Of a DNA stretch of 64,000 nt, positions 1-64,000 are shown in pieces. Position numbers and translations under genes: made by a program. The notes under the pieces were generated by a model. It saw only the letters and a list, made by a program, of their open reading frames with translations, did no database searches and had not been told where the DNA came from. Each line of letters starts with the position of its first letter. The stretch's first letter is position 1. This DNA is from Candidatus Nitrospira nitrosa (GTDB lineage Bacteria > Nitrospirota > Nitrospiria > Nitrospirales > Nitrospiraceae). Location: positions 558,001-622,000 of the forward strand of contig NZ_CZQA01000008.1 in the NCBI RefSeq assembly GCF_001458735.1, given 5' to 3'.

Positions 1-156
1 GGAACATTCAAAAATATGCAGGATGCATCAACTCCATTTATTCCGACAGCGGGCCTGGGGATGCGGTGGTTTAATTTCCGGGCTGATGCCGGTGGGGGGT
101 ATGACTTTCGTGAAAAGGGTGCGCTCGTGTCCGCTTCAATTTCCTTGACGTTCTAA
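1..156 (+). CDS. C-terminal end of an outer-membrane beta-barrel-type protein (partial)
   Basis: Frame 1 is open from the first base to a TAA at 154-156 and gives 51 residues of an incomplete protein. The tail has alternating polar and aromatic residues, glycine-rich turns, and ends in ...SLTF. A terminal phenylalanine after an amphipathic strand is the usual signal recognised by the BAM complex in outer-membrane proteins. The next gene, a lipoprotein, starts 15 bases later, so the two are probably co-transcribed. The family cannot be named because the bulk of the protein lies outside the window. Confidence 0.55.
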   Translation, partial: GTFKNMQDASTPFIPTAGLGMRWFNFRADAGGGYDFREKGALVSASISLTF

Positions 157-171
157 TGGTATACTAAACCT

Positions 172-777
172 ATGCGAGCTCGATCATCTGTGAACATCCT
201 ATCTCTCCTATTGTTTGTCACATTACTCAACGGTTGCGGGGGATTGCAGGAAGTGTGGGAAGGCCCCGGCGCCAGGGTATTTCGACCTCAGACCATCGCG
301 GTCCTGCCACCGATGGCCAGCCAGTATGACAGCGCACGCGAGGATATTCAGGATGTCCTGGTGGGAGCACTGAACCGACAAGGCAATATTGAGCGGGTCG
401 TCTCGCCTGAAAACGTCACAGACATCTTCCAGGCCTCGAAAGAGGCGTTTGATTCACTTGTGTTTTACTTTTCTCGTTTGGAGATGACCGGACAATCCGA
501 CAAAGATTCGGCCGTCAAGCTTGGGAAAGCACTGAACGTCGATGCATTCCTCGTGGTTCGCGTCAATTCTTGGGAATACGTCCGCAAGGAAGGTGATAAC
601 GTTGGACGAGTGGGACTGAGTCTTCGACTAATCGATGCTGCCACAGGCACGACAGTCTGGAAAGCCCGCCACGAACGGTCAGACAGTTATATGTTCATCA
701 AGCCGAGTCTCAAGGACATTGCACGAGAGCTTGCCAGCGAGATGATCAAATACATGCCCCCGACGGCCAAGAAGTAA
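172..777 (+). CDS. CsgG/LpoB-like lipoprotein
   Basis: This 201-aa protein has a lipoprotein signal peptide with hydrophobic residues 9-19 and a lipobox L-N-G-C ending at Cys22. The mature part starts with a variable stretch, then IAVLPPMA (about residue 42), a typical first strand of the CsgG/LpoB/GNA1162-like fold. Further on, DAFLVVRVNSWEY and LSLRLIDAATGTTVWKARHE are the later strands of such folds, where the protein describes 'resource-dependent' activators and secretion lipoproteins. It probably sits in the outer membrane facing the periplasm, together with the barrel protein encoded just upstream. The exact role is unknown. ATG at 172 lies only 15 bases after the previous stop. Confidence 0.7.
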   Translation: MRARSSVNILSLLLFVTLLNGCGGLQEVWEGPGARVFRPQTIAVLPPMASQYDSAREDIQDVLVGALNRQGNIERVVSPENVTDIFQASKEAFDSLVFYFSRLEMTGQSDKDSAVKLGKALNVDAFLVVRVNSWEYVRKEGDNVGRVGLSLRLIDAATGTTVWKARHERSDSYMFIKPSLKDIARELASEMIKYMPPTAKK

Positions 778-1142
778 GACTCTCGCGTCATCTCCTCAAT
801 CCGCAACGCACACTTGTCCCATACTAGAAGCATGATTCATAGCAACTGGATCGGATTTCGTCTTTCTCGCCTATACTGAGCTCCGTCGACGCATTACTAA
901 CCCTACCGATGTGAGGGGTCACTAACCGGGCTTGTGCAACACCGGACCCAAGACCATCGCTCATGTTTTGTTCCAGTGAATACAAGGGATCGATCAGGAA
1001 ATCTCGGATCACATTGAGCTTGAAACGAGAACGACCGGCCTCTTACGAAGCCGGCCGTTACACGACTAATCAAATTTGCTTTCTGTGCAGCTCTACCGGA
1101 GCCACTCAGAGAGCACTATCTGCTCCCTCTCAAAGAAGGAAC
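778..1142. other. Non-coding stretch between convergent genes
   Basis: This stretch separates the plus-strand lipoprotein from the minus-strand beta-propeller gene, whose 3' ends face each other. Short open frames here have no codon signature or ribosome site that I can support. The only structure I see is the GC-rich hairpin at 1030-1059. Confidence 0.5.
1030..1059 (-). terminator. Possible terminator hairpin
   Basis: Arms aacgaccggc and gccggccgtt can form a 10-bp stem with one mismatch around a 10-base loop. It lies about 85 bases beyond the stop of the minus-strand beta-propeller gene. There is no proper T-run after the stem on either strand, so this is tentative. Confidence 0.35.
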
Positions 1143-2276
1143 TCAGAGTGGAACGCTTGACTGAAACGTCAGTTCCCCAGTTGCCGGATTGATCATATAG
1201 ACAAAGATATCCTTCGTATCACGATGCACCACATAGACAAACTTTCCCGTCGGATCTACCGTAATACCCTCCGGGTCGCCGCTTGCAGCAACCTTTGGTC
1301 CCACTGTCAGCACGCCTCCCGCATCAATTGTATAGGTCGAGATAGTATCTGCCTGGCCATCTGTCACATAGGCAAACTTCCTGGTCAGATCAACCGTCAC
1401 ACCCTCCGGGCCACTCCCTGTGGAGACGGGCAGACCCGGCACCGGTGCTAGTTCCCCTGTTGGATTAATGCTATACGTCGAGACTGTATTCGATTTCTCA
1501 TTTGTGACATAGAGAAATGATCCAGTTGGGTCTATCGCGATCGCATTTGGGCCTAAACCAGTTGCTAAAGGCACGTTGGGCACTGTCACATCCTCCAATT
1601 TTCCCGTTGTCGCATTAATCTTATAGGTTGAGATAGTGTCTGCTCTAAAATTCGCGACATAGGCCCGTGTTCCCGTGCTATTGATGGCGACGGCATCAGG
1701 ACCTCCACCCGTAAGCTTATGCTCTACCAGTTCCAGCAACCCGTTCGCGACAATCCTATAGACCGAGACGGTATCCGAGTCAAAATTTGTGACATACACG
1801 AAGTTGTGCGCCCAATCCACGGTGATAGAAGCAGGCCTATTTCCTGCTGGAACCGGCGAACCCAGCGATGCCAGCGCTCCGTCCGTTCCAATCGCATAGG
1901 CCGACACTGTGTCCGAACTAAAATTCGTCACATACGCTAGCTTCCTGGTGCTGTTTGCTGCAATGAACGTCGGTTGAAATCCCGTACAGATTTCCCCACT
2001 CGATGTCAAAACTCCCGAGCTCTCGACCTTATACCACACGACCTTATGCGAAGAAGTCTTCACCGCATAGGCGAAGCCTCCAGTAACGGCAGGAGGTCCC
2101 TGGGGAACAGGAAAGCCTACAGGCGAGGAAGAAGTAGGGTCGCAAGGATTTCCTGAGGTATTAGTATTATTAGTGCTATTGTTAGCGGAACACCCAACTC
2201 CCGCCGCCACAAGCAGACACACAGACAGCCCTGACGACAGTAAACGAGAACGCTGCTGGAACATAGATTGATACAT
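1143..2276 (-). CDS. Lactonase/YncE-like beta-propeller lipoprotein
   Basis: The open frame reaches back to 2561, but ATG at 2276 is preceded by a very strong ribosome site (GGAGGGGGGAGGAG) and begins a clear lipoprotein signal: positive residues, a hydrophobic core and a Cys at residue 29 (G-V-G-C). The mature protein of about 350 aa consists of repeated blades of about 48 aa with the pattern 'YVTNFDSDTVSVYRI...G' and 'AIDPTGSFLYVTN'. This is the signature of seven-bladed YncE/lactonase-type (PF10282-like) propellers. The substrate or partner is unknown; such proteins are often surface or periplasmic binding scaffolds rather than enzymes. A low-complexity Ser/Thr/Asn linker follows the lipid anchor. 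Confidence 0.8.
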   Translation of the reverse strand: MYQSMFQQRSRLLSSGLSVCLLVAAGVGCSANNSTNNTNTSGNPCDPTSSSPVGFPVPQGPPAVTGGFAYAVKTSSHKVVWYKVESSGVLTSSGEICTGFQPTFIAANSTRKLAYVTNFSSDTVSAYAIGTDGALASLGSPVPAGNRPASITVDWAHNFVYVTNFDSDTVSVYRIVANGLLELVEHKLTGGGPDAVAINSTGTRAYVANFRADTISTYKINATTGKLEDVTVPNVPLATGLGPNAIAIDPTGSFLYVTNEKSNTVSTYSINPTGELAPVPGLPVSTGSGPEGVTVDLTRKFAYVTDGQADTISTYTIDAGGVLTVGPKVAASGDPEGITVDPTGKFVYVVHRDTKDIFVYMINPATGELTFQSSVPL

Positions 2277-2850
2277 ATCTCCTCCCCCCTCCAATAAGTT
2301 ACAGATCGATCTCCGATTGAGCGTTTTGTACGTTAACCGAACTATCGCCGTGCCCTCAAGACACTCGGGCGTATCAATGCCCCTACAGAAGATGGGAAAA
2401 GGAAACTGATGTGGTTGCCGATCGTTAACACAGTCGGCAGCCCGACTCATACCTGTCTGAATGGTCAGGTCACACACCTCAAACCGTCTCGTGATCAGCT
2501 CCTCCACCCCGTCTATCTCCAAGACATTTACAAACCATTGACACAAATCACGAGCTAGCATACATGCTCAATGAATCAAGAACCGCTACAGACGCTCCGT
2601 CGACGTAACGATTCACGCGGTGATGACTACCTTCATTGCCACCGACAAACGTCTCGTCCTACTGGTCAGTCCACTGTGATATTCTGCATGAAGGAGCTGA
2701 GGCGGTGAGGATCACGATGACATACCCGTCACAGGTGCAACCACAGAAGCACTGCCCAAAGGGACCTCGCGCCAGAAGAGACCCCTCACTCAGCACGCGC
2801 GTCGATTGTCTGTTCTGCAATAGGCTCGGGCTCAGAAAGGTACTACACGC
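2277..2850. other. Intergenic stretch between divergent genes
   Basis: About 570 bases lie between the minus-strand propeller gene and the plus-strand glycosyltransferase, so promoters for both are expected here. A 75-codon frame at 2636-2863 overlaps the next gene and has no family resemblance; I did not call it. I see no repeat, RNA gene or clear promoter. Confidence 0.5.
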
Positions 2851-3942
2851 ATGCGTGCGTTGAGGCTTCAGCTGTCAATCGTCGTGCCTACATTCAACGA
2901 GTCGCAGAATATCCCAGAGTTGCTGCGTCGCCTCGAAGTGACACTTAGCCTGACAGGCTGGGAAATCATCTTCGTTGATGATGACTCGCCCGATGGGACG
3001 GCAGCCGTCGTACGCGATATTGCACGGACTGATCCTCGGGTTCGTTGTCTGCAACGGATCGGCAGGCGCGGATTATCGTCGGCATGTATTGAAGGGATGA
3101 TGGCGGCATCGGCGCCCACCATTGCGGTGATGGATGCCGATTTGCAACATGATGAAACGATTCTGCCCACAATGCTCACCGAGATCGAGGGTGGGGCGGA
3201 TGTGGTAATCGGAACCCGTTATGCTGCTGGTGGTAGCACGGGTGATTGGAACGAATCGCGCAAGGTCATGAGTCAACTTGCGACGACTGCAAGCCGATTG
3301 ATTCTTCAACAGCCCCTCTCGGATCCAATGAGCGGATTCTTCATGCTACAACGGAAGGTGTTGGAGTCAACCGTCCACCATCTCTCGGGTTTAGGCTTTA
3401 AAATCCTACTCGATGTTCTCGCCACCGCCAAGCAGCCACTGCGCATCACGGAAGTGCCCTACCGCTTCCGAGATCGTCTCGCCGGGGAAAGCAAGCTGGA
3501 TGAGATGGTCGTCTGGGAATATGCCATGTTGCTGGCGGACAAGACGATCGGTCGTTATGTCCCCGTGCGCTTTCTCGCCTTTTCAGTCATCGGCGGTATC
3601 GGTCTCTTCGTCCACATGGCGGTACTGAGCGTTGTATTCCATGGACTGGACTGGGCCTTTACCACTGCTCAATCTGTGGCGACAGGCACGGCGATGACAT
3701 TTAATTTTACCCTCAATAACGTTTTAACCTACCGGGACGCTCGGCTACGAGGAGTGGCCTGGTTCAAAGGGCTCGTGAGCTTCATGCTCGCCTGTAGTCT
3801 CGGCGCTTTTGCCAACGTCGGCATCGCCTCCTATTTATTTGAAAACCGAACACAGTGGATCATCGCGGCGCTTGCTGGGGTCTTGGTCGGCGCTGTGTGG
3901 AACTACGCGGTGTCTCAAATCTATACCTGGGGGAAAAAGTAG
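2851..3942 (+). CDS. GT2 polyprenol-phosphate glycosyltransferase fused to GtrA
   Basis: This 363-aa protein has an N-terminal GT-A domain of the Dpm1/DPMS type (about residues 8-230). It shows VVPTFNES, the nucleotide-sugar motif VDDDSPDG (42-49), the metal-binding DADLQH (95-100), and DPMSGFF. The C-terminal part (about 235-360) has four hydrophobic helices with the GtrA pattern, including FNFTLNNVLTY and a final NYAVSQIYTW. The family transfers a sugar from a nucleotide donor to a polyprenyl phosphate at the cytoplasmic membrane, and the GtrA part is thought to move or hold the lipid-linked sugar. The sugar cannot be told from sequence. It stands alone; the region after it is transposon debris. 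Confidence 0.88.
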   Translation: MRALRLQLSIVVPTFNESQNIPELLRRLEVTLSLTGWEIIFVDDDSPDGTAAVVRDIARTDPRVRCLQRIGRRGLSSACIEGMMAASAPTIAVMDADLQHDETILPTMLTEIEGGADVVIGTRYAAGGSTGDWNESRKVMSQLATTASRLILQQPLSDPMSGFFMLQRKVLESTVHHLSGLGFKILLDVLATAKQPLRITEVPYRFRDRLAGESKLDEMVVWEYAMLLADKTIGRYVPVRFLAFSVIGGIGLFVHMAVLSVVFHGLDWAFTTAQSVATGTAMTFNFTLNNVLTYRDARLRGVAWFKGLVSFMLACSLGAFANVGIASYLFENRTQWIIAALAGVLVGAVWNYAVSQIYTWGKK

Positions 3943-3984
3943 GGGAAGCTCCTTGCGCATCCTCATTTGAGATTAAAATTACTA

Positions 3985-4104
3985 GGCTCAGGACTCATTA
4001 AGTTTGTGGGTTCCCCCCGTAAGTGATTTGTGCTTCACTATGGCGGGAGGTAGCCATGAGTGAGAAGTTTCTGTTGACCAAGCAGCGGTTGTACGTTCAG
4101 TAGA
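3985..4104 (+). mobile_element. 5' fragment of an IS5-family element
   Basis: From 3985 the sequence starts with the same 15-base inverted-repeat end (GGCTCAGGACTCATT, after TA) as the larger element to the right. It continues with clear similarity to the reverse complement of that element's right end. The similarity includes a start codon near 4056 and the first transposase codons (MSEKFLLTKQRL), and then a TAG. Homology fades by about 4100. It therefore represents a truncated left end of a related insertion sequence, in the opposite orientation to the complete copy. The 200 bases up to 4303 are not recognisable. Confidence 0.7.
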
Positions 4105-4303
4105 TCACGAACAGTTGATGCCTTACGACCATTACTGTTCCTTGCTGTCGTTGGCCTGTTGCTCGTGAGAGAGAAGCGGTGTGTGAATAAACGCTGATCG
4201 CACATGAACCTGAACATATTGCTCATGTGAGGGTTATGGATCGTCCTGTTGCGCTGAAACAACTTCGACGAAGGTCGATTGGTATCACATACTTGGTCGA
4301 TTA

Positions 4304-4318
4304 GGCTCAGGACTCATT
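4304..4318 (+). repeat. IS terminal inverted repeat, left
   Basis: GGCTCAGGACTCATT; the same 15 bases occur in the same orientation at 3985-3999, and inverted with one change at 5133-5147. Confidence 0.85.
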
Positions 4319-5081
4319 CTTTCAGGTAGAAGATGATGGTGGCTGCGAGACAGATTGCCGAGAAGAAGGTGTGAGCACACCGATCATACCGCATAGCAAT
4401 CCGGCGCTAATCCTTGATCCGCCTGAACATGATCTCGATTTTGTGCCGTTGTTGGTAGAGGGTTTTGCTGTAGCGGTGCCGTATCGTTCGGTTCTTGCGT
4501 GGTGGAATGCATGGTGTGACACCCTGCTTCTTGAGGGCGGTGATGAACCAATCCGCATCATACCCGCGGTCGGCAATCAGATGTGTGGCAGGCGAAAAGT
4601 TGGGCAGCAGGCATCTCGCGCCAGTGTCATCGCTGGTGTGCCCGGCGGTCAGTAACAAATGCACCGGCTTACCCTCGCCGTCGCAGACTGCGTGGAGCTT
4701 GGAATTCAGGCCACCTTTCGTGCGGCCAATACCACGGGGTACTGCCCCTTTTTGAGTAGGGCTGGCTGCCGTTCAGTGAGCCTTGAGATGGGTGGCGTCG
4801 ATCATGAGACAGTCTTTGGTTCTGGACGGTCTCGACAACTCGCGGAAGATCTTGTGAAAGATCCCCGCTCGGCTCCAGCGTACAACCCGGTTGGAGAGGG
4901 TCTTGTGCGGGCCATAGGCCGTCGGCGCATCCTTCCACTGAAAGCCGTACCGGATCACATAGATGATTCCGCTGATCACCCGCCGATCATCCACGCGCGG
5001 CACACCGTGCGACACCGGGAAATAGGGTGTGATCCTGTTCAACTGTTGTCTGGTTAACAGAAACTCGTCACTCATGGCCAC
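4314..5081 (-). pseudogene. IS5-family DDE transposase, broken by two in-frame stops
   Basis: Read in a single frame from ATG at 5081 to TGA at 4314-4316, this is a 256-codon DDE transposase. The N-terminal part has a DUF4096-like region (RVISGIIYVIRYGFQWKDAP), then the catalytic Asp in MIDATHLKAH. After that come GRTKGGLNSKLHAVCDG and ADRGYDADWF with the second Asp, and KIEIMFRRIKD with the catalytic Glu. Two codons are mutated to stops: TGA at 4773-4775, where the family has Arg after AH, and TAG at 4407-4409, where it has Trp in KDWRR. No frameshift is needed, because all parts share one frame. The enzyme is therefore dead unless both stops are suppressed. The stop codon lies within the inverted repeat. 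Confidence 0.88.
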
Positions 5082-5132
5082 CTCTCAGCCAGAGTGAAGC
5101 ACCAATCAGTTCCCGGGGGAAGGCGAAACCTT

Positions 5133-5147
5133 AATGAGTCCTGATCC
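5133..5147 (-). repeat. IS terminal inverted repeat, right
   Basis: AATGAGTCCTGATCC, the inverse of the left repeat with one mismatch, followed by the TA of the target duplication. Confidence 0.85.
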
Positions 5148-5240
5148 TAGATGACGGGTAGCACGTCCAACACGCAGTACGCGCATTCACCGACGCGTAC
5201 TCCCAAGAGCTCCGGTTACTGGAACAGAAGCGTCAGTCTG

Positions 5241-8200
5241 TCAGGCCGATCGTTTGAGGGGAGGCTTATCGTCCAGGACACGTTTGAGGCCTTTGAATTC
5301 CTCTGCTTCTTCCCGCTGCGCTTGTGTGGCTTCATCACGCCGATGTTTGCGCTCACTGCGCGTAAGTTTCACCACCGGTAGCGGATCAAAATGCCGCCAG
5401 GCCGGCATGGTCGCCAAACAACTCGCCAAGATGGCGCCGCTCCGGAGCGCCCAGGCCACAAAGCCCACCGACAAGGTGGTGCCGGTCACCGCCGCCACTC
5501 GTGCCATCAGCTCATGGTGCTCTTGGGCTACATCCACGGCCTGTTCGAGCGAGACCGTCATCTCATCGAGCTTGGCCATGAGCAGATCGCTCACGGAGGG
5601 GGTGCGCTCTGGAGGGTCTGGCTCTAATGTAGGCACCGGCTCCACGGGTAAGACGCTGAAGAGCGGGCGGCCCTGGTCATCGTTGACAAGAAAGAGCGGG
5701 GTCTCTCGTTCATCGGCCGTTGGCCGTTTTGGCTCCTCGGGCACCCGCTCCACGGGACGGTTCGTGGACGGCACGATGAGCACTGGCCCCACAGTGACGG
5801 GTGCCCCCTCGAGCGGAGGCCTCATGGGTCCGGGGAGAACTGGCGGGGGGATCAGCTCCTTGTTAACCGAGGTGACCGGAGCAACCGGTCGAGATGTCCC
5901 TGGACCAAAAGTCTCCTCCCCGGGTAGCGGCAGAGGCGATACCAGGACCGGAGGAACAACCGGAGCCGGTGGCGATGGGGGGGGCGCGCTTTCGAGAACA
6001 TCGGTGACCGTGACCTGAATAGTTTGGGTGGTACTGGCCCCTTGGCTATCGGTCACCCGGACTTGCACCACATACATGTTGTCGCCATTGGCGTCCGTCG
6101 CCGCCTCGAAATCCGGTGGCGCCGTGAAGTTGAGAGCCCCCGTCACCGCATTGATCGTGAACCGCGCCTGATCGACGCCCCCACTGATACTGTAGGTGAG
6201 AGCCTGGACCGGCAGATCCACGTCGGCCCCGGTCACGATCGTCACGGCACTCACATTCTCCGCCACGCTGATCGCCGCCGTGGTCCCACCCCCGTTGCTC
6301 GTGATCGTCGGCGCATCATTCACGGGCGTGATCGTCAGGCTCATGGTTGTGACGCCCAACGAGCCTCCGGCTCCGTCATTGACGGTGAAGGTGAAATTGT
6401 CGCTCGTGATTTCCGACCCGTCGTGCACATAGATCAGTCGATTCGCGACGATGTCAGCCTGCGTAAAGGTGGTGGCCGTGACGCCTGGAGCTGTAGTCAG
6501 TTCCAATCGGCCATAGAGCGGGCCAGTACCGATGGTATAGGTCAATTGGGCGGCGCTGTTATCCACGTCGGTGACGGCTAATTCGCTGGCGTCGATCAGG
6601 TCGATCCCGCCTTCAGCCACGGTGCTGCCAATGTTAGCCGTCAAGACCGGCGCATCGTTCACCGGCGTCACCGTCACACTGATCACTTGCGTTGCCGTAT
6701 TGCCCGCATCGTCGGTGATCGTCACGGTGAAGCTGTCCGTCCCGTTCCAGTCCGCGATCGGGGTGTAGCTCCACAATCCAGTCGCCGGATCGATGCTCGC
6801 CGTCCCCTGCGTCGCGTTGGTGCTCACGGTAAATACCGTCCCGTCGCTCAAGCCCTCCACATCCGTCGCCGTCAGGGTCCCCGTCACCGTCGTGTCTTCG
6901 GTCCCACTCCCGCTCGTGCCCCCCGTCACCACCGTCGGATCGTTTACTGCCGTCACCGTGACCGTCACCGTCGAGGTCTCTGTCACCCCCCCGCTCGTGA
7001 TGGTGTAGGTAAAGCTGTCGCTCCCAGTGAAGTTCGCATTCGGCGTATAGGTCACCGTCCCGTTCGCCAGGAAGGTCACGCTCCCATTCATCCCTTGCGT
7101 CACCCCCGTCAGTACCGGCGTCCCTTCAAAACTATCTGCCGTCGCTCCGGTCGTCCCCGTCAGCACGTTCGCACTGATCGCCGTGTCCTCCGCCGTCGTC
7201 AGGCTGTCATTGGTGATATCCCCCACCGCCGTCACCGTCACACTGATCACTTGCGTCGCCGTATTGCCCGCATCGTCGGTGATCGTCACGGTGAAGCTGT
7301 CGCTGCCGTTCCAGTCCGCCGTCGGCGTGTAGCTCCACAGCCCGGTCGCCGGATCGATGCTCGCCGTCCCCTGCGTCGCGTTGGTGCTCACGGTAAATAC
7401 CGTCCCGTCGCTCAAGCCCTCCACATCCGTCGCCGTCAGGGTCCCCGTCACCGTCGTGTCTTCGGTCCCACTCCCGCTCGTGCCCCCCGTCACCACCGTC
7501 GGATCGTTTACTGCCGTCACCGTGACATCCACGGTATCGGTCGCACTGGAGAACGCCGTGGTCCCCCCGTTCGTCGCCGTGCTCACCTTCGTCCCCGCCG
7601 TCCCGCTGGTTTGATCCCAGGCTCGCAGCGTCAAGGCCCCGGTGCTCGTCCCGTTGTAGTCCGCATTCGGCGCAAAATAGAGGCGCGTGCTCGCATTGTC
7701 CGCGAGGAGAAGGGAGGACGCCGAGCTCACCGCCCCCACAACCGTCCACGTCGTGCCTCCGTTCGTCGTGTAGTACCAGGTCCCGTTCGTCTCGTTCGTC
7801 CCCGTGATCGCGACCCCCTTCGCCGCCCCGCTATCCACATCGGTGATCCCACCCGTAAACGCACTGATGAGCGAGCCCACCGCGCCACTCGGCGCCCCGG
7901 CATCCTCTGCCACGGTGAGCGCCAGCGCCGTATCCGCCAGCACCGGCGCATCATTGACGGCCGTAATCGTGACGGTGGTGCTACCCGTCGCAGTGAGCGC
8001 ACCACCGCTTCCCTGGGCCCCTGTGTTCCCATCGTTGAAGGTCCAATTGATTTGGGCGCTGGACGGAGGGGCCTCGCTTGAGTTGCTGTAGGCAATCTGC
8101 TGCATCGCCGAGTTGACGAGGCTGTTCGTGGCATTACTGTTGAAGGTGAATACCAGCGTGCCGCCGCTGTTGGTATAGGTTCCTATGGTGGTGCCCCCCA

Positions 8201-11200
8201 CCACGACATTCCCGCTGGCCGCAGTAATGGAGCTCAGCGTGCCGCTGCTGGAGAAGACATCTTCGGCATTCGCCCCGCCGTTGCGCGTGAGGGTCAGGGT
8301 CGCCCCGTTGAAATTGTTCAGCGCCGAGAGTTCCGCATCAACGATCTGCACATCGCCATCCAGAACGACCGGGGATCCGCCTTCAGTGAAGGTCGGCGTC
8401 CCATCCAGGGTGTTGACCGGATCGAGGGTGGTATCCAACGCACCGGTGCTGGTATACCGGGTCAACGCATAGTTGTACTCCCCGAGCGCACCAACCTTCG
8501 AGGTGCCTGACACCACAATGTGCCCGTCGCTCTGCACCACCACGCTATAGGCCCGGTCATCACTGGATGCCGTGTAATCCGTCGTGACAATCCCATCGCC
8601 GCTGAAGGTCGTATCCAAGGAGCCGTCGGGGTTGAGTCGCACCAGGCCAAAATCGTTTCCGTTGATCCCGGCCGTACCTGTGACGAGAATCTTCCCATCG
8701 GCCTGAATCGTGAGCCCCTCAGCGAGATCGTTCCCACCGAGGTTGAGGATCACCTGGCCTCCGGTGCCGAACCCGGTATCCAACGTCCCGTTGGCGTTGT
8801 AGCGGGCGATCGCAACATCGTTGGTACCCCCGGTGTCGCTCCATCCTGCCACCACAATCTTTCCATCGGCCTGGACCCGCACTTCGTTGCCCGTATCACT
8901 GCTGTTCCCGCCAAAGTCGGTCAACACCTTTCCGGTACCGTTGAAACTCGTATCCAGCGTCCCATCCGTGTTGTACCGAACCAGCGCGAAATCGAAGCTG
9001 GTTCCGTTGAACCCAAACCCTGCAAGCACCACCTTCCCATCGGATTGGATGGTGAGGCTGTCCGCACGATCCGTGCTCCCAGCGAGATCGGTACTGACGT
9101 ACCCCGAGCCACCGCCATAGCTGGTATCGAGCGAGCCGTCGCTATTGAACCGCATCAGGTTGAAATTGTTGTTCGACAGGTCGGCCGCGACCAAGAATTT
9201 GCCATCGGTCTGAAGCGCCACATCCTTCGCCGAGCCATAGACTCCAGACGAGGCAATCCCATCGCCGCCACCGAAACTGGTATCCAGCGTCCCGTCGACG
9301 TTGAAGCGCACCAAACAGACTTGGTAGCCGCCATTGGTCGTGTACCCGGACAAGACGATCTTGCCGTCCGGCTGCAGGACCGCCGTTTCGGCGCGTCCGA
9401 TGATGCCAGCCAGCGCAATGCCGTCCCCACCCCCGAAGCTGGTATCCAGCGTGCCATCGGCGTTGTAGCGCGTCAGGCTGAAGTCATCGCTGCCGCCGCT
9501 GTCACTGTACCCGGCGACGAGGATCTTGCCGTCCGGTTGGAGGATGGTTTCCTTGCCGAACTCCCAGCCCGACCCGAAGCTGGTCGTGGCCTGCCCATCT
9601 CCCACGCCAAAGGTCGGCGCGTCGTTGACGCTGCTGACCGTCACGGTCGTGTCGTAGTTGGCGCTGGTGCCGCCGTCGCCGTCGGTCAATACATATCGCA
9701 CCGTTCTGGCCCCCGTCGTCGGGGCTGCCGTATCCGTGTTCTCGTAGGTGATGTTCTGTACCAGGGCCGTCACGGCCGTGGAGGTGGCATTGCTGTTGAA
9801 CGTGATCACGAGGTTACTGCCGCTGCTGCCGCCGGTGAACGTCCCGATGGTGGTGCCGCCGTAAGTGATGTTCCAGCCGCTCACGCCGATCTGACCCGCC
9901 CCAGTCCCTTGATTGCGGATACTCAGCACGTCCTCCGCACTGTCGCCGCCCGATGGAATGGAGACAGTGAGGGTACCGGTATCGAAGTTGGTGCTGTCGA
10001 CATCGGCCACCAGCGCATTGCCCCCTTGCTCGATCACCACCGCCCCGGCGCCTTCGTTGTAGCTCAGGCTGTCGCCGGAGAGACTGGTGATCGTCGGCGC
10101 ATCGTTGACCGGCGTCACCGTCACGTTGATCACTTGCGTCGTCGTGTTTCCCGCATCGTCGGTGATCGTCACGGTGAAGCTGTCGCTGCCGTTGAAATCC
10201 GCAGTCGGCGTATAGCTCCACAAGCCCGTCGCCGGATCGATGCTCGCCGTCCCGCTCGTTGCCGCGCCGCTCACCGTAAACACGGTCCCGTCGCTTAAGC
10301 CCTCGACGTCCGTCGCCGTCAGGGTCCCGGTCACGGTCGTATCCTCGGTGCCGCTCCCGCTCGTGCCCCCCGTCACCACCGTCGCATCATCCACCGCACT
10401 CACCGTGAAGATGAGCGTATTGGGTGCAGCATCGTACGCGTTATTGCTGTCCCGTACAGAGAAGGTAAAACTCGCGTAGCCTGTGCCGCTGGCGTCCGCC
10501 ACTGGGGTGAACACAAGGTTGCCCGCCGTGATGTCAGCCACAGCAATCACTTGCCCCGCAGTGACTGCCACGCCGGAGAGAGTCAGGCTACCGACGCTCG
10601 GCAGTGTATCAATCCGCACCGCACTCAAACTGTCCCCCGCATCGACGTCACTAAAGCCGAAGTTCCCCGTCGCCAGGGTATGGGAGCTATCCTCATTGAT
10701 CGTAATCGTGGCATCGGCTCCGGTGGGCGCTTCATTCACATTTGTCAGATTGATCGTAAACGTCTCGTCGTAGGTTAGGCCGCCGCTATCCGTCACCCGC
10801 ACCGTGATATTGTGGCTGGTCGCTGCTTCGTAATCGAGCAACGTACCGTTTGCTACAGTGATCTCACCAGTCGTGGCATTAACGGCAAACCGCCCGCCGG
10901 CGGAGTCGGTGAGGCTGTAGCTGAACGCCTCACCGGCATCGGGATCTTGTGTTGTCACAAAGCCAACGTGACTGCCGTTGGCACTGTTTTCCTCAATCGA
11001 CAGTTGTGAATCGACGGCGCCTGTGGTGAACCCGGTACCGCTGGCATGCGCGATGCTGAGGTTGTTGCCACTGACGATATCGACCACCTGACTCGAGCCA
11101 TCGAAACCGTCCATCTGCCAGTTGGCGACCAGCCCGATGGCGGCGGCTTCTGCCGGTGTCACATCAAGCTGCTGCTGATCATACTGGGCAATCTCACCGG

Positions 11201-14200
11201 CGGTGCGAACATCGTTCCAGATCCGGACATCATAGAAGGTGCCGGAGAAGTATTGCGTGGAATCATACCCGCTATTCTGGCCATCCTGCTCTTGTCCGAA
11301 GACAAACTGCCCATTGGTCGTATCCAGCGGGGTCCCCACATTGAGTCCGGTTCCCGATTCGATGACGCTCCCGTCGATGTAGACGGACCAATTCCCAGCC
11401 GTGCTATCCCATGCCACTGACAGCGTATGAACGGCACCATCTACCAGTGCCGCCCGATAGTCGATTGCACTCGCGAGAGCAACAGTGCCCCCACCAAAAT
11501 CGAGCTCAAGATTGTTTGATGGATCATCAAGCTGGATGCTGAACTCGTCGCCGGCGGGGTTATTGAAGGACAGCAACACGGTCTCAAGGGGCAGATCGTT
11601 CGCAGCAAACCGAATCTCGACCGTTGTAGCCGTCAACGACTGTGACAACCCGGTATCCGAGATCAAATAGGCATCGTTTCCACCGTCTGTATTGAGTTCG
11701 ATACCGCTCGACAGATCCGTCGGCGCGTCGTTCACTGCCGTCACCGTCACATCAACGGTATCAGTCGCACTCGAGAATGCCGTCGTGCCCCCGTTCGTGC
11801 TTGTATCGACTTTGGAGCCAACCGTCCCGCTCGTTTGGTCCCACGCCCGAACAGTCAAGGCTGCGGTGGAGGTGCCGGCGTAATCCGCGCTTGGTGCAAA
11901 ATAGAGCCGCGTGCTCCCATTATCCGCAAGGAGGAGGGAGGACGCCGAGCTTACGCTCCCCACCGCCGTCCACGTCGTGCCCCCGTTCATCGTGTAGTAC
12001 CAGGTCCCGTTCGTCTCGTCCGTCCCCGTGATCGCAATCCCCTTCGCCGCCCCGCTATCTACATCGGTGATCCCACTCGTAAACTCACTCATCAGCGAGC
12101 CCACTGCACCACTTGGCGCCCCTGCATCTTCCGCCACGGCAAACGTCAATACCGTATCCGTCAGCACCGGCGCATCATTGACCGCCGTGACCGTGATCGC
12201 GACAGTATCAGTGTCGGTCAGCGCAAGGTCATTTGCGAGGTCAGCGACCTCGGCGGCAGACAGCACACGGTTATAGACCCGCACATCATCAAGCATCCCG
12301 CCCATATAGAACGTATCGGCATTTCCGTGCTTCCCAATCGAGCTATTGGTCCCCAACGTATAAGAAATGGAGCCGGTAAAACTGGTAGTTGCCGTCAGCA
12401 CGCCATCGATATAGATCTGTTGAGTATCGGCTGCATCGTTGAATGTATAAGCGACATGGTGCCATCCGGTCCCGGCTACAAACTGGCTAGAATCCGTCGT
12501 TTGCCATGTGGTGCCGTCATAAAAGTATCCATAGACCCCGGAGCCACCATCGAGAGACAGCCCGATACTGTCACCGAGGGAGATCATGTAATTGTCAGTC
12601 CTGCCCGCATTGAGATTCACCCAGCCGGTTAAGGTCACGGTCTGACTGCTGCCATACAGCCCGCTCACTTCCACCGAATCATCGATGCCGTCGAGTTGGA
12701 CAACTTGGCCTCGAGTGCCATCTGTAATGATTGTCGCACCATTGGTCAATGTGCCGTTCTGTGCCGTACCTGGCGCCACATCGTTGGCCGTCCCCTCAAA
12801 GGTGTAGCGGGCTTGAAGATTGGCGTCGATATTCAGGGAGACAAGCGTGTTGTCGAGGGAGGTAATCGTCAGCGTGGCCCCACCGCTGTAGTCACTGGTG
12901 GGGTTGTAGGTGAGACCGTTCAGCGCGGTATTGATAGCCGTCACCGTCCCGCGAAACGTCATCGTGCTGTCACTGGTTCCATCACCGGCTGTGAATGTCA
13001 GTCCTGCGGTGCCTGAGAGCGTGAGCGTTCCGTTCGTTACCGCAACGGTGACCTCAAAACTGGCCCCACTCGAATCGGGATCCGTAATCGAGATCTGGTT
13101 CCCATTCGCTGATGAGAACACCTTACTGGTGTCTTCATTGGTGCTCTGGGCACTCGGCACTGAATTGATTGGCGCATCGTTCACCGCGGTAATCGATACG
13201 GTCGTGTTCCCCGTGGCCGTCAGGGCTCCGCCCGTACCTTGGCTGCCGCTATTGCCATCGTTAAACGTCCAGTTGACCTGCACAGAGCTTGGTGGTGCAT
13301 CACTCGAGTTGCTATAGGCAATCTGCTGTATCGCCGAGTTGACGAGCGTATTGGTGGCACTGGCATTAAACGTAATCTGGAACGTGCCGCCGCCATTGGT
13401 GTAGGTCCCGATTGTGGTCCCGCCCACCACGACGTTGCCGCTACTGAGGCTGAGCGTGCCGCTGCCGGAGAAGACATCCTCAGCATTCGCCCCACCGTTG
13501 CGTGCGAGGGTCAGGGTCGCTCCGTTGAACGTATTTAGGCCACTCAGTTCGGCATCGAAGACCCGGGCAGTACCGGCCAACACCACAGGTGCTCCCCCCT
13601 CGGTGTAAGCTGCCGCTGTTTGCACGGCTACGACCTGCACATGATCGATGAGCAAACCTCCGGCATCCCCCCCTAAAGACGCGGTACCCGAAAGCGAGCC
13701 CTTCGAGATGATCTGGAGGGTGGACGAGGTGGACGTCGCTGTGAAGCTGACCGCATAGTCTTGCCAAGACGTGCCGGTCGTGAACCGGCCGATCTCAACA
13801 CCATTGATACTGAGCGCCCCCCGATCCTGCACATTGACATCCATCCGCGTAATCGCAGAGAGGCTGACTACGTAGGTCTGCCCCACGACGGTCGTGAAGG
13901 TTTGTTCGACATAGCTCTCGGTGCCGGCCGGCGCATTTCCGCCTTCCACCTCAAGGAAGCCCGTTCCATCCGGGGGAGCGGGAATCCCATAATCCCCTGG
14001 TCTGGTAGTAGCTTCCACACCGGAATTCCCGGTCCAGCCAGTCCCCCCGCTTTCAAACGAGCCGTTCGTAAGCAGATTGGTGGCGCCCAGCGCCAAGACC
14101 GGCGCATCGTTCACCGCCGTCACCATCACGGTGGTGTCGTAGTTCGCACTCGTGCCTCCATCGTCATCGGTGAGGACATAGCGGACGGTGCGAGCCCCGG

Positions 14201-17090
14201 TCGTGGGAGACGCCGCATCCGTATTCTCATAGGTGATGTTCTTGATCAGCGCCGTGACGGCCGTGGGCGTGGCACTGCTATTGAGGGTAATCACGAGGTT
14301 CGTGCCATTGCTGCCACCGGTGAAGGTGCCGATGGTCACGCCGCCGTAGGTGACCGTGCTGCCGCTCACCCCGATTTGCCCCGCCCCGGTCCCTTGATTG
14401 AGAATACTGAGCACATCTTCGGCGCTGTCCCCGCCGGATGGAATGGAGATGGTGAGTGTCCCGGTATCGAAGTTGGTCGAGTCGATATCGGCCACGAGGG
14501 CATTGGCGCCTTGCTCGATCACCACCGCCCCGGCGCCTTCGCTATAGCTCAGGCTATCTCCACTCAAATTAGAGATGGTGGGCACATCGTTGACCGCCGT
14601 AACCGTGATCGCGACTGCGTCGGTATCGGTGAGGGATACATCCGCAGCGAGCGCCGCCACTTCGCTGGCCGTCAGTGCCCGGTTGTACACACGCGCGTCA
14701 TCGATTTTACCGTTGAAGTCGAACGCCGTTTGGCCGTTGCCATGCTTGCCGATAAAACTATTGGCTCCCTGTGTGTACGAAATGGACGCACTGGCCGTCG
14801 CCGTCGCCACCGCCGCACCATCAATGTAGAGTGTGTTCGTGTTATTCGTGTCGTCAAAGATGTAGGCGATATGGTGCCATCCGGTGCCGGCGATGAATTG
14901 TCCAGTGGTGAGTTTGACCCAGGTGGAGCCGTTGTAGTACACACCTGACACTCCATTCCCTAAGCTCGGCTCATCAACCGTAAGCAGCACGCTGTCGCCC
15001 AACGAGATCACGTGGGAACCGAGGCTATCTGCGGCCGTCAGGTTCACCCAGGCCGCCAGCGTCACGTTGGCCGGATCGCCGAATCTCCCGGTAATCTGCA
15101 CGTAGTCATCGACACCGTCGAGACTGAGCACTTGCCCGCGTGGCGCGTCCGTCACGTAGGTGGCATTCCCTCCCAGGGTACCGTTCTGCGCCGTGCCTGG
15201 AGCCACATCGTTAGCCGTGCCCTCGAAGGTGTAGCGAGCTTGGAGGTTGGCGTCGATGTCGAGCGAGACGAGCGTGCTATCGCGCGTAGCAACCGTTAGA
15301 GTCGCGCCGCCGTTGTAGTCAGAGGTTGGAGCATAGGTAAGTCCATTCAACGCGGTATTGATATTGGCCACCGTGCCGCGGAAGGTCATCGTCGTATCGG
15401 TCGTGCCGTCGCCACTGATAAACGTGAGGCCCGTGGTGCCCGCGAGTGTGAGGCTGCCATTGGTCACGGAGACCGTCACCTCAAAACTCGCACCGCTCGA
15501 ATCAGGATCCGTAATCGAGATCTGATTACCGTTGCCCGCTGAGAACACCAGATTCGTGTCTTCGTTGATACTCTGCGCGCCAGGCAGGGCGTTGATCGGC
15601 GCATCGTTGCTCGTGGCATAGAGCTGTGCGACGTCTCCCTCGGTCAGCACTCGGTTGTAGACGCGGACATCGTCGATCAGTCCAGTCGTATACCACGTAC
15701 CTCCACCAGAATCTTGGTTCCGCCCGATGGCCATCGAGTCGAGGCTGGTGACGCTGCTGAAGAAACTTTGTGTCGTTGCGTTGCCGGCGTCGTAGGTGAG
15801 TTGGCCCGCTGTTGCGAGAACTCCATCCACGTACAGACTGTTTCCGGAGGCCCCTACCGTTACTGCGACATGATGCCAATTGCCATCGTTAATGGTGGCA
15901 CTGCTCCGATACACTGCCAGCTGCAGGACCCCGTTCTCCCTCACCTCGTAGGTGAGGTAACCCGAGGCACCGAGGAACAACGCCGCAGAACTCCCGGTGT
16001 CGGCTGTATCGGAGATCGAGAAGATTGTCTCAAAGGTGCTCGTGGTCTTGATCCAACCGGCAATCGTGCCCTGGGTGAGTCCGGCCAAATTGGCGCTATG
16101 GGCGGAGAGATCGACGTAGTCATTGACGCCATCTAAAGACAGCTTTGCTACTCCGACGATGTCCGTCGCATCGGTCGTGTCAATCGCCGCGCCGTTGGTC
16201 AACGTACCGTTATAGTTATTGCCACTGCTGTCAGTGGCATTCGTATCGAACGTCCAGTTGCCGAGGAGACCGGTGGAGATGTCCAGCAACCCGACCCAGT
16301 CCATCTGCAGGGCATCGGTCACGGCAATGTGCGTTTCAATGGCGCCGGTCTGGGTCTCTAAGATCCAGTCACCGCCGAGGCTCGCCGCGCCGGTCGCGTC
16401 GGTACTGGCCGCGACATCGGCGCCGGTCAATTGGCTCAGCAGAGCCACCGCGTCTTGCCCCACATCGCCTTCGGCAAAGTCGCACCCATAGACGAGGATG
16501 TCGGCCTGTTCCGAGAGTGCCTGTTGGATGATCGTGAGTTCGTCGGCATACTGGCCTGTCATGGATGCTTGCGTCAGTGTGCCTGTTCCCAGGGAAAGCT
16601 GGCCTTCGGCCCCGTGGCTAATAATATGAATGGCATCGATCCCGGTTCGGCCCGCAAGCGAGGCCGCGATCTGCTCCATGCCATCTTGCCCACCGTCCAA
16701 CATGACAATCTGGACATTGGGTCCCATACCGGCACTGAGCGTTTGATAATCCGGCACGGTGGGATCGACGAAGGCGACTTCGGTCGTGGACTCACCCGGG
16801 CTATAGGAGGCAATCGCTTGGAGCAGGTCCTGCGACTCAGTCTCCGCCGCTGTCGGCTCACCTCCATTCCCCTCTGCGGACACTGCTGACTCAGCCTGTG
16901 CCTGCGCGACTTGCTCTTGATTCACTTCGGACGCAGTGGCCGTGGCGGCGGCGTCGAACATGAGACGGGATTCAAGGGAAAGGAGCGATAACTTCGGCGG
17001 AGCGGCATTGGGGTCGTTGGAAGCCGGCTTCGAGGAGCGGCTCGGCTGAGGAGGTGTCTGTGGCTGTGGCTTTTTCTTTCGCCAGAACAT
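5241..17090 (-). CDS. Giant DUF4347 multi-domain surface protein (3949 aa)
   Basis: The largest gene in the window. It has a basic, Pro/Gln-rich N-terminus and a motif SLESRLMFDAA at residues 38-48 (a variant of the 'LEPR' motif of exported giant proteins). A DUF4347 domain follows at about 104-270, with HIISHGAEGQLSLG and ILVYGCDFAEGDVG. Four LamG-like jelly rolls lie near residues 277-490, 600-817, 1420-1617 and 1803-2007, and a galactose-binding-like module near 1000-1160. Between them are many cadherin/VCBS/Ig-like repeats ending in AVND. A delta-60 beta-propeller occupies about 2500-2880. The C-terminus is Pro-rich, then has a membrane segment (about 3866-3895) followed by a DPLPV motif and a charged tail. 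It is probably an adhesin or matrix protein. ATG at 17090 matches the start of its paralogue at 20811 (MFxRK). The ribosome site is weak (GAGGGGGG). It was probably exported by the nearby TolC/HlyD/M50 genes (inference). Confidence 0.9.
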   Translation of the reverse strand: MFWRKKKPQPQTPPQPSRSSKPASNDPNAAPPKLSLLSLESRLMFDAAATATASEVNQEQVAQAQAESAVSAEGNGGEPTAAETESQDLLQAIASYSPGESTTEVAFVDPTVPDYQTLSAGMGPNVQIVMLDGGQDGMEQIAASLAGRTGIDAIHIISHGAEGQLSLGTGTLTQASMTGQYADELTIIQQALSEQADILVYGCDFAEGDVGQDAVALLSQLTGADVAASTDATGAASLGGDWILETQTGAIETHIAVTDALQMDWVGLLDISTGLLGNWTFDTNATDSSGNNYNGTLTNGAAIDTTDATDIVGVAKLSLDGVNDYVDLSAHSANLAGLTQGTIAGWIKTTSTFETIFSISDTADTGSSAALFLGASGYLTYEVRENGVLQLAVYRSSATINDGNWHHVAVTVGASGNSLYVDGVLATAGQLTYDAGNATTQSFFSSVTSLDSMAIGRNQDSGGGTWYTTGLIDDVRVYNRVLTEGDVAQLYATSNDAPINALPGAQSINEDTNLVFSAGNGNQISITDPDSSGASFEVTVSVTNGSLTLAGTTGLTFISGDGTTDTTMTFRGTVANINTALNGLTYAPTSDYNGGATLTVATRDSTLVSLDIDANLQARYTFEGTANDVAPGTAQNGTLGGNATYVTDAPRGQVLSLDGVDDYVQITGRFGDPANVTLAAWVNLTAADSLGSHVISLGDSVLLTVDEPSLGNGVSGVYYNGSTWVKLTTGQFIAGTGWHHIAYIFDDTNNTNTLYIDGAAVATATASASISYTQGANSFIGKHGNGQTAFDFNGKIDDARVYNRALTASEVAALAADVSLTDTDAVAITVTAVNDVPTISNLSGDSLSYSEGAGAVVIEQGANALVADIDSTNFDTGTLTISIPSGGDSAEDVLSILNQGTGAGQIGVSGSTVTYGGVTIGTFTGGSNGTNLVITLNSSATPTAVTALIKNITYENTDAASPTTGARTVRYVLTDDDGGTSANYDTTVMVTAVNDAPVLALGATNLLTNGSFESGGTGWTGNSGVEATTRPGDYGIPAPPDGTGFLEVEGGNAPAGTESYVEQTFTTVVGQTYVVSLSAITRMDVNVQDRGALSINGVEIGRFTTGTSWQDYAVSFTATSTSSTLQIISKGSLSGTASLGGDAGGLLIDHVQVVAVQTAAAYTEGGAPVVLAGTARVFDAELSGLNTFNGATLTLARNGGANAEDVFSGSGTLSLSSGNVVVGGTTIGTYTNGGGTFQITFNASATNTLVNSAIQQIAYSNSSDAPPSSVQVNWTFNDGNSGSQGTGGALTATGNTTVSITAVNDAPINSVPSAQSTNEDTSKVFSSANGNQISITDPDSSGASFEVTVAVTNGTLTLSGTAGLTFTAGDGTSDSTMTFRGTVTAINTALNGLTYNPTSDYSGGATLTITSLDNTLVSLNIDANLQARYTFEGTANDVAPGTAQNGTLTNGATIITDGTRGQVVQLDGIDDSVEVSGLYGSSQTVTLTGWVNLNAGRTDNYMISLGDSIGLSLDGGSGVYGYFYDGTTWQTTDSSQFVAGTGWHHVAYTFNDAADTQQIYIDGVLTATTSFTGSISYTLGTNSSIGKHGNADTFYMGGMLDDVRVYNRVLSAAEVADLANDLALTDTDTVAITVTAVNDAPVLTDTVLTFAVAEDAGAPSGAVGSLMSEFTSGITDVDSGAAKGIAITGTDETNGTWYYTMNGGTTWTAVGSVSSASSLLLADNGSTRLYFAPSADYAGTSTAALTVRAWDQTSGTVGSKVDTSTNGGTTAFSSATDTVDVTVTAVNDAPTDLSSGIELNTDGGNDAYLISDTGLSQSLTATTVEIRFAANDLPLETVLLSFNNPAGDEFSIQLDDPSNNLELDFGGGTVALASAIDYRAALVDGAVHTLSVAWDSTAGNWSVYIDGSVIESGTGLNVGTPLDTTNGQFVFGQEQDGQNSGYDSTQYFSGTFYDVRIWNDVRTAGEIAQYDQQQLDVTPAEAAAIGLVANWQMDGFDGSSQVVDIVSGNNLSIAHASGTGFTTGAVDSQLSIEENSANGSHVGFVTTQDPDAGEAFSYSLTDSAGGRFAVNATTGEITVANGTLLDYEAATSHNITVRVTDSGGLTYDETFTINLTNVNEAPTGADATITINEDSSHTLATGNFGFSDVDAGDSLSAVRIDTLPSVGSLTLSGVAVTAGQVIAVADITAGNLVFTPVADASGTGYASFTFSVRDSNNAYDAAPNTLIFTVSAVDDATVVTGGTSGSGTEDTTVTGTLTATDVEGLSDGTVFTVSGAATSGTASIDPATGLWSYTPTADFNGSDSFTVTITDDAGNTTTQVINVTVTPVNDAPTITSLSGDSLSYNEGAGAVVIEQGGNALVADVDSTNFDTGTLTVSIPSGGDSAEDVLSIRNQGTGAGQIGVSGWNITYGGTTIGTFTGGSSGSNLVITFNSNATSTAVTALVQNITYENTDTAAPTTGARTVRYVLTDGDGGTSANYDTTVTVSSVNDAPTFGVGDGQATTSFGSGWEFGKETILQPDGKILVAGYSDSGGSDDFSLTRYNADGTLDTSFGGGDGIALAGIIGRAETAVLQPDGKIVLSGYTTNGGYQVCLVRFNVDGTLDTSFGGGDGIASSGVYGSAKDVALQTDGKFLVAADLSNNNFNLMRFNSDGSLDTSYGGGSGYVSTDLAGSTDRADSLTIQSDGKVVLAGFGFNGTSFDFALVRYNTDGTLDTSFNGTGKVLTDFGGNSSDTGNEVRVQADGKIVVAGWSDTGGTNDVAIARYNANGTLDTGFGTGGQVILNLGGNDLAEGLTIQADGKILVTGTAGINGNDFGLVRLNPDGSLDTTFSGDGIVTTDYTASSDDRAYSVVVQSDGHIVVSGTSKVGALGEYNYALTRYTSTGALDTTLDPVNTLDGTPTFTEGGSPVVLDGDVQIVDAELSALNNFNGATLTLTRNGGANAEDVFSSSGTLSSITAASGNVVVGGTTIGTYTNSGGTLVFTFNSNATNSLVNSAMQQIAYSNSSEAPPSSAQINWTFNDGNTGAQGSGGALTATGSTTVTITAVNDAPVLADTALALTVAEDAGAPSGAVGSLISAFTGGITDVDSGAAKGVAITGTNETNGTWYYTTNGGTTWTVVGAVSSASSLLLADNASTRLYFAPNADYNGTSTGALTLRAWDQTSGTAGTKVSTATNGGTTAFSSATDTVDVTVTAVNDPTVVTGGTSGSGTEDTTVTGTLTATDVEGLSDGTVFTVSTNATQGTASIDPATGLWSYTPTADWNGSDSFTVTITDDAGNTATQVISVTVTAVGDITNDSLTTAEDTAISANVLTGTTGATADSFEGTPVLTGVTQGMNGSVTFLANGTVTYTPNANFTGSDSFTYTITSGGVTETSTVTVTVTAVNDPTVVTGGTSGSGTEDTTVTGTLTATDVEGLSDGTVFTVSTNATQGTASIDPATGLWSYTPIADWNGTDSFTVTITDDAGNTATQVISVTVTPVNDAPVLTANIGSTVAEGGIDLIDASELAVTDVDNSAAQLTYTIGTGPLYGRLELTTAPGVTATTFTQADIVANRLIYVHDGSEITSDNFTFTVNDGAGGSLGVTTMSLTITPVNDAPTITSNGGGTTAAISVAENVSAVTIVTGADVDLPVQALTYSISGGVDQARFTINAVTGALNFTAPPDFEAATDANGDNMYVVQVRVTDSQGASTTQTIQVTVTDVLESAPPPSPPAPVVPPVLVSPLPLPGEETFGPGTSRPVAPVTSVNKELIPPPVLPGPMRPPLEGAPVTVGPVLIVPSTNRPVERVPEEPKRPTADERETPLFLVNDDQGRPLFSVLPVEPVPTLEPDPPERTPSVSDLLMAKLDEMTVSLEQAVDVAQEHHELMARVAAVTGTTLSVGFVAWALRSGAILASCLATMPAWRHFDPLPVVKLTRSERKHRRDEATQAQREEAEEFKGLKRVLDDKPPLKRSA
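6667..6962 (-). repeat. 296-bp direct repeat, copy A (VCBS-like module)
   Basis: This encodes one VTGGTSGSGTEDTTVTG... Ig/VCBS-like module of the giant protein. It is nearly identical at the DNA level to 7231-7526, with about ten differences counted by eye, which implies a recent internal duplication. A more diverged third copy lies near 10125-10400. Confidence 0.85.
7231..7526 (-). repeat. 296-bp direct repeat, copy B (VCBS-like module)
   Basis: Partner of 6667-6962, offset by exactly 564 bases. The two copies flank a different, tandem-95-like module (about 6963-7230). Confidence 0.85.
8440..9590 (-). repeat. Delta-60 (DUF5122-like) propeller repeats inside the giant gene
   Basis: Around residues 2500-2880 the pattern 'LQPDGKILVAG...FSLTRYNADGTLDTSFGG' recurs about seven times at roughly 50-60 residues per unit. 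This is the delta-60 repeat known from Deltaproteobacteria and their relatives, thought to form a beta-propeller. It is inserted between two cadherin-like modules. Confidence 0.8.
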
Positions 17091-17697
17091 CGTTCGACTA
17101 GCCCCCCTCGGCCTACAAAAAATGGGTCTCGTCTTTATCGGCCCTAAATGGCCAGAACGAGAGATCCGATGCGAGGCCTACAAGGATTGGTCCAGTAAGC
17201 AACACATGGAGGCAGAAAGAACGCACATAAACCGCTAGGAACGACCTGGAAGAGCTACTAGTTGATGTGGTGAGGGGAACGGAATGTGTTTCGAGGGAAA
17301 AATACGGCAACCTGAATCGCGGGCCTACTCACTCGATCAAGACGACTTCGCGTCCCTGCGATTGGATGAGCAGGAGTCTTTTCACCATTGGGTCGGTTTA
17401 AACAGGAAGCGGGACCATTATTCCAGCCCCACGTCACGGATTACCCCATCAGGCAATGGCACCCAAAGCCGTGTAGTCCGGCAGGTGGGATTCCGACAAC
17501 TGTCTTAGGCCGCATTATTCATGACGGTTTCTCACGACATCACGAAGTCTCATAGCGAGACGGGCATGTGGAGGCCCAAGAGACGACGGCGTACTAGAAA
17601 CAGGGCCTCAAAGTCGCGAGGGGCGAGCCTGCCCGCCGTAGGCTCGGCATCGCAGCAAATCCACGATTGCAGTAGAAGCGCTGATGAATCATGCGGG
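17091..17697. other. Gap between the two DUF4347 genes
   Basis: About 600 bases lie between the stop of the 1037-aa gene and the start of the 3949-aa gene, both on the minus strand. It should contain the giant gene's leader and promoter, but I cannot fix a promoter. Small open frames on either strand have no recognisable content. A riboswitch-like stretch was considered and rejected. Confidence 0.5.
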
Positions 17698-20600
17698 TTA
17701 GGACTGGCCAGATTTCGGTGAGACCTTGCGATCGTTCCTGGATTCCTGTGGAACTGATTCTTCCTCATCTTCATTCGATTCCCCAGGTTTCGTCTCGGAC
17801 GGAGGCCCTTGAGAAAGCCCACGTATCCGTCTGCTCATGACAGTCATCTTGTCTTTCATACCAGTACGTCCGTGCAGCATCATCATACCTGCTAACCCAG
17901 CCGCCATTGGCCTGTCCAGTCCGCTGGATTCGTCTGAGGTCCTCTTCATCTCTCCTGCATGCAGCACAGTCGGGTTGTGTGATTCCAGGCGGGCAACGTC
18001 CAGGTTCCCCGTTGCGTCGAAATTCATTGTGCCCCCTTCTCTCTTGTCGGAAGGAGTAGGTAGATGCTGCTTCCCTCCTAAAATAGCCGCCTGTTCAAGA
18101 ACCACTGTATGAGCGAGGGGTGGAAGATTTTTTGCCGGAGTCATGATGGCGTCCACTCTGAATGACGGTTCAGGTCTCACTCCAATCGACATCCCCAAGC
18201 CATCCAGCGGATGGACTTCCACCTCACGAATTGTGTTTGCACTCTCCACTGCCGAAGCCACAGGCTGTGCAGCTCCTAGGACCGCTATCACCGTATTTGA
18301 CTCCAGAGAACCATCCAAGTTCGGCGCCTCGTTCACATTGGTCAGGTTAATCGTAAACGTTTCGTCATACGTCAGGCCCCCCGCATCCGTCACCCGCACC
18401 GTCACGCTGTGGCTCGTCGCACTCTCGTAGTCCAACAAGGTGCCATCGGCCACGGTGATTTCGCCCGTGACACTATTGATCGCAAACCGCCCTCCGGCTG
18501 TATCCGTGAGGCTATAGCTCTTCGTATCACCGGTATCGGGATCGGTTCCCGTGACAAGGCCCACCACCGCCCCGTTCGCCGCGTTCTCCGCGACCATGTT
18601 CGCTGACAGCCCCAGGTCCGTCGGTGCCTCGTTCACATTGGTCAGGTTAATCGTAAACGTTTCGTCATACGTCAGGCCCCCTGCATCCGTCACCCGCACC
18701 GTCACGCTGTGGCTCGTCGCACTCTCGTAGTCCAACAAGGTGCCATCGGCCACGGTGATTTCGCCCGTGACACTATTGATCGCAAACCGCCCTCCGGCTG
18801 TATCCGTGAGGCTATAGCTCTTCGTATCACCGGTATCGGGATCGGTTCCCGTGACAAAGCCCACCACCGCCCCGTTCGCCGCGTTCTCCGCGACCATGTT
18901 CGCTGACAGCGCCAGGTCCGTCGGCGCCTCGTTCACATTGGTCAGGTTAATCGTAAACGTCTCGTCATACGTCAGGCCCCCCGCATCCGTCACCCGCACC
19001 GTCACACTGTGGCTTGTCGCACTCTCGTAGTCCAACAAGGTGCCATCGGCCACGGTGATTTCGCCCGTGACACTATTGATCGCAAACCGCCCTCCGGCTG
19101 TATCCGTGAGGCTATAGCTCTTCGTATCACCGGTATCGGGATCGGTTCCCGTGACAAGGCCCACCACCGCCCCGTTCGCCGCGTTCTCCGCGACTATGTT
19201 CGCTGACAGCGCCAGGTCCGTCGGCGCCTCGTTCACATTGGTCAGGTTAATCGTAAACGTCTCGTCATACGTCAGGCCCCCCGCATCCGTCACCCGCACC
19301 GTCACACTGTGGCTTGTCGCACTCTCGTAGTCCAACAAGGTGCCATCGGCCACGGTGATTTCGCCCGTGACACTATTGATCGCAAACCGCCCTCCGGCTG
19401 TATCCGTGAGGCTATAGCTCTTCGTATCACCGGTATCGGGATCGGTTCCCGTGACAAGGCCCACCACCGTCCCGTTCGTCGCGTTCTCCGCGACTATGTT
19501 CGCTGACAGCGCCAGGTCCGTCGGTGCATCATTGACGGCACTGACGGTCACAGTCGTATTGTAGTTCGGACTGGTGCCGCCGTCCCCATCGGTCAGCACA
19601 AACCGCACCGTACGCGCCCCCGTCGTCGGTGCATCGGTGTCCGTGTTCTGATAGGTGATGTTGCGCACCAGCGCCGTCACCGCCGTCGGCGTGGCACTGG
19701 CATTGAACGTGATGACTAAGTTGCTGCCGCTGCTGCCCCCCGTAAACGTCCCGATCGTCGTCCCACCATACGTCACCGTGCCGCCGCTCACGCCGATCTG
19801 GCCCGCCCCGGTGCCTTGATGCCGAATGCTCAGCACATCTTCGGCCGCGTCGCCCCCGGCCGGAATGGAGACGGTTAAGGTCCCGGCATCCAAGTTTGTC
19901 GAGTCCACATCGGCCACCACCGCGTTCCCACTTTCGATCACCACCGCCCCGGCCCCCTCGCTGTAGGCCCGGCTATCCCCACTCAAGCTCGTGATCGTGG
20001 GAGGCGTTTCGCCTGCCAACAGCCCGACCCAATCAACCTGGGTGTCGTAGCTGACAACCGTCTGCGCTTCGATGGTCCCGATGTGTAGTTCGAGGTCCCA
20101 ATTGCCCCCCCATCCGGCATAGCCAGTGTCGTCGATACTCGCTGCCACATCAGCTCCGGTCAGTTGGCCAAGCAACGTGGCCGCATCCTGGCCGACTTGG
20201 CCTTCCGCAAAATCACAGCCATAGACCAGGATGTCAGCCTGCTCTGACAATGCCTGCTTGATGTTCGCAAGTTCATCCGCATACCGACCGGTCATGGATG
20301 CTTGCGTCAGCGTGCCGGTGCCGAGTGAGATCTGGCCTTCGACCCCGTGGCTGATGATGTGAATGGCATTGATCCCCGTTCGCCCTGCCAGTGACGCGGC
20401 GATCTGCTCCATCCCGTCCTGTCCACCGTCGAGCATGACGATCTGGATATTGGCCCCCATCCCCGCGATGAGCGATTGATAATCTGGCACGGTGGGATCC
20501 ACGAAGGCGATTTCGGTGGGCGTCTCTCCAGGTGAATAGTTAGTAATCGCCTGCAATAGTTCTTGGTTCTCAACAGACGGCTGGCTCTCCGATACCGAAG

Positions 20601-20811
20601 TGTGGTCGCTCGATATCGCTGCCTCAGCCTGCTCCTGTGCGACTTGTTCTTGGTTGACTTCCACTTCCGTGGCAGCCGCCGCCGCATCGAACATGAGGCG
20701 GGATTCAAGGGAGAGTAGCGATGCCTTGACTCGGGACGCTGCTGGCGCCTTTAGCGCCGACTTCGGCCTGTTCTTCTGCGGCGAAGAGATGGGTCTTTTT
20801 CGTCCAAACAT
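17698..20811 (-). CDS. DUF4347 cadherin-repeat surface protein (1037 aa)
   Basis: A shorter paralogue of the giant protein. The basic N-terminus is followed by the same SLESRLMFDAA motif (34-44), then a DUF4347 domain (about 100-265) with HIISHGVEGQISLG and ILVYGCDFAEGQVG. A module near 270-430 (SYSEGAGAVVIE-like, also present in the giant protein) comes next. Four almost identical 100-aa cadherin-like repeats follow (about 434-834), each with AEN..NG..VG and TDAGGLTYDETFTINLTNVNEAP. The last 200 residues are different from the giant protein: they lack its strong membrane segment and DPLPV motif, have only a short hydrophobic MAAGLAGMMML, and end in an acidic/basic low-complexity tail. Probable role: exported adhesin or matrix component. 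The two genes are in the same direction, so they may form one transcription unit with a 600-base gap. Confidence 0.9.
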   Translation of the reverse strand: MFGRKRPISSPQKNRPKSALKAPAASRVKASLLSLESRLMFDAAAAATEVEVNQEQVAQEQAEAAISSDHTSVSESQPSVENQELLQAITNYSPGETPTEIAFVDPTVPDYQSLIAGMGANIQIVMLDGGQDGMEQIAASLAGRTGINAIHIISHGVEGQISLGTGTLTQASMTGRYADELANIKQALSEQADILVYGCDFAEGQVGQDAATLLGQLTGADVAASIDDTGYAGWGGNWDLELHIGTIEAQTVVSYDTQVDWVGLLAGETPPTITSLSGDSRAYSEGAGAVVIESGNAVVADVDSTNLDAGTLTVSIPAGGDAAEDVLSIRHQGTGAGQIGVSGGTVTYGGTTIGTFTGGSSGSNLVITFNASATPTAVTALVRNITYQNTDTDAPTTGARTVRFVLTDGDGGTSPNYNTTVTVSAVNDAPTDLALSANIVAENATNGTVVGLVTGTDPDTGDTKSYSLTDTAGGRFAINSVTGEITVADGTLLDYESATSHSVTVRVTDAGGLTYDETFTINLTNVNEAPTDLALSANIVAENAANGAVVGLVTGTDPDTGDTKSYSLTDTAGGRFAINSVTGEITVADGTLLDYESATSHSVTVRVTDAGGLTYDETFTINLTNVNEAPTDLALSANMVAENAANGAVVGFVTGTDPDTGDTKSYSLTDTAGGRFAINSVTGEITVADGTLLDYESATSHSVTVRVTDAGGLTYDETFTINLTNVNEAPTDLGLSANMVAENAANGAVVGLVTGTDPDTGDTKSYSLTDTAGGRFAINSVTGEITVADGTLLDYESATSHSVTVRVTDAGGLTYDETFTINLTNVNEAPNLDGSLESNTVIAVLGAAQPVASAVESANTIREVEVHPLDGLGMSIGVRPEPSFRVDAIMTPAKNLPPLAHTVVLEQAAILGGKQHLPTPSDKREGGTMNFDATGNLDVARLESHNPTVLHAGEMKRTSDESSGLDRPMAAGLAGMMMLHGRTGMKDKMTVMSRRIRGLSQGPPSETKPGESNEDEEESVPQESRNDRKVSPKSGQS
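18321..19520 (-). repeat. Four tandem 300-bp repeats (cadherin-like modules)
   Basis: Units begin at 18321, 18621, 18921 and 19221 with an exact 300-base period and differ at only a handful of positions each. Every unit encodes one 100-aa module. Such near-identity at synonymous sites points to recent expansion or gene conversion. The array is a likely site of length variation and of assembly collapse. Confidence 0.95.
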
Positions 20812-21107
20812 GGCTCGGATCTCGTGGTTTCAACAAGACGTTGTCAGGTCTTCATCGGCTCATTCTCTTCAGCACTGGAGATCTCGGTGCAGGTTTTGGT
20901 CCACATCAGTCCTCAGGAACGGGCATGAACCCACTCCAACGGTTCTCAATAGGACACTAACCAGCCACAAACAGCACCTGAACGTGCACAATGTGTCCAA
21001 CAGCCTCACATGGCTCACGCCTTACACCAGATTCATCAAGATGTTTCCGCCAGCCACCGATACGACTGGTACAGTTCTCCGATCACTTCTCGAAGGAGTA
21101 CGACACC
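20812..21107. other. Divergent promoter region
   Basis: About 300 bases lie between the minus-strand DUF4347 gene and the plus-strand TIGR04255-like gene. Both promoters should be here; I cannot identify clear -35/-10 pairs or operator palindromes. Confidence 0.4.
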
Positions 21108-21833
21108 ATGAATCCTGTTTGGGAACAATCCACCCATTCACCGCTCCTCTCCGTGACCTGCCAGGTTCAGGTCCCGATGATTCTGAAAATTAACCAGGAG
21201 TTGCCGGCTTTCTTTCAGGAACAGCTCCGGAAAGACTATCCGCTGTTTCAGCCGACCAAAGATCGTCAAGGCTACCGTTTGGCCAGTCAAGACAACGATC
21301 ATGAGATCCTCTTGCTCCCGGATTCGTTGACAGTCCGAACCAGTCACTATACCGGATGGCCACCGTTCCAGGTTCAGGTATCAGAAGCCGTTCGTGCCTT
21401 ACAGGCCAGCTATGAACCGGCCTTCTGCGCCCGCGCCGGCCTGCGCTTCCAAAGCCTCTTGCGCCCGACTCTCTATGGTTTCACAAAGATTCAGTGGGCT
21501 GCGCTCATTAACGCCAGGGTACTCGGCCCCTTTTCGCTTCCAGGCCACAAAGGACAGCTCCAAGGCAGCCGCCATGAGGTGGTGGTGACGCTCCCTGCGA
21601 GCACAGACCGATTCCGTCTGACACATGGATTCGTCCAGTATCGAGATGCGAAGCAGGCCAATCAGCAGGGAACACCGGCTTACCTGCTAGACCAGGACTA
21701 CTTCACGACTCAACGCGTGGAGTGGGACACGCTGATGGCGACGCTGGACCGCTTCGAACAGGAGGCAGGACAGTTCTTCCAGCTCTGTGTGACCGACCAA
21801 TTTCACCAAGCTATGCTCGCCCAAGCGGCGTAG
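21108..21833 (+). CDS. TIGR04255-like protein
   Basis: A 241-aa protein. The open frame extends up to 20991, but ATG at 21108 has a good ribosome site (GAAGGAG, 10 bases upstream), while upstream residues look random. The pattern FFQEQLRKDYPLF, LRFQSLLRPTLYGF, INARVLGPF and FRLTHGF is like the TIGR04255 family, a sporadically distributed family of about 250 aa with no assigned function. There is no signal peptide or membrane segment. It sits between the giant adhesin genes and the M50/HlyD/TolC operon, facing the latter. A link with that system is possible but unproven. Confidence 0.65.
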   Translation: MNPVWEQSTHSPLLSVTCQVQVPMILKINQELPAFFQEQLRKDYPLFQPTKDRQGYRLASQDNDHEILLLPDSLTVRTSHYTGWPPFQVQVSEAVRALQASYEPAFCARAGLRFQSLLRPTLYGFTKIQWAALINARVLGPFSLPGHKGQLQGSRHEVVVTLPASTDRFRLTHGFVQYRDAKQANQQGTPAYLLDQDYFTTQRVEWDTLMATLDRFEQEAGQFFQLCVTDQFHQAMLAQAA

Positions 21834-22047
21834 GGCCTCGCAAATCGTATCTCGTGAAGCATGAGGCCTTGAATCTGACCCAGACGTTGTCCGTTCCACT
21901 CGAGCCGTGCGACCTGGCCTTCCAACAGGATGTTCAAAAGGGCATTCCGGCAAGGCCGCAGCAAGCGAACGGCCGAGGCGTACGCGGTTGGTACGGTGAG
22001 GTCTTAAGCGACGTGAGAACGCCGCCGGAGACCTTTTCAACATCCTG

Positions 22048-24189
22048 TCAGAAGCCGCTCTCTCTGACCAAGGTCGCTGCCACCTGATCCCATGCCCGTT
22101 TGGCCACGCTCGATGGTTGGCCCTCGATCTGGACATGGCCGGGCAGGATTAGGCCAGGACCCATTGCCGCCTCGTCTAAACTCAACCGTACCCGATAGAC
22201 AGAGCGTTCAGGTTTAAGTCGCCCCATATCATCTTTTCGCACAGGGATATCCCCGCCATATATCGAGGCGAGATAGGGCACCGTGAACTCTCGCTCGTCC
22301 ACCTCCGCAATCTGCGTGACATGGGCTCTAACTGATGGCCTGGTGAGATCGAGCGGGATAAACCACGCTGGTTGCCCGATTGCCACATAGGCCAGCTCGT
22401 CGACCGGCACAAAGCTTTCAATCTCTGTCCGGTGCTCGTCTACGAGATATGCGAGCGGCACTTTCTGGTCTATCCATCGTCCGGTAGTCAGTGAATCCGC
22501 GCGATCACGCACAATTCCAGAGATCGGAGCCTTCAAGGTTAAGTTGGCTCGTTTCGCCTCAAGCCCCGACAGTTCGGCGAGTCCTGCCCGCAGTGATTCC
22601 CCGATCACCTGACGCTGATCACGATCCTGCCCGTAGCCGGCCAATCGGCCAAGGCGGTAGTCCCACATAGCGACTTTGGTTTCGGCCAGCCGTACGTCTT
22701 TGTCCAACGACGGATTTTCCAACACGACAAGCGCATCCCCCGCTTTGACGACCTGCCCATCGCGCACCAGCACCTCCTGAAGACGGCCTGCGGTCGGCGC
22801 AAAGATGGTCGCGTAGGATGAGGCTTGCAAGACAGCAGGGATCGAGATACTCGTCTGTACGGGAATCACTGTCATCGCTAACAGGGCCACCAGACAGGCG
22901 GTACTGAACCAAGCTCGTGGCGAAGCGGCATACAGCTTACGACTATTCCACCAGGCGGTCAGCTCCCGATAGATCGGCATGGCGATGAACCAGACAATCT
23001 CGACCAAGAAGAGAAGAATGCCCAGGGCTTTGAAGAAATAGTGATAGACCATCACCGCGATGCCGGTGAACAAGATCAGGCGATAGAGCCAGATCGCCCA
23101 CGCATAGACCACCAGGGTGTGTTGCACCCGTGTCGACAGGGTTTCTGGAGCTGCGCCATGACGGCCGAATAACAGATTCCGCAATCGCCATTGTCCAAAG
23201 GCAAAGGCTCTATCTTGCAGATTCGGCAGACCCAATCCGTCCGCCAACACGTAGTAGCCGTCGAATCGCATCAGCGGATTCAGGTTGACGACCAAACTCA
23301 TCGCGAGACTGGTCGTGGCTACGATGAAGGCAATGCTCCGCAACGTCCCTTCCGGCAAGAACCCCCAGGCAAAGAGTGCCAGTGCCGCGAGTCCGAGTTC
23401 GGCGATGATTCCCCCGGCCGCGATAAGGAGTCGCTTCCGTTTGGATGTCAGGCGGTACGAATCGGTCACGTCCGAGTACATGACCGGCATCATCACCATA
23501 AACGCCACACCCATAGTCGGTACTCGACACCCAAACCTGGTCGCCGTATAGGCATGACCCAACTCGTGCACGATCTTCACAGCACCGAGCGACAGACTGT
23601 AGAGGATGGCTCCACGCCAATTAAAAAAGTAGAGGAACGTCGAGACGAACGTGTCCCATTGCCGTCCCACCAGGATCAACCCGAAAAACCCCAGGACACC
23701 AAAGGTCGACCCAGCGATCCTTGTGTAGAACGGCTCCACAAACGGCAGGGTGGACTTCAGAAAGTTATGCGGATGGACCAGCGGGATCTTGATGAACAGA
23801 TAGTGGTGGACCACCCACATCAACCAATTGTGTTCACCGGCTTGGGCCTGAGTCTGGTAATCCGTGTGCTTCCCGCTTGCGGACTGCTCCGTCAAATTAT
23901 TCGTATAGAGAAACTTCACCAAGTCTTCTACATCCGCGATGGTCGTGTGGCAGGTCGTGTCCTTCGTCATCGCGGCATGGAGCTTCTCGATGGTTCCTGC
24001 GCTCCAGCGTTGGATCATCTGATAGACAGGCCACTCGATCTGGAAATACCGATTGCGAATTGGATCGACGATGGTCCAGGTCGGCACCCCATCAGGCGTA
24101 GGGGTTCCACGATTAAATTGCAGATTCGGTCGAAGGGTCGGCAGCTTCCGTTCTTGTGGCTTGGTGCCCGGTGCTTCAGGGGAACCCAT
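22048..24189 (-). CDS. M50 metalloprotease fused to an HlyD-type adaptor, with PqqD-like N-terminus
   Basis: A 713-aa membrane protein. Residues about 36-100 (DPIRNRYFQIEWPVYQMI...) resemble the PqqD/RRE fold that binds leader peptides. Membrane helices follow, with the zinc motif HELGH at 208-212 and the second site NLNPLMRFDGYY (Asp309), as in site-2 proteases. After the last helix (about 425-450) comes a barrel-sandwich/HlyD region with IFAPTAGRLQEVLVRDGQVV and LTLKAPISGIV. The family includes peptide-zinc-metalloprotease proteins of exporter operons. It is the last gene of the four-gene operon and starts 3 bases after the GAF-HlyD gene. Inference: it is the inner-membrane component that processes or hands over the DUF4347 cargo. 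Confidence 0.85.
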   Translation of the reverse strand: MGSPEAPGTKPQERKLPTLRPNLQFNRGTPTPDGVPTWTIVDPIRNRYFQIEWPVYQMIQRWSAGTIEKLHAAMTKDTTCHTTIADVEDLVKFLYTNNLTEQSASGKHTDYQTQAQAGEHNWLMWVVHHYLFIKIPLVHPHNFLKSTLPFVEPFYTRIAGSTFGVLGFFGLILVGRQWDTFVSTFLYFFNWRGAILYSLSLGAVKIVHELGHAYTATRFGCRVPTMGVAFMVMMPVMYSDVTDSYRLTSKRKRLLIAAGGIIAELGLAALALFAWGFLPEGTLRSIAFIVATTSLAMSLVVNLNPLMRFDGYYVLADGLGLPNLQDRAFAFGQWRLRNLLFGRHGAAPETLSTRVQHTLVVYAWAIWLYRLILFTGIAVMVYHYFFKALGILLFLVEIVWFIAMPIYRELTAWWNSRKLYAASPRAWFSTACLVALLAMTVIPVQTSISIPAVLQASSYATIFAPTAGRLQEVLVRDGQVVKAGDALVVLENPSLDKDVRLAETKVAMWDYRLGRLAGYGQDRDQRQVIGESLRAGLAELSGLEAKRANLTLKAPISGIVRDRADSLTTGRWIDQKVPLAYLVDEHRTEIESFVPVDELAYVAIGQPAWFIPLDLTRPSVRAHVTQIAEVDEREFTVPYLASIYGGDIPVRKDDMGRLKPERSVYRVRLSLDEAAMGPGLILPGHVQIEGQPSSVAKRAWDQVAATLVRESGF

Positions 24190-24192
24190 CCT

Positions 24193-25560
24193 TTACCAGC
24201 CTATCCATTGCCGAAGCGCGGTGATTGGACGGCGCAGGAGCAGATAGGCCAGCGGCCCTTGCTCGCCATAGACCTTGGCCGTGCCCTGCCATCCAATGCG
24301 AATACGGGGATCCGGTGTGGCGAGCTTTGCGGTGACCCGGTACGCCAGGACGTCGCCGGGCAGAACCTCAGCGTGGTAACTGGCATGGACGACGGTCGCA
24401 GGAAACGATTCCAGTGCGAGCGCATTGAGGAAGATCAGCGCCTCGGCGCCTTCTTTGAGCACAATGGCATCGGCTACCGGCAGATCGATGCGCAGTTCGA
24501 TCTGTTTGGGATCGGCGATCTCCATGATCCGCTCCCCCACAGTGACCGGCCGGCCGATCCAATCGGACTTGTCTGAATACAGCAGCAACCCGGCTTGGGG
24601 AGCGATGACCTCGACCTGATTGAGCATTTCTTTCGCGTACTGCAGCTCGGTTTGTCGAAGATCAACCTCCGCTTCTTTCAACGGCACCTCGGCTTTCCGT
24701 TGTGGATCGCCGAACCCTGCTTGGATGGATTGACTGTGCTCCGCCCGTGCGACAGTTAATTGTTTTTCCGCGACGAGGAATTGGTTCCGTAGCGTCGTAT
24801 CTTCATACCGAAATAGTACCGTGCCGGCTTGCACGATTTGGTTCGGAGGCACAAGCACATCGGCGATCACCCCGTCGATGGGGGCACTCACGACGATGGG
24901 ATCTTTGGCCATCACTTTGACCGGCGCCACGGATGAAATTCGGATCGGAATGCACAGCGCGGCGACGATGGCGATGGGAATCAACCACCAGGTCGGCTTC
25001 TTGATCTTCTTCGACCAACTTCGCTCCTTCTTCGAGAGGGCCTTCCACGCATAGGCATAGCTCCCCGCCAACCGATGGACGATGGCGACATCGTTCTCTG
25101 CCCACGGGAAATCCCGCTCGAACCACCACACGCCTAGCAGGGTTTCGTCAGGATGTTGTAACGGACACCAAAAGACTTGCCCCTTGACGAATTCCCGCCA
25201 GCCACTGCGGAGTGATTCCGGCAGCAACTCTTCCGTCACGACCATCGGTTGCTCGCTCGCGGCCCCGGCTTGGCGCAGCGCTTGCACCGCCTCTTCAAGC
25301 CACACGATCACTGGGGCATCGCGATCCACAACGGCAACGCTTGCTGCGTTCAGCAGACGATACGCCTCGCCCGTCGCACCGGAATTGCTGAACAGAAAGG
25401 CCTGATCGTAGGGAATCAGTCGCCGCGTCTCGTTGACAGAGAGAAACTGTAGTTCTTGAATGGTTTTCGCCGCCCGGACCTGCCCCTCCAAATGCGTCAG
25501 GGCCGCCAGGTGAATCAGTGCCGGGAGCTGCTGCGCGGTCGGTTCGGCCGTCGTTGCCAT
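24193..25560 (-). CDS. GAF-like domain plus HlyD-type adaptor
   Basis: A 455-aa protein. Residues about 20-185 look like a GAF domain in the cytoplasm (LQFLSVNETRRLIPYDQAF, LLGVWWFER). A basic stretch (KKERSWSKKIKKP) precedes one membrane helix (about 200-220). The rest is an HlyD/MFP-type periplasmic adaptor: VSAPIDGVIADVLVPPNQIV, a short coiled coil (AEKQLTVARAEHSQ), VEVIAPQAGLLLYS and a C-terminal barrel. Fusing a GAF sensor to an export adaptor is unusual and suggests that export responds to a cytoplasmic ligand. The gene lies between the small adaptor (gap 2 bases) and the M50 gene (gap 3 bases), so they must be one operon. Confidence 0.82.
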   Translation of the reverse strand: MATTAEPTAQQLPALIHLAALTHLEGQVRAAKTIQELQFLSVNETRRLIPYDQAFLFSNSGATGEAYRLLNAASVAVVDRDAPVIVWLEEAVQALRQAGAASEQPMVVTEELLPESLRSGWREFVKGQVFWCPLQHPDETLLGVWWFERDFPWAENDVAIVHRLAGSYAYAWKALSKKERSWSKKIKKPTWWLIPIAIVAALCIPIRISSVAPVKVMAKDPIVVSAPIDGVIADVLVPPNQIVQAGTVLFRYEDTTLRNQFLVAEKQLTVARAEHSQSIQAGFGDPQRKAEVPLKEAEVDLRQTELQYAKEMLNQVEVIAPQAGLLLYSDKSDWIGRPVTVGERIMEIADPKQIELRIDLPVADAIVLKEGAEALIFLNALALESFPATVVHASYHAEVLPGDVLAYRVTAKLATPDPRIRIGWQGTAKVYGEQGPLAYLLLRRPITALRQWIGW

Positions 25561-25562
25561 CG

Positions 25563-26345
25563 CTAGGGCTGCCCCATAAATTGCGCGGACCCGCTCATCC
25601 CACTCAGGACGTCTTTGGGAAGGGTGTCGAACACTCCGGTCACTTTCACGGTCTGACTCGCGGCATCGACCGCCGCTCCGATTTCCTTGACCTTCGCTGC
25701 ATAGCCCAGGCCTGTCTCATCTACGATAAAAGTGAACCGTGCCTGCCTCTTAAGCCACGCCAACGCCGTGGACGGCAAGACCAGTTCAATCTCAAGACTC
25801 CTATCATCCAGGACACTCAGTAGTTTGTCGTTGGGGAACACGTTCTCGTGTTCATGCACCATCACATCGACGATACGCCCGGAAAATGGCGCGTCCAGAT
25901 GGCACCCACGCACATTGATCTCCGCGATCCGCCTTGTGGCATCGGCCTTTTTGGCATCGGCCTCCGAGACCTCCAGATCCAACGTACTGACTGCATTGAG
26001 TTTGGCAAGCTCCTTATTGTTTAGAAACGTTTTGCTCTTCCCTTCGTACTCCGCAGCAGCCGCCGCCAATTCGGCCTGATACTTGTCACACTCCAATTGC
26101 ACCAGTGTTGCCCCTTTGGCAAATCGCTGTCCTTCTTTGTACGGAACTTGATTGACCCGCCCCTGGATCTGGGCATAGAGCACGGCCCGTGAAACCGCCT
26201 TCACAATTCCCCGAGCCACTCCCACGTCCTGCTTTGTTCCCTGTGCCGATCGGTCTCCTTTCGACCACCCCGTCGATGGAACGCCCATCGTCATTGCGGT
26301 CAGGAGCACGGCTGCTACCACACTAGTGTGCTGCCGGTGTCGCAT
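25563..26345 (-). CDS. HlyD/RND-type periplasmic adaptor (short)
   Basis: The open frame starts at 26387, but ATG at 26345 has an AAGGAG site upstream and opens a proper signal peptide (RHRQ, hydrophobic core, then STGWS-K). The 260-aa product has the usual adaptor halves: IQGRVNQVPYKEGQRFAKGATLVQLECD, a helical hairpin, CHLDAPFSGRIVDVMVHEHENV, then a beta-barrel with SLEIELVLPSTAL. It is shorter than most RND adaptors (about 350 aa) and lacks a membrane-proximal domain. Its start lies 23 bases inside the 3' end of the TolC-like gene, indicating translational coupling. Confidence 0.85.
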   Translation of the reverse strand: MRHRQHTSVVAAVLLTAMTMGVPSTGWSKGDRSAQGTKQDVGVARGIVKAVSRAVLYAQIQGRVNQVPYKEGQRFAKGATLVQLECDKYQAELAAAAAEYEGKSKTFLNNKELAKLNAVSTLDLEVSEADAKKADATRRIAEINVRGCHLDAPFSGRIVDVMVHEHENVFPNDKLLSVLDDRSLEIELVLPSTALAWLKRQARFTFIVDETGLGYAAKVKEIGAAVDAASQTVKVTGVFDTLPKDVLSGMSGSAQFMGQP

Positions 26346-27897
26346 GAGGCTCCGTTCTCCTTTCTCCTCCCGACATCGTGAACCCACTGGGTTCCCAATA
26401 CTCCCTGATCGCTTCCGTTAGTTGTGCCACACTTTGTTCAGCTATGCTGGAAGGAACCGCTTCTTCCCCCATGGTGGCCATCAGGGTGGCGTAGGCCGTT
26501 TCCAATCCGGCTCGCGCCGTGTCCAACCGGACATCGGCAGCGACATCGTTGGCTCGTTCTCGAATCAGTGTGAGATCGTTCGTGCGCTCAGTCAGCCACA
26601 AGTTCTTGGTCTGCTCCACAATTGCACTCTGTGTCTGCTGGTAATTCCTCGCATCCTGATATTCCTGCTTGGCCAGCACAAACTGTGTTGCGCCAACATG
26701 GACCTCCGTCAGAATGGACATGCTGAGCGCCAGGCTTTGGACATCCAGCATGTGGCCGTTTGCTTCGATTGCTTTGAGTTTGGCCGGCGCTCGAAACACC
26801 GAGAGCAGATTCCAGCTTGCCTGGGCGGCATAGCTGAGCCAATTCTGATACAAGAGGAAACTGTTGCTGTTATAGTAGCCGCCGAGCGAGACCTTGAGGT
26901 TCGGGAATAATTCCAGAAACACCGCTTTGGCTTCCTTGGCGTTAATGCGCTTCTTATAGTCGATGGTGCGCAACTCTGGTCTGAGCAAGAGTGCCTGCTC
27001 TTCCATCTTCTGACTATCCAAGTTGACGACGGGAATCGCGGTTTCTCTGGGAGGTACGACCAGATCAAACGACGTTCCGGGCGGCAAGCCGATCATGGAA
27101 GCCAGCTGCAGCTTCGCAGTACTGAGTTCACGAAAGAGTCGCCGCACTTCACGCTGGATATTGAGCAAATCTCGTTGATAATTGAGCGGCGTCAACGGCG
27201 CCTGAAGTTTCTGGCCGACAATCTGCCTGGTACTCTCCAGGGCTTTACTCACGGAATCGTCCAAGAACTGAATTCGAGGAAGCACCCGTTCCGCACTCAC
27301 CGCCCGCCAATAGGCCCCTCTGACATCTTGGATCAACCGCACCGCCAGACGCCGTTTTTCCTCTTCTGCCACCAGCACATTGTCGGCTGCCTGTTGTGCG
27401 CGTACGAACGACAGGCCAAAGTCGAGCACATCCCAACTTAATGCAAGGTTGCCGGCCAGGACGTTCTTTTCGGATGAGGTGAAGGGTTCGATCGCCTGGC
27501 GCCCCGTGAGAATCGATTGCCCAACTCCGCCGGCAAAATTATTCCGTCCATCGAACCCGGCATTGGCGGCGACTTGCGGGAGGAGTGAATAGTGCGCCAC
27601 GTTCAACTGCTGATGCGCCAGTTGGACTTGAATCGCTTTGACCTTCGCATCCAAGTTGTATTTGACCGCCCGTGCCATCGCCTCATACAGATCAATCGGC
27701 CCAGCAACCGGCTCGTCCACAGCGGAGATGGCAAGAAAGTCCTTGACCGCTCGAGCATGGATTTCTCCATTCTCCATCGGATGTGGCTTGATCAGACAGC
27801 CGCCCATCGTGAGCAGTATCATCACGGTTACGACAGCCCGAACGGCGGTGCGCATCGTTTGTAACTGACCACGTCGCAGCAGACAGATTGCCTGCAC
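26323..27897 (-). CDS. TolC-family outer-membrane factor (lipoprotein)
   Basis: A 524-aa protein that starts at GTG 27897 with the ribosome site GGGAGG. A lipobox M-G-G-C ends a long signal (about 34 aa). Two outer-membrane efflux repeats follow (VKYNLDAKVKAIQVQLAHQQL and the second near residue 320, LRPELRTIDYKKRINAKEA), with long helices and aromatic-rich strands such as SLGGYYNSNSFLLYQNW. It is the first gene of the operon and overlaps the next one. Role: the outer-membrane channel of a tripartite exporter whose inner parts are the two adaptors and the M50-HlyD protein. Confidence 0.9.
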   Translation of the reverse strand: MQAICLLRRGQLQTMRTAVRAVVTVMILLTMGGCLIKPHPMENGEIHARAVKDFLAISAVDEPVAGPIDLYEAMARAVKYNLDAKVKAIQVQLAHQQLNVAHYSLLPQVAANAGFDGRNNFAGGVGQSILTGRQAIEPFTSSEKNVLAGNLALSWDVLDFGLSFVRAQQAADNVLVAEEEKRRLAVRLIQDVRGAYWRAVSAERVLPRIQFLDDSVSKALESTRQIVGQKLQAPLTPLNYQRDLLNIQREVRRLFRELSTAKLQLASMIGLPPGTSFDLVVPPRETAIPVVNLDSQKMEEQALLLRPELRTIDYKKRINAKEAKAVFLELFPNLKVSLGGYYNSNSFLLYQNWLSYAAQASWNLLSVFRAPAKLKAIEANGHMLDVQSLALSMSILTEVHVGATQFVLAKQEYQDARNYQQTQSAIVEQTKNLWLTERTNDLTLIRERANDVAADVRLDTARAGLETAYATLMATMGEEAVPSSIAEQSVAQLTEAIREYWEPSGFTMSGGERRTEPHATPAAH

Positions 27898-28250
27898 GAT
27901 AATCCTCCCTGTAGACCAGAGCCCTGTGCAGTACCGATATCGGCTCAGCCTGCAAAGAACTTGATCAAACGGACGGAAACGGGCTTAAACTGTGATGGGA
28001 TAATGAACAACCCAAATTATTCAACAAGATTGGACACAAATGGTTCTGTTCCCCCATACCGCTGGTATGTCCCCTCTCGCCCTCAGAATCGGTAGTAGAA
28101 GGCTTGGCAGACCCCATGAACAGTAAGCGTGCCTCCCCTGGAGCCCTGCTTCCGGAGTACTCCATTGGTGTCTACCTGTCCCTCGGCTGCTTGGCTACGC
28201 TTCTTCTAACAAGGACCAGCTGCTTCACCCCTTTAACCGGGAGAATGACC

Positions 28251-28496
28251 ATGAGCTGCACACGTTGTCAGGGATTGATGGTGAGAGAGCATTTCTTGGA
28301 TTTTGACGGTACTATTGGACATATGTGGGCCAGCGGCTATCGTTGTATGAATTGCGGCAATGTCCATGATCCACTCATTGAGGAACATCGCCGGACGAGG
28401 CCACACCCAGTACTCACCGGCTCAACCGATGAACTCGATTATGCTGAAGAGGAGTTTGATACGAATACGCATTCCGTCATGAAGCAAGCGGCATAG
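28251..28496 (+). CDS. Small double-CxxC zinc-ribbon-like protein
   Basis: Only the part from ATG 28251 is convincing: an 81-aa protein that starts MSCTRCQGLMVREHFLD. It has two metal-type pairs, C-x-x-C near the N-terminus and C-x-x-C in YRCMNCGNVHDP. The ribosome site (GGGAG) fits this ATG; the upstream extension to 28104 looks non-coding. Function unknown; similar small zinc-ribbon proteins are common in related bacteria. It is followed after 51 bases by the receiver gene in the same direction. Confidence 0.7.
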   Translation: MSCTRCQGLMVREHFLDFDGTIGHMWASGYRCMNCGNVHDPLIEEHRRTRPHPVLTGSTDELDYAEEEFDTNTHSVMKQAA

Positions 28497-28547
28497 CAGA
28501 GTCTGACGGGATTGCCTGTGCATCCATCTGGCCACGGGGAGAGCAGC

Positions 28548-28910
28548 ATGGCTTCGATCTTGATTGTCGATGATGACGATTCGGTCAGAATGCTCTTGCG
28601 TCACATCCTTGAAGGAGACGGGCATCAGATCCGAGAGGCCACAAACGGTCACGCAGGGCTCACACTCTATCGAGAGAGCCCCGCTGATCTGGTGATCACT
28701 GACATCTTGATGCCTGAACGCGATGGGATGGAGGTCACGCTGGCATTGACTCGAGAATTCTTGGACGCGAAAGTCATTGCCATGACCGGCGCAACCGGTG
28801 ATCAGAACTTTTTGAACGTTGCGAAACTCTTCGGCGCCAGGCGGGTGATCCAGAAGCCATTCTCGCCAACGGACCTCCTCCGTGCCGTGCGATTCACACT
28901 GAGTCATTAG
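28548..28910 (+). CDS. Stand-alone response-regulator receiver
   Basis: A 120-aa single REC domain: acidic pocket DDDD (8-11), phospho-acceptor Asp in VITDILMPERDG, Thr in AMTGATGD, and Lys in IQKPFSP. It starts at ATG 28548 after GGGGAGAG; the earlier GTG-type start at 28512 adds residues without similarity. There is no output domain, so it works as a CheY-like signalling module with an unseen kinase. It follows the zinc-ribbon gene and faces the symporter gene on the other strand. Confidence 0.9.
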   Translation: MASILIVDDDDSVRMLLRHILEGDGHQIREATNGHAGLTLYRESPADLVITDILMPERDGMEVTLALTREFLDAKVIAMTGATGDQNFLNVAKLFGARRVIQKPFSPTDLLRAVRFTLSH

Positions 28911-28966
28911 CCTGCCCGATAGAGCACTGACGAGGAGGCAGCATCCGTTCAAGAAACAGCCGACTG

Positions 28967-30409
28967 TTACTTTCCCTCCGCCCTCCTCAGAGGAGTTTTG
29001 TGTTGAGCCGTTAGAGACGGCAACAGCGATCCAATAATCATTCCAGCCCCCGCTACCACAAACCCAACCAGTTGCGGAGGCCATACATCGGTCGGTTCAC
29101 TCACCAGTTCCAACAGCAGCCAACTCATAAGGCCGGCGACGATGGCGCAACAGGCTCCCTGTGCCGTTGCTCTCTTCCAGTACAGTCCCGCAAACAGTGG
29201 GATAAAGGCCGCTACCAACGTGACTTTGTACGTGCTCACTACAAGCTTGTAGATGGTCGCATCAGACCAGAGCGCAATGACCAACACCAGCAAGGCAAAC
29301 GCCACCAAGACGATGCGCATCAGGCGCAAAAATTCTGAGTCATTCAGATTATGAAACAATGGCTTGAGCACATTTTCACTGAGCGTCACCGACGGCGCTA
29401 GTAAGGTCGCGCTTGAACAGCTCATCACTGCCGACAACAGTGCCCCGAAAAAGATCACCTGTGCAACCATCGGAGTATGCTGCACAATCAATGTCGGCAA
29501 TACCAGCTGCGAATCCTGCTCCATCAAGGCCCCAAACTTGGCAGGGTCCACCAACGTGGCCGAGTACGCAAGAAACATCGGGACAAAGCAGAATGCGAAA
29601 TAGAGCCCGGCCCCCAATAGCGCCCCCCGCACGGCGGTCTGCTCATTCCTCGCCGAGGTGATCCGCTGAAAGACATCCTGCTGCGGGATCGATCCAAGCA
29701 TCATGGTCATCCAGGCTCCAAGAAATGGAATCCACTCCCTGAGCGTCGGCGGCGGAAACAGGTCGAGCTTACCGGCCTCCGCTGCATGGGTGATCACCGC
29801 TGACACACCACCCGCCAAGTCTCCGACGATCGTCGCTATGTAGAGGAGGCCTCCCATGATCACTGAGATTTGCACAAAATCGAGAACGGCGACTGAGAAC
29901 ATCCCTCCAAAGGTTGTATAGGTCAGCACAATCGCCGCGCCGATGATGATCCCAACCGACTGACTGACCTCACCTTCTGTCACCACATTCAAGACCAGCC
30001 CCAGTACCTTGAATTGGGCCGCCACCCACCCCACGTACGAGGCGACGATGCAGAGCGTGCAGAGGACTTCGACCGTACGGTTGTACCGATAACGATAGTA
30101 GTCTCCGACCGTCAGTAGATTGAGGCGATACAACCGAGGAGCAAAAAACAACCCAGCCAGCACCAAGCACATGCTGGATCCGAATGGATCGGCCACGACG
30201 CCGCGAAGCCCCTCTTTGACGAATGTGGCAGAGATGCCCAGCACGGCTTCCGCACCGAACCACGTCGCAAACACAGTGGCGATGACCACCGGCAAGGGCA
30301 GACTCCTCCCAGCCACGGCAAAGTCCTTGGAATTTTGCACGCGTGTCGCGGCGAACAGTCCAATGCCGATAGAGAGGAGGAGATAGAGGGTAACAAACCA
30401 GAAGACCAC
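28967..30409 (-). CDS. Sodium:solute symporter (SSS family)
   Basis: A 480-aa polytopic protein with about 13 membrane segments and the family features: KDFAVAGRSLPLPV near the N-terminus, FATWFGAEAVLG (helix 2), YTTFGGMFSVAVLDFVQ, and GSIPQQDVFQRITSARNEQTA. It uses the sodium gradient to import a small solute; the substrate cannot be told from sequence. It starts at GTG 30409 without a clear ribosome site. The upstream acyltransferase gene ends 42 bases before, in the same direction, so the two may be co-transcribed. The end faces the receiver gene. Confidence 0.88.
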   Translation of the reverse strand: MVFWFVTLYLLLSIGIGLFAATRVQNSKDFAVAGRSLPLPVVIATVFATWFGAEAVLGISATFVKEGLRGVVADPFGSSMCLVLAGLFFAPRLYRLNLLTVGDYYRYRYNRTVEVLCTLCIVASYVGWVAAQFKVLGLVLNVVTEGEVSQSVGIIIGAAIVLTYTTFGGMFSVAVLDFVQISVIMGGLLYIATIVGDLAGGVSAVITHAAEAGKLDLFPPPTLREWIPFLGAWMTMMLGSIPQQDVFQRITSARNEQTAVRGALLGAGLYFAFCFVPMFLAYSATLVDPAKFGALMEQDSQLVLPTLIVQHTPMVAQVIFFGALLSAVMSCSSATLLAPSVTLSENVLKPLFHNLNDSEFLRLMRIVLVAFALLVLVIALWSDATIYKLVVSTYKVTLVAAFIPLFAGLYWKRATAQGACCAIVAGLMSWLLLELVSEPTDVWPPQLVGFVVAGAGMIIGSLLPSLTAQHKTPLRRAEGK

Positions 30410-30451
30410 GCGGGCAGAATACGGCTATCTCGGCTTGCAATCAATTGTTAA

Positions 30452-32803
30452 TCAAGAAACCTGCTGGCATTGAGAAGAACTGCTCGAGCATCTCGGTTGA
30501 CGCAGGAGCGACAGCAATTCCACCTCTCTCTCGAAAGATTCCGAGCTGGGAGCAACCAAGGGATCGTTGACCTCGATCACCGTAGCCGGTTGATCTTGAG
30601 AAGTGGGACTCCGCGTGAGGCTCCACTGACTTCTCACTGTGACTTGTGATCCATCCCGACGCACATGGATGAGCTGCCCTACCCACCTCCCCTTTGCGCG
30701 AAGCTCCTCTTGAATCACATCAAGCGAAACAGGGAATACCGTCTTGAGCAGTCGATGGGAAGTGGTCCCCAAGACATCGTGAGGTTCCCATCCATACAGA
30801 GCCTTGGCCTCAGGACTCCAGTATCGGATAGTACCATCTAGGTTGCGGACCATGAGCGCCTCGTTACCAACAGTGCTGGCGTCGCCCGCTGTATCCCATC
30901 CCCGAGAAGGGGGGGCAGTGTGCTCTCGCGTCAACATGCCATGTGTCAATTGCGCGACGAGGACGGAACCTGGCGTGGTTAGATGAAGTCTATCTCCAAA
31001 ATACACCACCCCGTCTTTCACCACATCACACTGAGATCGATCGCAGAACAACTGGGAGATATCGATAAACTCAAAACCAAACTTTTCAGACTCTTCAGAA
31101 AGGGCGGCATTCACAGCATCTAAGTCGTCCGTCCCTAACTTGAGAGTCTTGGGAATCCCTTGCTCAAACATCTCAAGCTTATAAGTATACCGCTGCACGT
31201 CGGCTGAGAGCCGGGCGACCTGAGAATAGATGATGACTCGATGGTCCTTCAATTTCTCAAATAACTCAGCGAGTTGAAGTCGAAATTCTTCGTTGCCGAT
31301 TTTTTCATACAGCCGCAACCAGTTGGATGACACAATAATTGGATCCAATTTATGGTTAGGGACATAGTCATTCACAAACCAGTCGTAAAAATCAGCACAC
31401 CGCCCCTCCGTCACACGCACGGCCCAGCAAGACCCACCTGTTAGTTGTATGATGCGATCCTCACCAAGCACACGTACAAGCCCTGGGTATAATTGGGCAG
31501 CGAGGCTATCTCCATACAATACAAATCGATTCGAGGGTCGGGACGTACCATCGTGTGTCTGAACGGAGGATGCCTCTGATGCCCCGTCACAGTGGTTCTG
31601 CAAGAGCGTAGTATAGGGCTGGTCCACTTCAAAAAAACATGTATAGATTCGCCATTGCGCTTCCATGTCTGTCGCGAGCTTAGTTTTCCCTTCCACGGTA
31701 GCCAGCTGCAAACCGACAGTGGAAACCACGAGCACCACCGCAGAAGCCAACGACACTCTCCACAGTAATTGTTTCGAGATGAGCGCCCCACGACGAAACG
31801 GCGTTTCAACATACCGCCACGTGACATAGGCGAGACCGAAGGCAAGAGCGACAAGGCCTGCGACAACCACTTCATCAGGCTCAGTCAGGCTTCGATGGCG
31901 GGCAAACGCCAACAACGGCTGATGCCATAAGTAGGCACTGTAGCTGACCAGCCCCACCCCAACGAGCACTTTACTCATCAACAACCGCCCAACAAATGTG
32001 TCCGGCAAGGCAAACACGATTATTAACCCGGCACCGACTGTGGGTATCAACGCATACACACCAGGAAATGGGGTCTCTTTGCTGAGAGTCAGGACTCCGA
32101 CAACGATCAATCCGAACCCAATGAGACTGAGCACTTGTTTGAGAACCAGAGGGATCCGGTCACGCTCGTTCGTTTCCAGGTAGAACGCGATAAGGGAACC
32201 CACGGCCAATTCCCATGCACGAGTCGGCAATAAAAAAAACGCCGCGACCGGTTTCGCGCTGCTCAGATACACAGCTACCGCGAAGCTGAGGAGCGCCACA
32301 ACTGCCACAAGTTTTACAATTCTCCTTCGCCCCATGCGCCAGGCAAACATCAGAACGAGTGGAAATAGGACGTAAAACTGCTCCTCTACCCCCAAACTCC
32401 ACGTATGCAGCAGCGGCTTCAGCTCTGTACCGGCATCGAAGTAATTACTGTGCTGCCAAAAAAAGATGTTCGACGCAAACACCAACACCGCGATGGCACT
32501 GTTCGCAAACTCTATCGCGTCGCTCGGCATGAGCCACAAGCAGGCAAAGGGTAAACACACCGCCATGACGAGATACAACGCGGGCAGAATACGCCGGGCA
32601 CGTCGTTCATAAAACTTCAGCAGTGAAAACTGACCGGCCTCAAGTTCCGCCAGAATAATCGTAGTAATCAAGTACCCGCTGATGACAAAGAACACGTCCA
32701 CGCCTATAAAGCCCCCACTGCAAAGCTGAACACCGGCGTGGAATAATATGACGGGCAGGACGGCGATGGCCCGCAAGCCATCTATTTCAGGACGGTAACG
32801 CAT
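30452..32803 (-). CDS. Acyltransferase-3/SGNH protein with a C-terminal PAS domain
   Basis: A 783-aa OafA/YrhL-type protein. ATG 32803 begins the conserved YRPEIDGLRAIAV; a GTG at 32842 would add 13 residues. About 1-345 is the integral-membrane acyltransferase (GFIGVDVFFVISGYLI, RRARRILPALY). A periplasmic SGNH-hydrolase-like domain follows, with GDSLAAQL (about 424) and DRLHL (about 603) as the catalytic blocks. Unusually, residues about 644-734 form a PAS domain: MVRNLDGTIRYWSPEAKALYGW...GRWVGQLIHVRRDGS. The first parts O-acylate envelope glycans; the PAS tail suggests sensing, or a fusion with a lost regulator. Family members usually end after the SGNH domain. Confidence 0.85.
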   Translation of the reverse strand: MRYRPEIDGLRAIAVLPVILFHAGVQLCSGGFIGVDVFFVISGYLITTIILAELEAGQFSLLKFYERRARRILPALYLVMAVCLPFACLWLMPSDAIEFANSAIAVLVFASNIFFWQHSNYFDAGTELKPLLHTWSLGVEEQFYVLFPLVLMFAWRMGRRRIVKLVAVVALLSFAVAVYLSSAKPVAAFFLLPTRAWELAVGSLIAFYLETNERDRIPLVLKQVLSLIGFGLIVVGVLTLSKETPFPGVYALIPTVGAGLIIVFALPDTFVGRLLMSKVLVGVGLVSYSAYLWHQPLLAFARHRSLTEPDEVVVAGLVALAFGLAYVTWRYVETPFRRGALISKQLLWRVSLASAVVLVVSTVGLQLATVEGKTKLATDMEAQWRIYTCFFEVDQPYTTLLQNHCDGASEASSVQTHDGTSRPSNRFVLYGDSLAAQLYPGLVRVLGEDRIIQLTGGSCWAVRVTEGRCADFYDWFVNDYVPNHKLDPIIVSSNWLRLYEKIGNEEFRLQLAELFEKLKDHRVIIYSQVARLSADVQRYTYKLEMFEQGIPKTLKLGTDDLDAVNAALSEESEKFGFEFIDISQLFCDRSQCDVVKDGVVYFGDRLHLTTPGSVLVAQLTHGMLTREHTAPPSRGWDTAGDASTVGNEALMVRNLDGTIRYWSPEAKALYGWEPHDVLGTTSHRLLKTVFPVSLDVIQEELRAKGRWVGQLIHVRRDGSQVTVRSQWSLTRSPTSQDQPATVIEVNDPLVAPSSESFEREVELLSLLRQPRCSSSSSQCQQVS

Positions 32804-33283
32804 GTCAATGATGTCACTGCCAATTGAAGCAAGCGAAAGCACAGCCTTCAGTCATCGGTCAGCATCAACCCCTAGGAAGATTTGATCCACTCTGTATATT
32901 GTCATCCAACTACTCAAACGCTGGAGATCCAACAAGTTTCCATACACAGTTGTAATACTAGCAGACTTAACATCATTTGCTGCTGATCCCTTGCACTGCC
33001 GTACAAGCTCGCGCTCATCAATACAACGTCCCAATCTTCTTGACTCTCCGCCACACTACCAACGCGCTTCCCTCCTCTAATTTACCAGAAGGCCGCATGA
33101 AGAACCATGCCCTGTTGATGCTGGTGATGGAGTTTCATCGATGGCCAGCAACAGACGGCGCCCAGCTCACCCCCCCTGCCAGGTGGGGAACTCCCGCGCA
33201 TTTAGAATCAGAAGAAATCTGTCGAGACGCGAAAATACGCTGACTGGCTTGTTCTTTCTTGAGGCGGAGCCTTGCGGATCTTC
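32804..33283. other. Intergenic stretch
   Basis: About 480 bases lie between the acyltransferase start and the PilZ-like gene end (both minus strand). It presumably carries the acyltransferase promoter. Apart from short unsupported frames I see nothing. Confidence 0.45.
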
Positions 33284-33694
33284 TTACTGCGGGCTGAATG
33301 CCCAGTATCGAGATGTTCCCAGTAGGAGGCGACAACCGACTAGAAAGAGATTGCCGTGTGACTCAACGGGCAGGATCTTGCTCCACTGAACTTCATAAAG
33401 ATTCACGGCATATTCCCACCGGGGCTGAGGGACATGAAGTTCCAGAAGCTGTTGATTGCCTGGCTGGCTACCCATTAATAGGAGAATCCCACACGCACTG
33501 CGGTTTAGACTGTAGACCTCTCCCTGTTCGATCATGAGCCGCTCACCTTCTATCGATTCGCAGAGACTGTAGGCACAAACCTTGGCCCCTTCAACCCGTA
33601 CCTCTCGCCGGCGATCTGAACGTAGGCCCTTCGATTCTTTACTGGTAGCCACCGATAGAACTGTGAGATTCAGATTTCCCATATTGGCCATCAC
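33284..33694 (-). CDS. PilZ-like small protein
   Basis: About 136 aa. A cluster SDRRREVRVEGAKV near residues 26-39 is like the arginine motif that opens PilZ domains (RxxxR, c-di-GMP binding). It is followed by a six-stranded pattern: CAYSLCES, YSLNRSACGILLLM, YEVQWSKI and FLVGCRLLLG. The classical second motif (D/NxSxxG) appears as LNRSACG. It probably binds c-di-GMP or is a degenerate PilZ adaptor. Several in-frame ATG codons at the start (33694, 33691, 33682) make the exact start uncertain. It stands alone. Confidence 0.65.
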   Translation of the reverse strand: MMANMGNLNLTVLSVATSKESKGLRSDRRREVRVEGAKVCAYSLCESIEGERLMIEQGEVYSLNRSACGILLLMGSQPGNQQLLELHVPQPRWEYAVNLYEVQWSKILPVESHGNLFLVGCRLLLGTSRYWAFSPQ

Positions 33695-34063
33695 TCGCTT
33701 TTAGAGACGTTTCCCCTCGGACATCGCTTTATCACACAACAGTGTGCATGTTGAGCAAGTGTCGTACCTGTGAAACGTTCTTGGATTCCCCTACAATGAT
33801 TCTACTGAAGTATTGCGGGGATTGCCTACTTCGCCTTGCGTTTTCTTTCATAAGGCTCCATCCATAAAGCGAAGGGAAATGAGTTCACTCTTCCGGTGGA
33901 TTACCTTCCCACTTCATTGATTCTTCTAGATATTTTCAAATGAAGGAAAAGGCACACACAATTAGACGTATGACCACGCTAAAAAAGCGCCGCTTTCCCT
34001 AAATGAATTCACGCACCACCAGAAATGACTTCGGGCTTGTCCCTCTCACTCACTTGCCCAGAA
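33695..34063. other. Intergenic stretch, AT-richer
   Basis: About 370 bases lie between the PilZ-like gene and the end of dinB. It is visibly more AT-rich than the surroundings (for example 33900-33970), which fits promoter DNA for the PilZ-like gene. No coding or RNA signal is seen. Confidence 0.45.
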
Positions 34064-35158
34064 TTAGACCAGAGGGATCGAGCACACCAGCTTTTCCACG
34101 CGAATGCCAAGCAGGCGAATGAGTTGACGATGAGGATTTTCGCGACGGTCGAGGAACGGCATGAGTAACCTCAAGACCTCTCGGCGCAGCGTTGCCATAT
34201 CGCCGGCTGGTTCCGCCATCGTATGGGCACGTGATGTAGTTTTGAAATCGGCGAATCGGACAGTCAGAACAACTGTCCGAAATGACTGAAATCCCTCCTG
34301 CTGCAACCGCTCCACCACACCCTGGCCGAGAAGTTCCAGTTCCATGAGTAGTCGCTGGCTATCGAGTGTATCGGCCTCGAAGGTATGCTGCTCGCTGATT
34401 GACTTGATCTCAGCATATTCTTCAAGCGGGGTAATATCTCGGCCACGAATCTTTTCATAGAGATCGACCCCGCGTTTCCCAAGCAATTCATCGAGTTGTG
34501 AGGCCGTCAACGATTTCATATCCTGTACGCACGTGAACCCTTGCCTCGCAAGCAGGGCTTCCGTCTTAGGGCCGATGCCAGGGATGGCCCGCAGTGGAAG
34601 CGGTGCCAGAAACGACTCGACTTCCTCCTCACAGACGACCGTCAGCCCGTCCGGCTTTGACATCCCCGATGCAATCTTGGCGATCAGTTTGTTCGGCCCG
34701 ATACCGACTGAGGCTGTCAGCCGTACTGCCCTATGGATCGCAGCCTTCAACTCTCGGGACAGCGATGTTGCGGCTCGATAGGACTCCGTGAAACTCAAGT
34801 CACCATAGGTTTCATCGATGCTCGCCTGCTCCACGACGGGAATGAATCGCCTGACGATACCCATGATTTCATCTGAGACACGCGCGTACTTGGGCATATC
34901 GACCGAGACAAAAGCGACCGCCGGCCTTCCAGCCCGACGTGCAGCCTCTGACAGCCGCCACGCCGTGGAAATCGGTGTCGCCGAATGAATCCCGTACGCA
35001 CGCGCCAAATAGTTCGACGTAGACACCACTCCGCGCCCCTTCCCACCCAGAGGGTCTGCCCCAACTACCAGCGGGATACCTCGAAGGGCGGGAGTATCTC
35101 GCTCCTCAATCGCCGCGAAGAACGCGTCCATGTCTAAATGGGCGATAATCCGAACCAT
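34064..35158 (-). CDS. dinB: DNA polymerase IV (Y-family)
   Basis: From ATG 35158 (VRIIAHLDMDAFFA, with GGGGA upstream) the protein is 364 aa, the usual length. Catalytic carboxylates are in LDMDAFFA (Asp9, Asp11) and SIDE (113-116). GIGPNKLIAKIASGMSKPDG and the helix-hairpin-helix AIPGIGPKTEALL are typical, and the little-finger domain ends the protein. The enzyme copies damaged DNA in the cytoplasm with low fidelity. The beta-clamp motif is expected at the C-terminus but is not obvious. The open frame upstream to 35257 is unlikely to be translated. Confidence 0.92.
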   Translation of the reverse strand: MVRIIAHLDMDAFFAAIEERDTPALRGIPLVVGADPLGGKGRGVVSTSNYLARAYGIHSATPISTAWRLSEAARRAGRPAVAFVSVDMPKYARVSDEIMGIVRRFIPVVEQASIDETYGDLSFTESYRAATSLSRELKAAIHRAVRLTASVGIGPNKLIAKIASGMSKPDGLTVVCEEEVESFLAPLPLRAIPGIGPKTEALLARQGFTCVQDMKSLTASQLDELLGKRGVDLYEKIRGRDITPLEEYAEIKSISEQHTFEADTLDSQRLLMELELLGQGVVERLQQEGFQSFRTVVLTVRFADFKTTSRAHTMAEPAGDMATLRREVLRLLMPFLDRRENPHRQLIRLLGIRVEKLVCSIPLV

Positions 35159-35314
35159 CTTTTCCCCAGCTTCATTAAGAAGAAGCCCGCTATTTCCCCG
35201 TAGATTTTCTCGATCAACCTGACGTACAATTTCTTGCGATATTACTGCTGCAAGCACAAAGAAAAGCCGATATACCGACTGAGTCTGCTAGACCGCTAAC
35301 GAAAGGTAGCTCCC

Positions 35315-35506
35315 GTGGCCATTCGCTGGTTTAACGTAATCGGATTTGTGATGCTGTTCAGTACACTCTTTTTCAATGAGGTCGTGTACCTCAACGTGTG
35401 GTACGATTTCAATCTGTCCACAATATTCCCAGCGATCATTTATCTCGCTGTCGGGATATGGCTTTCCTTGCGGGGAGAACCGACTTACCAGGAAGCGCGA
35501 ATATGA
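35315..35506 (+). CDS. Tiny two-helix membrane protein (paralogue 1)
   Basis: 63 aa from GTG 35315, with AAAGG upstream. Two hydrophobic helices (about 7-26 and 36-52) are separated by NVWYDFNL. It resembles the next gene residue by residue (W/NxIGFVML..LxxNE......WYxLxLxxIxxxIxYLxVGxxLSL). Function unknown; no named family recognised. Confidence 0.65.
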   Translation: MAIRWFNVIGFVMLFSTLFFNEVVYLNVWYDFNLSTIFPAIIYLAVGIWLSLRGEPTYQEARI

Positions 35507-35630
35507 GTTGGACCACTCATAACCTTCAAGAACCACAATTCTGGAGCGCAACGCAACGCCATCAGCAGCAGTTCATTATCAACAGGGGCCTACTAGCTGG
35601 GCATACCCCATCACTGAAAGGAGACAACCC

Positions 35631-35819
35631 ATGGGCCTGAGTTTCATCAATTGGATTGGGTTCGTGATGCTGGTTCTGGCTCTTATTCTGAACGAGCTAT
35701 TCCTTGGGATGAACGCATGGTATGAGCTCCACCTCGGGGCCATCATCATGGGCATCGTCTATCTGGTGGTTGGAGCTTCATTGTCTCTCTGGCCAAATGC
35801 CAGCGACACAACCACCTGA
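35631..35819 (+). CDS. Tiny two-helix membrane protein (paralogue 2)
   Basis: 62 aa from ATG 35631, with a strong AAAGGAG site. INWIGFVMLVLALILNELF forms helix 1, NAWYELHLG the loop, and AIIMGIVYLVVGASLSL helix 2. It is a clear tandem paralogue of 35315-35506, the two separated by 124 bases. It may act as a membrane stress or signalling peptide; this cannot be decided from sequence. Confidence 0.75.
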   Translation: MGLSFINWIGFVMLVLALILNELFLGMNAWYELHLGAIIMGIVYLVVGASLSLWPNASDTTT

Positions 35820-35855
35820 CCAGGACCTGACTCCCGGCTTGCTCGTGACGCCCTA

Positions 35856-35888
35856 AGAAGGGGGGAGAGCTTGATCTTCCCTCCTTCT
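35856..35888 (+). terminator. Possible terminator after the small membrane genes
   Basis: Arms agaaggggggaga and cttccctccttct pair over 10 or more bases around a short loop. The hairpin starts 36 bases after the stop of the second paralogue. Only a weak T-rich tail follows. Confidence 0.45.
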
Positions 35889-36321
35889 CGTGTTGTGAAC
35901 CGTGCCCATCTACTGGGAATCGGGAAGTCCGTGTAGGACTGTCGTCGTCTCGTATTCATGTTCTCCCAGTCCACTGAGCTTACCCCCATCACATTCGTTT
36001 GCTGCCTCGCATAACCCTTCCCTCCAGAGAGTCACCACAAGTACCCCTGTTCCTCCACCAGCAGTATGTCTTGTCCTGAGACACCCCCACACCGAGTCGG
36101 ACCGTGAATGCACAGCCACAGACCCTACAAGTCAAAGCCAACGCATATCAAGAGTTGATCTCCCTAGACGAATCCACTACCATCGCAGCTAACGTGAGCC
36201 GGACGAACGATTCTATACAACCCGAGTAGGGAACGTACGGTCTTGCCGGTAGGGTCCCACAGCTTCCCGGCCATCTGTACCAATCATCACGATCCCACTC
36301 TCAAACCAGAGGAGGAGAATC
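35889..36321. other. Intergenic stretch
   Basis: About 430 bases precede the DUF1059 gene. Nothing is recognisable except its ribosome site (GAGGAGGAG, just before 36322). Confidence 0.4.
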
Positions 36322-36528
36322 ATGGCAGACAAACAGTACAAACAACTCGGCTGTCTGGACGTGCAACCATCCGGGGGCTGCGGGTTCCAAGTACGGGCTG
36401 AAACAGAGGCGGAATTGATGCAGCTCGTGGCCACTCATGCGAAGCAATGCCACAAGCTGGAGTCGATCCCACCGGAAATGGCAGCCAAGGTTCAGGCAGC
36501 CGTGCAAACTGTAACAGTCAAGGTCTAG
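36322..36528 (+). CDS. DUF1059 small protein
   Basis: 68 aa, beginning at ATG 36322 after a strong GAGGAGGAG site. It has the family pattern: KQLGCLDVQPSGGCGFQVRAETEAEL, histidines in ATHAKQCHKLE, then IPPEMAAKVQAAV. The two Cys and the His residues might bind metal. The role is unknown. It is a monocistronic gene with a hairpin directly after it. Confidence 0.85.
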   Translation: MADKQYKQLGCLDVQPSGGCGFQVRAETEAELMQLVATHAKQCHKLESIPPEMAAKVQAAVQTVTVKV

Positions 36529-36546
36529 TTTGCATTTCTCGTAAGC

Positions 36547-36590
36547 GAAGAACCTCCCCTGTCACGTCAGGTGATGGGGTGAGGTTCTTC
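36547..36590 (+). terminator. Terminator-like hairpin after DUF1059
   Basis: Perfect 10-base arms gaagaacctc and gaggttcttc form a stem around a 24-base GC-rich insert that can itself pair (cccct...gggg). It begins 18 bases after the stop. The tail ctgctt is only weakly T-rich. Confidence 0.6.
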
Positions 36591-36624
36591 CTGCTTAATC
36601 AGCCACTTGGAGAAAGGACCGCAT

Positions 36625-37059
36625 ATGGGATGGAACGGGCGACTCGTATTGATAGGGCTGCTCCTGTTGAGCACGAGCGGCTGTAGTTATCTCTTTTACC
36701 CTCATGCCAAGGAGTTTACCGCAAAGGCGAAGGGTGAGACCGGCGTTGAAACACTGATCAACCTGACGACGATGGCGGAAGCGACCGCCCTGAAAGCAAA
36801 AGGCGGCAAGGGGGTCGATCAGGCGTTCGACGATCTCCATAATCAGTTTCATGCTATCGACGATAGCGTCTGCAGCATCGACAAATCGACGAGACAACAG
36901 CCGACCTATGCCTTGGCCGTCACTCACAACAAGGAACTCAAGACGATCTTCAAACGGCTTTGGAAGTTCAAGGATGAACAACCACAACGGGACCAACATC
37001 TAGACCTTTTTGTGTCCGAGCTCCAAGAGATGCGCCAGACGCTACAATCACTGAGGTAA
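36625..37059 (+). CDS. Small lipoprotein of unknown function
   Basis: ATG 36625 starts a lipoprotein signal (GWNGRLVLIGLLLLSTSGC, lipid Cys at residue 20); the TTG at 36607 is less likely because GGAGAAAGG lies between them. The mature part of about 125 aa is helical and charged, with an ALKAKGGKGVDQAFDDLHNQF stretch. It may bind other envelope proteins. No family recognised. It ends 7 bases before the methyltransferase gene, so they are co-transcribed. Confidence 0.7.
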   Translation: MGWNGRLVLIGLLLLSTSGCSYLFYPHAKEFTAKAKGETGVETLINLTTMAEATALKAKGGKGVDQAFDDLHNQFHAIDDSVCSIDKSTRQQPTYALAVTHNKELKTIFKRLWKFKDEQPQRDQHLDLFVSELQEMRQTLQSLR

Positions 37060-37066
37060 TGTCCCC

Positions 37067-37921
37067 ATGTCGCCATCACCTGAACAGGTCATTGAGAATC
37101 AACGACAGGATTGGAACCGCGTCGCCGGCGGCTGGGAAAAGTGGGACCGCTTCTTTGACGAACAGATGGCGTTCTTGAATCATCGGCTGGTCGCCGATGC
37201 TCGGGTACGGTCGGGTATGCGCGTGCTCGATCTCGGATCAGGGACCGGCTATCCTGCTCTGCTCGCGGCACAGACAGTCGGGGCGACTGGCAGCATCACA
37301 GGAATCGATCTGGCTGAACAGATGCTCGACGCCGCGAGACGAAAAGCCGCTTCACTGGAACTATCGAATACCACCTTCCGAACGGGTGATGTCACGACGT
37401 TGCCGTTTGAAGCTGCTTCGTTCGATGCGGTGACAACCCGCTTCTGCCTGATGTTCTTGCCGGAAATTCCCAAGGCAGTTGCCGAGATCGCCCGCATCCT
37501 CAAACCGAACACCTGGCTCGCGGCGGCGGTCTGGTCTGCGCCGGATAAGAACCCGTACCTCAAGATACCCATCGACATCATCAAACAATTCATTGAGATT
37601 CCGCCACCAGATCCAACAGCCCCGGGTATTTTCCGTTTGGCAAAACCGGGGGAACTCGCGGGTATGCTGCAGCAAGCTGGATTCACGGACATCTCTGAAC
37701 ACGAATTTCTCGGTGATGTCCAATTTTCAGCGGTAGAGGAATATTTCTCCAGCCTGATGGACATCGCCGCGCCGATTCAAAATCTTTGGGCGAAGCTCAG
37801 CCCGGCGCAACAGACCGAGGCCAGAGGAAACATCATCCAGACGGCCGGGCAATACCAGAAAGGGTCACTCATCGCCCTACCGATTGCCGTACGAATGGTT
37901 TCGGCACGAAAGCCCGGATGA
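37067..37921 (+). CDS. Class I SAM-dependent methyltransferase
   Basis: A 284-aa protein of the UbiE/Methyltransf_11 type. SAM-binding motif I is VLDLGSGTGYPAL (about 54-66), the acidic ribose contact is in ITGIDLAEQML, motif II is TLPFEAASFDAV, and motif III is ILKPNTWLAAAVW. The acceptor is unknown. It sits in a short operon lipoprotein-methyltransferase-TfoX; the TfoX gene begins 3 bases after the stop. Confidence 0.85.
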   Translation: MSPSPEQVIENQRQDWNRVAGGWEKWDRFFDEQMAFLNHRLVADARVRSGMRVLDLGSGTGYPALLAAQTVGATGSITGIDLAEQMLDAARRKAASLELSNTTFRTGDVTTLPFEAASFDAVTTRFCLMFLPEIPKAVAEIARILKPNTWLAAAVWSAPDKNPYLKIPIDIIKQFIEIPPPDPTAPGIFRLAKPGELAGMLQQAGFTDISEHEFLGDVQFSAVEEYFSSLMDIAAPIQNLWAKLSPAQQTEARGNIIQTAGQYQKGSLIALPIAVRMVSARKPG

Positions 37922-37924
37922 TGA

Positions 37925-38239
37925 ATGGCGGCAAAGAGTGATGGCTTCAAAGATTTTGTCCTTGATCAATTAGCGGACCTGCGAGGCGTGACTGCTCGCG
38001 CCATGTTCGGCGGGTACGGACTCTATCGCAACGCCACATTCTTCGGCATCATTCACAAAGGTCGCCTCTATTTCAAGGTCACCGAGACCACGCTGCCTCG
38101 CTACAAGGAACAGGGCATGAAACCATTCCGGCCTAATGCCAAGCAGACACTCAAGTCCTTCTACGAAGTCCCGATTGATGTGCTCGAAGATGCGGAAGCC
38201 CTGACCCAGTGGGCAACAGAAGCGCTTGAGCGAACCTGA
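37925..38239 (+). CDS. TfoX N-terminal domain protein
   Basis: A 104-aa stand-alone TfoX_N domain: FVLDQLADLRGVTARAMFGGYGLYRN, GIIHKGRLYFKV, FRPNAKQTLKSFYEVP. Full-length TfoX/Sxy proteins (about 200 aa) regulate competence; single-domain versions like this are common, and their role is unclear. It is the last gene of the operon after the methyltransferase. Confidence 0.85.
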   Translation: MAAKSDGFKDFVLDQLADLRGVTARAMFGGYGLYRNATFFGIIHKGRLYFKVTETTLPRYKEQGMKPFRPNAKQTLKSFYEVPIDVLEDAEALTQWATEALERT

Positions 38240-38411
38240 GCTCAGGCCTCACCTCTTCCAGACCATCCGTCATTCAGCAAGACCACCTCAATAAGCTATT
38301 GTTATTTCATGGCATTTCGAGTGGCTGCGAACTAAGAAGCCGTGGGTAATGGTGTAATGAATTTCCTTCATGTAATATGCAAATCGTCCGGGAATCTCTA
38401 AAAAGCGCGTA

Positions 38412-38654
38412 TCAAGCCGTTTTCTCAACTTTCACCGCTGCACCCATTGATTCCAACACATGACGAATACCTTCTGTGTGCTTTGCTTCAGATAAATGGA
38501 TTGTTACGCTTTTCTTCGCAAAAACCTGATCTGCTAACTGCTTGGCATCTCTACGAAGCATCCCAGCTTCGACTAGCCGCCTAACAAGATTATCCTTGGG
38601 CCAACTCGCCCATTTTTTATTGTCGTCCCACCCCTGTATTTCAATCTTGACCAT
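38412..38654 (-). CDS. Small hypothetical protein
   Basis: 80 aa, starting MVKIEIQGWDDNKKWASWPKD. A helical middle part with 'LRRDAKQLADQVFAKKSV' leads into TIHLSEAKHTEGIRHVLES, then a final strand GAAVKVEK. The last 40 residues vaguely resemble the alpha/beta C-terminal domain of ribosomal protein L7/L12, but not enough to name it. It has balanced codon use and a distant AAGGA site. Coding is likely; function unknown. Confidence 0.55.
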   Translation of the reverse strand: MVKIEIQGWDDNKKWASWPKDNLVRRLVEAGMLRRDAKQLADQVFAKKSVTIHLSEAKHTEGIRHVLESMGAAVKVEKTA

Positions 38655-39127
38655 AAGTCACAGTATCCTTAGACCTTGAACGCGAAGTTATGGGTGTTTC
38701 GAAGATGAGGCGATCGCATCACATTCAGCGAGTTCCTGTCGTTTTTCTTTCTCATTGGGCTAATTGCCTCGCACAACTTCCTTCCGTCGTTTAACCTTCT
38801 GGCTGCCAATGCGCCTTTTCAGAATCCGAAAGGCCATTACGCTGATCTCCTATGACCTGGAGTCTATCATGACACATCCCCACGATCAGATTTTGCTACC
38901 ACACTGCTACCAGGACAGGACAAACCATCTCCATCAGCATCACCTATGCCGGACTCCTGATTTGTGGTTTCTCGTGGGGTTCGGTGGTCTGAGTTATCAC
39001 TAGGAGAGGGTTGTAAACCGCAGGTCAAATCCGCTCTTCATCGCTGTCCATGTACCGCAACATATTTGCCCATGGGCGTCCGTAGGAAGCGAGGCGTTCT
39101 CCCTTTCCAATTCCCGACCTTTTACGG
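38655..39127. other. Intergenic stretch
   Basis: About 470 bases upstream of the small hypothetical gene and downstream of the transporter gene. A short tRNA-like stretch around 39000-39040 was examined but rejected. No other structure is recognised. Confidence 0.4.
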
Positions 39128-40756
39128 TTACACGCTCTTAAACTTTGTGAGCCTCGCAAACAGGATCGCTGAGAAGGGAATGATCAATCCGAGCAGCAAC
39201 TGCACGATCAACAGCTCGCCGAGTTGGCTGTAATCCGCAGGGGTTTGGATGGTGCCAGTGGCTTGGTCCTTGACTCCTCGTGTGACGACAAAGATCTCAT
39301 TGAGATATTTCGTGCCCAATTGACCGAGCGAAAGTGCCAGATTCGTGAAAGAGGCCATCACCGCAAAGAACGTGGCTTTGAGATTCGCCGGAGCCGAGTT
39401 GGCGATCCAGGCTAACATGGGGATCATAGAAATCTGCACCAACGGAGATTCTAAGGCTGTATCGACCAAGGCAATGAATCGCGCGTCGACGATTCCACCG
39501 GTGAGGCTCGCCGTCCATTCGTGCAGTCCGTAATACATCCCCGTAATCGGTAGGGCAAGGATCGTCCCCACGATGGTCAAAAACCCGACCACGTAGGCAA
39601 TCGATCGCTCGGCCATAAAGCGACGAAAGACAAACATGCCGACGAGCGCCACGATGCCGCCGATGAGTGACAGCACAGAGAGAAACTGTTGATCGAATTT
39701 GAGATCGTCGATCATCCACCACGTGGCACCAGGACCCGACCCCGGAATCGCGCGTAACGAAAAGACCACCGCAGCGGTACCGACCAACGTGAGCCGCTTA
39801 TCCGGCTCCAGCTCCCGCATCAGCCGTGACATCAAGAACAGCACGATGGTCATAGAGCCTGTAAAGACGATCTCCTCCCTGTACGGAAACCCGCCGAGAC
39901 CGACCGTCAACGTGAACAGCACAAAGGCCAGGCTCCCACCCAGAATCCACCAATTGGGCTTCGTCGGTTCGCCTTCCACATCACGCACGTTGACCATCTG
40001 CTCGACCTGTTCGACCGAAAACCCTTGTTGGACAAGGTTCTGCTTCTGGCTTCGCTGTAACCACCAGGCCACCCCCACACCTATCACCGAAACGAAAGGA
40101 ATGACCATCGCCATCAGGTAGATCCGCTTGTAGAGTTGAATGAGCTCCGCTTGCGGCATCCCCTCGGTTCCGCTGAAGACATACACATTCACCAGCGCGA
40201 CCGCGATCCCGCCACCGACGATGGCGACACGGCCGAGCGTCTGCATCGTGGTGTGCATCAACTTACGGGTCTGATCATCAAACACTCGCCCTTGCTCGTC
40301 GACGCGAGGAACGGCCTCGACCGTCATGGCATCGGCCACCGCATCCTGAACGACATACCCGATGGGAGCCAGTAACACGCTGATCACATACCAGACCTCC
40401 GCCGGCAAGATGGCGGTCATCGCCTCTCGATCACCAATCAACGCAGCCATGATGGCAAGGCTCACCGTCAATAGCCCTGCACCAAGTCCGACCAGCCAAC
40501 TCTTCCACCTCCAGAGCAGATCGACCGTATGACCGATCGGCATCTTGAGCGCCCAGGGAATCCCAGCCCAGAATCCCAACGCCGCGAGGAATGAGGCAGA
40601 TAAGCCAAGATAGTCTTTGACGAAAAACGTCCCGACGATCCCGGTGAGACCGGAAATCCCGTAGGCGACGTAAACCATGAGCGGTGGGAGATACGACAGC
40701 CGCATGTCGCGGCCCAGGGAAAGAATATTGCGATCGATCCACTCAGTAACTGACAT
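39128..40756 (-). CDS. MFS/BT1-like transporter
   Basis: 542 aa from ATG 40756 (SVTEWIDRNILSLGRDMRLSYLPP), 8 bases after the preceding gene's stop; an upstream extension to 40873 overlaps that gene. It has about 12 to 14 membrane helices. LGFWAGIPWALKMPIGHTVD and APIGYVVQDAVADAMTVEAV resemble the folate-biopterin transporter (BT1) branch of the MFS. Substrate unknown. It is the last gene of the long efflux/detoxification run. Confidence 0.7.
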   Translation of the reverse strand: MSVTEWIDRNILSLGRDMRLSYLPPLMVYVAYGISGLTGIVGTFFVKDYLGLSASFLAALGFWAGIPWALKMPIGHTVDLLWRWKSWLVGLGAGLLTVSLAIMAALIGDREAMTAILPAEVWYVISVLLAPIGYVVQDAVADAMTVEAVPRVDEQGRVFDDQTRKLMHTTMQTLGRVAIVGGGIAVALVNVYVFSGTEGMPQAELIQLYKRIYLMAMVIPFVSVIGVGVAWWLQRSQKQNLVQQGFSVEQVEQMVNVRDVEGEPTKPNWWILGGSLAFVLFTLTVGLGGFPYREEIVFTGSMTIVLFLMSRLMRELEPDKRLTLVGTAAVVFSLRAIPGSGPGATWWMIDDLKFDQQFLSVLSLIGGIVALVGMFVFRRFMAERSIAYVVGFLTIVGTILALPITGMYYGLHEWTASLTGGIVDARFIALVDTALESPLVQISMIPMLAWIANSAPANLKATFFAVMASFTNLALSLGQLGTKYLNEIFVVTRGVKDQATGTIQTPADYSQLGELLIVQLLLGLIIPFSAILFARLTKFKSV

Positions 40757-40764
40757 AGAACTCG

Positions 40765-41646
40765 TTAGGACGCGATACCACGTCGTTGACGACGTGAAAC
40801 AAGAGCTTGTAACTGTGCCTGCATGTCCTCGACCGATAGGCGTACCCGGTCCCCGTGCCCAGCCAACACCCACTCAAAACGATGATCCAAGAGCTTCTCG
40901 ATCGAATCAAGCAACGCTGCTTTGTTCCAAATCAGACGCGTGGGAGCCTCCAGCGCCTTTATATGGGGGTTCCACCAGAGATGATCGCCGGTAAACAGAA
41001 AGGTCTCCCGATAGAGCAATGCCATGCTGCCCGCCGTATGGCCAGGCACGGGAATAATCTGGAAATCCGATCCGATTCGGCTTGCCTCCTCTCCATCGAC
41101 CATCTGTTCCTCAGTTGGGGCCGCGTTCCCATCCGCCCGATGAATGATTCTCTTGGCGCCGAAATGGGCCGCATACTTGTCCGAATCGGCCACATCATCT
41201 TCATGCGTGAGAAAGATATAGGCAATGCCGCCCCGTCGCTCGAATGCCTCAACGAGATGCTTGATATAGCGAGGAGAGTCGACCAACCAATTCCCATCCG
41301 GATGTTCGATCAAAAAGCTGTTGGCCCCGAACGACTTCTCGGAGTTGAAGCCGCAATAACTCACACCATCATCGATAGACAATGGAAAGCTTGCCATCGC
41401 TGTTTCAAGTAAGGCTTTGTCGCTCTGCTCGGTCCCGATAGCCCCGACAGGACAGGCGAGCAGGGCCTGATAGGCTCGATGAATGTCCGGTCCACTCATC
41501 GGCTGATGACTGACTGCCGAATATCTGCCGATTTCCTCAAAACTCACCGGCGCCAGCTGGCGACAGGTGTCGCAGTTGATACAGGTCGCATCGACATAAA
41601 AGTTGCCGGGGATGTTGGAGTCAAGCCGTTTGTTTCGATCCGCCAT
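40765..41646 (-). CDS. Ferredoxin-metallo-beta-lactamase fusion
   Basis: A 293-aa protein from ATG 41646 (AGTAGG site upstream). The N-terminal part carries one 4Fe-4S-type set: C22xxC25xxC28 and C65-P. An MBL-fold hydrolase follows. Its main motif is T-H-E-D-D-V-A-D instead of HxHxDH, with GHTAGSM and TGDHLWW later, and a last AGHGD. Similar ferredoxin-MBL proteins with HxDD motifs are known in plants and cyanobacteria. It may be a redox-coupled hydrolase; the reaction is unknown. Gaps to both neighbours are 8 bases. Confidence 0.8.
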   Translation of the reverse strand: MADRNKRLDSNIPGNFYVDATCINCDTCRQLAPVSFEEIGRYSAVSHQPMSGPDIHRAYQALLACPVGAIGTEQSDKALLETAMASFPLSIDDGVSYCGFNSEKSFGANSFLIEHPDGNWLVDSPRYIKHLVEAFERRGGIAYIFLTHEDDVADSDKYAAHFGAKRIIHRADGNAAPTEEQMVDGEEASRIGSDFQIIPVPGHTAGSMALLYRETFLFTGDHLWWNPHIKALEAPTRLIWNKAALLDSIEKLLDHRFEWVLAGHGDRVRLSVEDMQAQLQALVSRRQRRGIAS

Positions 41647-41654
41647 TACAAGAC

Positions 41655-42299
41655 CTACTTCGCCTGCTTTTCCCGATCCGCCGTTTGCCAGAGATACCAA
41701 GCTGCTACTGTACGATAGGGCTTCCACCGTTCGCCATACTGAAATATCTGTTTAGGCGTCGGCATCGAGCGACGTCCGTACGCAATCCGAAATCCATTCC
41801 GCACACCAAAATCATCGACCGGAAGCACATCCGGTCGGCCGAGTGAAAAAATCAGCAGCATCTCGACCGTCCAACGTCCAACCCCTCGCACCTCGACCAA
41901 TCGCTGGATAATCTCGTCATCTCCCAGCTTCTGAATGACTCGACTCGCCGGTACCGTGCCGTCGAGCGTCTTGGCGGCGAGATCACGCAGCGCTAAGATC
42001 TTTGCGCGTGAGAACCCGGCCGCTCTCATCGATCGCATGTTCATCGTAAGAAGGTCATCGGGACGAGGGAACTTCCGGCGGGGGAAGAGCGCGACGAACC
42101 GCGTGAGGATACTCTCGGCTGCCTTGTCATGAAGTTGTTGGTGGGCGATCGCGCGAACCAGTGATTCGAATGGAGACCGACGGAGGTTTGGCTGTAACGT
42201 GCAGGGGCCGATGCCTTCAATACACCGACGCATGACCGGGTCGACTGCCGCCAGATGCGCGACAGCGGGGTCGCTACCCGATAACGGCATCAGCTTCAA
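41655..42299 (-). CDS. AlkA-like DNA-3-methyladenine glycosylase (HhH-GPD)
   Basis: 214 aa. Family features: ESLVRAIAHQQLHDKAAESI, the helix-hairpin-helix LVEVRGVGRWTVEMLLIF, and the catalytic Asp in VLPVDDFGVRNG. It removes alkylated bases from DNA as the first step of base excision repair. It starts at ATG 42299 within the end of the RidA gene (26-base overlap), or at 42290. Being inside an efflux/detoxification operon suggests defence against reactive or alkylating compounds. Confidence 0.87.
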   Translation of the reverse strand: MKLMPLSGSDPAVAHLAAVDPVMRRCIEGIGPCTLQPNLRRSPFESLVRAIAHQQLHDKAAESILTRFVALFPRRKFPRPDDLLTMNMRSMRAAGFSRAKILALRDLAAKTLDGTVPASRVIQKLGDDEIIQRLVEVRGVGRWTVEMLLIFSLGRPDVLPVDDFGVRNGFRIAYGRRSMPTPKQIFQYGERWKPYRTVAAWYLWQTADREKQAK

Positions 42300-42660
42300 T
42301 TTCTACGAGCATATCCGGGTCGATCAACCGCTTCACTTCGACCATCGTCGTCGCTGGTCTGATGGTGCCGAACACTTCTCCATGCGCTCGCCCGACCTCT
42401 TGCCATTGATCGATATTCGCCATGTAGATCCTGGTTCGGATCACGTCGGACAAGGACGCGCCGGCCTGCTGAAGAGCCGCTTCGATCGTCTTCAAGGTTT
42501 GAATGGTCTGCGCATAGGGATCTCCTTTGCCGACCAGCCCGGAAGGAGTCATTGCCGTCGATCCCGACACCGAGATATGACCACCCACCCGCACCGCTCG
42601 TGAATAGCCGATCTTCCCTTCCCACTGACCACCGCTTGAGATATTGTGTCTCGCCATCAT
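42274..42660 (-). CDS. RidA/YjgF family protein
   Basis: 128 aa, with the family pattern IGYSRAVRVGGHISVSGSTA, the DVIRTRIYMANI strand holding the substrate Arg, and PATTMVEVKRLIDPDMLVEIEADAV. RidA proteins hydrolyse reactive enamine/imine intermediates in the cytoplasm; divergent members may have other substrates. ATG 42660 and 42657 are both possible starts. It overlaps the glycosylase gene, and the SDR gene ends 12 bases upstream. Confidence 0.87.
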   Translation of the reverse strand: MMARHNISSGGQWEGKIGYSRAVRVGGHISVSGSTAMTPSGLVGKGDPYAQTIQTLKTIEAALQQAGASLSDVIRTRIYMANIDQWQEVGRAHGEVFGTIRPATTMVEVKRLIDPDMLVEIEADAVIG

Positions 42661-42672
42661 CCCACCATCCTG

Positions 42673-43404
42673 TTACATGACGATGCCGCCACCAGCTTGT
42701 ATCGTTTGCCCTGTCAGCCACCGTGCTTCTTCGCTGACAATGAATGCCACTACGTCGGCGATATCTTTCGGACTGCCAAGTCGCTTCAGTGGCGTTAGTT
42801 GAATACCGACCTGTCGGTATTCGTCTGTCATCATACCGGTCTCCGTAAAACCAGGTGACACCGTATTCACCGTCACTCCTTTCGGAGCTAATTCCTGTGC
42901 AAGCCCTTTGCTGTATTGTTCCAAAGCCGCCTTACTCCCCAGATAGGCCGTTGCCCCAGGGAAACTCAAATGCGTTCCGCAGGTCGAAATATTGACGATA
43001 CGCCCACCCTCTTTGAGCACACGGGCTGCTTCCTGCATCGCAAAGTATGGTCCCTTCGCATTGAGCGCGATCACGCTCTCGAAGTCCTCCTCCGTCGTCT
43101 GTTCGAGGGATTTGGGCATAAACTTTCCCGCATTATTCACCAGAATATCTAGCCGGTTGAATTGTCTCACCGTATCAACCACGAGCCGACGCGCATCTGC
43201 GACCTGGCCCATGTCGGCCTGGGTTGCGAGGGCTTTTCCGCCCTTGGCTTGAATCACCGTGACCACTTCCTTCGCTTTGTCCTCGCTCCGATTGTAGTTC
43301 ACCACGACAATGGCACCCTCGTCCGCCAATCGCTCCGCAATGGCGCGGCCGATTCCACTGGAGGCACCTGTCACAATCGCGACTTTCCCGCTCAATGATT
43401 TCAT
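42673..43404 (-). CDS. SDR-family oxidoreductase
   Basis: 243 aa classical short-chain dehydrogenase: cofactor loop TGASSGIG (12-19), NNAG (90-93), catalytic Ser140, Tyr154 and Lys158, and a C-terminal WLTGQTIQAGGGIVM. The basic residue after the second strand (NYNRSEDKA) suggests NADP(H). FabG-like; the substrate is unknown, but the context suggests reduction of a xenobiotic carbonyl. It is separated by 39 bases from the nitroreductase gene. Confidence 0.9.
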   Translation of the reverse strand: MKSLSGKVAIVTGASSGIGRAIAERLADEGAIVVVNYNRSEDKAKEVVTVIQAKGGKALATQADMGQVADARRLVVDTVRQFNRLDILVNNAGKFMPKSLEQTTEEDFESVIALNAKGPYFAMQEAARVLKEGGRIVNISTCGTHLSFPGATAYLGSKAALEQYSKGLAQELAPKGVTVNTVSPGFTETGMMTDEYRQVGIQLTPLKRLGSPKDIADVVAFIVSEEARWLTGQTIQAGGGIVM

Positions 43405-43443
43405 TGATACGACTCCTCGTTCAGATCGAGTATGGTGCTGTGC

Positions 43444-44034
43444 TCAGTACGGAGTTCCCCACTGACCTGAAAAAGTCCACTCGCCGATCGGGCGACGACT
43501 CCTCGGTTGGAGTTCCCGTTCGCGCAGTTGGTCGGAAAGGACATCTGGGTTACCAGGATAGCCGATTGCAATGATGGCAACCGGTTCATAGCCGGTAGGA
43601 ATCTGAAGCTCCGCTCGAGCCTTTTCCACATCAAATCCCGCCATCTGACGGGCCATCAATCCATGGACCCCCGCTTGCAACACAAGATTCTGCGTCGCCA
43701 GACCCGTATCATGAAACGCATGCCGATTGGGTCTTCCATTGTACTGAAAATGCATGCTCGCGATAGAAAGCACCAAAACCGGTGCACGAAAGGCCCATCG
43801 GCGATTGCCTTCCACCAGACACTCGAATAGTCTGGCCCAATCCGCCTCATGATCCTTCGTCGCCACGATAAATCGCCATGGCTGTTCATTATTCGAGGAA
43901 GGCGCCCATCGAGCAGCCTCAAACAACATTCGTAATAGGTCGGTCTCGACAGACCGATCATCGAAAGCACGAGGGCTCCACCGACTGGCGAGTAACTCAT
44001 GAATGGGGGGTTGAATATGCCCCTGCTGATCCAC
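43444..44034 (-). CDS. Nitroreductase-family flavoprotein
   Basis: About 196 aa from GTG 44034, which follows the previous stop by one base and has AAAGGG eight bases upstream. The frame open to 44088 overlaps the outer-membrane factor gene and looks non-coding. Motifs: SRWSPRAFDDRSV (FMN phosphate site), EAARWAPSSNNEQPWRFIVA, DTGLATQNLVLQA, and IIAIGYPGN. It reduces nitro or quinone compounds with NAD(P)H. Its tight link to the RND pump fits drug or xenobiotic detoxification. Confidence 0.88.
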   Translation of the reverse strand: MDQQGHIQPPIHELLASRWSPRAFDDRSVETDLLRMLFEAARWAPSSNNEQPWRFIVATKDHEADWARLFECLVEGNRRWAFRAPVLVLSIASMHFQYNGRPNRHAFHDTGLATQNLVLQAGVHGLMARQMAGFDVEKARAELQIPTGYEPVAIIAIGYPGNPDVLSDQLRERELQPRSRRPIGEWTFSGQWGTPY

Positions 44035-44035
44035 G

Positions 44036-45448
44036 TTAAGACCCTTTATTCTCCTCGGCTGACGGCTTCTCCGGATTCCATCCGCCACCGAGCGCCTTAT
44101 AGAGCTGCACAGTCGACGCCAATAATAACCGGCGTGTACTCGTCAAGGCCAGCTCCGATTCGAAGAGATTTCGACGCGCCACCAGCACATCCAGATAATT
44201 CGCCAGCCCCCCCTTATAGCGCAATTCAGCCAACTTGAGCGCCGACTGTAATGCGGCAACCTGTTGCTGCTGCGCCTCACCCTGCACACGAGCCGTACGC
44301 ACGGCGACCAGCGCGTCTTCAACCTCGCGAAAGGCCGTCAAGACCGTTTGTTGGTATTGCGCCAGCGCTTGCTTGCTTTGCGCCTCGACGGCTTCCTGTT
44401 GAAAGCCCAACACTTGCGCGTTTAAGAGAGGCGCAGCAAGTCCAGCGCCAAACACGCCAAAGCTCGAGGGATCATTGAAGATTAAGGATAATTCGGGATG
44501 AGCTAAGCCGGCTAGTCCGGTCAACGTAATTCTCGGAAACCGTTCCGCCTTGGCCGCGCCGATACGAGCCGTGGCTGCCGCCAACTGTTGCTCGGCGACC
44601 AAGATGTCAGGCCGCCGCTGCAACAACTCAGATGGGAGACCGGCAGGAATTGTGGGAGGCACGATCTGTTCATCCAATGCAAGACCGCGTGCAATACTAA
44701 CGGACTTCCGTCCCAGCAAGACGCTCAAGTGATTCTCAGTTTGGCTCATTTGCCGCTCAAGCTCCGCCGTACGAGCTGCGGCATTCGCACGCTCCGCTTC
44801 AAACTGATCAGCGTCCAGTTTCGAGGTCATCCCTTGGCGCAGCCTGGCTTGGGCGATCCGTACCGACTCTTCCCACGATTGCAGCGTCCGCTTTGCGATA
44901 TCGAGCTGCAGGTCGAACTGGCGCAAGTTGAAATACGCCTCGGCAACCGCACTGACCAGTTGAATCGTCACAGCCCGGCGGTTTTCTTCCTTGGACACCA
45001 GATCAGCACGCGCCGCTTCATTCATGCGCCTGACTCGACCCCACAGGTCAACCTCCCAGGCCAGATTACCAAACAGGTAATAATTGAATGGGCTCGCAAA
45101 ACCAGGAAAGAGGAAGTTCGCTTTCCGGCTAGCCGGCAAACTCGCTGTGGCCGTAAGGCCAGGCACATAGTCCATTTTCGCAACCAGAGCCCTCGCACGA
45201 AACTCTTCGACGGTTGCGACCGCCCGCTGAAGATCCCGGTTTTCAGCGAGCGCCATCCGAATGAGCTGTTGAAGCTGCTCATCGCGAAGGAGATCCCACC
45301 AAGGCAAGTTGGCCAAGGACGGCAGTTCCGAAGAGCCGTCGGCCATTCGGAAGCGATCCTCGCCATCGGCCGGAGGTCGCTTGTAATCAGGTCCTATCGA
45401 ACAGGACAGGAGCAGCAAAGACAGTCCGATAATCGTAATCGTACGCAC
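44036..45448 (-). CDS. RND outer-membrane factor (NodT/OprM lipoprotein)
   Basis: 470 aa starting at GTG 45448 directly after the pump stop. The lipoprotein signal ends L-L-S-C with the mature start SIGPDYKRP, which is the hallmark of the NodT/OprM family. Then come PWWDLLRDEQLQQLI, WEVDLWGRVRR and the second half beginning LLQRRPDILVAEQQL. It is the channel of the tripartite pump encoded upstream (adaptor and RND). The frame open to 45502 is not the real start. Confidence 0.92.
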   Translation of the reverse strand: MRTITIIGLSLLLLSCSIGPDYKRPPADGEDRFRMADGSSELPSLANLPWWDLLRDEQLQQLIRMALAENRDLQRAVATVEEFRARALVAKMDYVPGLTATASLPASRKANFLFPGFASPFNYYLFGNLAWEVDLWGRVRRMNEAARADLVSKEENRRAVTIQLVSAVAEAYFNLRQFDLQLDIAKRTLQSWEESVRIAQARLRQGMTSKLDADQFEAERANAAARTAELERQMSQTENHLSVLLGRKSVSIARGLALDEQIVPPTIPAGLPSELLQRRPDILVAEQQLAAATARIGAAKAERFPRITLTGLAGLAHPELSLIFNDPSSFGVFGAGLAAPLLNAQVLGFQQEAVEAQSKQALAQYQQTVLTAFREVEDALVAVRTARVQGEAQQQQVAALQSALKLAELRYKGGLANYLDVLVARRNLFESELALTSTRRLLLASTVQLYKALGGGWNPEKPSAEENKGS

Positions 45449-45449
45449 G

Positions 45450-48400
45450 TTAGGCCTTCCCCTCTGGTGACGGCGCCTCAGCAAGCTGAGTTGCCGTAGC
45501 ACCGGTATGAGCTCTACCTGGAGCCCACTTACGAATCACGGCATAGAATAGGGGAACAAAAAAGATGGCCAGGAACGTCGCTCCCAACATTCCACCCAAC
45601 ACACCGGTGCCGATCGATTGACGGCTTGCCGCTCCGGCGCCACTGGCGATGACCATTGGAAACATACCAAAAATAAAGGCCATCGAGGTCATGATAATCG
45701 GTCGGAAACGCAAGCGCGCGGCTTCGACGACCGCCTCAATGAGGGGGCGCCCTGCCTCGTATCGGGTATTCGCGAACTCCACGATCAGGATCGCATTCTT
45801 CGCCGTCAACCCGATCAAGGTCACCAGCCCGATCTGGAAATAGAGATCATTCTCGAATCCACGAAGCCACACGGCCGTCAGCGCACCAAAAATCCCGAAT
45901 GGAACGGCCAAAATCACCGCAAACGGTACGACCCAACTCTCGAACTGGGCCGCCAAGACCAGGAACACCATCAACAATCCAAGGATAAAGACTTGATTGG
46001 ATTGCCCGCCGACCCGGCGTTCTTGAAACGAGATGTTACTCCAATCAATAGCATATCCCTGAGGAACCAGCACCTCTTTCGCCACTCGTTCCAGCGCTTC
46101 CAACGCCTGCCCTGAGCTGAACCCTGGCGCGGCCGCGCCCAGGAGCAACGCCGTGTTGTACCCATTGAAGTGGTTCACCGGGTCCGGTCCGCTCTGGTAC
46201 TCCGCCGTCACAATCGTGTCGAGCGGAATCATATTGACGCCCCGTGCACTCGAGGCTCTCACATAGATATTCGACAGGTTTTGCGGTGTCGCGCGAAACT
46301 CGACATCGGCTTCGGTCTGCACATGATAGACGCGACCGAACTTAATGAAGTCATTGATGTAAAAATTACCGAAGTACGCCTGGAGCGTATCAAAAATGTC
46401 AGAAATCGGTACGCCTAGCGCTTTCGCTCGCTCCCGATTCACATTGGCGTAGAGTCTCGGTGAGGAGACGCGGAAATTGGTTCCGACCCGCCCGATCGCC
46501 GGTTCTTTCTGGGCGCGTTCGACGAATTGCTGCGCCACCATGGCGAACTTCTTAAAGTCGCCGCTGCTGGGATCTTGGATTTGAGCAGAGAAACCGCCGA
46601 CCGCACCGACACCACGAATAGCCGGAGCATTGAAGGCAAGAAGCAAGGCTTCCGGAATCTTCGCAAACTCTCCGTACGCCGCACCCACCAACGCCTTCGC
46701 ATGGTACTGAGGCTCAGGCCGTTCATCCCAGAGTTGTAGTGGGACAAACATGGTCGCCGAGTTCGGTCCTCTCGTCCCGAAGACGAAATTCTGCCCCGTC
46801 AGTGCGTCGGTGGAATGGACAGCCGGAATGGCCTGAAAAAATCGTTCGATCTTTTCGAGGACTGCCACCGTCCGCTGCTTCGAGGCCCCGTCAGGGAGTT
46901 GCGCGATCACGATGAAGTACCCTTGGTCTTCCTCGGGTAAAAAACTTTTCGGCAACTTCTCAAACAGTCCGATCGAGGCAATCAGCAACAGCACAAAGAC
47001 CGCCATGACACGAATCGGCCTCACGAGCAGCGCACCTGTGATACCTGTGTAGCCCTGCTGGGTCCGGTTGAATAGGCGATCGAACCAATCCCAAAACCCG
47101 CTCCGTTTCCCCTCGTGGGATGTCAACACCACCCCACAGAGCGCCGGGCTCAGCGTCAGTGCGACAAACCCGGAGACCGTCACGGAAATTGCGATCGTCG
47201 CGGCAAATTGTTTATACAGAGCTCCGGTAATCCCGCCGATAAATCCCACCGGCGCAAAGACAGACACGAGCACCAACACGATGGCGATGATCGGCTCAGT
47301 CACTTCACCCATCGCCCGCTTGGCCGCTTCTTTCGCCGTGAGGCGGCCTTCCCGCATATGCCGTTCGACGTTCTCCACCACGACAATGGCGTCGTCCACC
47401 ACGATCCCGATCGCAAGTACCATTCCAAACAGCGTGATCGTATTGATCGAGAAGCCGAGGGCATAGAGACCGATGAATGTGCCGATCAGCGAGACAGGAA
47501 CGGCCACGGTTGGAATAATGGTGGCGCGCCAAGTCTGAAGAAACAGATACACGACGAACACGACCAGCACCATCGCTTCCAGCAACGTCTTGACCACTTC
47601 CTTAATTGAAATCTCAATAAACCGCGTGGTGTCGTACGGTGTGTCATACGACACGCTGGGAGGGAAACTCTTGGCCAGTTCATCCATCTGAGCCCGCGTG
47701 CGCCGCACGGTATCGAGCGCATTCGCTCCGGGTGACAAGAACGTCAGAACAAAGGTCGTCGGTTTGCTGTTCCATCGACCTTCGAGGCCATAGGCTTGGG
47801 CCCCCAACTCAATACGGGCCACGTCCTTGAGCCGCACCGTCGAGCCGTCGGGAAGGGCGCGCACAATGAGCTCTTCAAAATCCTTGACCTCGGTCAAGCG
47901 GCCTTTGGTGATGATGGGGATCGTCAGCTCCGTCCCCTTTGGGGCCGGTTCACGCCCGATCGTCCCTGCCGGATAATCACGATTCTGCTCACGGATGATG
48001 GCCGTGATATCACTCGGCGTGAGATCCAGCTTAGCCATCAACAGCGGGTTCAGGATGATGCGCATGCTGTAGTTTTGCTGACCAAACACCAGCGCATCTC
48101 CGACGCCCTTGACGCGCTTCAGATCATCGACGATCCGCAGCGTGGCATAGTTAGAGAGAAAGACGGCATCGTGCCGAGGGTCGGTCGACTTGAGCGCCAC
48201 CACCAACACAAGATCGGGGGACATCTTTTTGACCGAGATGCCCTGTCGGACGACTTCCGGAGGCAGCTGAGGTTCGGCGAGCTTCTCCCGATTCTGCGTC
48301 TGGACTTGAGCAATGTCAGGATTCGTTCCGATTTCGAACGTCAACTTGATCGTGACATGTCCGTCGTTACTGCTGGTCGACTCGTAGTACAGCAGATTGT

Positions 48401-48620
48401 CGATACCCGGCAGGGTGACTTCGATCGGACGTGCGACGGCTTCCGCCGCGACTTCAGCGCTGGCGCCTGGATAATCCGCATCGATCTGAACCACCGGTGG
48501 AGTAATTTCCGGAAACTGCGCGATCGGCAGAAACTGCATGGCCAGCAGTCCCATCACGACCACAAAAATCGACACCACCGAAGCAAAAATCGGCCGATCA
48601 ATAAAAATGTGCGAAATCAC
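45450..48620 (-). CDS. HAE1-type RND multidrug efflux pump
   Basis: 1056 aa, the normal length for AcrB-like pumps, with 12 membrane helices and two large periplasmic loops. Proton-relay residues are visible: GIVVDDAIVVVENVERHM (Asp-Asp of helix 4) and GLTAKNAILIVEFA (Lys of helix 10). FIDRPIFASVVSIFVVVMGL opens the protein. It exports lipophilic compounds from the inner membrane or periplasm using protons, with the adjacent adaptor and outer-membrane factor. It starts 9 bases after the adaptor stop. Confidence 0.94.
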   Translation of the reverse strand: MISHIFIDRPIFASVVSIFVVVMGLLAMQFLPIAQFPEITPPVVQIDADYPGASAEVAAEAVARPIEVTLPGIDNLLYYESTSSNDGHVTIKLTFEIGTNPDIAQVQTQNREKLAEPQLPPEVVRQGISVKKMSPDLVLVVALKSTDPRHDAVFLSNYATLRIVDDLKRVKGVGDALVFGQQNYSMRIILNPLLMAKLDLTPSDITAIIREQNRDYPAGTIGREPAPKGTELTIPIITKGRLTEVKDFEELIVRALPDGSTVRLKDVARIELGAQAYGLEGRWNSKPTTFVLTFLSPGANALDTVRRTRAQMDELAKSFPPSVSYDTPYDTTRFIEISIKEVVKTLLEAMVLVVFVVYLFLQTWRATIIPTVAVPVSLIGTFIGLYALGFSINTITLFGMVLAIGIVVDDAIVVVENVERHMREGRLTAKEAAKRAMGEVTEPIIAIVLVLVSVFAPVGFIGGITGALYKQFAATIAISVTVSGFVALTLSPALCGVVLTSHEGKRSGFWDWFDRLFNRTQQGYTGITGALLVRPIRVMAVFVLLLIASIGLFEKLPKSFLPEEDQGYFIVIAQLPDGASKQRTVAVLEKIERFFQAIPAVHSTDALTGQNFVFGTRGPNSATMFVPLQLWDERPEPQYHAKALVGAAYGEFAKIPEALLLAFNAPAIRGVGAVGGFSAQIQDPSSGDFKKFAMVAQQFVERAQKEPAIGRVGTNFRVSSPRLYANVNRERAKALGVPISDIFDTLQAYFGNFYINDFIKFGRVYHVQTEADVEFRATPQNLSNIYVRASSARGVNMIPLDTIVTAEYQSGPDPVNHFNGYNTALLLGAAAPGFSSGQALEALERVAKEVLVPQGYAIDWSNISFQERRVGGQSNQVFILGLLMVFLVLAAQFESWVVPFAVILAVPFGIFGALTAVWLRGFENDLYFQIGLVTLIGLTAKNAILIVEFANTRYEAGRPLIEAVVEAARLRFRPIIMTSMAFIFGMFPMVIASGAGAASRQSIGTGVLGGMLGATFLAIFFVPLFYAVIRKWAPGRAHTGATATQLAEAPSPEGKA

Positions 48621-48629
48621 GGTTGTTCC

Positions 48630-49802
48630 TTATTGAGGACGAGTAGGAGTAGGCTCCGCATTGGCGGCAACCCAGGGAACCGCATTGACTGACGCGCCAG
48701 GACCGATCTGCATGATCCCATTGACGACCACCCGATCGCCGGCATTCAGGCCGTGATCGATGAGCCACTGGTCCCCTTTCCAATCCGACGCCACGACGTC
48801 TCGAATCTCAACCTTTTCCTCACGGTTGACCACAAAGACGAACGGGCCCTGTGGACCTTGTAACACCGCTCGCTGCGGAACAAGGACCGCATTCGTTTTC
48901 GTATCGCCCGTGAATCGGACTTTCACAAATTGCCCTGGGAGGATGATCCGATTGGGATTCGGAAACGTGATCCTCGTTTGGCGTGTACTGGTTTCCGTCC
49001 GCAGGCCAGGCTCTAAGAGATCGAGCACGCCTTCCTGGGGATAGACCGTCCCATCCATGAGTGTCAGCCGGCCTCGCAATTGATAGTCTCCCGGATGAGC
49101 GATCAGCTTCGCTTCAATGTCTCGTCGACGTTTCAGGATGAACGTCTCCGGCACGTTCACCACCACGTACATGGGATCGACTCGATGGATCGTGGTCAAG
49201 AGATCGGTTTGAGCCGAGACCAACCGTCCTTCATAGTACCGACTGCGCTCGATAATCCCACTGATCGGCGCGGTGATAAGCGTATTGTCCATGTCGAACT
49301 GGGCCTTGATGAGATCAGCCTGCGCCCCTTGCAGCGCCGCATTGGCGGATAACTCTTGCGCGATGGCATCGTCGACATCTTTTTGGCTCACCGCCTGCTC
49401 CGCAAGCAATGGCTTGACCCGTGCCAAATCCTGTCTGGCCTGGACGCCACGCGCTTCCGCCTGCGCGATCTTGGCCTTGGCACTCGCAACCGCAGCCTTG
49501 AAGGGCACCGGATCGATTTGATAGAGGCGATCGCCCTTTTTTACATCGCGGCCTTCAGGATAGAGCACCGCCTTCAAAATCCCCGTCACTTGCGACCGGA
49601 TCTCGACCGGACGGGATGCCTCCGCTCGACCGATAAACTCCGGTTCATCGGGAAGAACTTGGGTTTGAACCGTGACGACTTCCACCCGAGGCATCGGCTG
49701 CGCCGGCATCGAAGCGGTCTCTTGGTTACAGCCGGCCAGTCCAATTGCACCCAACACCCATAATGTTGCAATATGTGCCTTCAATTGATACCTCTTCTCC
49801 AT
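48630..49802 (-). CDS. RND periplasmic adaptor lipoprotein
   Basis: 390 aa from ATG 49802, with lipobox L-A-G-C. AcrA/MexA pattern: RPVEIRSQVTGILKAVLYPEGRDVKKGD, helical hairpin (AKIAQAEARGVQARQDLARVK), NTLITAPISGIIERSRYYEG, and barrel residues LIAHPGDYQLRG. First gene of the long minus-strand operon. Its promoter should lie in 49803-49966; I cannot fix it. Confidence 0.92.
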   Translation of the reverse strand: MEKRYQLKAHIATLWVLGAIGLAGCNQETASMPAQPMPRVEVVTVQTQVLPDEPEFIGRAEASRPVEIRSQVTGILKAVLYPEGRDVKKGDRLYQIDPVPFKAAVASAKAKIAQAEARGVQARQDLARVKPLLAEQAVSQKDVDDAIAQELSANAALQGAQADLIKAQFDMDNTLITAPISGIIERSRYYEGRLVSAQTDLLTTIHRVDPMYVVVNVPETFILKRRRDIEAKLIAHPGDYQLRGRLTLMDGTVYPQEGVLDLLEPGLRTETSTRQTRITFPNPNRIILPGQFVKVRFTGDTKTNAVLVPQRAVLQGPQGPFVFVVNREEKVEIRDVVASDWKGDQWLIDHGLNAGDRVVVNGIMQIGPGASVNAVPWVAANAEPTPTRPQ

Positions 49803-49966
49803 ACTACCGACCCCACTTGGCAATCCCTACGCCTCTTTTTCTCCGCACAGGAGAAAGGGAGCATTGTACTGAGGAGCATGCAACGGCGGCAAGTCCAAGC
49901 CAGATAGGCCTCCGCGCCGACTGACAATACGACGACAACCTAAACCAGCAAGATCTTTCGGCATCA

Positions 49967-50287
49967 TCATGAAGTCATTCCATCTCCATGCTGCCCCACT
50001 GAATCAGTACGGCCCACCTTTGCAATATCCTTGATCAGACACCTCGTCAAACAGCCGGACCCCCGCAATTCCACTCCATGCTGCCACAGCTGAGTTAACA
50101 ACAGCTTGCCCTCCGCATCAATAAACGTGACACCGGTCAAATCAATGTGTTTGCACGGCTGCTGATGTTCAACGATGCATCGGCAATAGGTCCGCAGCTC
50201 CTCGACCCAGGGACCAGCAAGGCGCCCTTCCAGTACAAGGGTCAGGCCTTCCAGCACCAGATCTTGTTGACTCGTGATCTTGAGCAC
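49967..50287 (-). CDS. STAS-domain-like protein
   Basis: About 106 aa. GTG 50287 is preceded by a near-perfect GGGGGGAGG ribosome site, so the open frame up to 50419 probably is not used. The fold pattern is a STAS/anti-sigma-antagonist type: LTLVLEGRLAGPWVEELRTY, then HIDLTGVTFIDAEGKLLLTQLW. The position where phosphorylated STAS proteins have Ser is Asp-Ala here (FIDAEG), so switching by phosphorylation is unlikely. Role unknown. Confidence 0.7.
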   Translation of the reverse strand: MLKITSQQDLVLEGLTLVLEGRLAGPWVEELRTYCRCIVEHQQPCKHIDLTGVTFIDAEGKLLLTQLWQHGVELRGSGCLTRCLIKDIAKVGRTDSVGQHGDGMTS

Positions 50288-50577
50288 CGCCTCCCCCCGT
50301 TCACCTAACCGTCTACCCCGCGAGGTCTGCACCCCAGGGATTGTTTTACCAATCCAGTATCGCAACTTGTGTTCCAGCAACCGATACGGCAATGAGTTGA
50401 GAGAAGTCATTGAATACATATGGACACTAGCCCTCGGAGAAGCAAAGAACTACCGTAGACCGTCATAAATACTGCCGTCCACACGGCACACTGCCGACCC
50501 ATCGGCACCATATCGCTCGATCCCCAGCCGGACGGAGCAACGGAGAATATCAGTGAGACAGGGAACTGCCTCACAAG
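50288..50577. other. Intergenic stretch
   Basis: About 290 bases upstream of the STAS gene and downstream of the ABC operon (both minus strand). Apart from the STAS ribosome site no signal is seen. Confidence 0.4.
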
Positions 50578-51720
50578 CTAGTCCAGCGTCTGTCGATACC
50601 GCTTCACCCCAATCATCAACACCACGAGGGCAAACAGCGCGATCTGCCAGAGTTGCAGCACCACTTCCTCCACTCCGTTTCCCTTCAGCATGATCCCTCG
50701 GACAATTCGCAAAAAATGCGTCAGCGGCAGCATCTCACCGATCGACTGCGCCCATTGCGGCATACCGCGAAACGGAAACATAAACCCCGACAGCAGCAGG
50801 GACGGTAAAAAGAAAAAGAAGGAGAGCTGCATGGCCTGCAGTTGGTTCTGTGCCAGCGTGGAAAACGTGATCCCCATCGCCAAATTCGCCACGATAAAGA
50901 CCAATGCCGACACAAAGAGCATTGGAATATTGCCTGTCACCGGCACGCCGAACAAAAAATGCGCTGCCAGGAGAATGAGAATGACCTGGATATAGCCGAC
51001 CAGGATATAGGGCAACACCTTCCCGATCATCACCTCAAACGGCCTCGTGGGCATCGACAGGAGATTTTCCATCGTGCCTCGCTCCCGCTCACGGGTGATG
51101 GCCAGCCCGGTGATCATCACCATCGTCATTGTCAGCACCACCCCCATCAGGCCAGGCACGATGTTGTACTGGGTGATGGCTTCCGGGTTATACCTGGCAT
51201 GCACGCGCAACTCGATCGGCTCGTCTCCACGCGCCATATAGGCCAGTGCTCCCCGCAGATCCTGCTGGAGCGCCGTCGTGACCAACACACGTAACGAGCC
51301 GATGGCATTGCTCGTCGCTGCGGGATCGGTCGCATCCGCTTCGACGAGGATTGCCGGGCGTTCACCGCGAAGCACGTCCCGCGAGAAATTGGGAGGGATG
51401 TTGATGACGAACTGAGCTTCCCCCCGTGCCAATACTTCCTCGGCTTCCTGCTCAGTCTTCACCTCTCGAACAAATTCGAAGTACCGGCTGTTGCGAATCG
51501 CTTGCAGCAGAGTCCGCCCCTGAGCACCGTAGTCGGCCATCAGCACTGCCGTCGGCAGATGTTTGGGATCAGCATTGATCGCAAAGCCGAAGAGGACAAG
51601 CTGGATCAATGGGACACCAATCATCATCCCAAACGTCACGCGGTCGCGGCGCATCTGGATAAATTCCTTCACGACGATGGCCCAGAATCGGGATAGCCCA
51701 AATGGCGAATGCGTCTTCAT
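50578..51720 (-). CDS. ABC-2 type permease
   Basis: 380 aa. One N-terminal helix, a large periplasmic domain (LPTAVLMADYGAQGRTLLQAI, VLARGEAQFVINIPPNFSRD), then five helices with RERERGTMENLLSMPTRPFEVMIGKVLPYILVG, the typical YhhJ/YbhR pattern. It forms the membrane part of an exporter with the ATPase, whose gene overlaps it by 4 bases. It may work as a homodimer, because no second permease gene follows. Confidence 0.9.
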   Translation of the reverse strand: MKTHSPFGLSRFWAIVVKEFIQMRRDRVTFGMMIGVPLIQLVLFGFAINADPKHLPTAVLMADYGAQGRTLLQAIRNSRYFEFVREVKTEQEAEEVLARGEAQFVINIPPNFSRDVLRGERPAILVEADATDPAATSNAIGSLRVLVTTALQQDLRGALAYMARGDEPIELRVHARYNPEAITQYNIVPGLMGVVLTMTMVMITGLAITRERERGTMENLLSMPTRPFEVMIGKVLPYILVGYIQVILILLAAHFLFGVPVTGNIPMLFVSALVFIVANLAMGITFSTLAQNQLQAMQLSFFFFLPSLLLSGFMFPFRGMPQWAQSIGEMLPLTHFLRIVRGIMLKGNGVEEVVLQLWQIALFALVVLMIGVKRYRQTLD

Positions 51721-52658
51721 GATGCGAAGTTGTCCGACGACTGTTCCATCAGATGGATGAAGACATCTTCAAGGCCTGCGTCGACCCGATGCCAGTCATA
51801 GGGACTGGTGCGATATGCTGCCACTGTCGCTTCGAGCGTATCCTGATCGACGCCGCTGACGTGGAGTCGATCTCCAAACGCGACGGCCTGCTGAACCCCG
51901 GGCTGCCTTCGAAGCTCCACCGCCAATTGATGAAGATTGGGACCGCTGACCGACCAAGTCGTCAGTCGTGCCTGTTGAATGACATCGGAGACTGTTCCAT
52001 CGGCGAGCAGCTTGCCGTAGGAAATATACGCCAACCGATGGCATCGCTCAGCTTCATCCATATAATGGGTGGTAATCAGAAATGTCAGTCCATCTGCAGC
52101 TAACTCATGGATCTGCTCCCAGAACTCTCGTCTTGCTTTTGGGTCGACCCCCGCGGTCGGTTCATCGAGCAACAATAATCGTGGTTGATGGATCAAACAG
52201 GCAGCCAGTGCAAGGCGCTGCTTCCATCCCCCTGAGAGTTGTCCAGCGAGCTGTTCTCTCCGACCAACCAACCCTAACCGTTCGAGACTCCGCTCCACGG
52301 CAACTCGTCGATCAGGAATCCCGAACATGCGCGCCACGAAATCCAGATTCTCCGAGATACTCAGATCCTCATAGAAGCTGAAGCGCTGCGTCATATACCC
52401 GACAGCGCCTTTGATGGCTTCGCTCTGGCGAATAACGTCATAGCCTAAACAGGTTCCACTGCCTTCGTCCGCTCGAAGCAGGCCGCACAGCATGCGAATG
52501 AAGGTCGTCTTGCCGCTGCCGTTCGGACCGAGAAATCCATAAATCTCTCCGCGCCGCACTTGCAGGCCGATATGATCGACTACGGTACGGCTCCCAAACC
52601 GCTTGGTCATTCCGCTCACATCAATGGCCAATTCCTGTTTGTCGACGACGGCCGTCAT
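51717..52658 (-). CDS. ABC transporter ATP-binding protein
   Basis: 313 aa with Walker A GPNGSGKTT, signature LSGGWKQRLALA, Walker B LLLLDEPTAGVD, and the H-loop ITTHYMDEAERC. The C-terminal extension (about 70 aa) is usual in YbhF-like exporters. It powers the ABC-2 permease. Its ATG and the HlyD stop overlap by 4 bases. Confidence 0.92.
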   Translation of the reverse strand: MTAVVDKQELAIDVSGMTKRFGSRTVVDHIGLQVRRGEIYGFLGPNGSGKTTFIRMLCGLLRADEGSGTCLGYDVIRQSEAIKGAVGYMTQRFSFYEDLSISENLDFVARMFGIPDRRVAVERSLERLGLVGRREQLAGQLSGGWKQRLALAACLIHQPRLLLLDEPTAGVDPKARREFWEQIHELAADGLTFLITTHYMDEAERCHRLAYISYGKLLADGTVSDVIQQARLTTWSVSGPNLHQLAVELRRQPGVQQAVAFGDRLHVSGVDQDTLEATVAAYRTSPYDWHRVDAGLEDVFIHLMEQSSDNFAS

Positions 52659-53644
52659 TGAATCCCCTTGAACTGCACGTCCACCGGCTGACCAGGATGC
52701 AGATTGACCGCCACAGTCTGGTCGAACAGCACTTCGACCAGAAAGACCAGCTTGTCACGACTACCCTGGCTATAGAGCACCGGTGGCGTATATTCAGCTT
52801 TTGGTGAAATGTAGCCGACCTTTCCACCAATCGAGCCCTGCACCCCATCAACCATGACCTGTACGGTGTCACCAAGCTTGATCGTCCCAAGCTTCATTTG
52901 AGACACAAATGTGCGAACCTTGATGTGGTCGGGAGGCAACAGCACCACGACAGGTCGACCTGCCGGCACCCATTCACCTTCCCGATATAGGGTGTCAAAA
53001 ACAAACCCAGCCTTGGGCGCGACTTGATGCTTTTGGGCAAGATCCCACTCCGATTTGGCGAGCGCTGCCTCCTTTACTCGCACCTCCGCTTCGGCCGCAG
53101 CAACTTGATCCGTGCGAGAGCCTAAGAGCGCTGTATTCAAATCTGCTTCGAGTTGTGAGACCCGCTGCTGGTTTTGATCCCGTACCGATCGGGCCCGGTC
53201 AACCTCCACCTCCACCGCTGCACCAGGCACCACCGTGAGCGCTTCCTGACGAGCCACTTCCCGTAGGGATAGCTGCAGCGCCGCTTGGGCTTGTTGTAAT
53301 TGCGCCCTCAGAGAGGCAATCTCCGAGGGCCGTTTCCCTTTTCTCCGATCTTCGAGATTCGCCCGTGCTTGACTCAGCCTCCGCTCCGCTTCATCCCTTG
53401 CAGCCTTCTCTGACGCTTGCTCCAGTGCAAAGAGTGGATCGCCGGCATTGACCTGTACACCACGCCGCACAGATAGGGTGGCTAGGGCTCCGCCGTAGGG
53501 AGAGGCTACATAGACGTACTCTCCTTCCACATAGCCCTGAACGAGGTCGGAGACAGGCGGATCACAACCCATCAGAACCGTAACGACCGCCAACAGACAT
53601 ACAATGGAGCAGAATTCGTTCACACTCCGTCGTCGATGATCCAT
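52655..53644 (-). CDS. HlyD-type adaptor lipoprotein (YbhG-like)
   Basis: 329 aa with lipobox L-M-G-C near residue 27. Barrel-sandwich YVASPYGGALATLSVRRGVQVNAGDP, a long coiled coil (KAARDEAERRLSQARANLEDRRKG), second half APKAGFVFDTLYREGEWVPAG, then a barrel. It bridges the ABC exporter to a TolC-type channel, which is not encoded here. It overlaps both the TetR gene (ATG within its stop) and the ATPase gene. Confidence 0.88.
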   Translation of the reverse strand: MDHRRRSVNEFCSIVCLLAVVTVLMGCDPPVSDLVQGYVEGEYVYVASPYGGALATLSVRRGVQVNAGDPLFALEQASEKAARDEAERRLSQARANLEDRRKGKRPSEIASLRAQLQQAQAALQLSLREVARQEALTVVPGAAVEVEVDRARSVRDQNQQRVSQLEADLNTALLGSRTDQVAAAEAEVRVKEAALAKSEWDLAQKHQVAPKAGFVFDTLYREGEWVPAGRPVVVLLPPDHIKVRTFVSQMKLGTIKLGDTVQVMVDGVQGSIGGKVGYISPKAEYTPPVLYSQGSRDKLVFLVEVLFDQTVAVNLHPGQPVDVQFKGIQ

Positions 53645-54273
53645 CAGGTTACCGCTTTCCCTTTGGGAAGCAACACACCTTCCAAGATGAGACGGATGAC
53701 GGATGAATAGCCTCGCTCTACCGTTAGACCAAGCTCCATGAGCTTGGGTGGATTCATGATGCCTTGGACGGCACCTAGCAAAATTTCGATGATGAGGTGG
53801 GTCGGAATATCCGTTCGAATCACACCGGTTTCCTTGCCATCTTCGAACAGTCCGCCGAAATAGCGACGGATCAGCTCACGACGCCGTTGTTCGATGAACT
53901 GGAACAGTTCCGGCGCCTCGCGCCCGAGATCTCTGACAAAGGCCGGTTGAATTTCTGTCGTGTGCCGCTGTACACAATCGAGAAGCTGATGGAGCGCAAC
54001 CTCGACATCGGCAACTTGATCCCTCGCCACCCGTTCGAGATCTTTTTCAACCTCGCTGAATTTGTCCTTCAACACGGCCTCAAGGAGCGCCGTCTTGCTC
54101 GGGAAACAGACATACAAGGTCTTCTTGCTGATGCCCAATTCGGCAGCCAGGTCATCCATACTGACGGATCGAAAGCCATGGGTGAGGAATTGGCGGCGAG
54201 CCACGGCAACCACTCTCCGAACCCCGGCTTGATCGACTGCTGGTTCTTGCGGTTTAGGCTTTCGAGTCGGCAT
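53644..54273 (-). CDS. TetR-family repressor of the ABC exporter
   Basis: 209 aa from ATG 54273 (PTRKPKPQEP). N-terminal helix-turn-helix: RRQFLTHGFRSVSMDDLAAELGISKKTLYVCFPSK. The C-terminal ligand domain is diverse. It heads the operon TetR-HlyD-ATPase-permease, like E. coli cecR-ybhGFSR. A palindrome typical of TetR operators overlaps its promoter, which fits autoregulation released by a ligand. Confidence 0.9.
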   Translation of the reverse strand: MPTRKPKPQEPAVDQAGVRRVVAVARRQFLTHGFRSVSMDDLAAELGISKKTLYVCFPSKTALLEAVLKDKFSEVEKDLERVARDQVADVEVALHQLLDCVQRHTTEIQPAFVRDLGREAPELFQFIEQRRRELIRRYFGGLFEDGKETGVIRTDIPTHLIIEILLGAVQGIMNPPKLMELGLTVERGYSSVIRLILEGVLLPKGKAVT

Positions 54274-54296
54274 AAGGCACAAGAGATACTACAGAA

Positions 54297-54316
54297 ACTA
54301 ATAAGGTGTTATCAGT
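54297..54316. promoter_or_regulatory. TetR-type operator palindrome
   Basis: A 20-base imperfect palindrome, actaataaggtgttatcagt (arms of 8 bases, 7 of 8 pairing), lies 24 bases upstream of the TetR start codon. It overlaps the -10 box proposed next. Confidence 0.6.
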
Positions 54317-54335
54317 TCCCTTGTGGATCTGTCAA
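54308..54335 (-). promoter_or_regulatory. Sigma70-like promoter of the TetR operon
   Basis: On the minus strand TTGACA (54330-54335) is followed after 16 bases by GATAAC (54308-54313), a good -35 and a fair -10. The operator overlaps the -10. Confidence 0.55.
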
Positions 54336-54636
54336 ATCATTCTCCATGGCAATCATGACCCGCAGATTCCCCAGTCTCCTGAAGAGCTTGAAATACTGGA
54401 GGTTCAGAAGCTGATGCTTTCCCTTTTGACAACAGAGGAGGATGGGCGTGCTAACCGGCTGGTTGAGTATGGGGATGTGTTTACGTGACGTATCGCGTCC
54501 TCTACATGGAAGAGGCTGCGCGTCGAATCGAAAAGCTGGAGGGCGCGGGCTGAAATTGGCAGACTACCGCCGTTACCTCCCCTTTTAACACCCTTGCTGA
54601 GTCGGCCACACCAGTAATAGAGTTCAAGCGCAGGCT
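54336..54636. other. Stretch between TetR and the sigma-54 activator
   Basis: About 300 bases. Plus-strand frames at 54306-54488 and 54485-54553 read as plausible protein pieces (for example SPEELEILEVQKLML), and might be a decayed gene, but I cannot name it. Confidence 0.4.
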
Positions 54637-56175
54637 CTATTCAGGGCGGGTGATACCGAATTTCTGCATCTTGGATTGGAGGGTGGTACGCTTCACCCCA
54701 AGCCGAGCGGCAGCACCGGCGGCCCCTCCGACGACCCACTTGGTCTCTTGCAAAGCACGTAGGATGTGGTCGCGTTCGGCTTCTTCAAGAGCCGTCATGG
54801 AAGAGACCGTCGACTCATTCGTTGTCTGCAGCTCACTGATTGGTACTTGTAGGTCCGTCCCTTGCGTGAGGATAACGGACCGTTCCACGAGATTTTCTAG
54901 CTCACGAACATTGCCAGGCCAGGTATAGCTAGACAGAATCTCCAGCGTCTTGGCAGGAACGGCCTGAATATTCTTTTTCATCCGACCCGCGTAGTGCTGG
55001 GTGAAATACCGGACAAGGGTCGGGATGTCTTCCCGTCGATCGCGCAAAGGAGGCATCGTGACTGGAAAGACATTGAGCCGATAGTAGAGATCGCCGCGAA
55101 ACTGTTTCGCCTCTACCATAGTCTTGAGATCCCGATTGGTCGCGGCAATCAGACGTACGTTGACTCGAACGGTCTTCGTACTGCCCAACCGCTCGAACTC
55201 TTGCTCTTGCAAAACCCTCAGCAGCTTGGATTGTAACTCCAGCGGAATCTCTCCAACCTCATCAAGAAAGATCGTGCCTTTATCGGCCAGTTCAAATCGA
55301 CCGGCTTTCTGCGTGATGGCGCCGGTAAAGGCCCCTCGCTCATGCCCAAACAGCTCGCTCTCCAGCAGGCCGGTGGGAATGGCGGCGCAATTCAACTTGA
55401 CGAACGTCCGCTCACTGCGGCCACTGAGTCGATGGATGGCCCGGGCAATGAGTTCCTTGCCGGTGCCGGTTTCGCCTTGAATCAAGACCGTCGAATCGGT
55501 CGGAGCCACAACCTCCACTTGTTTCAGCACCTGCTTGAGGGCATCGCTGTCACCGATGATATCCTCAAAGCCATGCTCGAGCCGGAGCTCTTCTTCAAGA
55601 TAGAGCTTCTCCTTGGCCAGCTTATCTTTGAGTTGGGCAATTTCCTGAAAAGCCAGCGCATTCTCCACCGCAACAGCGACCGGATTCGCCACTTGCTGCA
55701 GAAACTTTAGATCGGCTTCGCTATAGGCTTCTTTCTCCAAACTTACAAATCCAATAGCACCCAACCGATGTGCCGCCGTGGTGAGCGGCACAAAGCAGAA
55801 CGAACGTGAATGGTCTTCCTGCATGAAGCGCATCACCTTCGGCCATCGCTTTTCCTTAGCGACATCAGGCACGAGCAAGGGCTGTTGAGTTTCCCACACC
55901 ACCCCTGCCGGGGTTTCATCAATGGATTCCTCATGACCTCCCACCAGATCGGCCGGTACATTCGCCTGAACGGTATGCAACCGCATGGTGTTCTTCACTG
56001 GATCGTATAGGGAGAGCCCGACGAAATTCACTTGTACGACGCGAGGAAGGCGCTGCGCAAGCTCCCGAAAGAGATCGTCAAGATCTCGATGAGCGGAAAC
56101 GGCTTGCGCCACTTCCAGCAAGGCTTGATAGCGCTCCGCAAGATCCGCACAGACAGAAGACGGTGGTTGATTCAT
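54637..56175 (-). CDS. GAF-domain sigma-54-dependent activator
   Basis: 512 aa, FhlA/NorR-like. A GAF domain (about 20-180) senses a ligand; a coiled linker (AQLKDKLAKEKLYLEEEL) leads to the AAA+ core (about 208-440) with GETGTGKE (Walker A), GAFTGA (sigma-54 contact), DEVGEI (Walker B) and the arginine-rich RERR-like region LRDRREDIPTLV. A Fis-type helix-turn-helix ends it (GAAARLGVKRTTLQSKMQKFGI). It activates sigma-54 promoters. It is the intact relative of the pseudogene at 61.9-62.2 kb. Confidence 0.93.
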   Translation of the reverse strand: MNQPPSSVCADLAERYQALLEVAQAVSAHRDLDDLFRELAQRLPRVVQVNFVGLSLYDPVKNTMRLHTVQANVPADLVGGHEESIDETPAGVVWETQQPLLVPDVAKEKRWPKVMRFMQEDHSRSFCFVPLTTAAHRLGAIGFVSLEKEAYSEADLKFLQQVANPVAVAVENALAFQEIAQLKDKLAKEKLYLEEELRLEHGFEDIIGDSDALKQVLKQVEVVAPTDSTVLIQGETGTGKELIARAIHRLSGRSERTFVKLNCAAIPTGLLESELFGHERGAFTGAITQKAGRFELADKGTIFLDEVGEIPLELQSKLLRVLQEQEFERLGSTKTVRVNVRLIAATNRDLKTMVEAKQFRGDLYYRLNVFPVTMPPLRDRREDIPTLVRYFTQHYAGRMKKNIQAVPAKTLEILSSYTWPGNVRELENLVERSVILTQGTDLQVPISELQTTNESTVSSMTALEEAERDHILRALQETKWVVGGAAGAAARLGVKRTTLQSKMQKFGITRPE

Positions 56176-56265
56176 GCGACTCAGTATGGCGCATAATCGA
56201 AGAACGACTCAAGAGGAACCTCCTATTCGAAAGATGGCTAGAAAACGTCCTATCTCAAAACAACG

Positions 56266-56751
56266 TTAGGCGACCTTTCTCAGCGATTGATGCGAAACCG
56301 CGTCGGCTCGCTCAAGCCAGCGAGCGATGACCCCATCTAACGCCCACTTCCCTCCGCCAATGAGGACGAGTGTCGCGCTCATCGCGATGATCAGAATGTG
56401 ATACTCAAACCCTTCTCCCTGCTGCTGGCCGAACCAGTTCATGAAAAACCCCTGCGGCCAATGGACCATCGCGATCGCGCCGATCATGATCACAATGAAA
56501 CTCGCCGCCGTGAATCGGGTAAGAAATCCTGCAATCAATCCCAACCCGCCGAGCGATTCTCCGATGATGACGAGAAAGGCCACCAGCCATAGCAGCCCCA
56601 TCTTCTGAGTGAAAAACTCCATCGTTCCGTCGAAGCCGTTTCCACCGAACCAACCCAGTAATTTCTGTGCGCCGTGCGCGAAGATCACACCTCCAAGCCC
56701 AACCCGTAAAATAAGACCTGCCCACGAATCGTCCGTTTTAAAGAATGACAT
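56266..56751 (-). CDS. DoxX-family membrane protein
   Basis: 161 aa with four hydrophobic helices and the family features LILRVGLGGVIFAHGAQKLLGWFGG, FTQKMGLLWLVAFLVIIGESLGGLGLI, GFLTRFTAASFIVIMIGAI. DoxX proteins are implicated in thiol and redox stress responses. The 49-aa upstream gene ends one base before its ATG, so they are translationally coupled. Confidence 0.88.
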   Translation of the reverse strand: MSFFKTDDSWAGLILRVGLGGVIFAHGAQKLLGWFGGNGFDGTMEFFTQKMGLLWLVAFLVIIGESLGGLGLIAGFLTRFTAASFIVIMIGAIAMVHWPQGFFMNWFGQQQGEGFEYHILIIAMSATLVLIGGGKWALDGVIARWLERADAVSHQSLRKVA

Positions 56752-56752
56752 G

Positions 56753-56902
56753 TCACACCTCCCGTCGACGATTGATGGAATCGGGCGACCGCCGATAGGC
56801 AGCTACCCTCGCCCTCGTATTCTTGATCAGCAGTCTTGTCATGATGACCGGCAAGGTTGCGAGTAGGCCGTACCATAGACTCCAGAGAACCATCTCATTC
56901 AT
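56753..56902 (-). CDS. 49-aa small membrane protein coupled to doxX
   Basis: ATG 56902 with the site GGAGGTG upstream; the product MNEMVLWSLWYGLLATLPVI... has one membrane helix (about 5-27) followed by a basic tail (TRLLIKNTRARVAAYRRSP). Its TGA (56753-56755) is one base before the DoxX ATG. The strong ribosome site and the coupling make it very likely real. Function unknown. Confidence 0.7.
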   Translation of the reverse strand: MNEMVLWSLWYGLLATLPVIMTRLLIKNTRARVAAYRRSPDSINRRREV

Positions 56903-57186
56903 CACGTCACCTCCACGTATGTCTTCGTGCGATGCTGATAAGACCTAGAGCAAGGGACGTTCCAGGTCGCAGCGCCACCGAACTCATCGCCTAACACGTT
57001 GAACTCGCCGGGCAGGACAAGCTCTTTTCAATATGGATCGGTTACGCCGCCACCAATGTCACGAAACAGGGGTGACGATAGTTCGTCAGATGCCGAAGAG
57101 ATTCGGCAGAGGGGTTGAGTCATCGGGAGCCAGACGGATCGCATGGATGGAAATAGGAGATGGGTCCCGCCACTTCTTCACGATCG

Positions 57187-57507
57187 CTATTTCTCCTTCA
57201 CGTGCGGATGGGCAACAGCCCACTCATGCATCGCAAGCAAGATGGGTTCGAGGGACTGTCCTAGGGTCGAGAGGCGATATTCGACACGCGGTGGGTTCTC
57301 TAAAAAATCATGCCGTTCGACCAGACCGTCGCCTTCCAGTTCGCGCAATTGTTTGGTTAGCGTCCGATGGGTGATGCCATTGAGATCGCGTTGCAACTGG
57401 TTAAACCGCCGATCGCCTTTGAGCAACCAATAGATCACTAAGGCCTTCCAACGGCCTGAGATGAGGTCGAGTGTCTGCTCCGTCGGACAACTGATGTGCT
57501 TTGCCAT
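57187..57507 (-). CDS. HxlR-family transcription regulator
   Basis: 106 aa winged-helix: CPTEQTLDLISGRWKALVIYWLLKGDRRFNQLQRDL...ITHRTLTKQLRELEGDGLVER. Cys7 lies where redox-sensing HxlR/YodB/HypR proteins have their reactive cysteine. It is divergent from the pirin gene and likely controls it, sensing electrophiles or disulfide stress (inference). Start ATG 57507 follows GGAGG. Confidence 0.88.
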   Translation of the reverse strand: MAKHISCPTEQTLDLISGRWKALVIYWLLKGDRRFNQLQRDLNGITHRTLTKQLRELEGDGLVERHDFLENPPRVEYRLSTLGQSLEPILLAMHEWAVAHPHVKEK

Positions 57508-57531
57508 AGGCGGTATCCTCCGAGACCGTAC

Positions 57532-57559
57532 TTGAAACCTGTTGAGACGAACCTATACT
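57532..57559 (+). promoter_or_regulatory. Sigma70-like promoter of the pirin gene
   Basis: TTGAAA (57532-57537), a 16-base spacer, then TATACT (57554-57559): five of six and five of six to consensus. The pirin ATG follows 53 bases later. The same DNA is the divergent control region of the HxlR gene. Confidence 0.65.
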
Positions 57560-57612
57560 ACTTTTCGATCAGAGATGAAACGTCGAGGCGATGTCTCGAG
57601 AAAGGAGCAGCC

Positions 57613-58491
57613 ATGAAGAAGATAGCCGGCATTCTGCGAGCAGACGGGGGTCATTGGGTCGGAGACGGGTTCCCCGTCAGATCATTGTTTTCCTACCACC
57701 ATGATAGTGCGGACGTCAGCCCGTTCCTGCTGTTTGATTACGCGGGCCCGCATCGGTTCAGCCCCACCGACCAGCCGCGAGGCGTGGGGCAGCATCCTCA
57801 TCGAGGATTTGAAACCGTGACGATCGTCTATGACGGTGAAGTGGCCCATCGTGATTCGGCTGGGAACGGAGGGACGATCGGACCAGGCGACGTGCAATGG
57901 ATGACCGCGGCCCGCGGCATCATTCATGAGGAATTCCATTCGCCGAATTACAGCAAAACAGGAGGCCCCTTTCGGATGGTCCAACTGTGGGTCAATCTGC
58001 CGGCGAAGGATAAAATGAGCCCTCCCGGCTACCAGGCAATCACCAGCGCAGACATTCCGGTCGTCCCCTTAACGGGTGGAACGGCGCGTATCATCGCGGG
58101 TGAATTTCGCGGCGCCCATGGACCAGCTCGCACCTTTACACCGGTGAACCTCTGGGATGTGCGACTCGATCAAGCAACCGATCTCACGCTGGACTTTCCA
58201 GAAGGGCACAATGTCATGCTGGCGGTGCTCTCGGGAAGCGTGCTCATTAACGGGACGCAAAAGGCGAATGAGGCAGAGATCGTTCGGCTTGAGCGCGACG
58301 GAAAGGACATCACGATCCATACTGATGGCGAGGCGATCGTGCTCATTCTGACAGGCACGCCTATCGACGAACCGGTAGTGGGCTACGGCCCATTTGTCAT
58401 GAACACGCAGGAGGAAATTCGGCAAGCCGCACTTGATTTCAACAGCGGCCGCTTTGGGCAAGTCACCGCGCCGCAACCAACTGCCCGGTAA
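57613..58491 (+). CDS. Pirin-family cupin protein
   Basis: 292 aa from ATG 57613 (AAAGGAG upstream). Two cupin domains: the metal site HPHRGFETVTIV (His-x-His) with GDVQWMTAARGIIHEE (His, Glu) in the N-terminal half, and a degenerate C-terminal cupin. Pirins bind iron and include quercetinases or redox sensors; which activity applies is unknown. Its neighbour HxlR and the promoter between them suggest regulation by redox or xenobiotic stress. Confidence 0.9.
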   Translation: MKKIAGILRADGGHWVGDGFPVRSLFSYHHDSADVSPFLLFDYAGPHRFSPTDQPRGVGQHPHRGFETVTIVYDGEVAHRDSAGNGGTIGPGDVQWMTAARGIIHEEFHSPNYSKTGGPFRMVQLWVNLPAKDKMSPPGYQAITSADIPVVPLTGGTARIIAGEFRGAHGPARTFTPVNLWDVRLDQATDLTLDFPEGHNVMLAVLSGSVLINGTQKANEAEIVRLERDGKDITIHTDGEAIVLILTGTPIDEPVVGYGPFVMNTQEEIRQAALDFNSGRFGQVTAPQPTAR

Positions 58492-58550
58492 GCCTCCTGT
58501 GCCAGGATGGTGCGGAGCGGTCGGTCACGCGACGGCGCTCAATCTCCTCG

Positions 58551-58595
58551 GTGATGGCGGAGGTTTTCCATCCGATCGGAAACCTCCGCCATCAC
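58551..58595. terminator. Perfect 16-bp hairpin between convergent genes
   Basis: gtgatggcggaggttt and its exact reverse complement pair around a 13-base loop. It sits between the ends of the pirin gene (plus) and the hydrolase pseudogene (minus) and very likely stops transcription in both directions, although T-runs are weak. Confidence 0.75.
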
Positions 58596-58606
58596 GGCTC
58601 ACAGGA

Positions 58607-59581
58607 TTACTTCATATGCTTCGCGAAGAAGGCGAGAATTTTCTCAGGGTATCGTCCAAAGTAGTTGTAGCCATCCCTGAAGCGGTGGGTCATATCCTCA
58701 ACCCAGATCATCTCCTTCTCCTTACTCCCAAGCATCTCGAACGTCTTCTGCCCGTCTTCCGGGTTCTTGGTCCACGCGTCGTTCTGCACCTGAAGCGACA
58801 AGTTAGGCATGGTGACCTTCGACGCATAGAGCTGCCCGGCCATCTCGGCAGCCGGGAAAGCGCCCATCTTCAGGAGCTCTAGATCAATGAGCTCCTGATA
58901 CTGCGCAACCTTCAGCAACTCCGAAAACGCCTGAAAGACCGCCGTCATCGAAGGGACCAGCGGGCTGCACATACACGTGACGTTGGCAAAGAGTTCCGGA
59001 CGCCTGGCAATGGCATTGTACTGCGAGATGCCGCCCATGCACTGACCGTAGAGTCCGACGGTCATCTTGCTGAGCTGCGGATGATTGTCCACATACTCTT
59101 TCACGCCCACACAGTCACGCCACTCCCACTGGCCGATCCCGCAAACACCATTGTTGGCAGCACCGCTGTTGCCGTGATTGCGGAAGTCATAGGTGAGCAC
59201 ATTGTCCCCGGCCTCGATCAGATGCTTATACTGAATGACGAAGTCGATTTCGACCGCTTCAAAGTTGCTCCACGGCTCGCCGAAATGCCCGGGGAATCCC
59301 GCGCGGCACATGGGCAACGCGCGATTGAAGATGATGAGTTTATTGCTCTCCCCGCCGTTGGCCGGGATGTATCAGGCTTTAAACGGCGTGCCGTCATCCG
59401 ATAGGATCGTCAGGTCACGCCATCCCTTTAAATCATAGTCCTTCGGCGTTTTGAAGAGGAAACTGCGCGGCGTTTTGACGATGTTGGTCATCCCCTTGGC
59501 CTTCGCATAGTCTTCTTGGGAAATAGTCTTGAGGTGCTCTAAGGCCTTGTCCATTCTCTCTTTGGATATTCTCCCCATCAT
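58607..59581 (-). pseudogene. Alpha/beta hydrolase interrupted by an in-frame TGA
   Basis: Reading one frame from ATG 59581 (AGGAGGTG upstream) to the stop at 58607 gives about 324 codons of an alpha/beta hydrolase. N-terminal part GRISKERMDKALEHLKTI..., then ILSDDGTPFKA, and after the stop YIPANGGESNKLIIF and YGQCMGGISQYN, the nucleophile elbow with Cys in place of Ser (G-Q-C-M-G), as in dienelactone hydrolases. The TGA near 59374 replaces what looks like a Trp in the family (KAWYIPA). Both sides are otherwise intact, so the mutation is recent. It may be a sequencing error; no other damage was seen. Confidence 0.8.
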
Positions 59582-59918
59582 GACACCTCCTGTGATGTGA
59601 GTAACGATGCCTCCTGGCATACCCCTGCGTACACACGGAATGGAAACTCATTGAACTGGACTTGGGCTCGACTTTACCCGTAACTCTGTCTCCTTGATGA
59701 ACCATTCTCAATCGATTATGTCGACCATTTCATCCGGACTGATTTGCTGCGTCATGCGGCCGCGACGGACGAATTGATGCTCGAACGATTGCACCCCTTG
59801 CTCCATGATCGTAGCCCTGAAGACATCGCTAATGCAGGCTCGAACTGACTAACGTAATCGGCTTCTCGCCGTCCCTGTGAGCCAAGCTAAATTTTGCTCA
59901 AGATGGAGATCATCTTCC
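59582..59918. other. Intergenic stretch
   Basis: About 340 bases. A plus-strand frame at 59696-59848 reads DEPFSIDYVDHFIRTDLLRH..., perhaps a gene remnant, but it has no start or family. Otherwise nothing recognised. Confidence 0.4.
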
Positions 59919-60794
59919 TTAGCCCTGACCGACTTCTTTGAGAAGAGCCTTGGCCGCCGCCTTGCCGACATTATTGGAAGCAAAAGGACTGTCGCCCGTG
60001 ATGAGCTTTCTATCCTGATGTGTTTGGCCTGTGATGTCGCTGTTGAGAATTTCCACACCAAGTTCTTTTAGCTTTTCGCCGATGAACCACGGCAACGAGC
60101 CAGGCATGTACCCAATCTCAGGAGTCTTCTTGTCGATGGCGTCCGGGAAGACGCAAATCTTGTATCCCTTGAAGATGTAGGTGTCCTTCGATTCGCCGAC
60201 CGCCGCCGCCAGCAGTGATGCCGGGCCATGGCAGAGCGAAATAATATGCTTGTCCTTGTTCATCGCCCACTTCAGGACGGCTTTTACTTCCGAACTCTGT
60301 GGAATGCCTACCAGGGCACCGTGGCCACCGGGGATGAATACACCGATATAATGAGAGTCGTTGCCAAGATTCCGTTCGATCACGTCAGACAATTTGAGCG
60401 GGCGTTTCATTTTGTCGAGATATTCGTGGTAGATGTTCTGGACTGCCTCGTCCTCCTTCGGCAGCGCCCAGAGTTCCAGCTTGACGGGATTCCCCGACAA
60501 CGTGGCGATGTCAAAGTCGAACCCGGCTTTATGCAGGTGATACATCGGCAGCAACATCTCGACGGGATGGTTGCCGGTCGAGAACATCGTGCCGTTTTGC
60601 ATCAACAGATATCGCTCGTCTGTGGCGATAATCAGTACCTTCCATTTGCCTCCCCGGTAGGCGTTTGGGTAGTCCGTGCCGTCAAGATCGGATTTTGCTG
60701 ACGTGAATTTTCCCAACGAGTAGGGAGAAGGAAAGAAGGCGTTGTCTTCGGCCTGATCGGGAGTGGGTCGTTTGTCGAGTTCTTCGGTCGCCAT
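59919..60794 (-). CDS. hchA: Glyoxalase III / Hsp31-type DJ-1 protein
   Basis: 291 aa. DJ-1/PfpI superfamily with the HchA N-terminal extension ([18 protein letters not shown]). The nucleophile elbow [12 protein letters not shown] carries the catalytic Cys and His; [14 protein letters not shown] and the Glu in [13 protein letters not shown] are family features. It converts methylglyoxal to lactate without glutathione and may act as a chaperone. It follows the stress-related HxlR/pirin/DoxX region. Confidence 0.92.
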
Positions 60795-60925
60795 GGCTTC
60801 CTCCTTGTAATGATGTTGTGTTCAATGACGCAGCTAAACCGCATGCAACAGAAGGCGGCGTTCCATTATGCACGGATGCTCCGCTTAAAACACTAGCAAG
60901 AATCCCAGCATGAGCCACTCATCCG

Positions 60926-61352
60926 CTATGTGGATTTGAGCGAAGCCATATCGATAGAAAAGCGGTACTTCACATCGGACTTGAGAAGTCGATCGTACGC
61001 TTCGTTCACTTTATGGATAGGGATGACCTCGACATCGGCGGTGATGTTGTGTGTGCCGCAAAAATTGAGCATCTACTGGGTCTCGGGGATACCGCCGATC
61101 GGTGAGCCAGAAAGACTGCGACGCCCGAAGATGAGCCCGAAGGCTGAAAGAGCGAGGGGCTGCTCCGGCGCACCAACCAGGGTCAGGTTGCCGTCGCGGC
61201 CGAGCATGTTGAGATAGACATTGATGTCGTGCTCGGCGGAGACCGCGTCAAGAATGAAGTCGAAACTCCCGACATGTTTCTTCATCTCGCTGGCATTGCG
61301 GGAGACGACAACTTCGTCGGCGCCGAGGCGAAGCGCGTCTTCCTTCTTGTTG
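60926..61352 (-). pseudogene. Zinc-type alcohol dehydrogenase, C-terminal remnant
   Basis: Minus strand. KKEDALRLGADEVVVSRNASEM, FDFILDAVSAEHDINVYLNML, GRDGNLTLVGAPEQPLALS, and GSPIGGIPETQ match the C-terminal half of YahK/AdhA-like dehydrogenases. A TAG at 61073-61075 replaces a Glu (ETQ-E-ML), followed by [19 protein letters not shown] to the stop at 60926. The N-terminal half, with the catalytic zinc site, is missing: homology ends at about 61350. So the gene is dead by deletion and by nonsense. Confidence 0.8.
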
Positions 61353-61353
61353 A

Positions 61354-61783
61354 GTGATCTTGGCGCCGATCGTCCTTCGGGAAATATTTTACCGCCTGCT
61401 TGTAGGCGATCAAGGTATGCATCTGCGTCAGACGGCATCGGCAGGAAGTCAGAGTCAACAAATCGCTCAGGCCATCTGTTGGTTGAAGGGTAGTTTCACC
61501 AGGTCATTCCGCATCGAGGATGCTCGCCAATCATGTCAACATGAGCACCTCCACCTTTCACCATCATTTTCGAACGATGACGGTGATGAGTCCTCTCCAG
61601 TACCAAAAGTGGCTGCGCTTGAACGAGGCTCGGCGGCTGATGCTCACCGAGCAGCAGGACGCCACAAGCGCGGCCGTTCACGTGGGGTATGACAGCCCCT
61701 CTCAATTCAGCCGAGAGTACAGTCGTTTGTTCGGCGCGCCACCGTTACGCGATATAACAACCTTGCGCGAAATGACCCGTTGA
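61354..61783 (+). pseudogene. AraC-family regulator, N-terminally truncated and frameshifted
   Basis: Plus strand. The first frame reads APIVLREIFYRLLVGDQGMHL, then [10 protein letters not shown]; near 61518 it shifts to a second frame reading [19 protein letters not shown] and [19 protein letters not shown], then [18 protein letters not shown], the two AraC helix-turn-helices. The ligand-binding N-terminal part is missing. It meets the dehydrogenase remnant at about 61352, pointing away from it. Confidence 0.8.
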
Positions 61784-61910
61784 CACGTGCCCTCGCGGTT
61801 TACCAGTAGTTGCATCGCCTCCTCTCTTTCCTCATTTCGAAGAGCGCTTAGACGACTATGAAAACTGCAGAGGAAGAGAGGGACAAAGCTCCGCGCATAC
61901 GCCATCAAGC

Positions 61911-62160
61911 TTAGGGAGGGACGATACCGAGCTTTTGCATTTTGAATGGAGGGCAGTTCGCTTCAGCCCTAAGCGAACTGCTGCACCAGACGGCTCACCG
62001 CGTTCGTGTAACGCCCACAAAATTTGCCCCCGCTCGGCCTCTTCCCGCATCGGCGCAGAATTGAGAGCAAGACGAGTATCTGTCTGCAGTTCACCAATAA
62101 TGTCTTCAAACCCGTGCTTGAGGCGGAGGTCCTCTTCCAGGTAAAGTTTCTCTTTTGTTA
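61911..62160 (-). pseudogene. Sigma-54 activator remnant without AAA+ domain
   Basis: Minus strand. KEKLYLEEDLRLKHGFEDIIG runs directly into ELQTDTRLALNSAPMREEAERGQILWALHE and a Fis-type end GAAVRLGLKRTALHSK. Compared with the intact gene at 54637-56175, the piece between IIG and ELQT, i.e. the whole AAA+ domain, is missing with the frame kept. A one-base deletion (HSK-C instead of HSK-MQK) then shifts the last codons. The GAF part is absent. It is clearly a decayed paralogue. Confidence 0.82.
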
Positions 62161-62190
62161 GTGTAGTGTTTCTTTAGTCCTTTGACATTG

Positions 62191-62219
62191 GCCGTTCGCA
62201 CTGAGCTTGTCGAAGGGCA
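62191..62219. repeat. REP-like element
   Basis: gccgttcgcactgagcttgt followed by cgaagggca; the core CTTCGACAAGCTCAG (reverse strand) is the common REP-type sequence scattered in many bacterial intergenic regions. A single unit, next to the regulator remnant. Confidence 0.45.
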
Positions 62220-62355
62220 AGCGCTTTCAACTGATTCCGTTCATGCGGTGCGACGAGCTCACCCCAGAGTTCAACGGGTCGTTCCCGAGACAATCGAAAG
62301 ACTCACCACGAACGGAAGGTGAATGAATTTATGAGACACTACACTAGCTGTGCCT

Positions 62356-62592
62356 TCACAGCGTCTGGTGTGTCCCGTCGCAGTACGGGGGTGTCTTGGT
62401 CCGCTTACATTGGCACAACGCCACTTCTTTCGTTTCGTCGACCGTAAATTCCATCGGCTCGAACCCAGTCCCTTCGTGCGACCCATCACAGAACGGTTGA
62501 TCCCTCGATCGTCCACATGTACACCAGTAATAGGTACCTGCTTCCAGGGTCAGGACTGACGGCTCTTTTGCTGCCATGCGCGGTTGTCCCAT
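62356..62592 (-). CDS. Tandem CDGSH iron-sulfur protein
   Basis: 78 aa with two CDGSH-type clusters: [16 protein letters not shown] and [16 protein letters not shown], each C-x-C...C-D-G-(S/T)-H, which hold 2Fe-2S clusters by three Cys and one His. Small soluble proteins of this type take part in redox or iron-sulfur handling. It starts at ATG 62592 (GGAGGTGTAC just upstream). It stands alone. Confidence 0.92.
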
Positions 62593-62855
62593 GAGTACAC
62601 CTCCCTCTGAATGGTTGAGACTGGCTTGCGCCGCCGAGTATATCGTTTCAGGACTAACTTCGCACGTCCTCTTGAACTATTCCCTTGTGCCTGGGCCTCT
62701 CTGGACCATCCCCTCCGGACGAGAACCTCCCCCTGACAGAACGATTAATTCATCAGGGCAACGCCATGTTTCACTCTTTTTATGGTATGTACGTGGCTCC
62801 GTATCAGCCATGGGACAGCCCATATCGGGTGCCTGTTCCTTAAGGAAGGGTCACC

Positions 62856-64000
62856 GTGCAACCCAATCCCGTCTTCTTTGACGACCTTGCCATCGTGTTT
62901 CTGGCCGCCGTTGTGGGCGGCATACTCGCTCGGATTGCTCGACAACCGCTCATTCTCGGCTATGTCCTGGGTGGTATCGCCATTGGTCCCTTTACCCCGG
63001 GGCCGACCATCTCGGAACCCCACGCCTTTGAGCTGTTCGCAGACATCGGTGTCATTCTCTTGATGTTCTCGATCGGACTTGAGTTTTCCGTCCAGGACCT
63101 CGTGCGCGTCAAATGGGTGGCCCTTGCAGGCGGCCTCCTCGGCATTCTTTTGTCGATCGGGTCAGCTCTCGTGATGGGCAACCTGCTCGGGTGGCCGACC
63201 ACTCAAAGCATCATCATCGGAGCCGTCACGTCCATTGCGAGCACCATGATCCTTGTCCGTCTCCTGATCGATCGAGGAGAACTTCGTTCCATGCATGGAC
63301 GGGTGATGATCGGCATCGTTCTGGTTGAAGACGTCGCCGTTGTGGCAATGACCGTGCTGATACCGGCCCTCGGAGAGTTTGACTCCGGACGGCTGTTGTT
63401 AATCGCTCAGGCGTTGGCAAAGGCCGTGCTCATTTTAGTGCCACTGGGCTACCTGGGTGCTAAGGTTATTCCTCACATCCTGACGCATGTGGCCAGAACC
63501 CAGAACCAAGAACTCTTCCTGTTGGTCACCCTGGCCATCAGCCTTGGAACCGCCGCCGTCACGCAGATGGTCGGACTCTCCCTCGCCTTGGGTGCCTTCC
63601 TGGCCGGCTTGATCATCAGCGCGTCCGAGTACGCGCATGAAACCTTGGCTCGATTGCTCTCGCTCCGTGACGCGTTCGTCGCACTCTTCTTCGTGACCAT
63701 CGGCATTCTGATCGACCCACGCATCATCGTCGACAATCTTTCCCTCCTGGTTACGATGATTGGCTTGATCGTCATTGGGAAGTTTTTGACTCGCACCGTC
63801 GTCGTAAGGCTGTGCGGGTACCCATGGACGACCTCAACCCTGGTCGGGATCGGCCTCACACAAATCGGCGAATTCTCGTTCGTGTTGATCCAGACCGCAC
63901 GATCGGCAGGTCAAATCGGCAGTGACGTATACAATGCCACGCTGGCCGCCTCTCTCATCACCATTCTGATCAATGCAGCACTCGTTCGATATGTTCCTCG
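62856..64000 (+). CDS. KefB/RosB-type cation:proton antiporter (CPA2), partial
   Basis: Starts at GTG 62856 (AAGGAAGG six bases upstream), reads QPNPVFFDDLAIVFLAAVVGG and stays open to the end of the window (381 codons). Helices and motifs: GYVLGGIAIGPFTPGP, LFADIGVILLMFSIGLEFS, and near the end GIGLTQIGEFSFVLIQTA, as in KefB/KefC-like antiporters. It exchanges K+ or Na+ for protons across the inner membrane. The C-terminal regulatory (RCK) part, if any, lies outside the window. Confidence 0.9.
   Translation, partial: MQPNPVFFDDLAIVFLAAVVGGILARIARQPLILGYVLGGIAIGPFTPGPTISEPHAFELFADIGVILLMFSIGLEFSVQDLVRVKWVALAGGLLGILLSIGSALVMGNLLGWPTTQSIIIGAVTSIASTMILVRLLIDRGELRSMHGRVMIGIVLVEDVAVVAMTVLIPALGEFDSGRLLLIAQALAKAVLILVPLGYLGAKVIPHILTHVARTQNQELFLLVTLAISLGTAAVTQMVGLSLALGAFLAGLIISASEYAHETLARLLSLRDAFVALFFVTIGILIDPRIIVDNLSLLVTMIGLIVIGKFLTRTVVVRLCGYPWTTSTLVGIGLTQIGEFSFVLIQTARSAGQIGSDVYNATLAASLITILINAALVRYVP

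Follow-up and report, generated by a model that had tools for sequence, protein, structure and literature searches.

A candidate SecA-less exporter for giant surface proteins with an N-terminal leader in Candidatus Nitrospira nitrosa

The four-gene operon described here is probably a dedicated export system that takes giant surface proteins with the N-terminal leader LExRxxFD[GA]AxxAT across both membranes. It lies in the window, a stretch of 64,000 nucleotides of Candidatus Nitrospira nitrosa DNA, and belongs, as a variant without SecA, to a little-known family of exporters, now with an identified cargo code. This reading draws on comparative genomics, namely a conserved gene cassette, its linkage to leader-bearing giants, an intact protease site and a clear split from a SecA-linked sister system. 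The genes concerned are as follows.

26323-27897, minus strand: TolC-family OMF, first gene of the operon (524 aa; OEP PF02321, 79.6 bits)
25563-26387, minus strand: soluble periplasmic adaptor of the HlyD/RND_mfp type (PF13437, 70 bits; TIGR01730, 112 bits, above the cut-off)
24193-25560, minus strand: GAF-like cytoplasmic domain, TM and HlyD adaptor (HlyD_3, 56.8 bits; model pLDDT 91)
22048-24189, minus strand: M50-HlyD protein (Peptidase_M50 PF02163, Biotin_lipoyl_2 and HlyD_3 PF13437; model pLDDT 84.5)
20991-21833, plus strand: TIGR04255-family gene, convergent, between exporter and cargo genes
17698-20811, minus strand: predicted cargo 1, leader LESRLMFDAAAAAT, DUF4347 and cadherin repeats (1037 aa; PF14252, 175 bits)
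5241-17090, minus strand: predicted cargo 2, leader LESRLMFDAAATAT, DUF4347, LamG, DUF5122 and cadherin/Big domains (3949 aa; PF14252, 188 bits)

The four exporter genes are tightly coupled on the minus strand, with gaps of 2 and 3 bases and one 23-base overlap, and the open reading frames match the original prediction in these details. A GTG start places the soluble adaptor at 25563-26387; the internal ATG at 26345, which is the likely start, gives the 23-base overlap with the OMF gene. This adaptor has a Sec signal peptide, and its Pfam matches are HlyD_3 and HlyD_D23. Pfam also agrees with the identities first proposed (channel, soluble adaptor, GAF-HlyD and M50-HlyD proteins), although the GAF domain is sub-threshold in the window protein and significant in only 7 of 41 orthologues, all of which show HlyD; in the AlphaFold model, the GAF-like region forms an alpha/beta domain. 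Both DUF4347 giants are encoded on the operon's strand and are set apart from it by the TIGR04255-family gene. Members of that family are also found at loci L108, L073 and L231, and their linkage to the exporter is partly conserved in Nitrospirota, several of which have the gene on the opposite strand between exporter and cargo.

Spread was probed with the M50-HlyD protein, for which a scan of species genomes turned up over 570 relatives, of which the best 80 come from Nitrospirota, Alpha-, Beta- and Gammaproteobacteria and one Desulfobulbaceae MAG. The cassette of OMF, soluble adaptor, GAF/HlyD and M50-HlyD genes is kept, and a DUF4347 giant adjoins most long loci; no further gene family common across phyla was found in the best 80, where ABC genes are sporadic. 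Two types can be told apart. Type A, the close relatives, occurs in 24 of 59 Nitrospirales genomes (36-99% identity, with a fragment in a 25th, G020), and type B, a distant form at 25-28% identity, in nine of the 59, the window's own genome included. One branch with support of 100/100 splits the two in a tree of 42 sequences, and the full-length M50-HlyD matches listed for 349 evenly sampled Pseudomonadota genomes form two score groups, at least 497 bits or at most 355.

When type A M50-HlyD was compared with DUF4347 giants across genomes, much as the original prediction had proposed, co-occurrence proved far above chance. All 23 Nitrospirales genomes with DUF4347 have type A, two have type A alone and 34 have neither (n=59; p ~2e-14). 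Among the 349 Pseudomonadota, 69 have both, 6 type A only, 21 DUF4347 only and 253 neither, which for type A against DUF4347 (75 and 90 genomes) gives an odds ratio of 139 (p 1.7e-46). These tests ignore phylogeny and treat as independent genomes that are not; the occurrence in several classes and two phyla makes the stronger case. Of 30 type A genomes, picked mostly for having no DUF4347 gene beside the exporter, 25 encode DUF4347 somewhere and five do not; of the six Pseudomonadota type A genomes (out of 75) that lack DUF4347, one has another leader-bearing cargo.

Co-occurrence and linkage thus bear out the expectation that the giants just beyond the operon are its cargo, with one refinement: judged by sequence, the cargo mark is the N-terminal leader and not DUF4347. 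The type A consensus was drawn from 59 sequences, in which the positions unfixed by the search pattern reach frequencies of 0.93 (F), 0.97 (A), 0.81 (A) and 0.92 (T). The leader's distance from the first possible start codon is about 7-115 residues, and its hydrophobicity is below that of the operon's own Sec signals. Nine leaders from Rhizobium and Hyphomicrobium (e.g., LEQRIAFDAAGAAT) fall outside the search pattern and were assigned by eye. DUF4347 giants of exporter genomes carry the leader, bar the Sec-signal protein of L215. DUF4347 itself was rejected as the mark on two grounds. In genomes that have no M50-HlyD exporter (L198, L199, L200, L202, L204 and L207), DUF4347 proteins lack the leader and either begin with the domain itself or carry a Sec-like signal. 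Conversely, leader-bearing cargo may lack DUF4347: L133 and L152 have such giants beside their exporters, and in L210 a 2107 aa protein with the leader LEQRFVFDGAGAGDA is encoded within the operon, flanked by the soluble adaptor and GAF genes. The motif is found in 5 of 565 other open reading frames of at least 350 aa in the loci, and all five are cargo-like and exporter-adjacent.

A third leader-bearing DUF4347 giant of the window's genome (3048 aa; G000:C1, L068:3495-12641, minus strand) lies far from the exporter, and one exporter may therefore serve several cargoes. A type VI effector candidate also contains DUF4347 (PMC8262886). L199, L200 and L215 form a separate DUF4347 group with Sec-like signal peptides; a sulfotransferase-like gene adjoins DUF4347 in L200 and L215, and in Pseudomonas it is found next to type A cargo too.

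The M50-HlyD protein combines a PqqD/RRE-like region (about aa 16-97), a site-2 protease, a lipoyl/barrel HlyD adaptor forming its C-terminal half, and a conserved C-terminal RESGF. The active site of the window protein reads HELGH (208-212) and NLNPLMRFDG (302-311). All 64 sequences compared (48 of type A, 16 of type B) keep HExxH and N-x-N-P...D unchanged, which makes an active protease most likely. The type A RRE-like domain lies below Pfam detection, and its call rests on predicted fold and on a profile alignment of the A and B N-domains: PqqD, which has the RRE fold, is detected in 8 of 16 type B relatives, and the alignment carries it onto the type A N-terminus. PqqD domains have three strands followed by three helices, and the AlphaFold model of the M50-HlyD N-terminus has the same order. 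Foldseek matched the HlyD part of this model alone, with no RRE match, and for both the M50 and GAF/HlyD models only HlyD-type matches were among the best 50. The daptide protease model NF041824 aligns to aa 40-404 with 157.8 bits, short of its cut-off of 300. In daptides, an N-terminal RRE is fused to a site-2 protease, leader removal is RRE-dependent and precursors carry the motif ELExMEAP (PMC10036551). Because the front half of the M50 protein resembles this leader peptidase, the simplest interpretation, and a likely one, is that a single fused protein recognises and clips the leader. The original prediction had the M50 protein replacing the motor or processing component; the processing half is likely, given the RRE-like domain and the invariant protease site, whereas the motor half is less favoured than an outside energy source.

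The sister system offers a useful comparison, and the window's genome has one of its own.

G000:C10 (L067:8235-18995 and L075:3-1664), minus strand: type B system with OMF, adaptor, short SecA, M50-HlyD with PqqD, GAF-HlyD and a giant with an LEPRLLLAAD leader

The giant of this locus scores as an LEPR-XLL domain protein (NF012209, 26.2 bits against a cut-off of 17). Two other type B exporters are accompanied by DUF4347 proteins (L201, L203) with leaders LEPRLLFSA or LEERLLLSA. Two leader codes track the two exporter types, FDGA with A and LLSA with B. The type B SecA paralogue is about 660-720 aa long and sits beside the M50 gene. Within Nitrospirales, the nine type B genomes and no others have the short SecA, always M50-adjacent; in Pseudomonadota it is found in 19 of 25 type B genomes versus 1 of 31 type A-only genomes. 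No SecA paralogue adjoins the type A loci, and the only short SecA of the window's genome belongs to the type B locus. A hidden paralogue was also sought in the 31 type A-only genomes: 30 have a single SecA, and the extra copy of the exception, G118, possibly comes from an unscored type B locus. SecA counts from a scan of all 349 Pseudomonadota were inflated by weak helicase matches and are of little use. Among type B-like loci, SecA is strongly diverged in L228 (G090) and was not found nearby in L201 (G274) and L229 (G098), which are possible further losses of SecA.

A locus with SecA_DEAD, M50-HlyD and GAF-HlyD genes was reported by Kamneva et al. 2015, cargo-less and with its role unknown, and the M50 protein was put forward as its pore (PMC4452313); the main text of that paper makes no mention of DUF4347 or LEPR. 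Like the window operon, this locus has an M50-HlyD protein with an intact S2P site, GAF-HlyD and further HlyD proteins, and no ABC transporter, its OMF being optional. The window system differs from it in forming a separate clade (100/100), in having no SecA paralogue, in a leader reading FDGA rather than LLSA and in having a likely known cargo. The suggestion of an unusual, possibly undescribed secretion system is thus narrowed: a SecA-bearing sister branch was already in print, and of the SecA-less type no description was found in open-licence literature.

Taken together, the parts suggest the following route. The M50 protein would bind the leader on the cytoplasmic side through its PqqD/RRE-like domain and then take it off with its intramembrane site-2 protease. 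A periplasmic conduit to the TolC-like OMF would be formed by the soluble adaptor together with the HlyD portions of the M50 and GAF proteins, and through it the freed giant would be threaded outward, folding on the surface as a cadherin/Ig/LamG fibre. Energy would come from outside the operon, by analogy most plausibly from the housekeeping SecA/SecYEG, although this is the weakest step and is put forward tentatively. Housekeeping Sec, or another outside source, is favoured over the M50 protein as the motor, since the sister system has a SecA paralogue of its own at that step.

It is conceivable, although unlikely, that the exporter is motorless, with the membrane domain of the M50-HlyD protein as the inner-membrane pore and the proton motive force, repeat folding outside the cell, or both as the driving force. 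No ATPase gene is common to the best 80 loci, the single SecA of nearly all type A-only genomes and the dispensability of HlyB and PrtD pumps described below point the same way, and an M50 pore has already been proposed for the SecA-linked sister (PMC4452313). Nevertheless, the SecA ATPase kept by that sister suggests a need for energy at the inner membrane, and a housekeeping motor is compatible with the absence of a linked one. Nor are S2P proteases known to act as protein channels. If this improbable reading were true, the operon would encode an ATPase-less two-membrane exporter in which an RRE-S2P-HlyD fusion recognises, clips and conducts giants, an undescribed class widespread in Pseudomonadota and Nitrospirota.

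A pump encoded elsewhere could instead join the adaptors and OMF, as in a scattered type I secretion or efflux system. The original prediction held that no ABC or RND motor is encoded near; this stands for the conserved cassette, which has none, but not for the window, where two pump systems lie 16-26 kb upstream of the four-gene operon.

44036-49823, minus strand: complete RND operon (OMF, ACR_tran pump and its own adaptor)
50578-54282, minus strand: ABC-2 exporter with its own HlyD protein, upstream of the RND operon

A sigma-54 regulator is found near them at 54637-56175. The nearby RND operon, 16 kb away, and the HlyB- and PrtD-type ABC pumps, both present in the window's genome, are what speaks for a scattered pump. 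Across genomes the picture is different. Among the best 80 of more than 570 related loci, an RND pump occurs in the flanks retrieved for only one and an ABC-2 permease in none. HlyB-type pumps over the cut-off are absent from the type A genomes G025, G048, G055 and G058, and PrtD-type pumps from the first three, which are 98-99% complete; all four have giants. Conversely, G012 and G018 have HlyB-type pumps yet no M50-HlyD exporter. Among HlyB- and PrtD-type pumps, the ABC classes scored, a motor consistently encoded elsewhere, which would have counted against the original prediction, was not found, and a constant partner of these two types is rejected. From gene content, a dedicated pump of these two types is dispensable for type A, and a scattered pump appears quite improbable. 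Least probable of all is that the operon exports or processes a peptide, lipid or drug, with the giants nearby by chance or for regulation: adaptor and OMF proteins serve mostly in drug efflux, but the linkage to giants across phyla, the leader code and the cargo gene inside the L210 operon make this very doubtful.

The window system shares HlyD adaptors, a TolC-like OMF and giant repeat-protein cargo with type I secretion (HlyB/HlyD/TolC), but has no ABC ATPase in the operon, and the conserved element found in its cargo lies at the N-terminus, type I cargo carrying an uncleaved C-terminal signal; from RND efflux it differs in having no RND pump in the cassette. The daptide RRE-site-2 protease (MpaP, NF041824; PMC10036551) likewise has an N-terminal RRE-like region, an S2P domain and an LE-motif leader as its target, whereas daptide cargo is a small peptide, the clusters include ABC transporters, and there is no OMF and no HlyD part in the model. 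LEPR-XLL proteins (NF012209) also have an N-terminal LExR motif on giants, but type A leaders read LExRxxFDGA and are unscored or below the cut-off of 17: no match was reported for the window cargo, and the G055 cargo reaches 12.9 bits.

For many giants whose secretion was previously unexplained, some with frames above 10,000 aa, these results suggest how export probably proceeds and supply an N-terminal tag that can be read as an address. The SecA-linked locus, cargo-less in 2015, now has a likely cargo in the LEPR-XLL giants, and comparison of the SecA-bearing and SecA-less branches makes the question of the power source directly testable. Two open frames with DUF4347 measure 14,920 aa (G094:C1:2731072) and 12,632 aa (G074:C4:61961). 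The window also encodes an unusual domain combination, a 796 aa fusion of acyltransferase-3, SGNH and PAS domains (30452-32842, minus strand).
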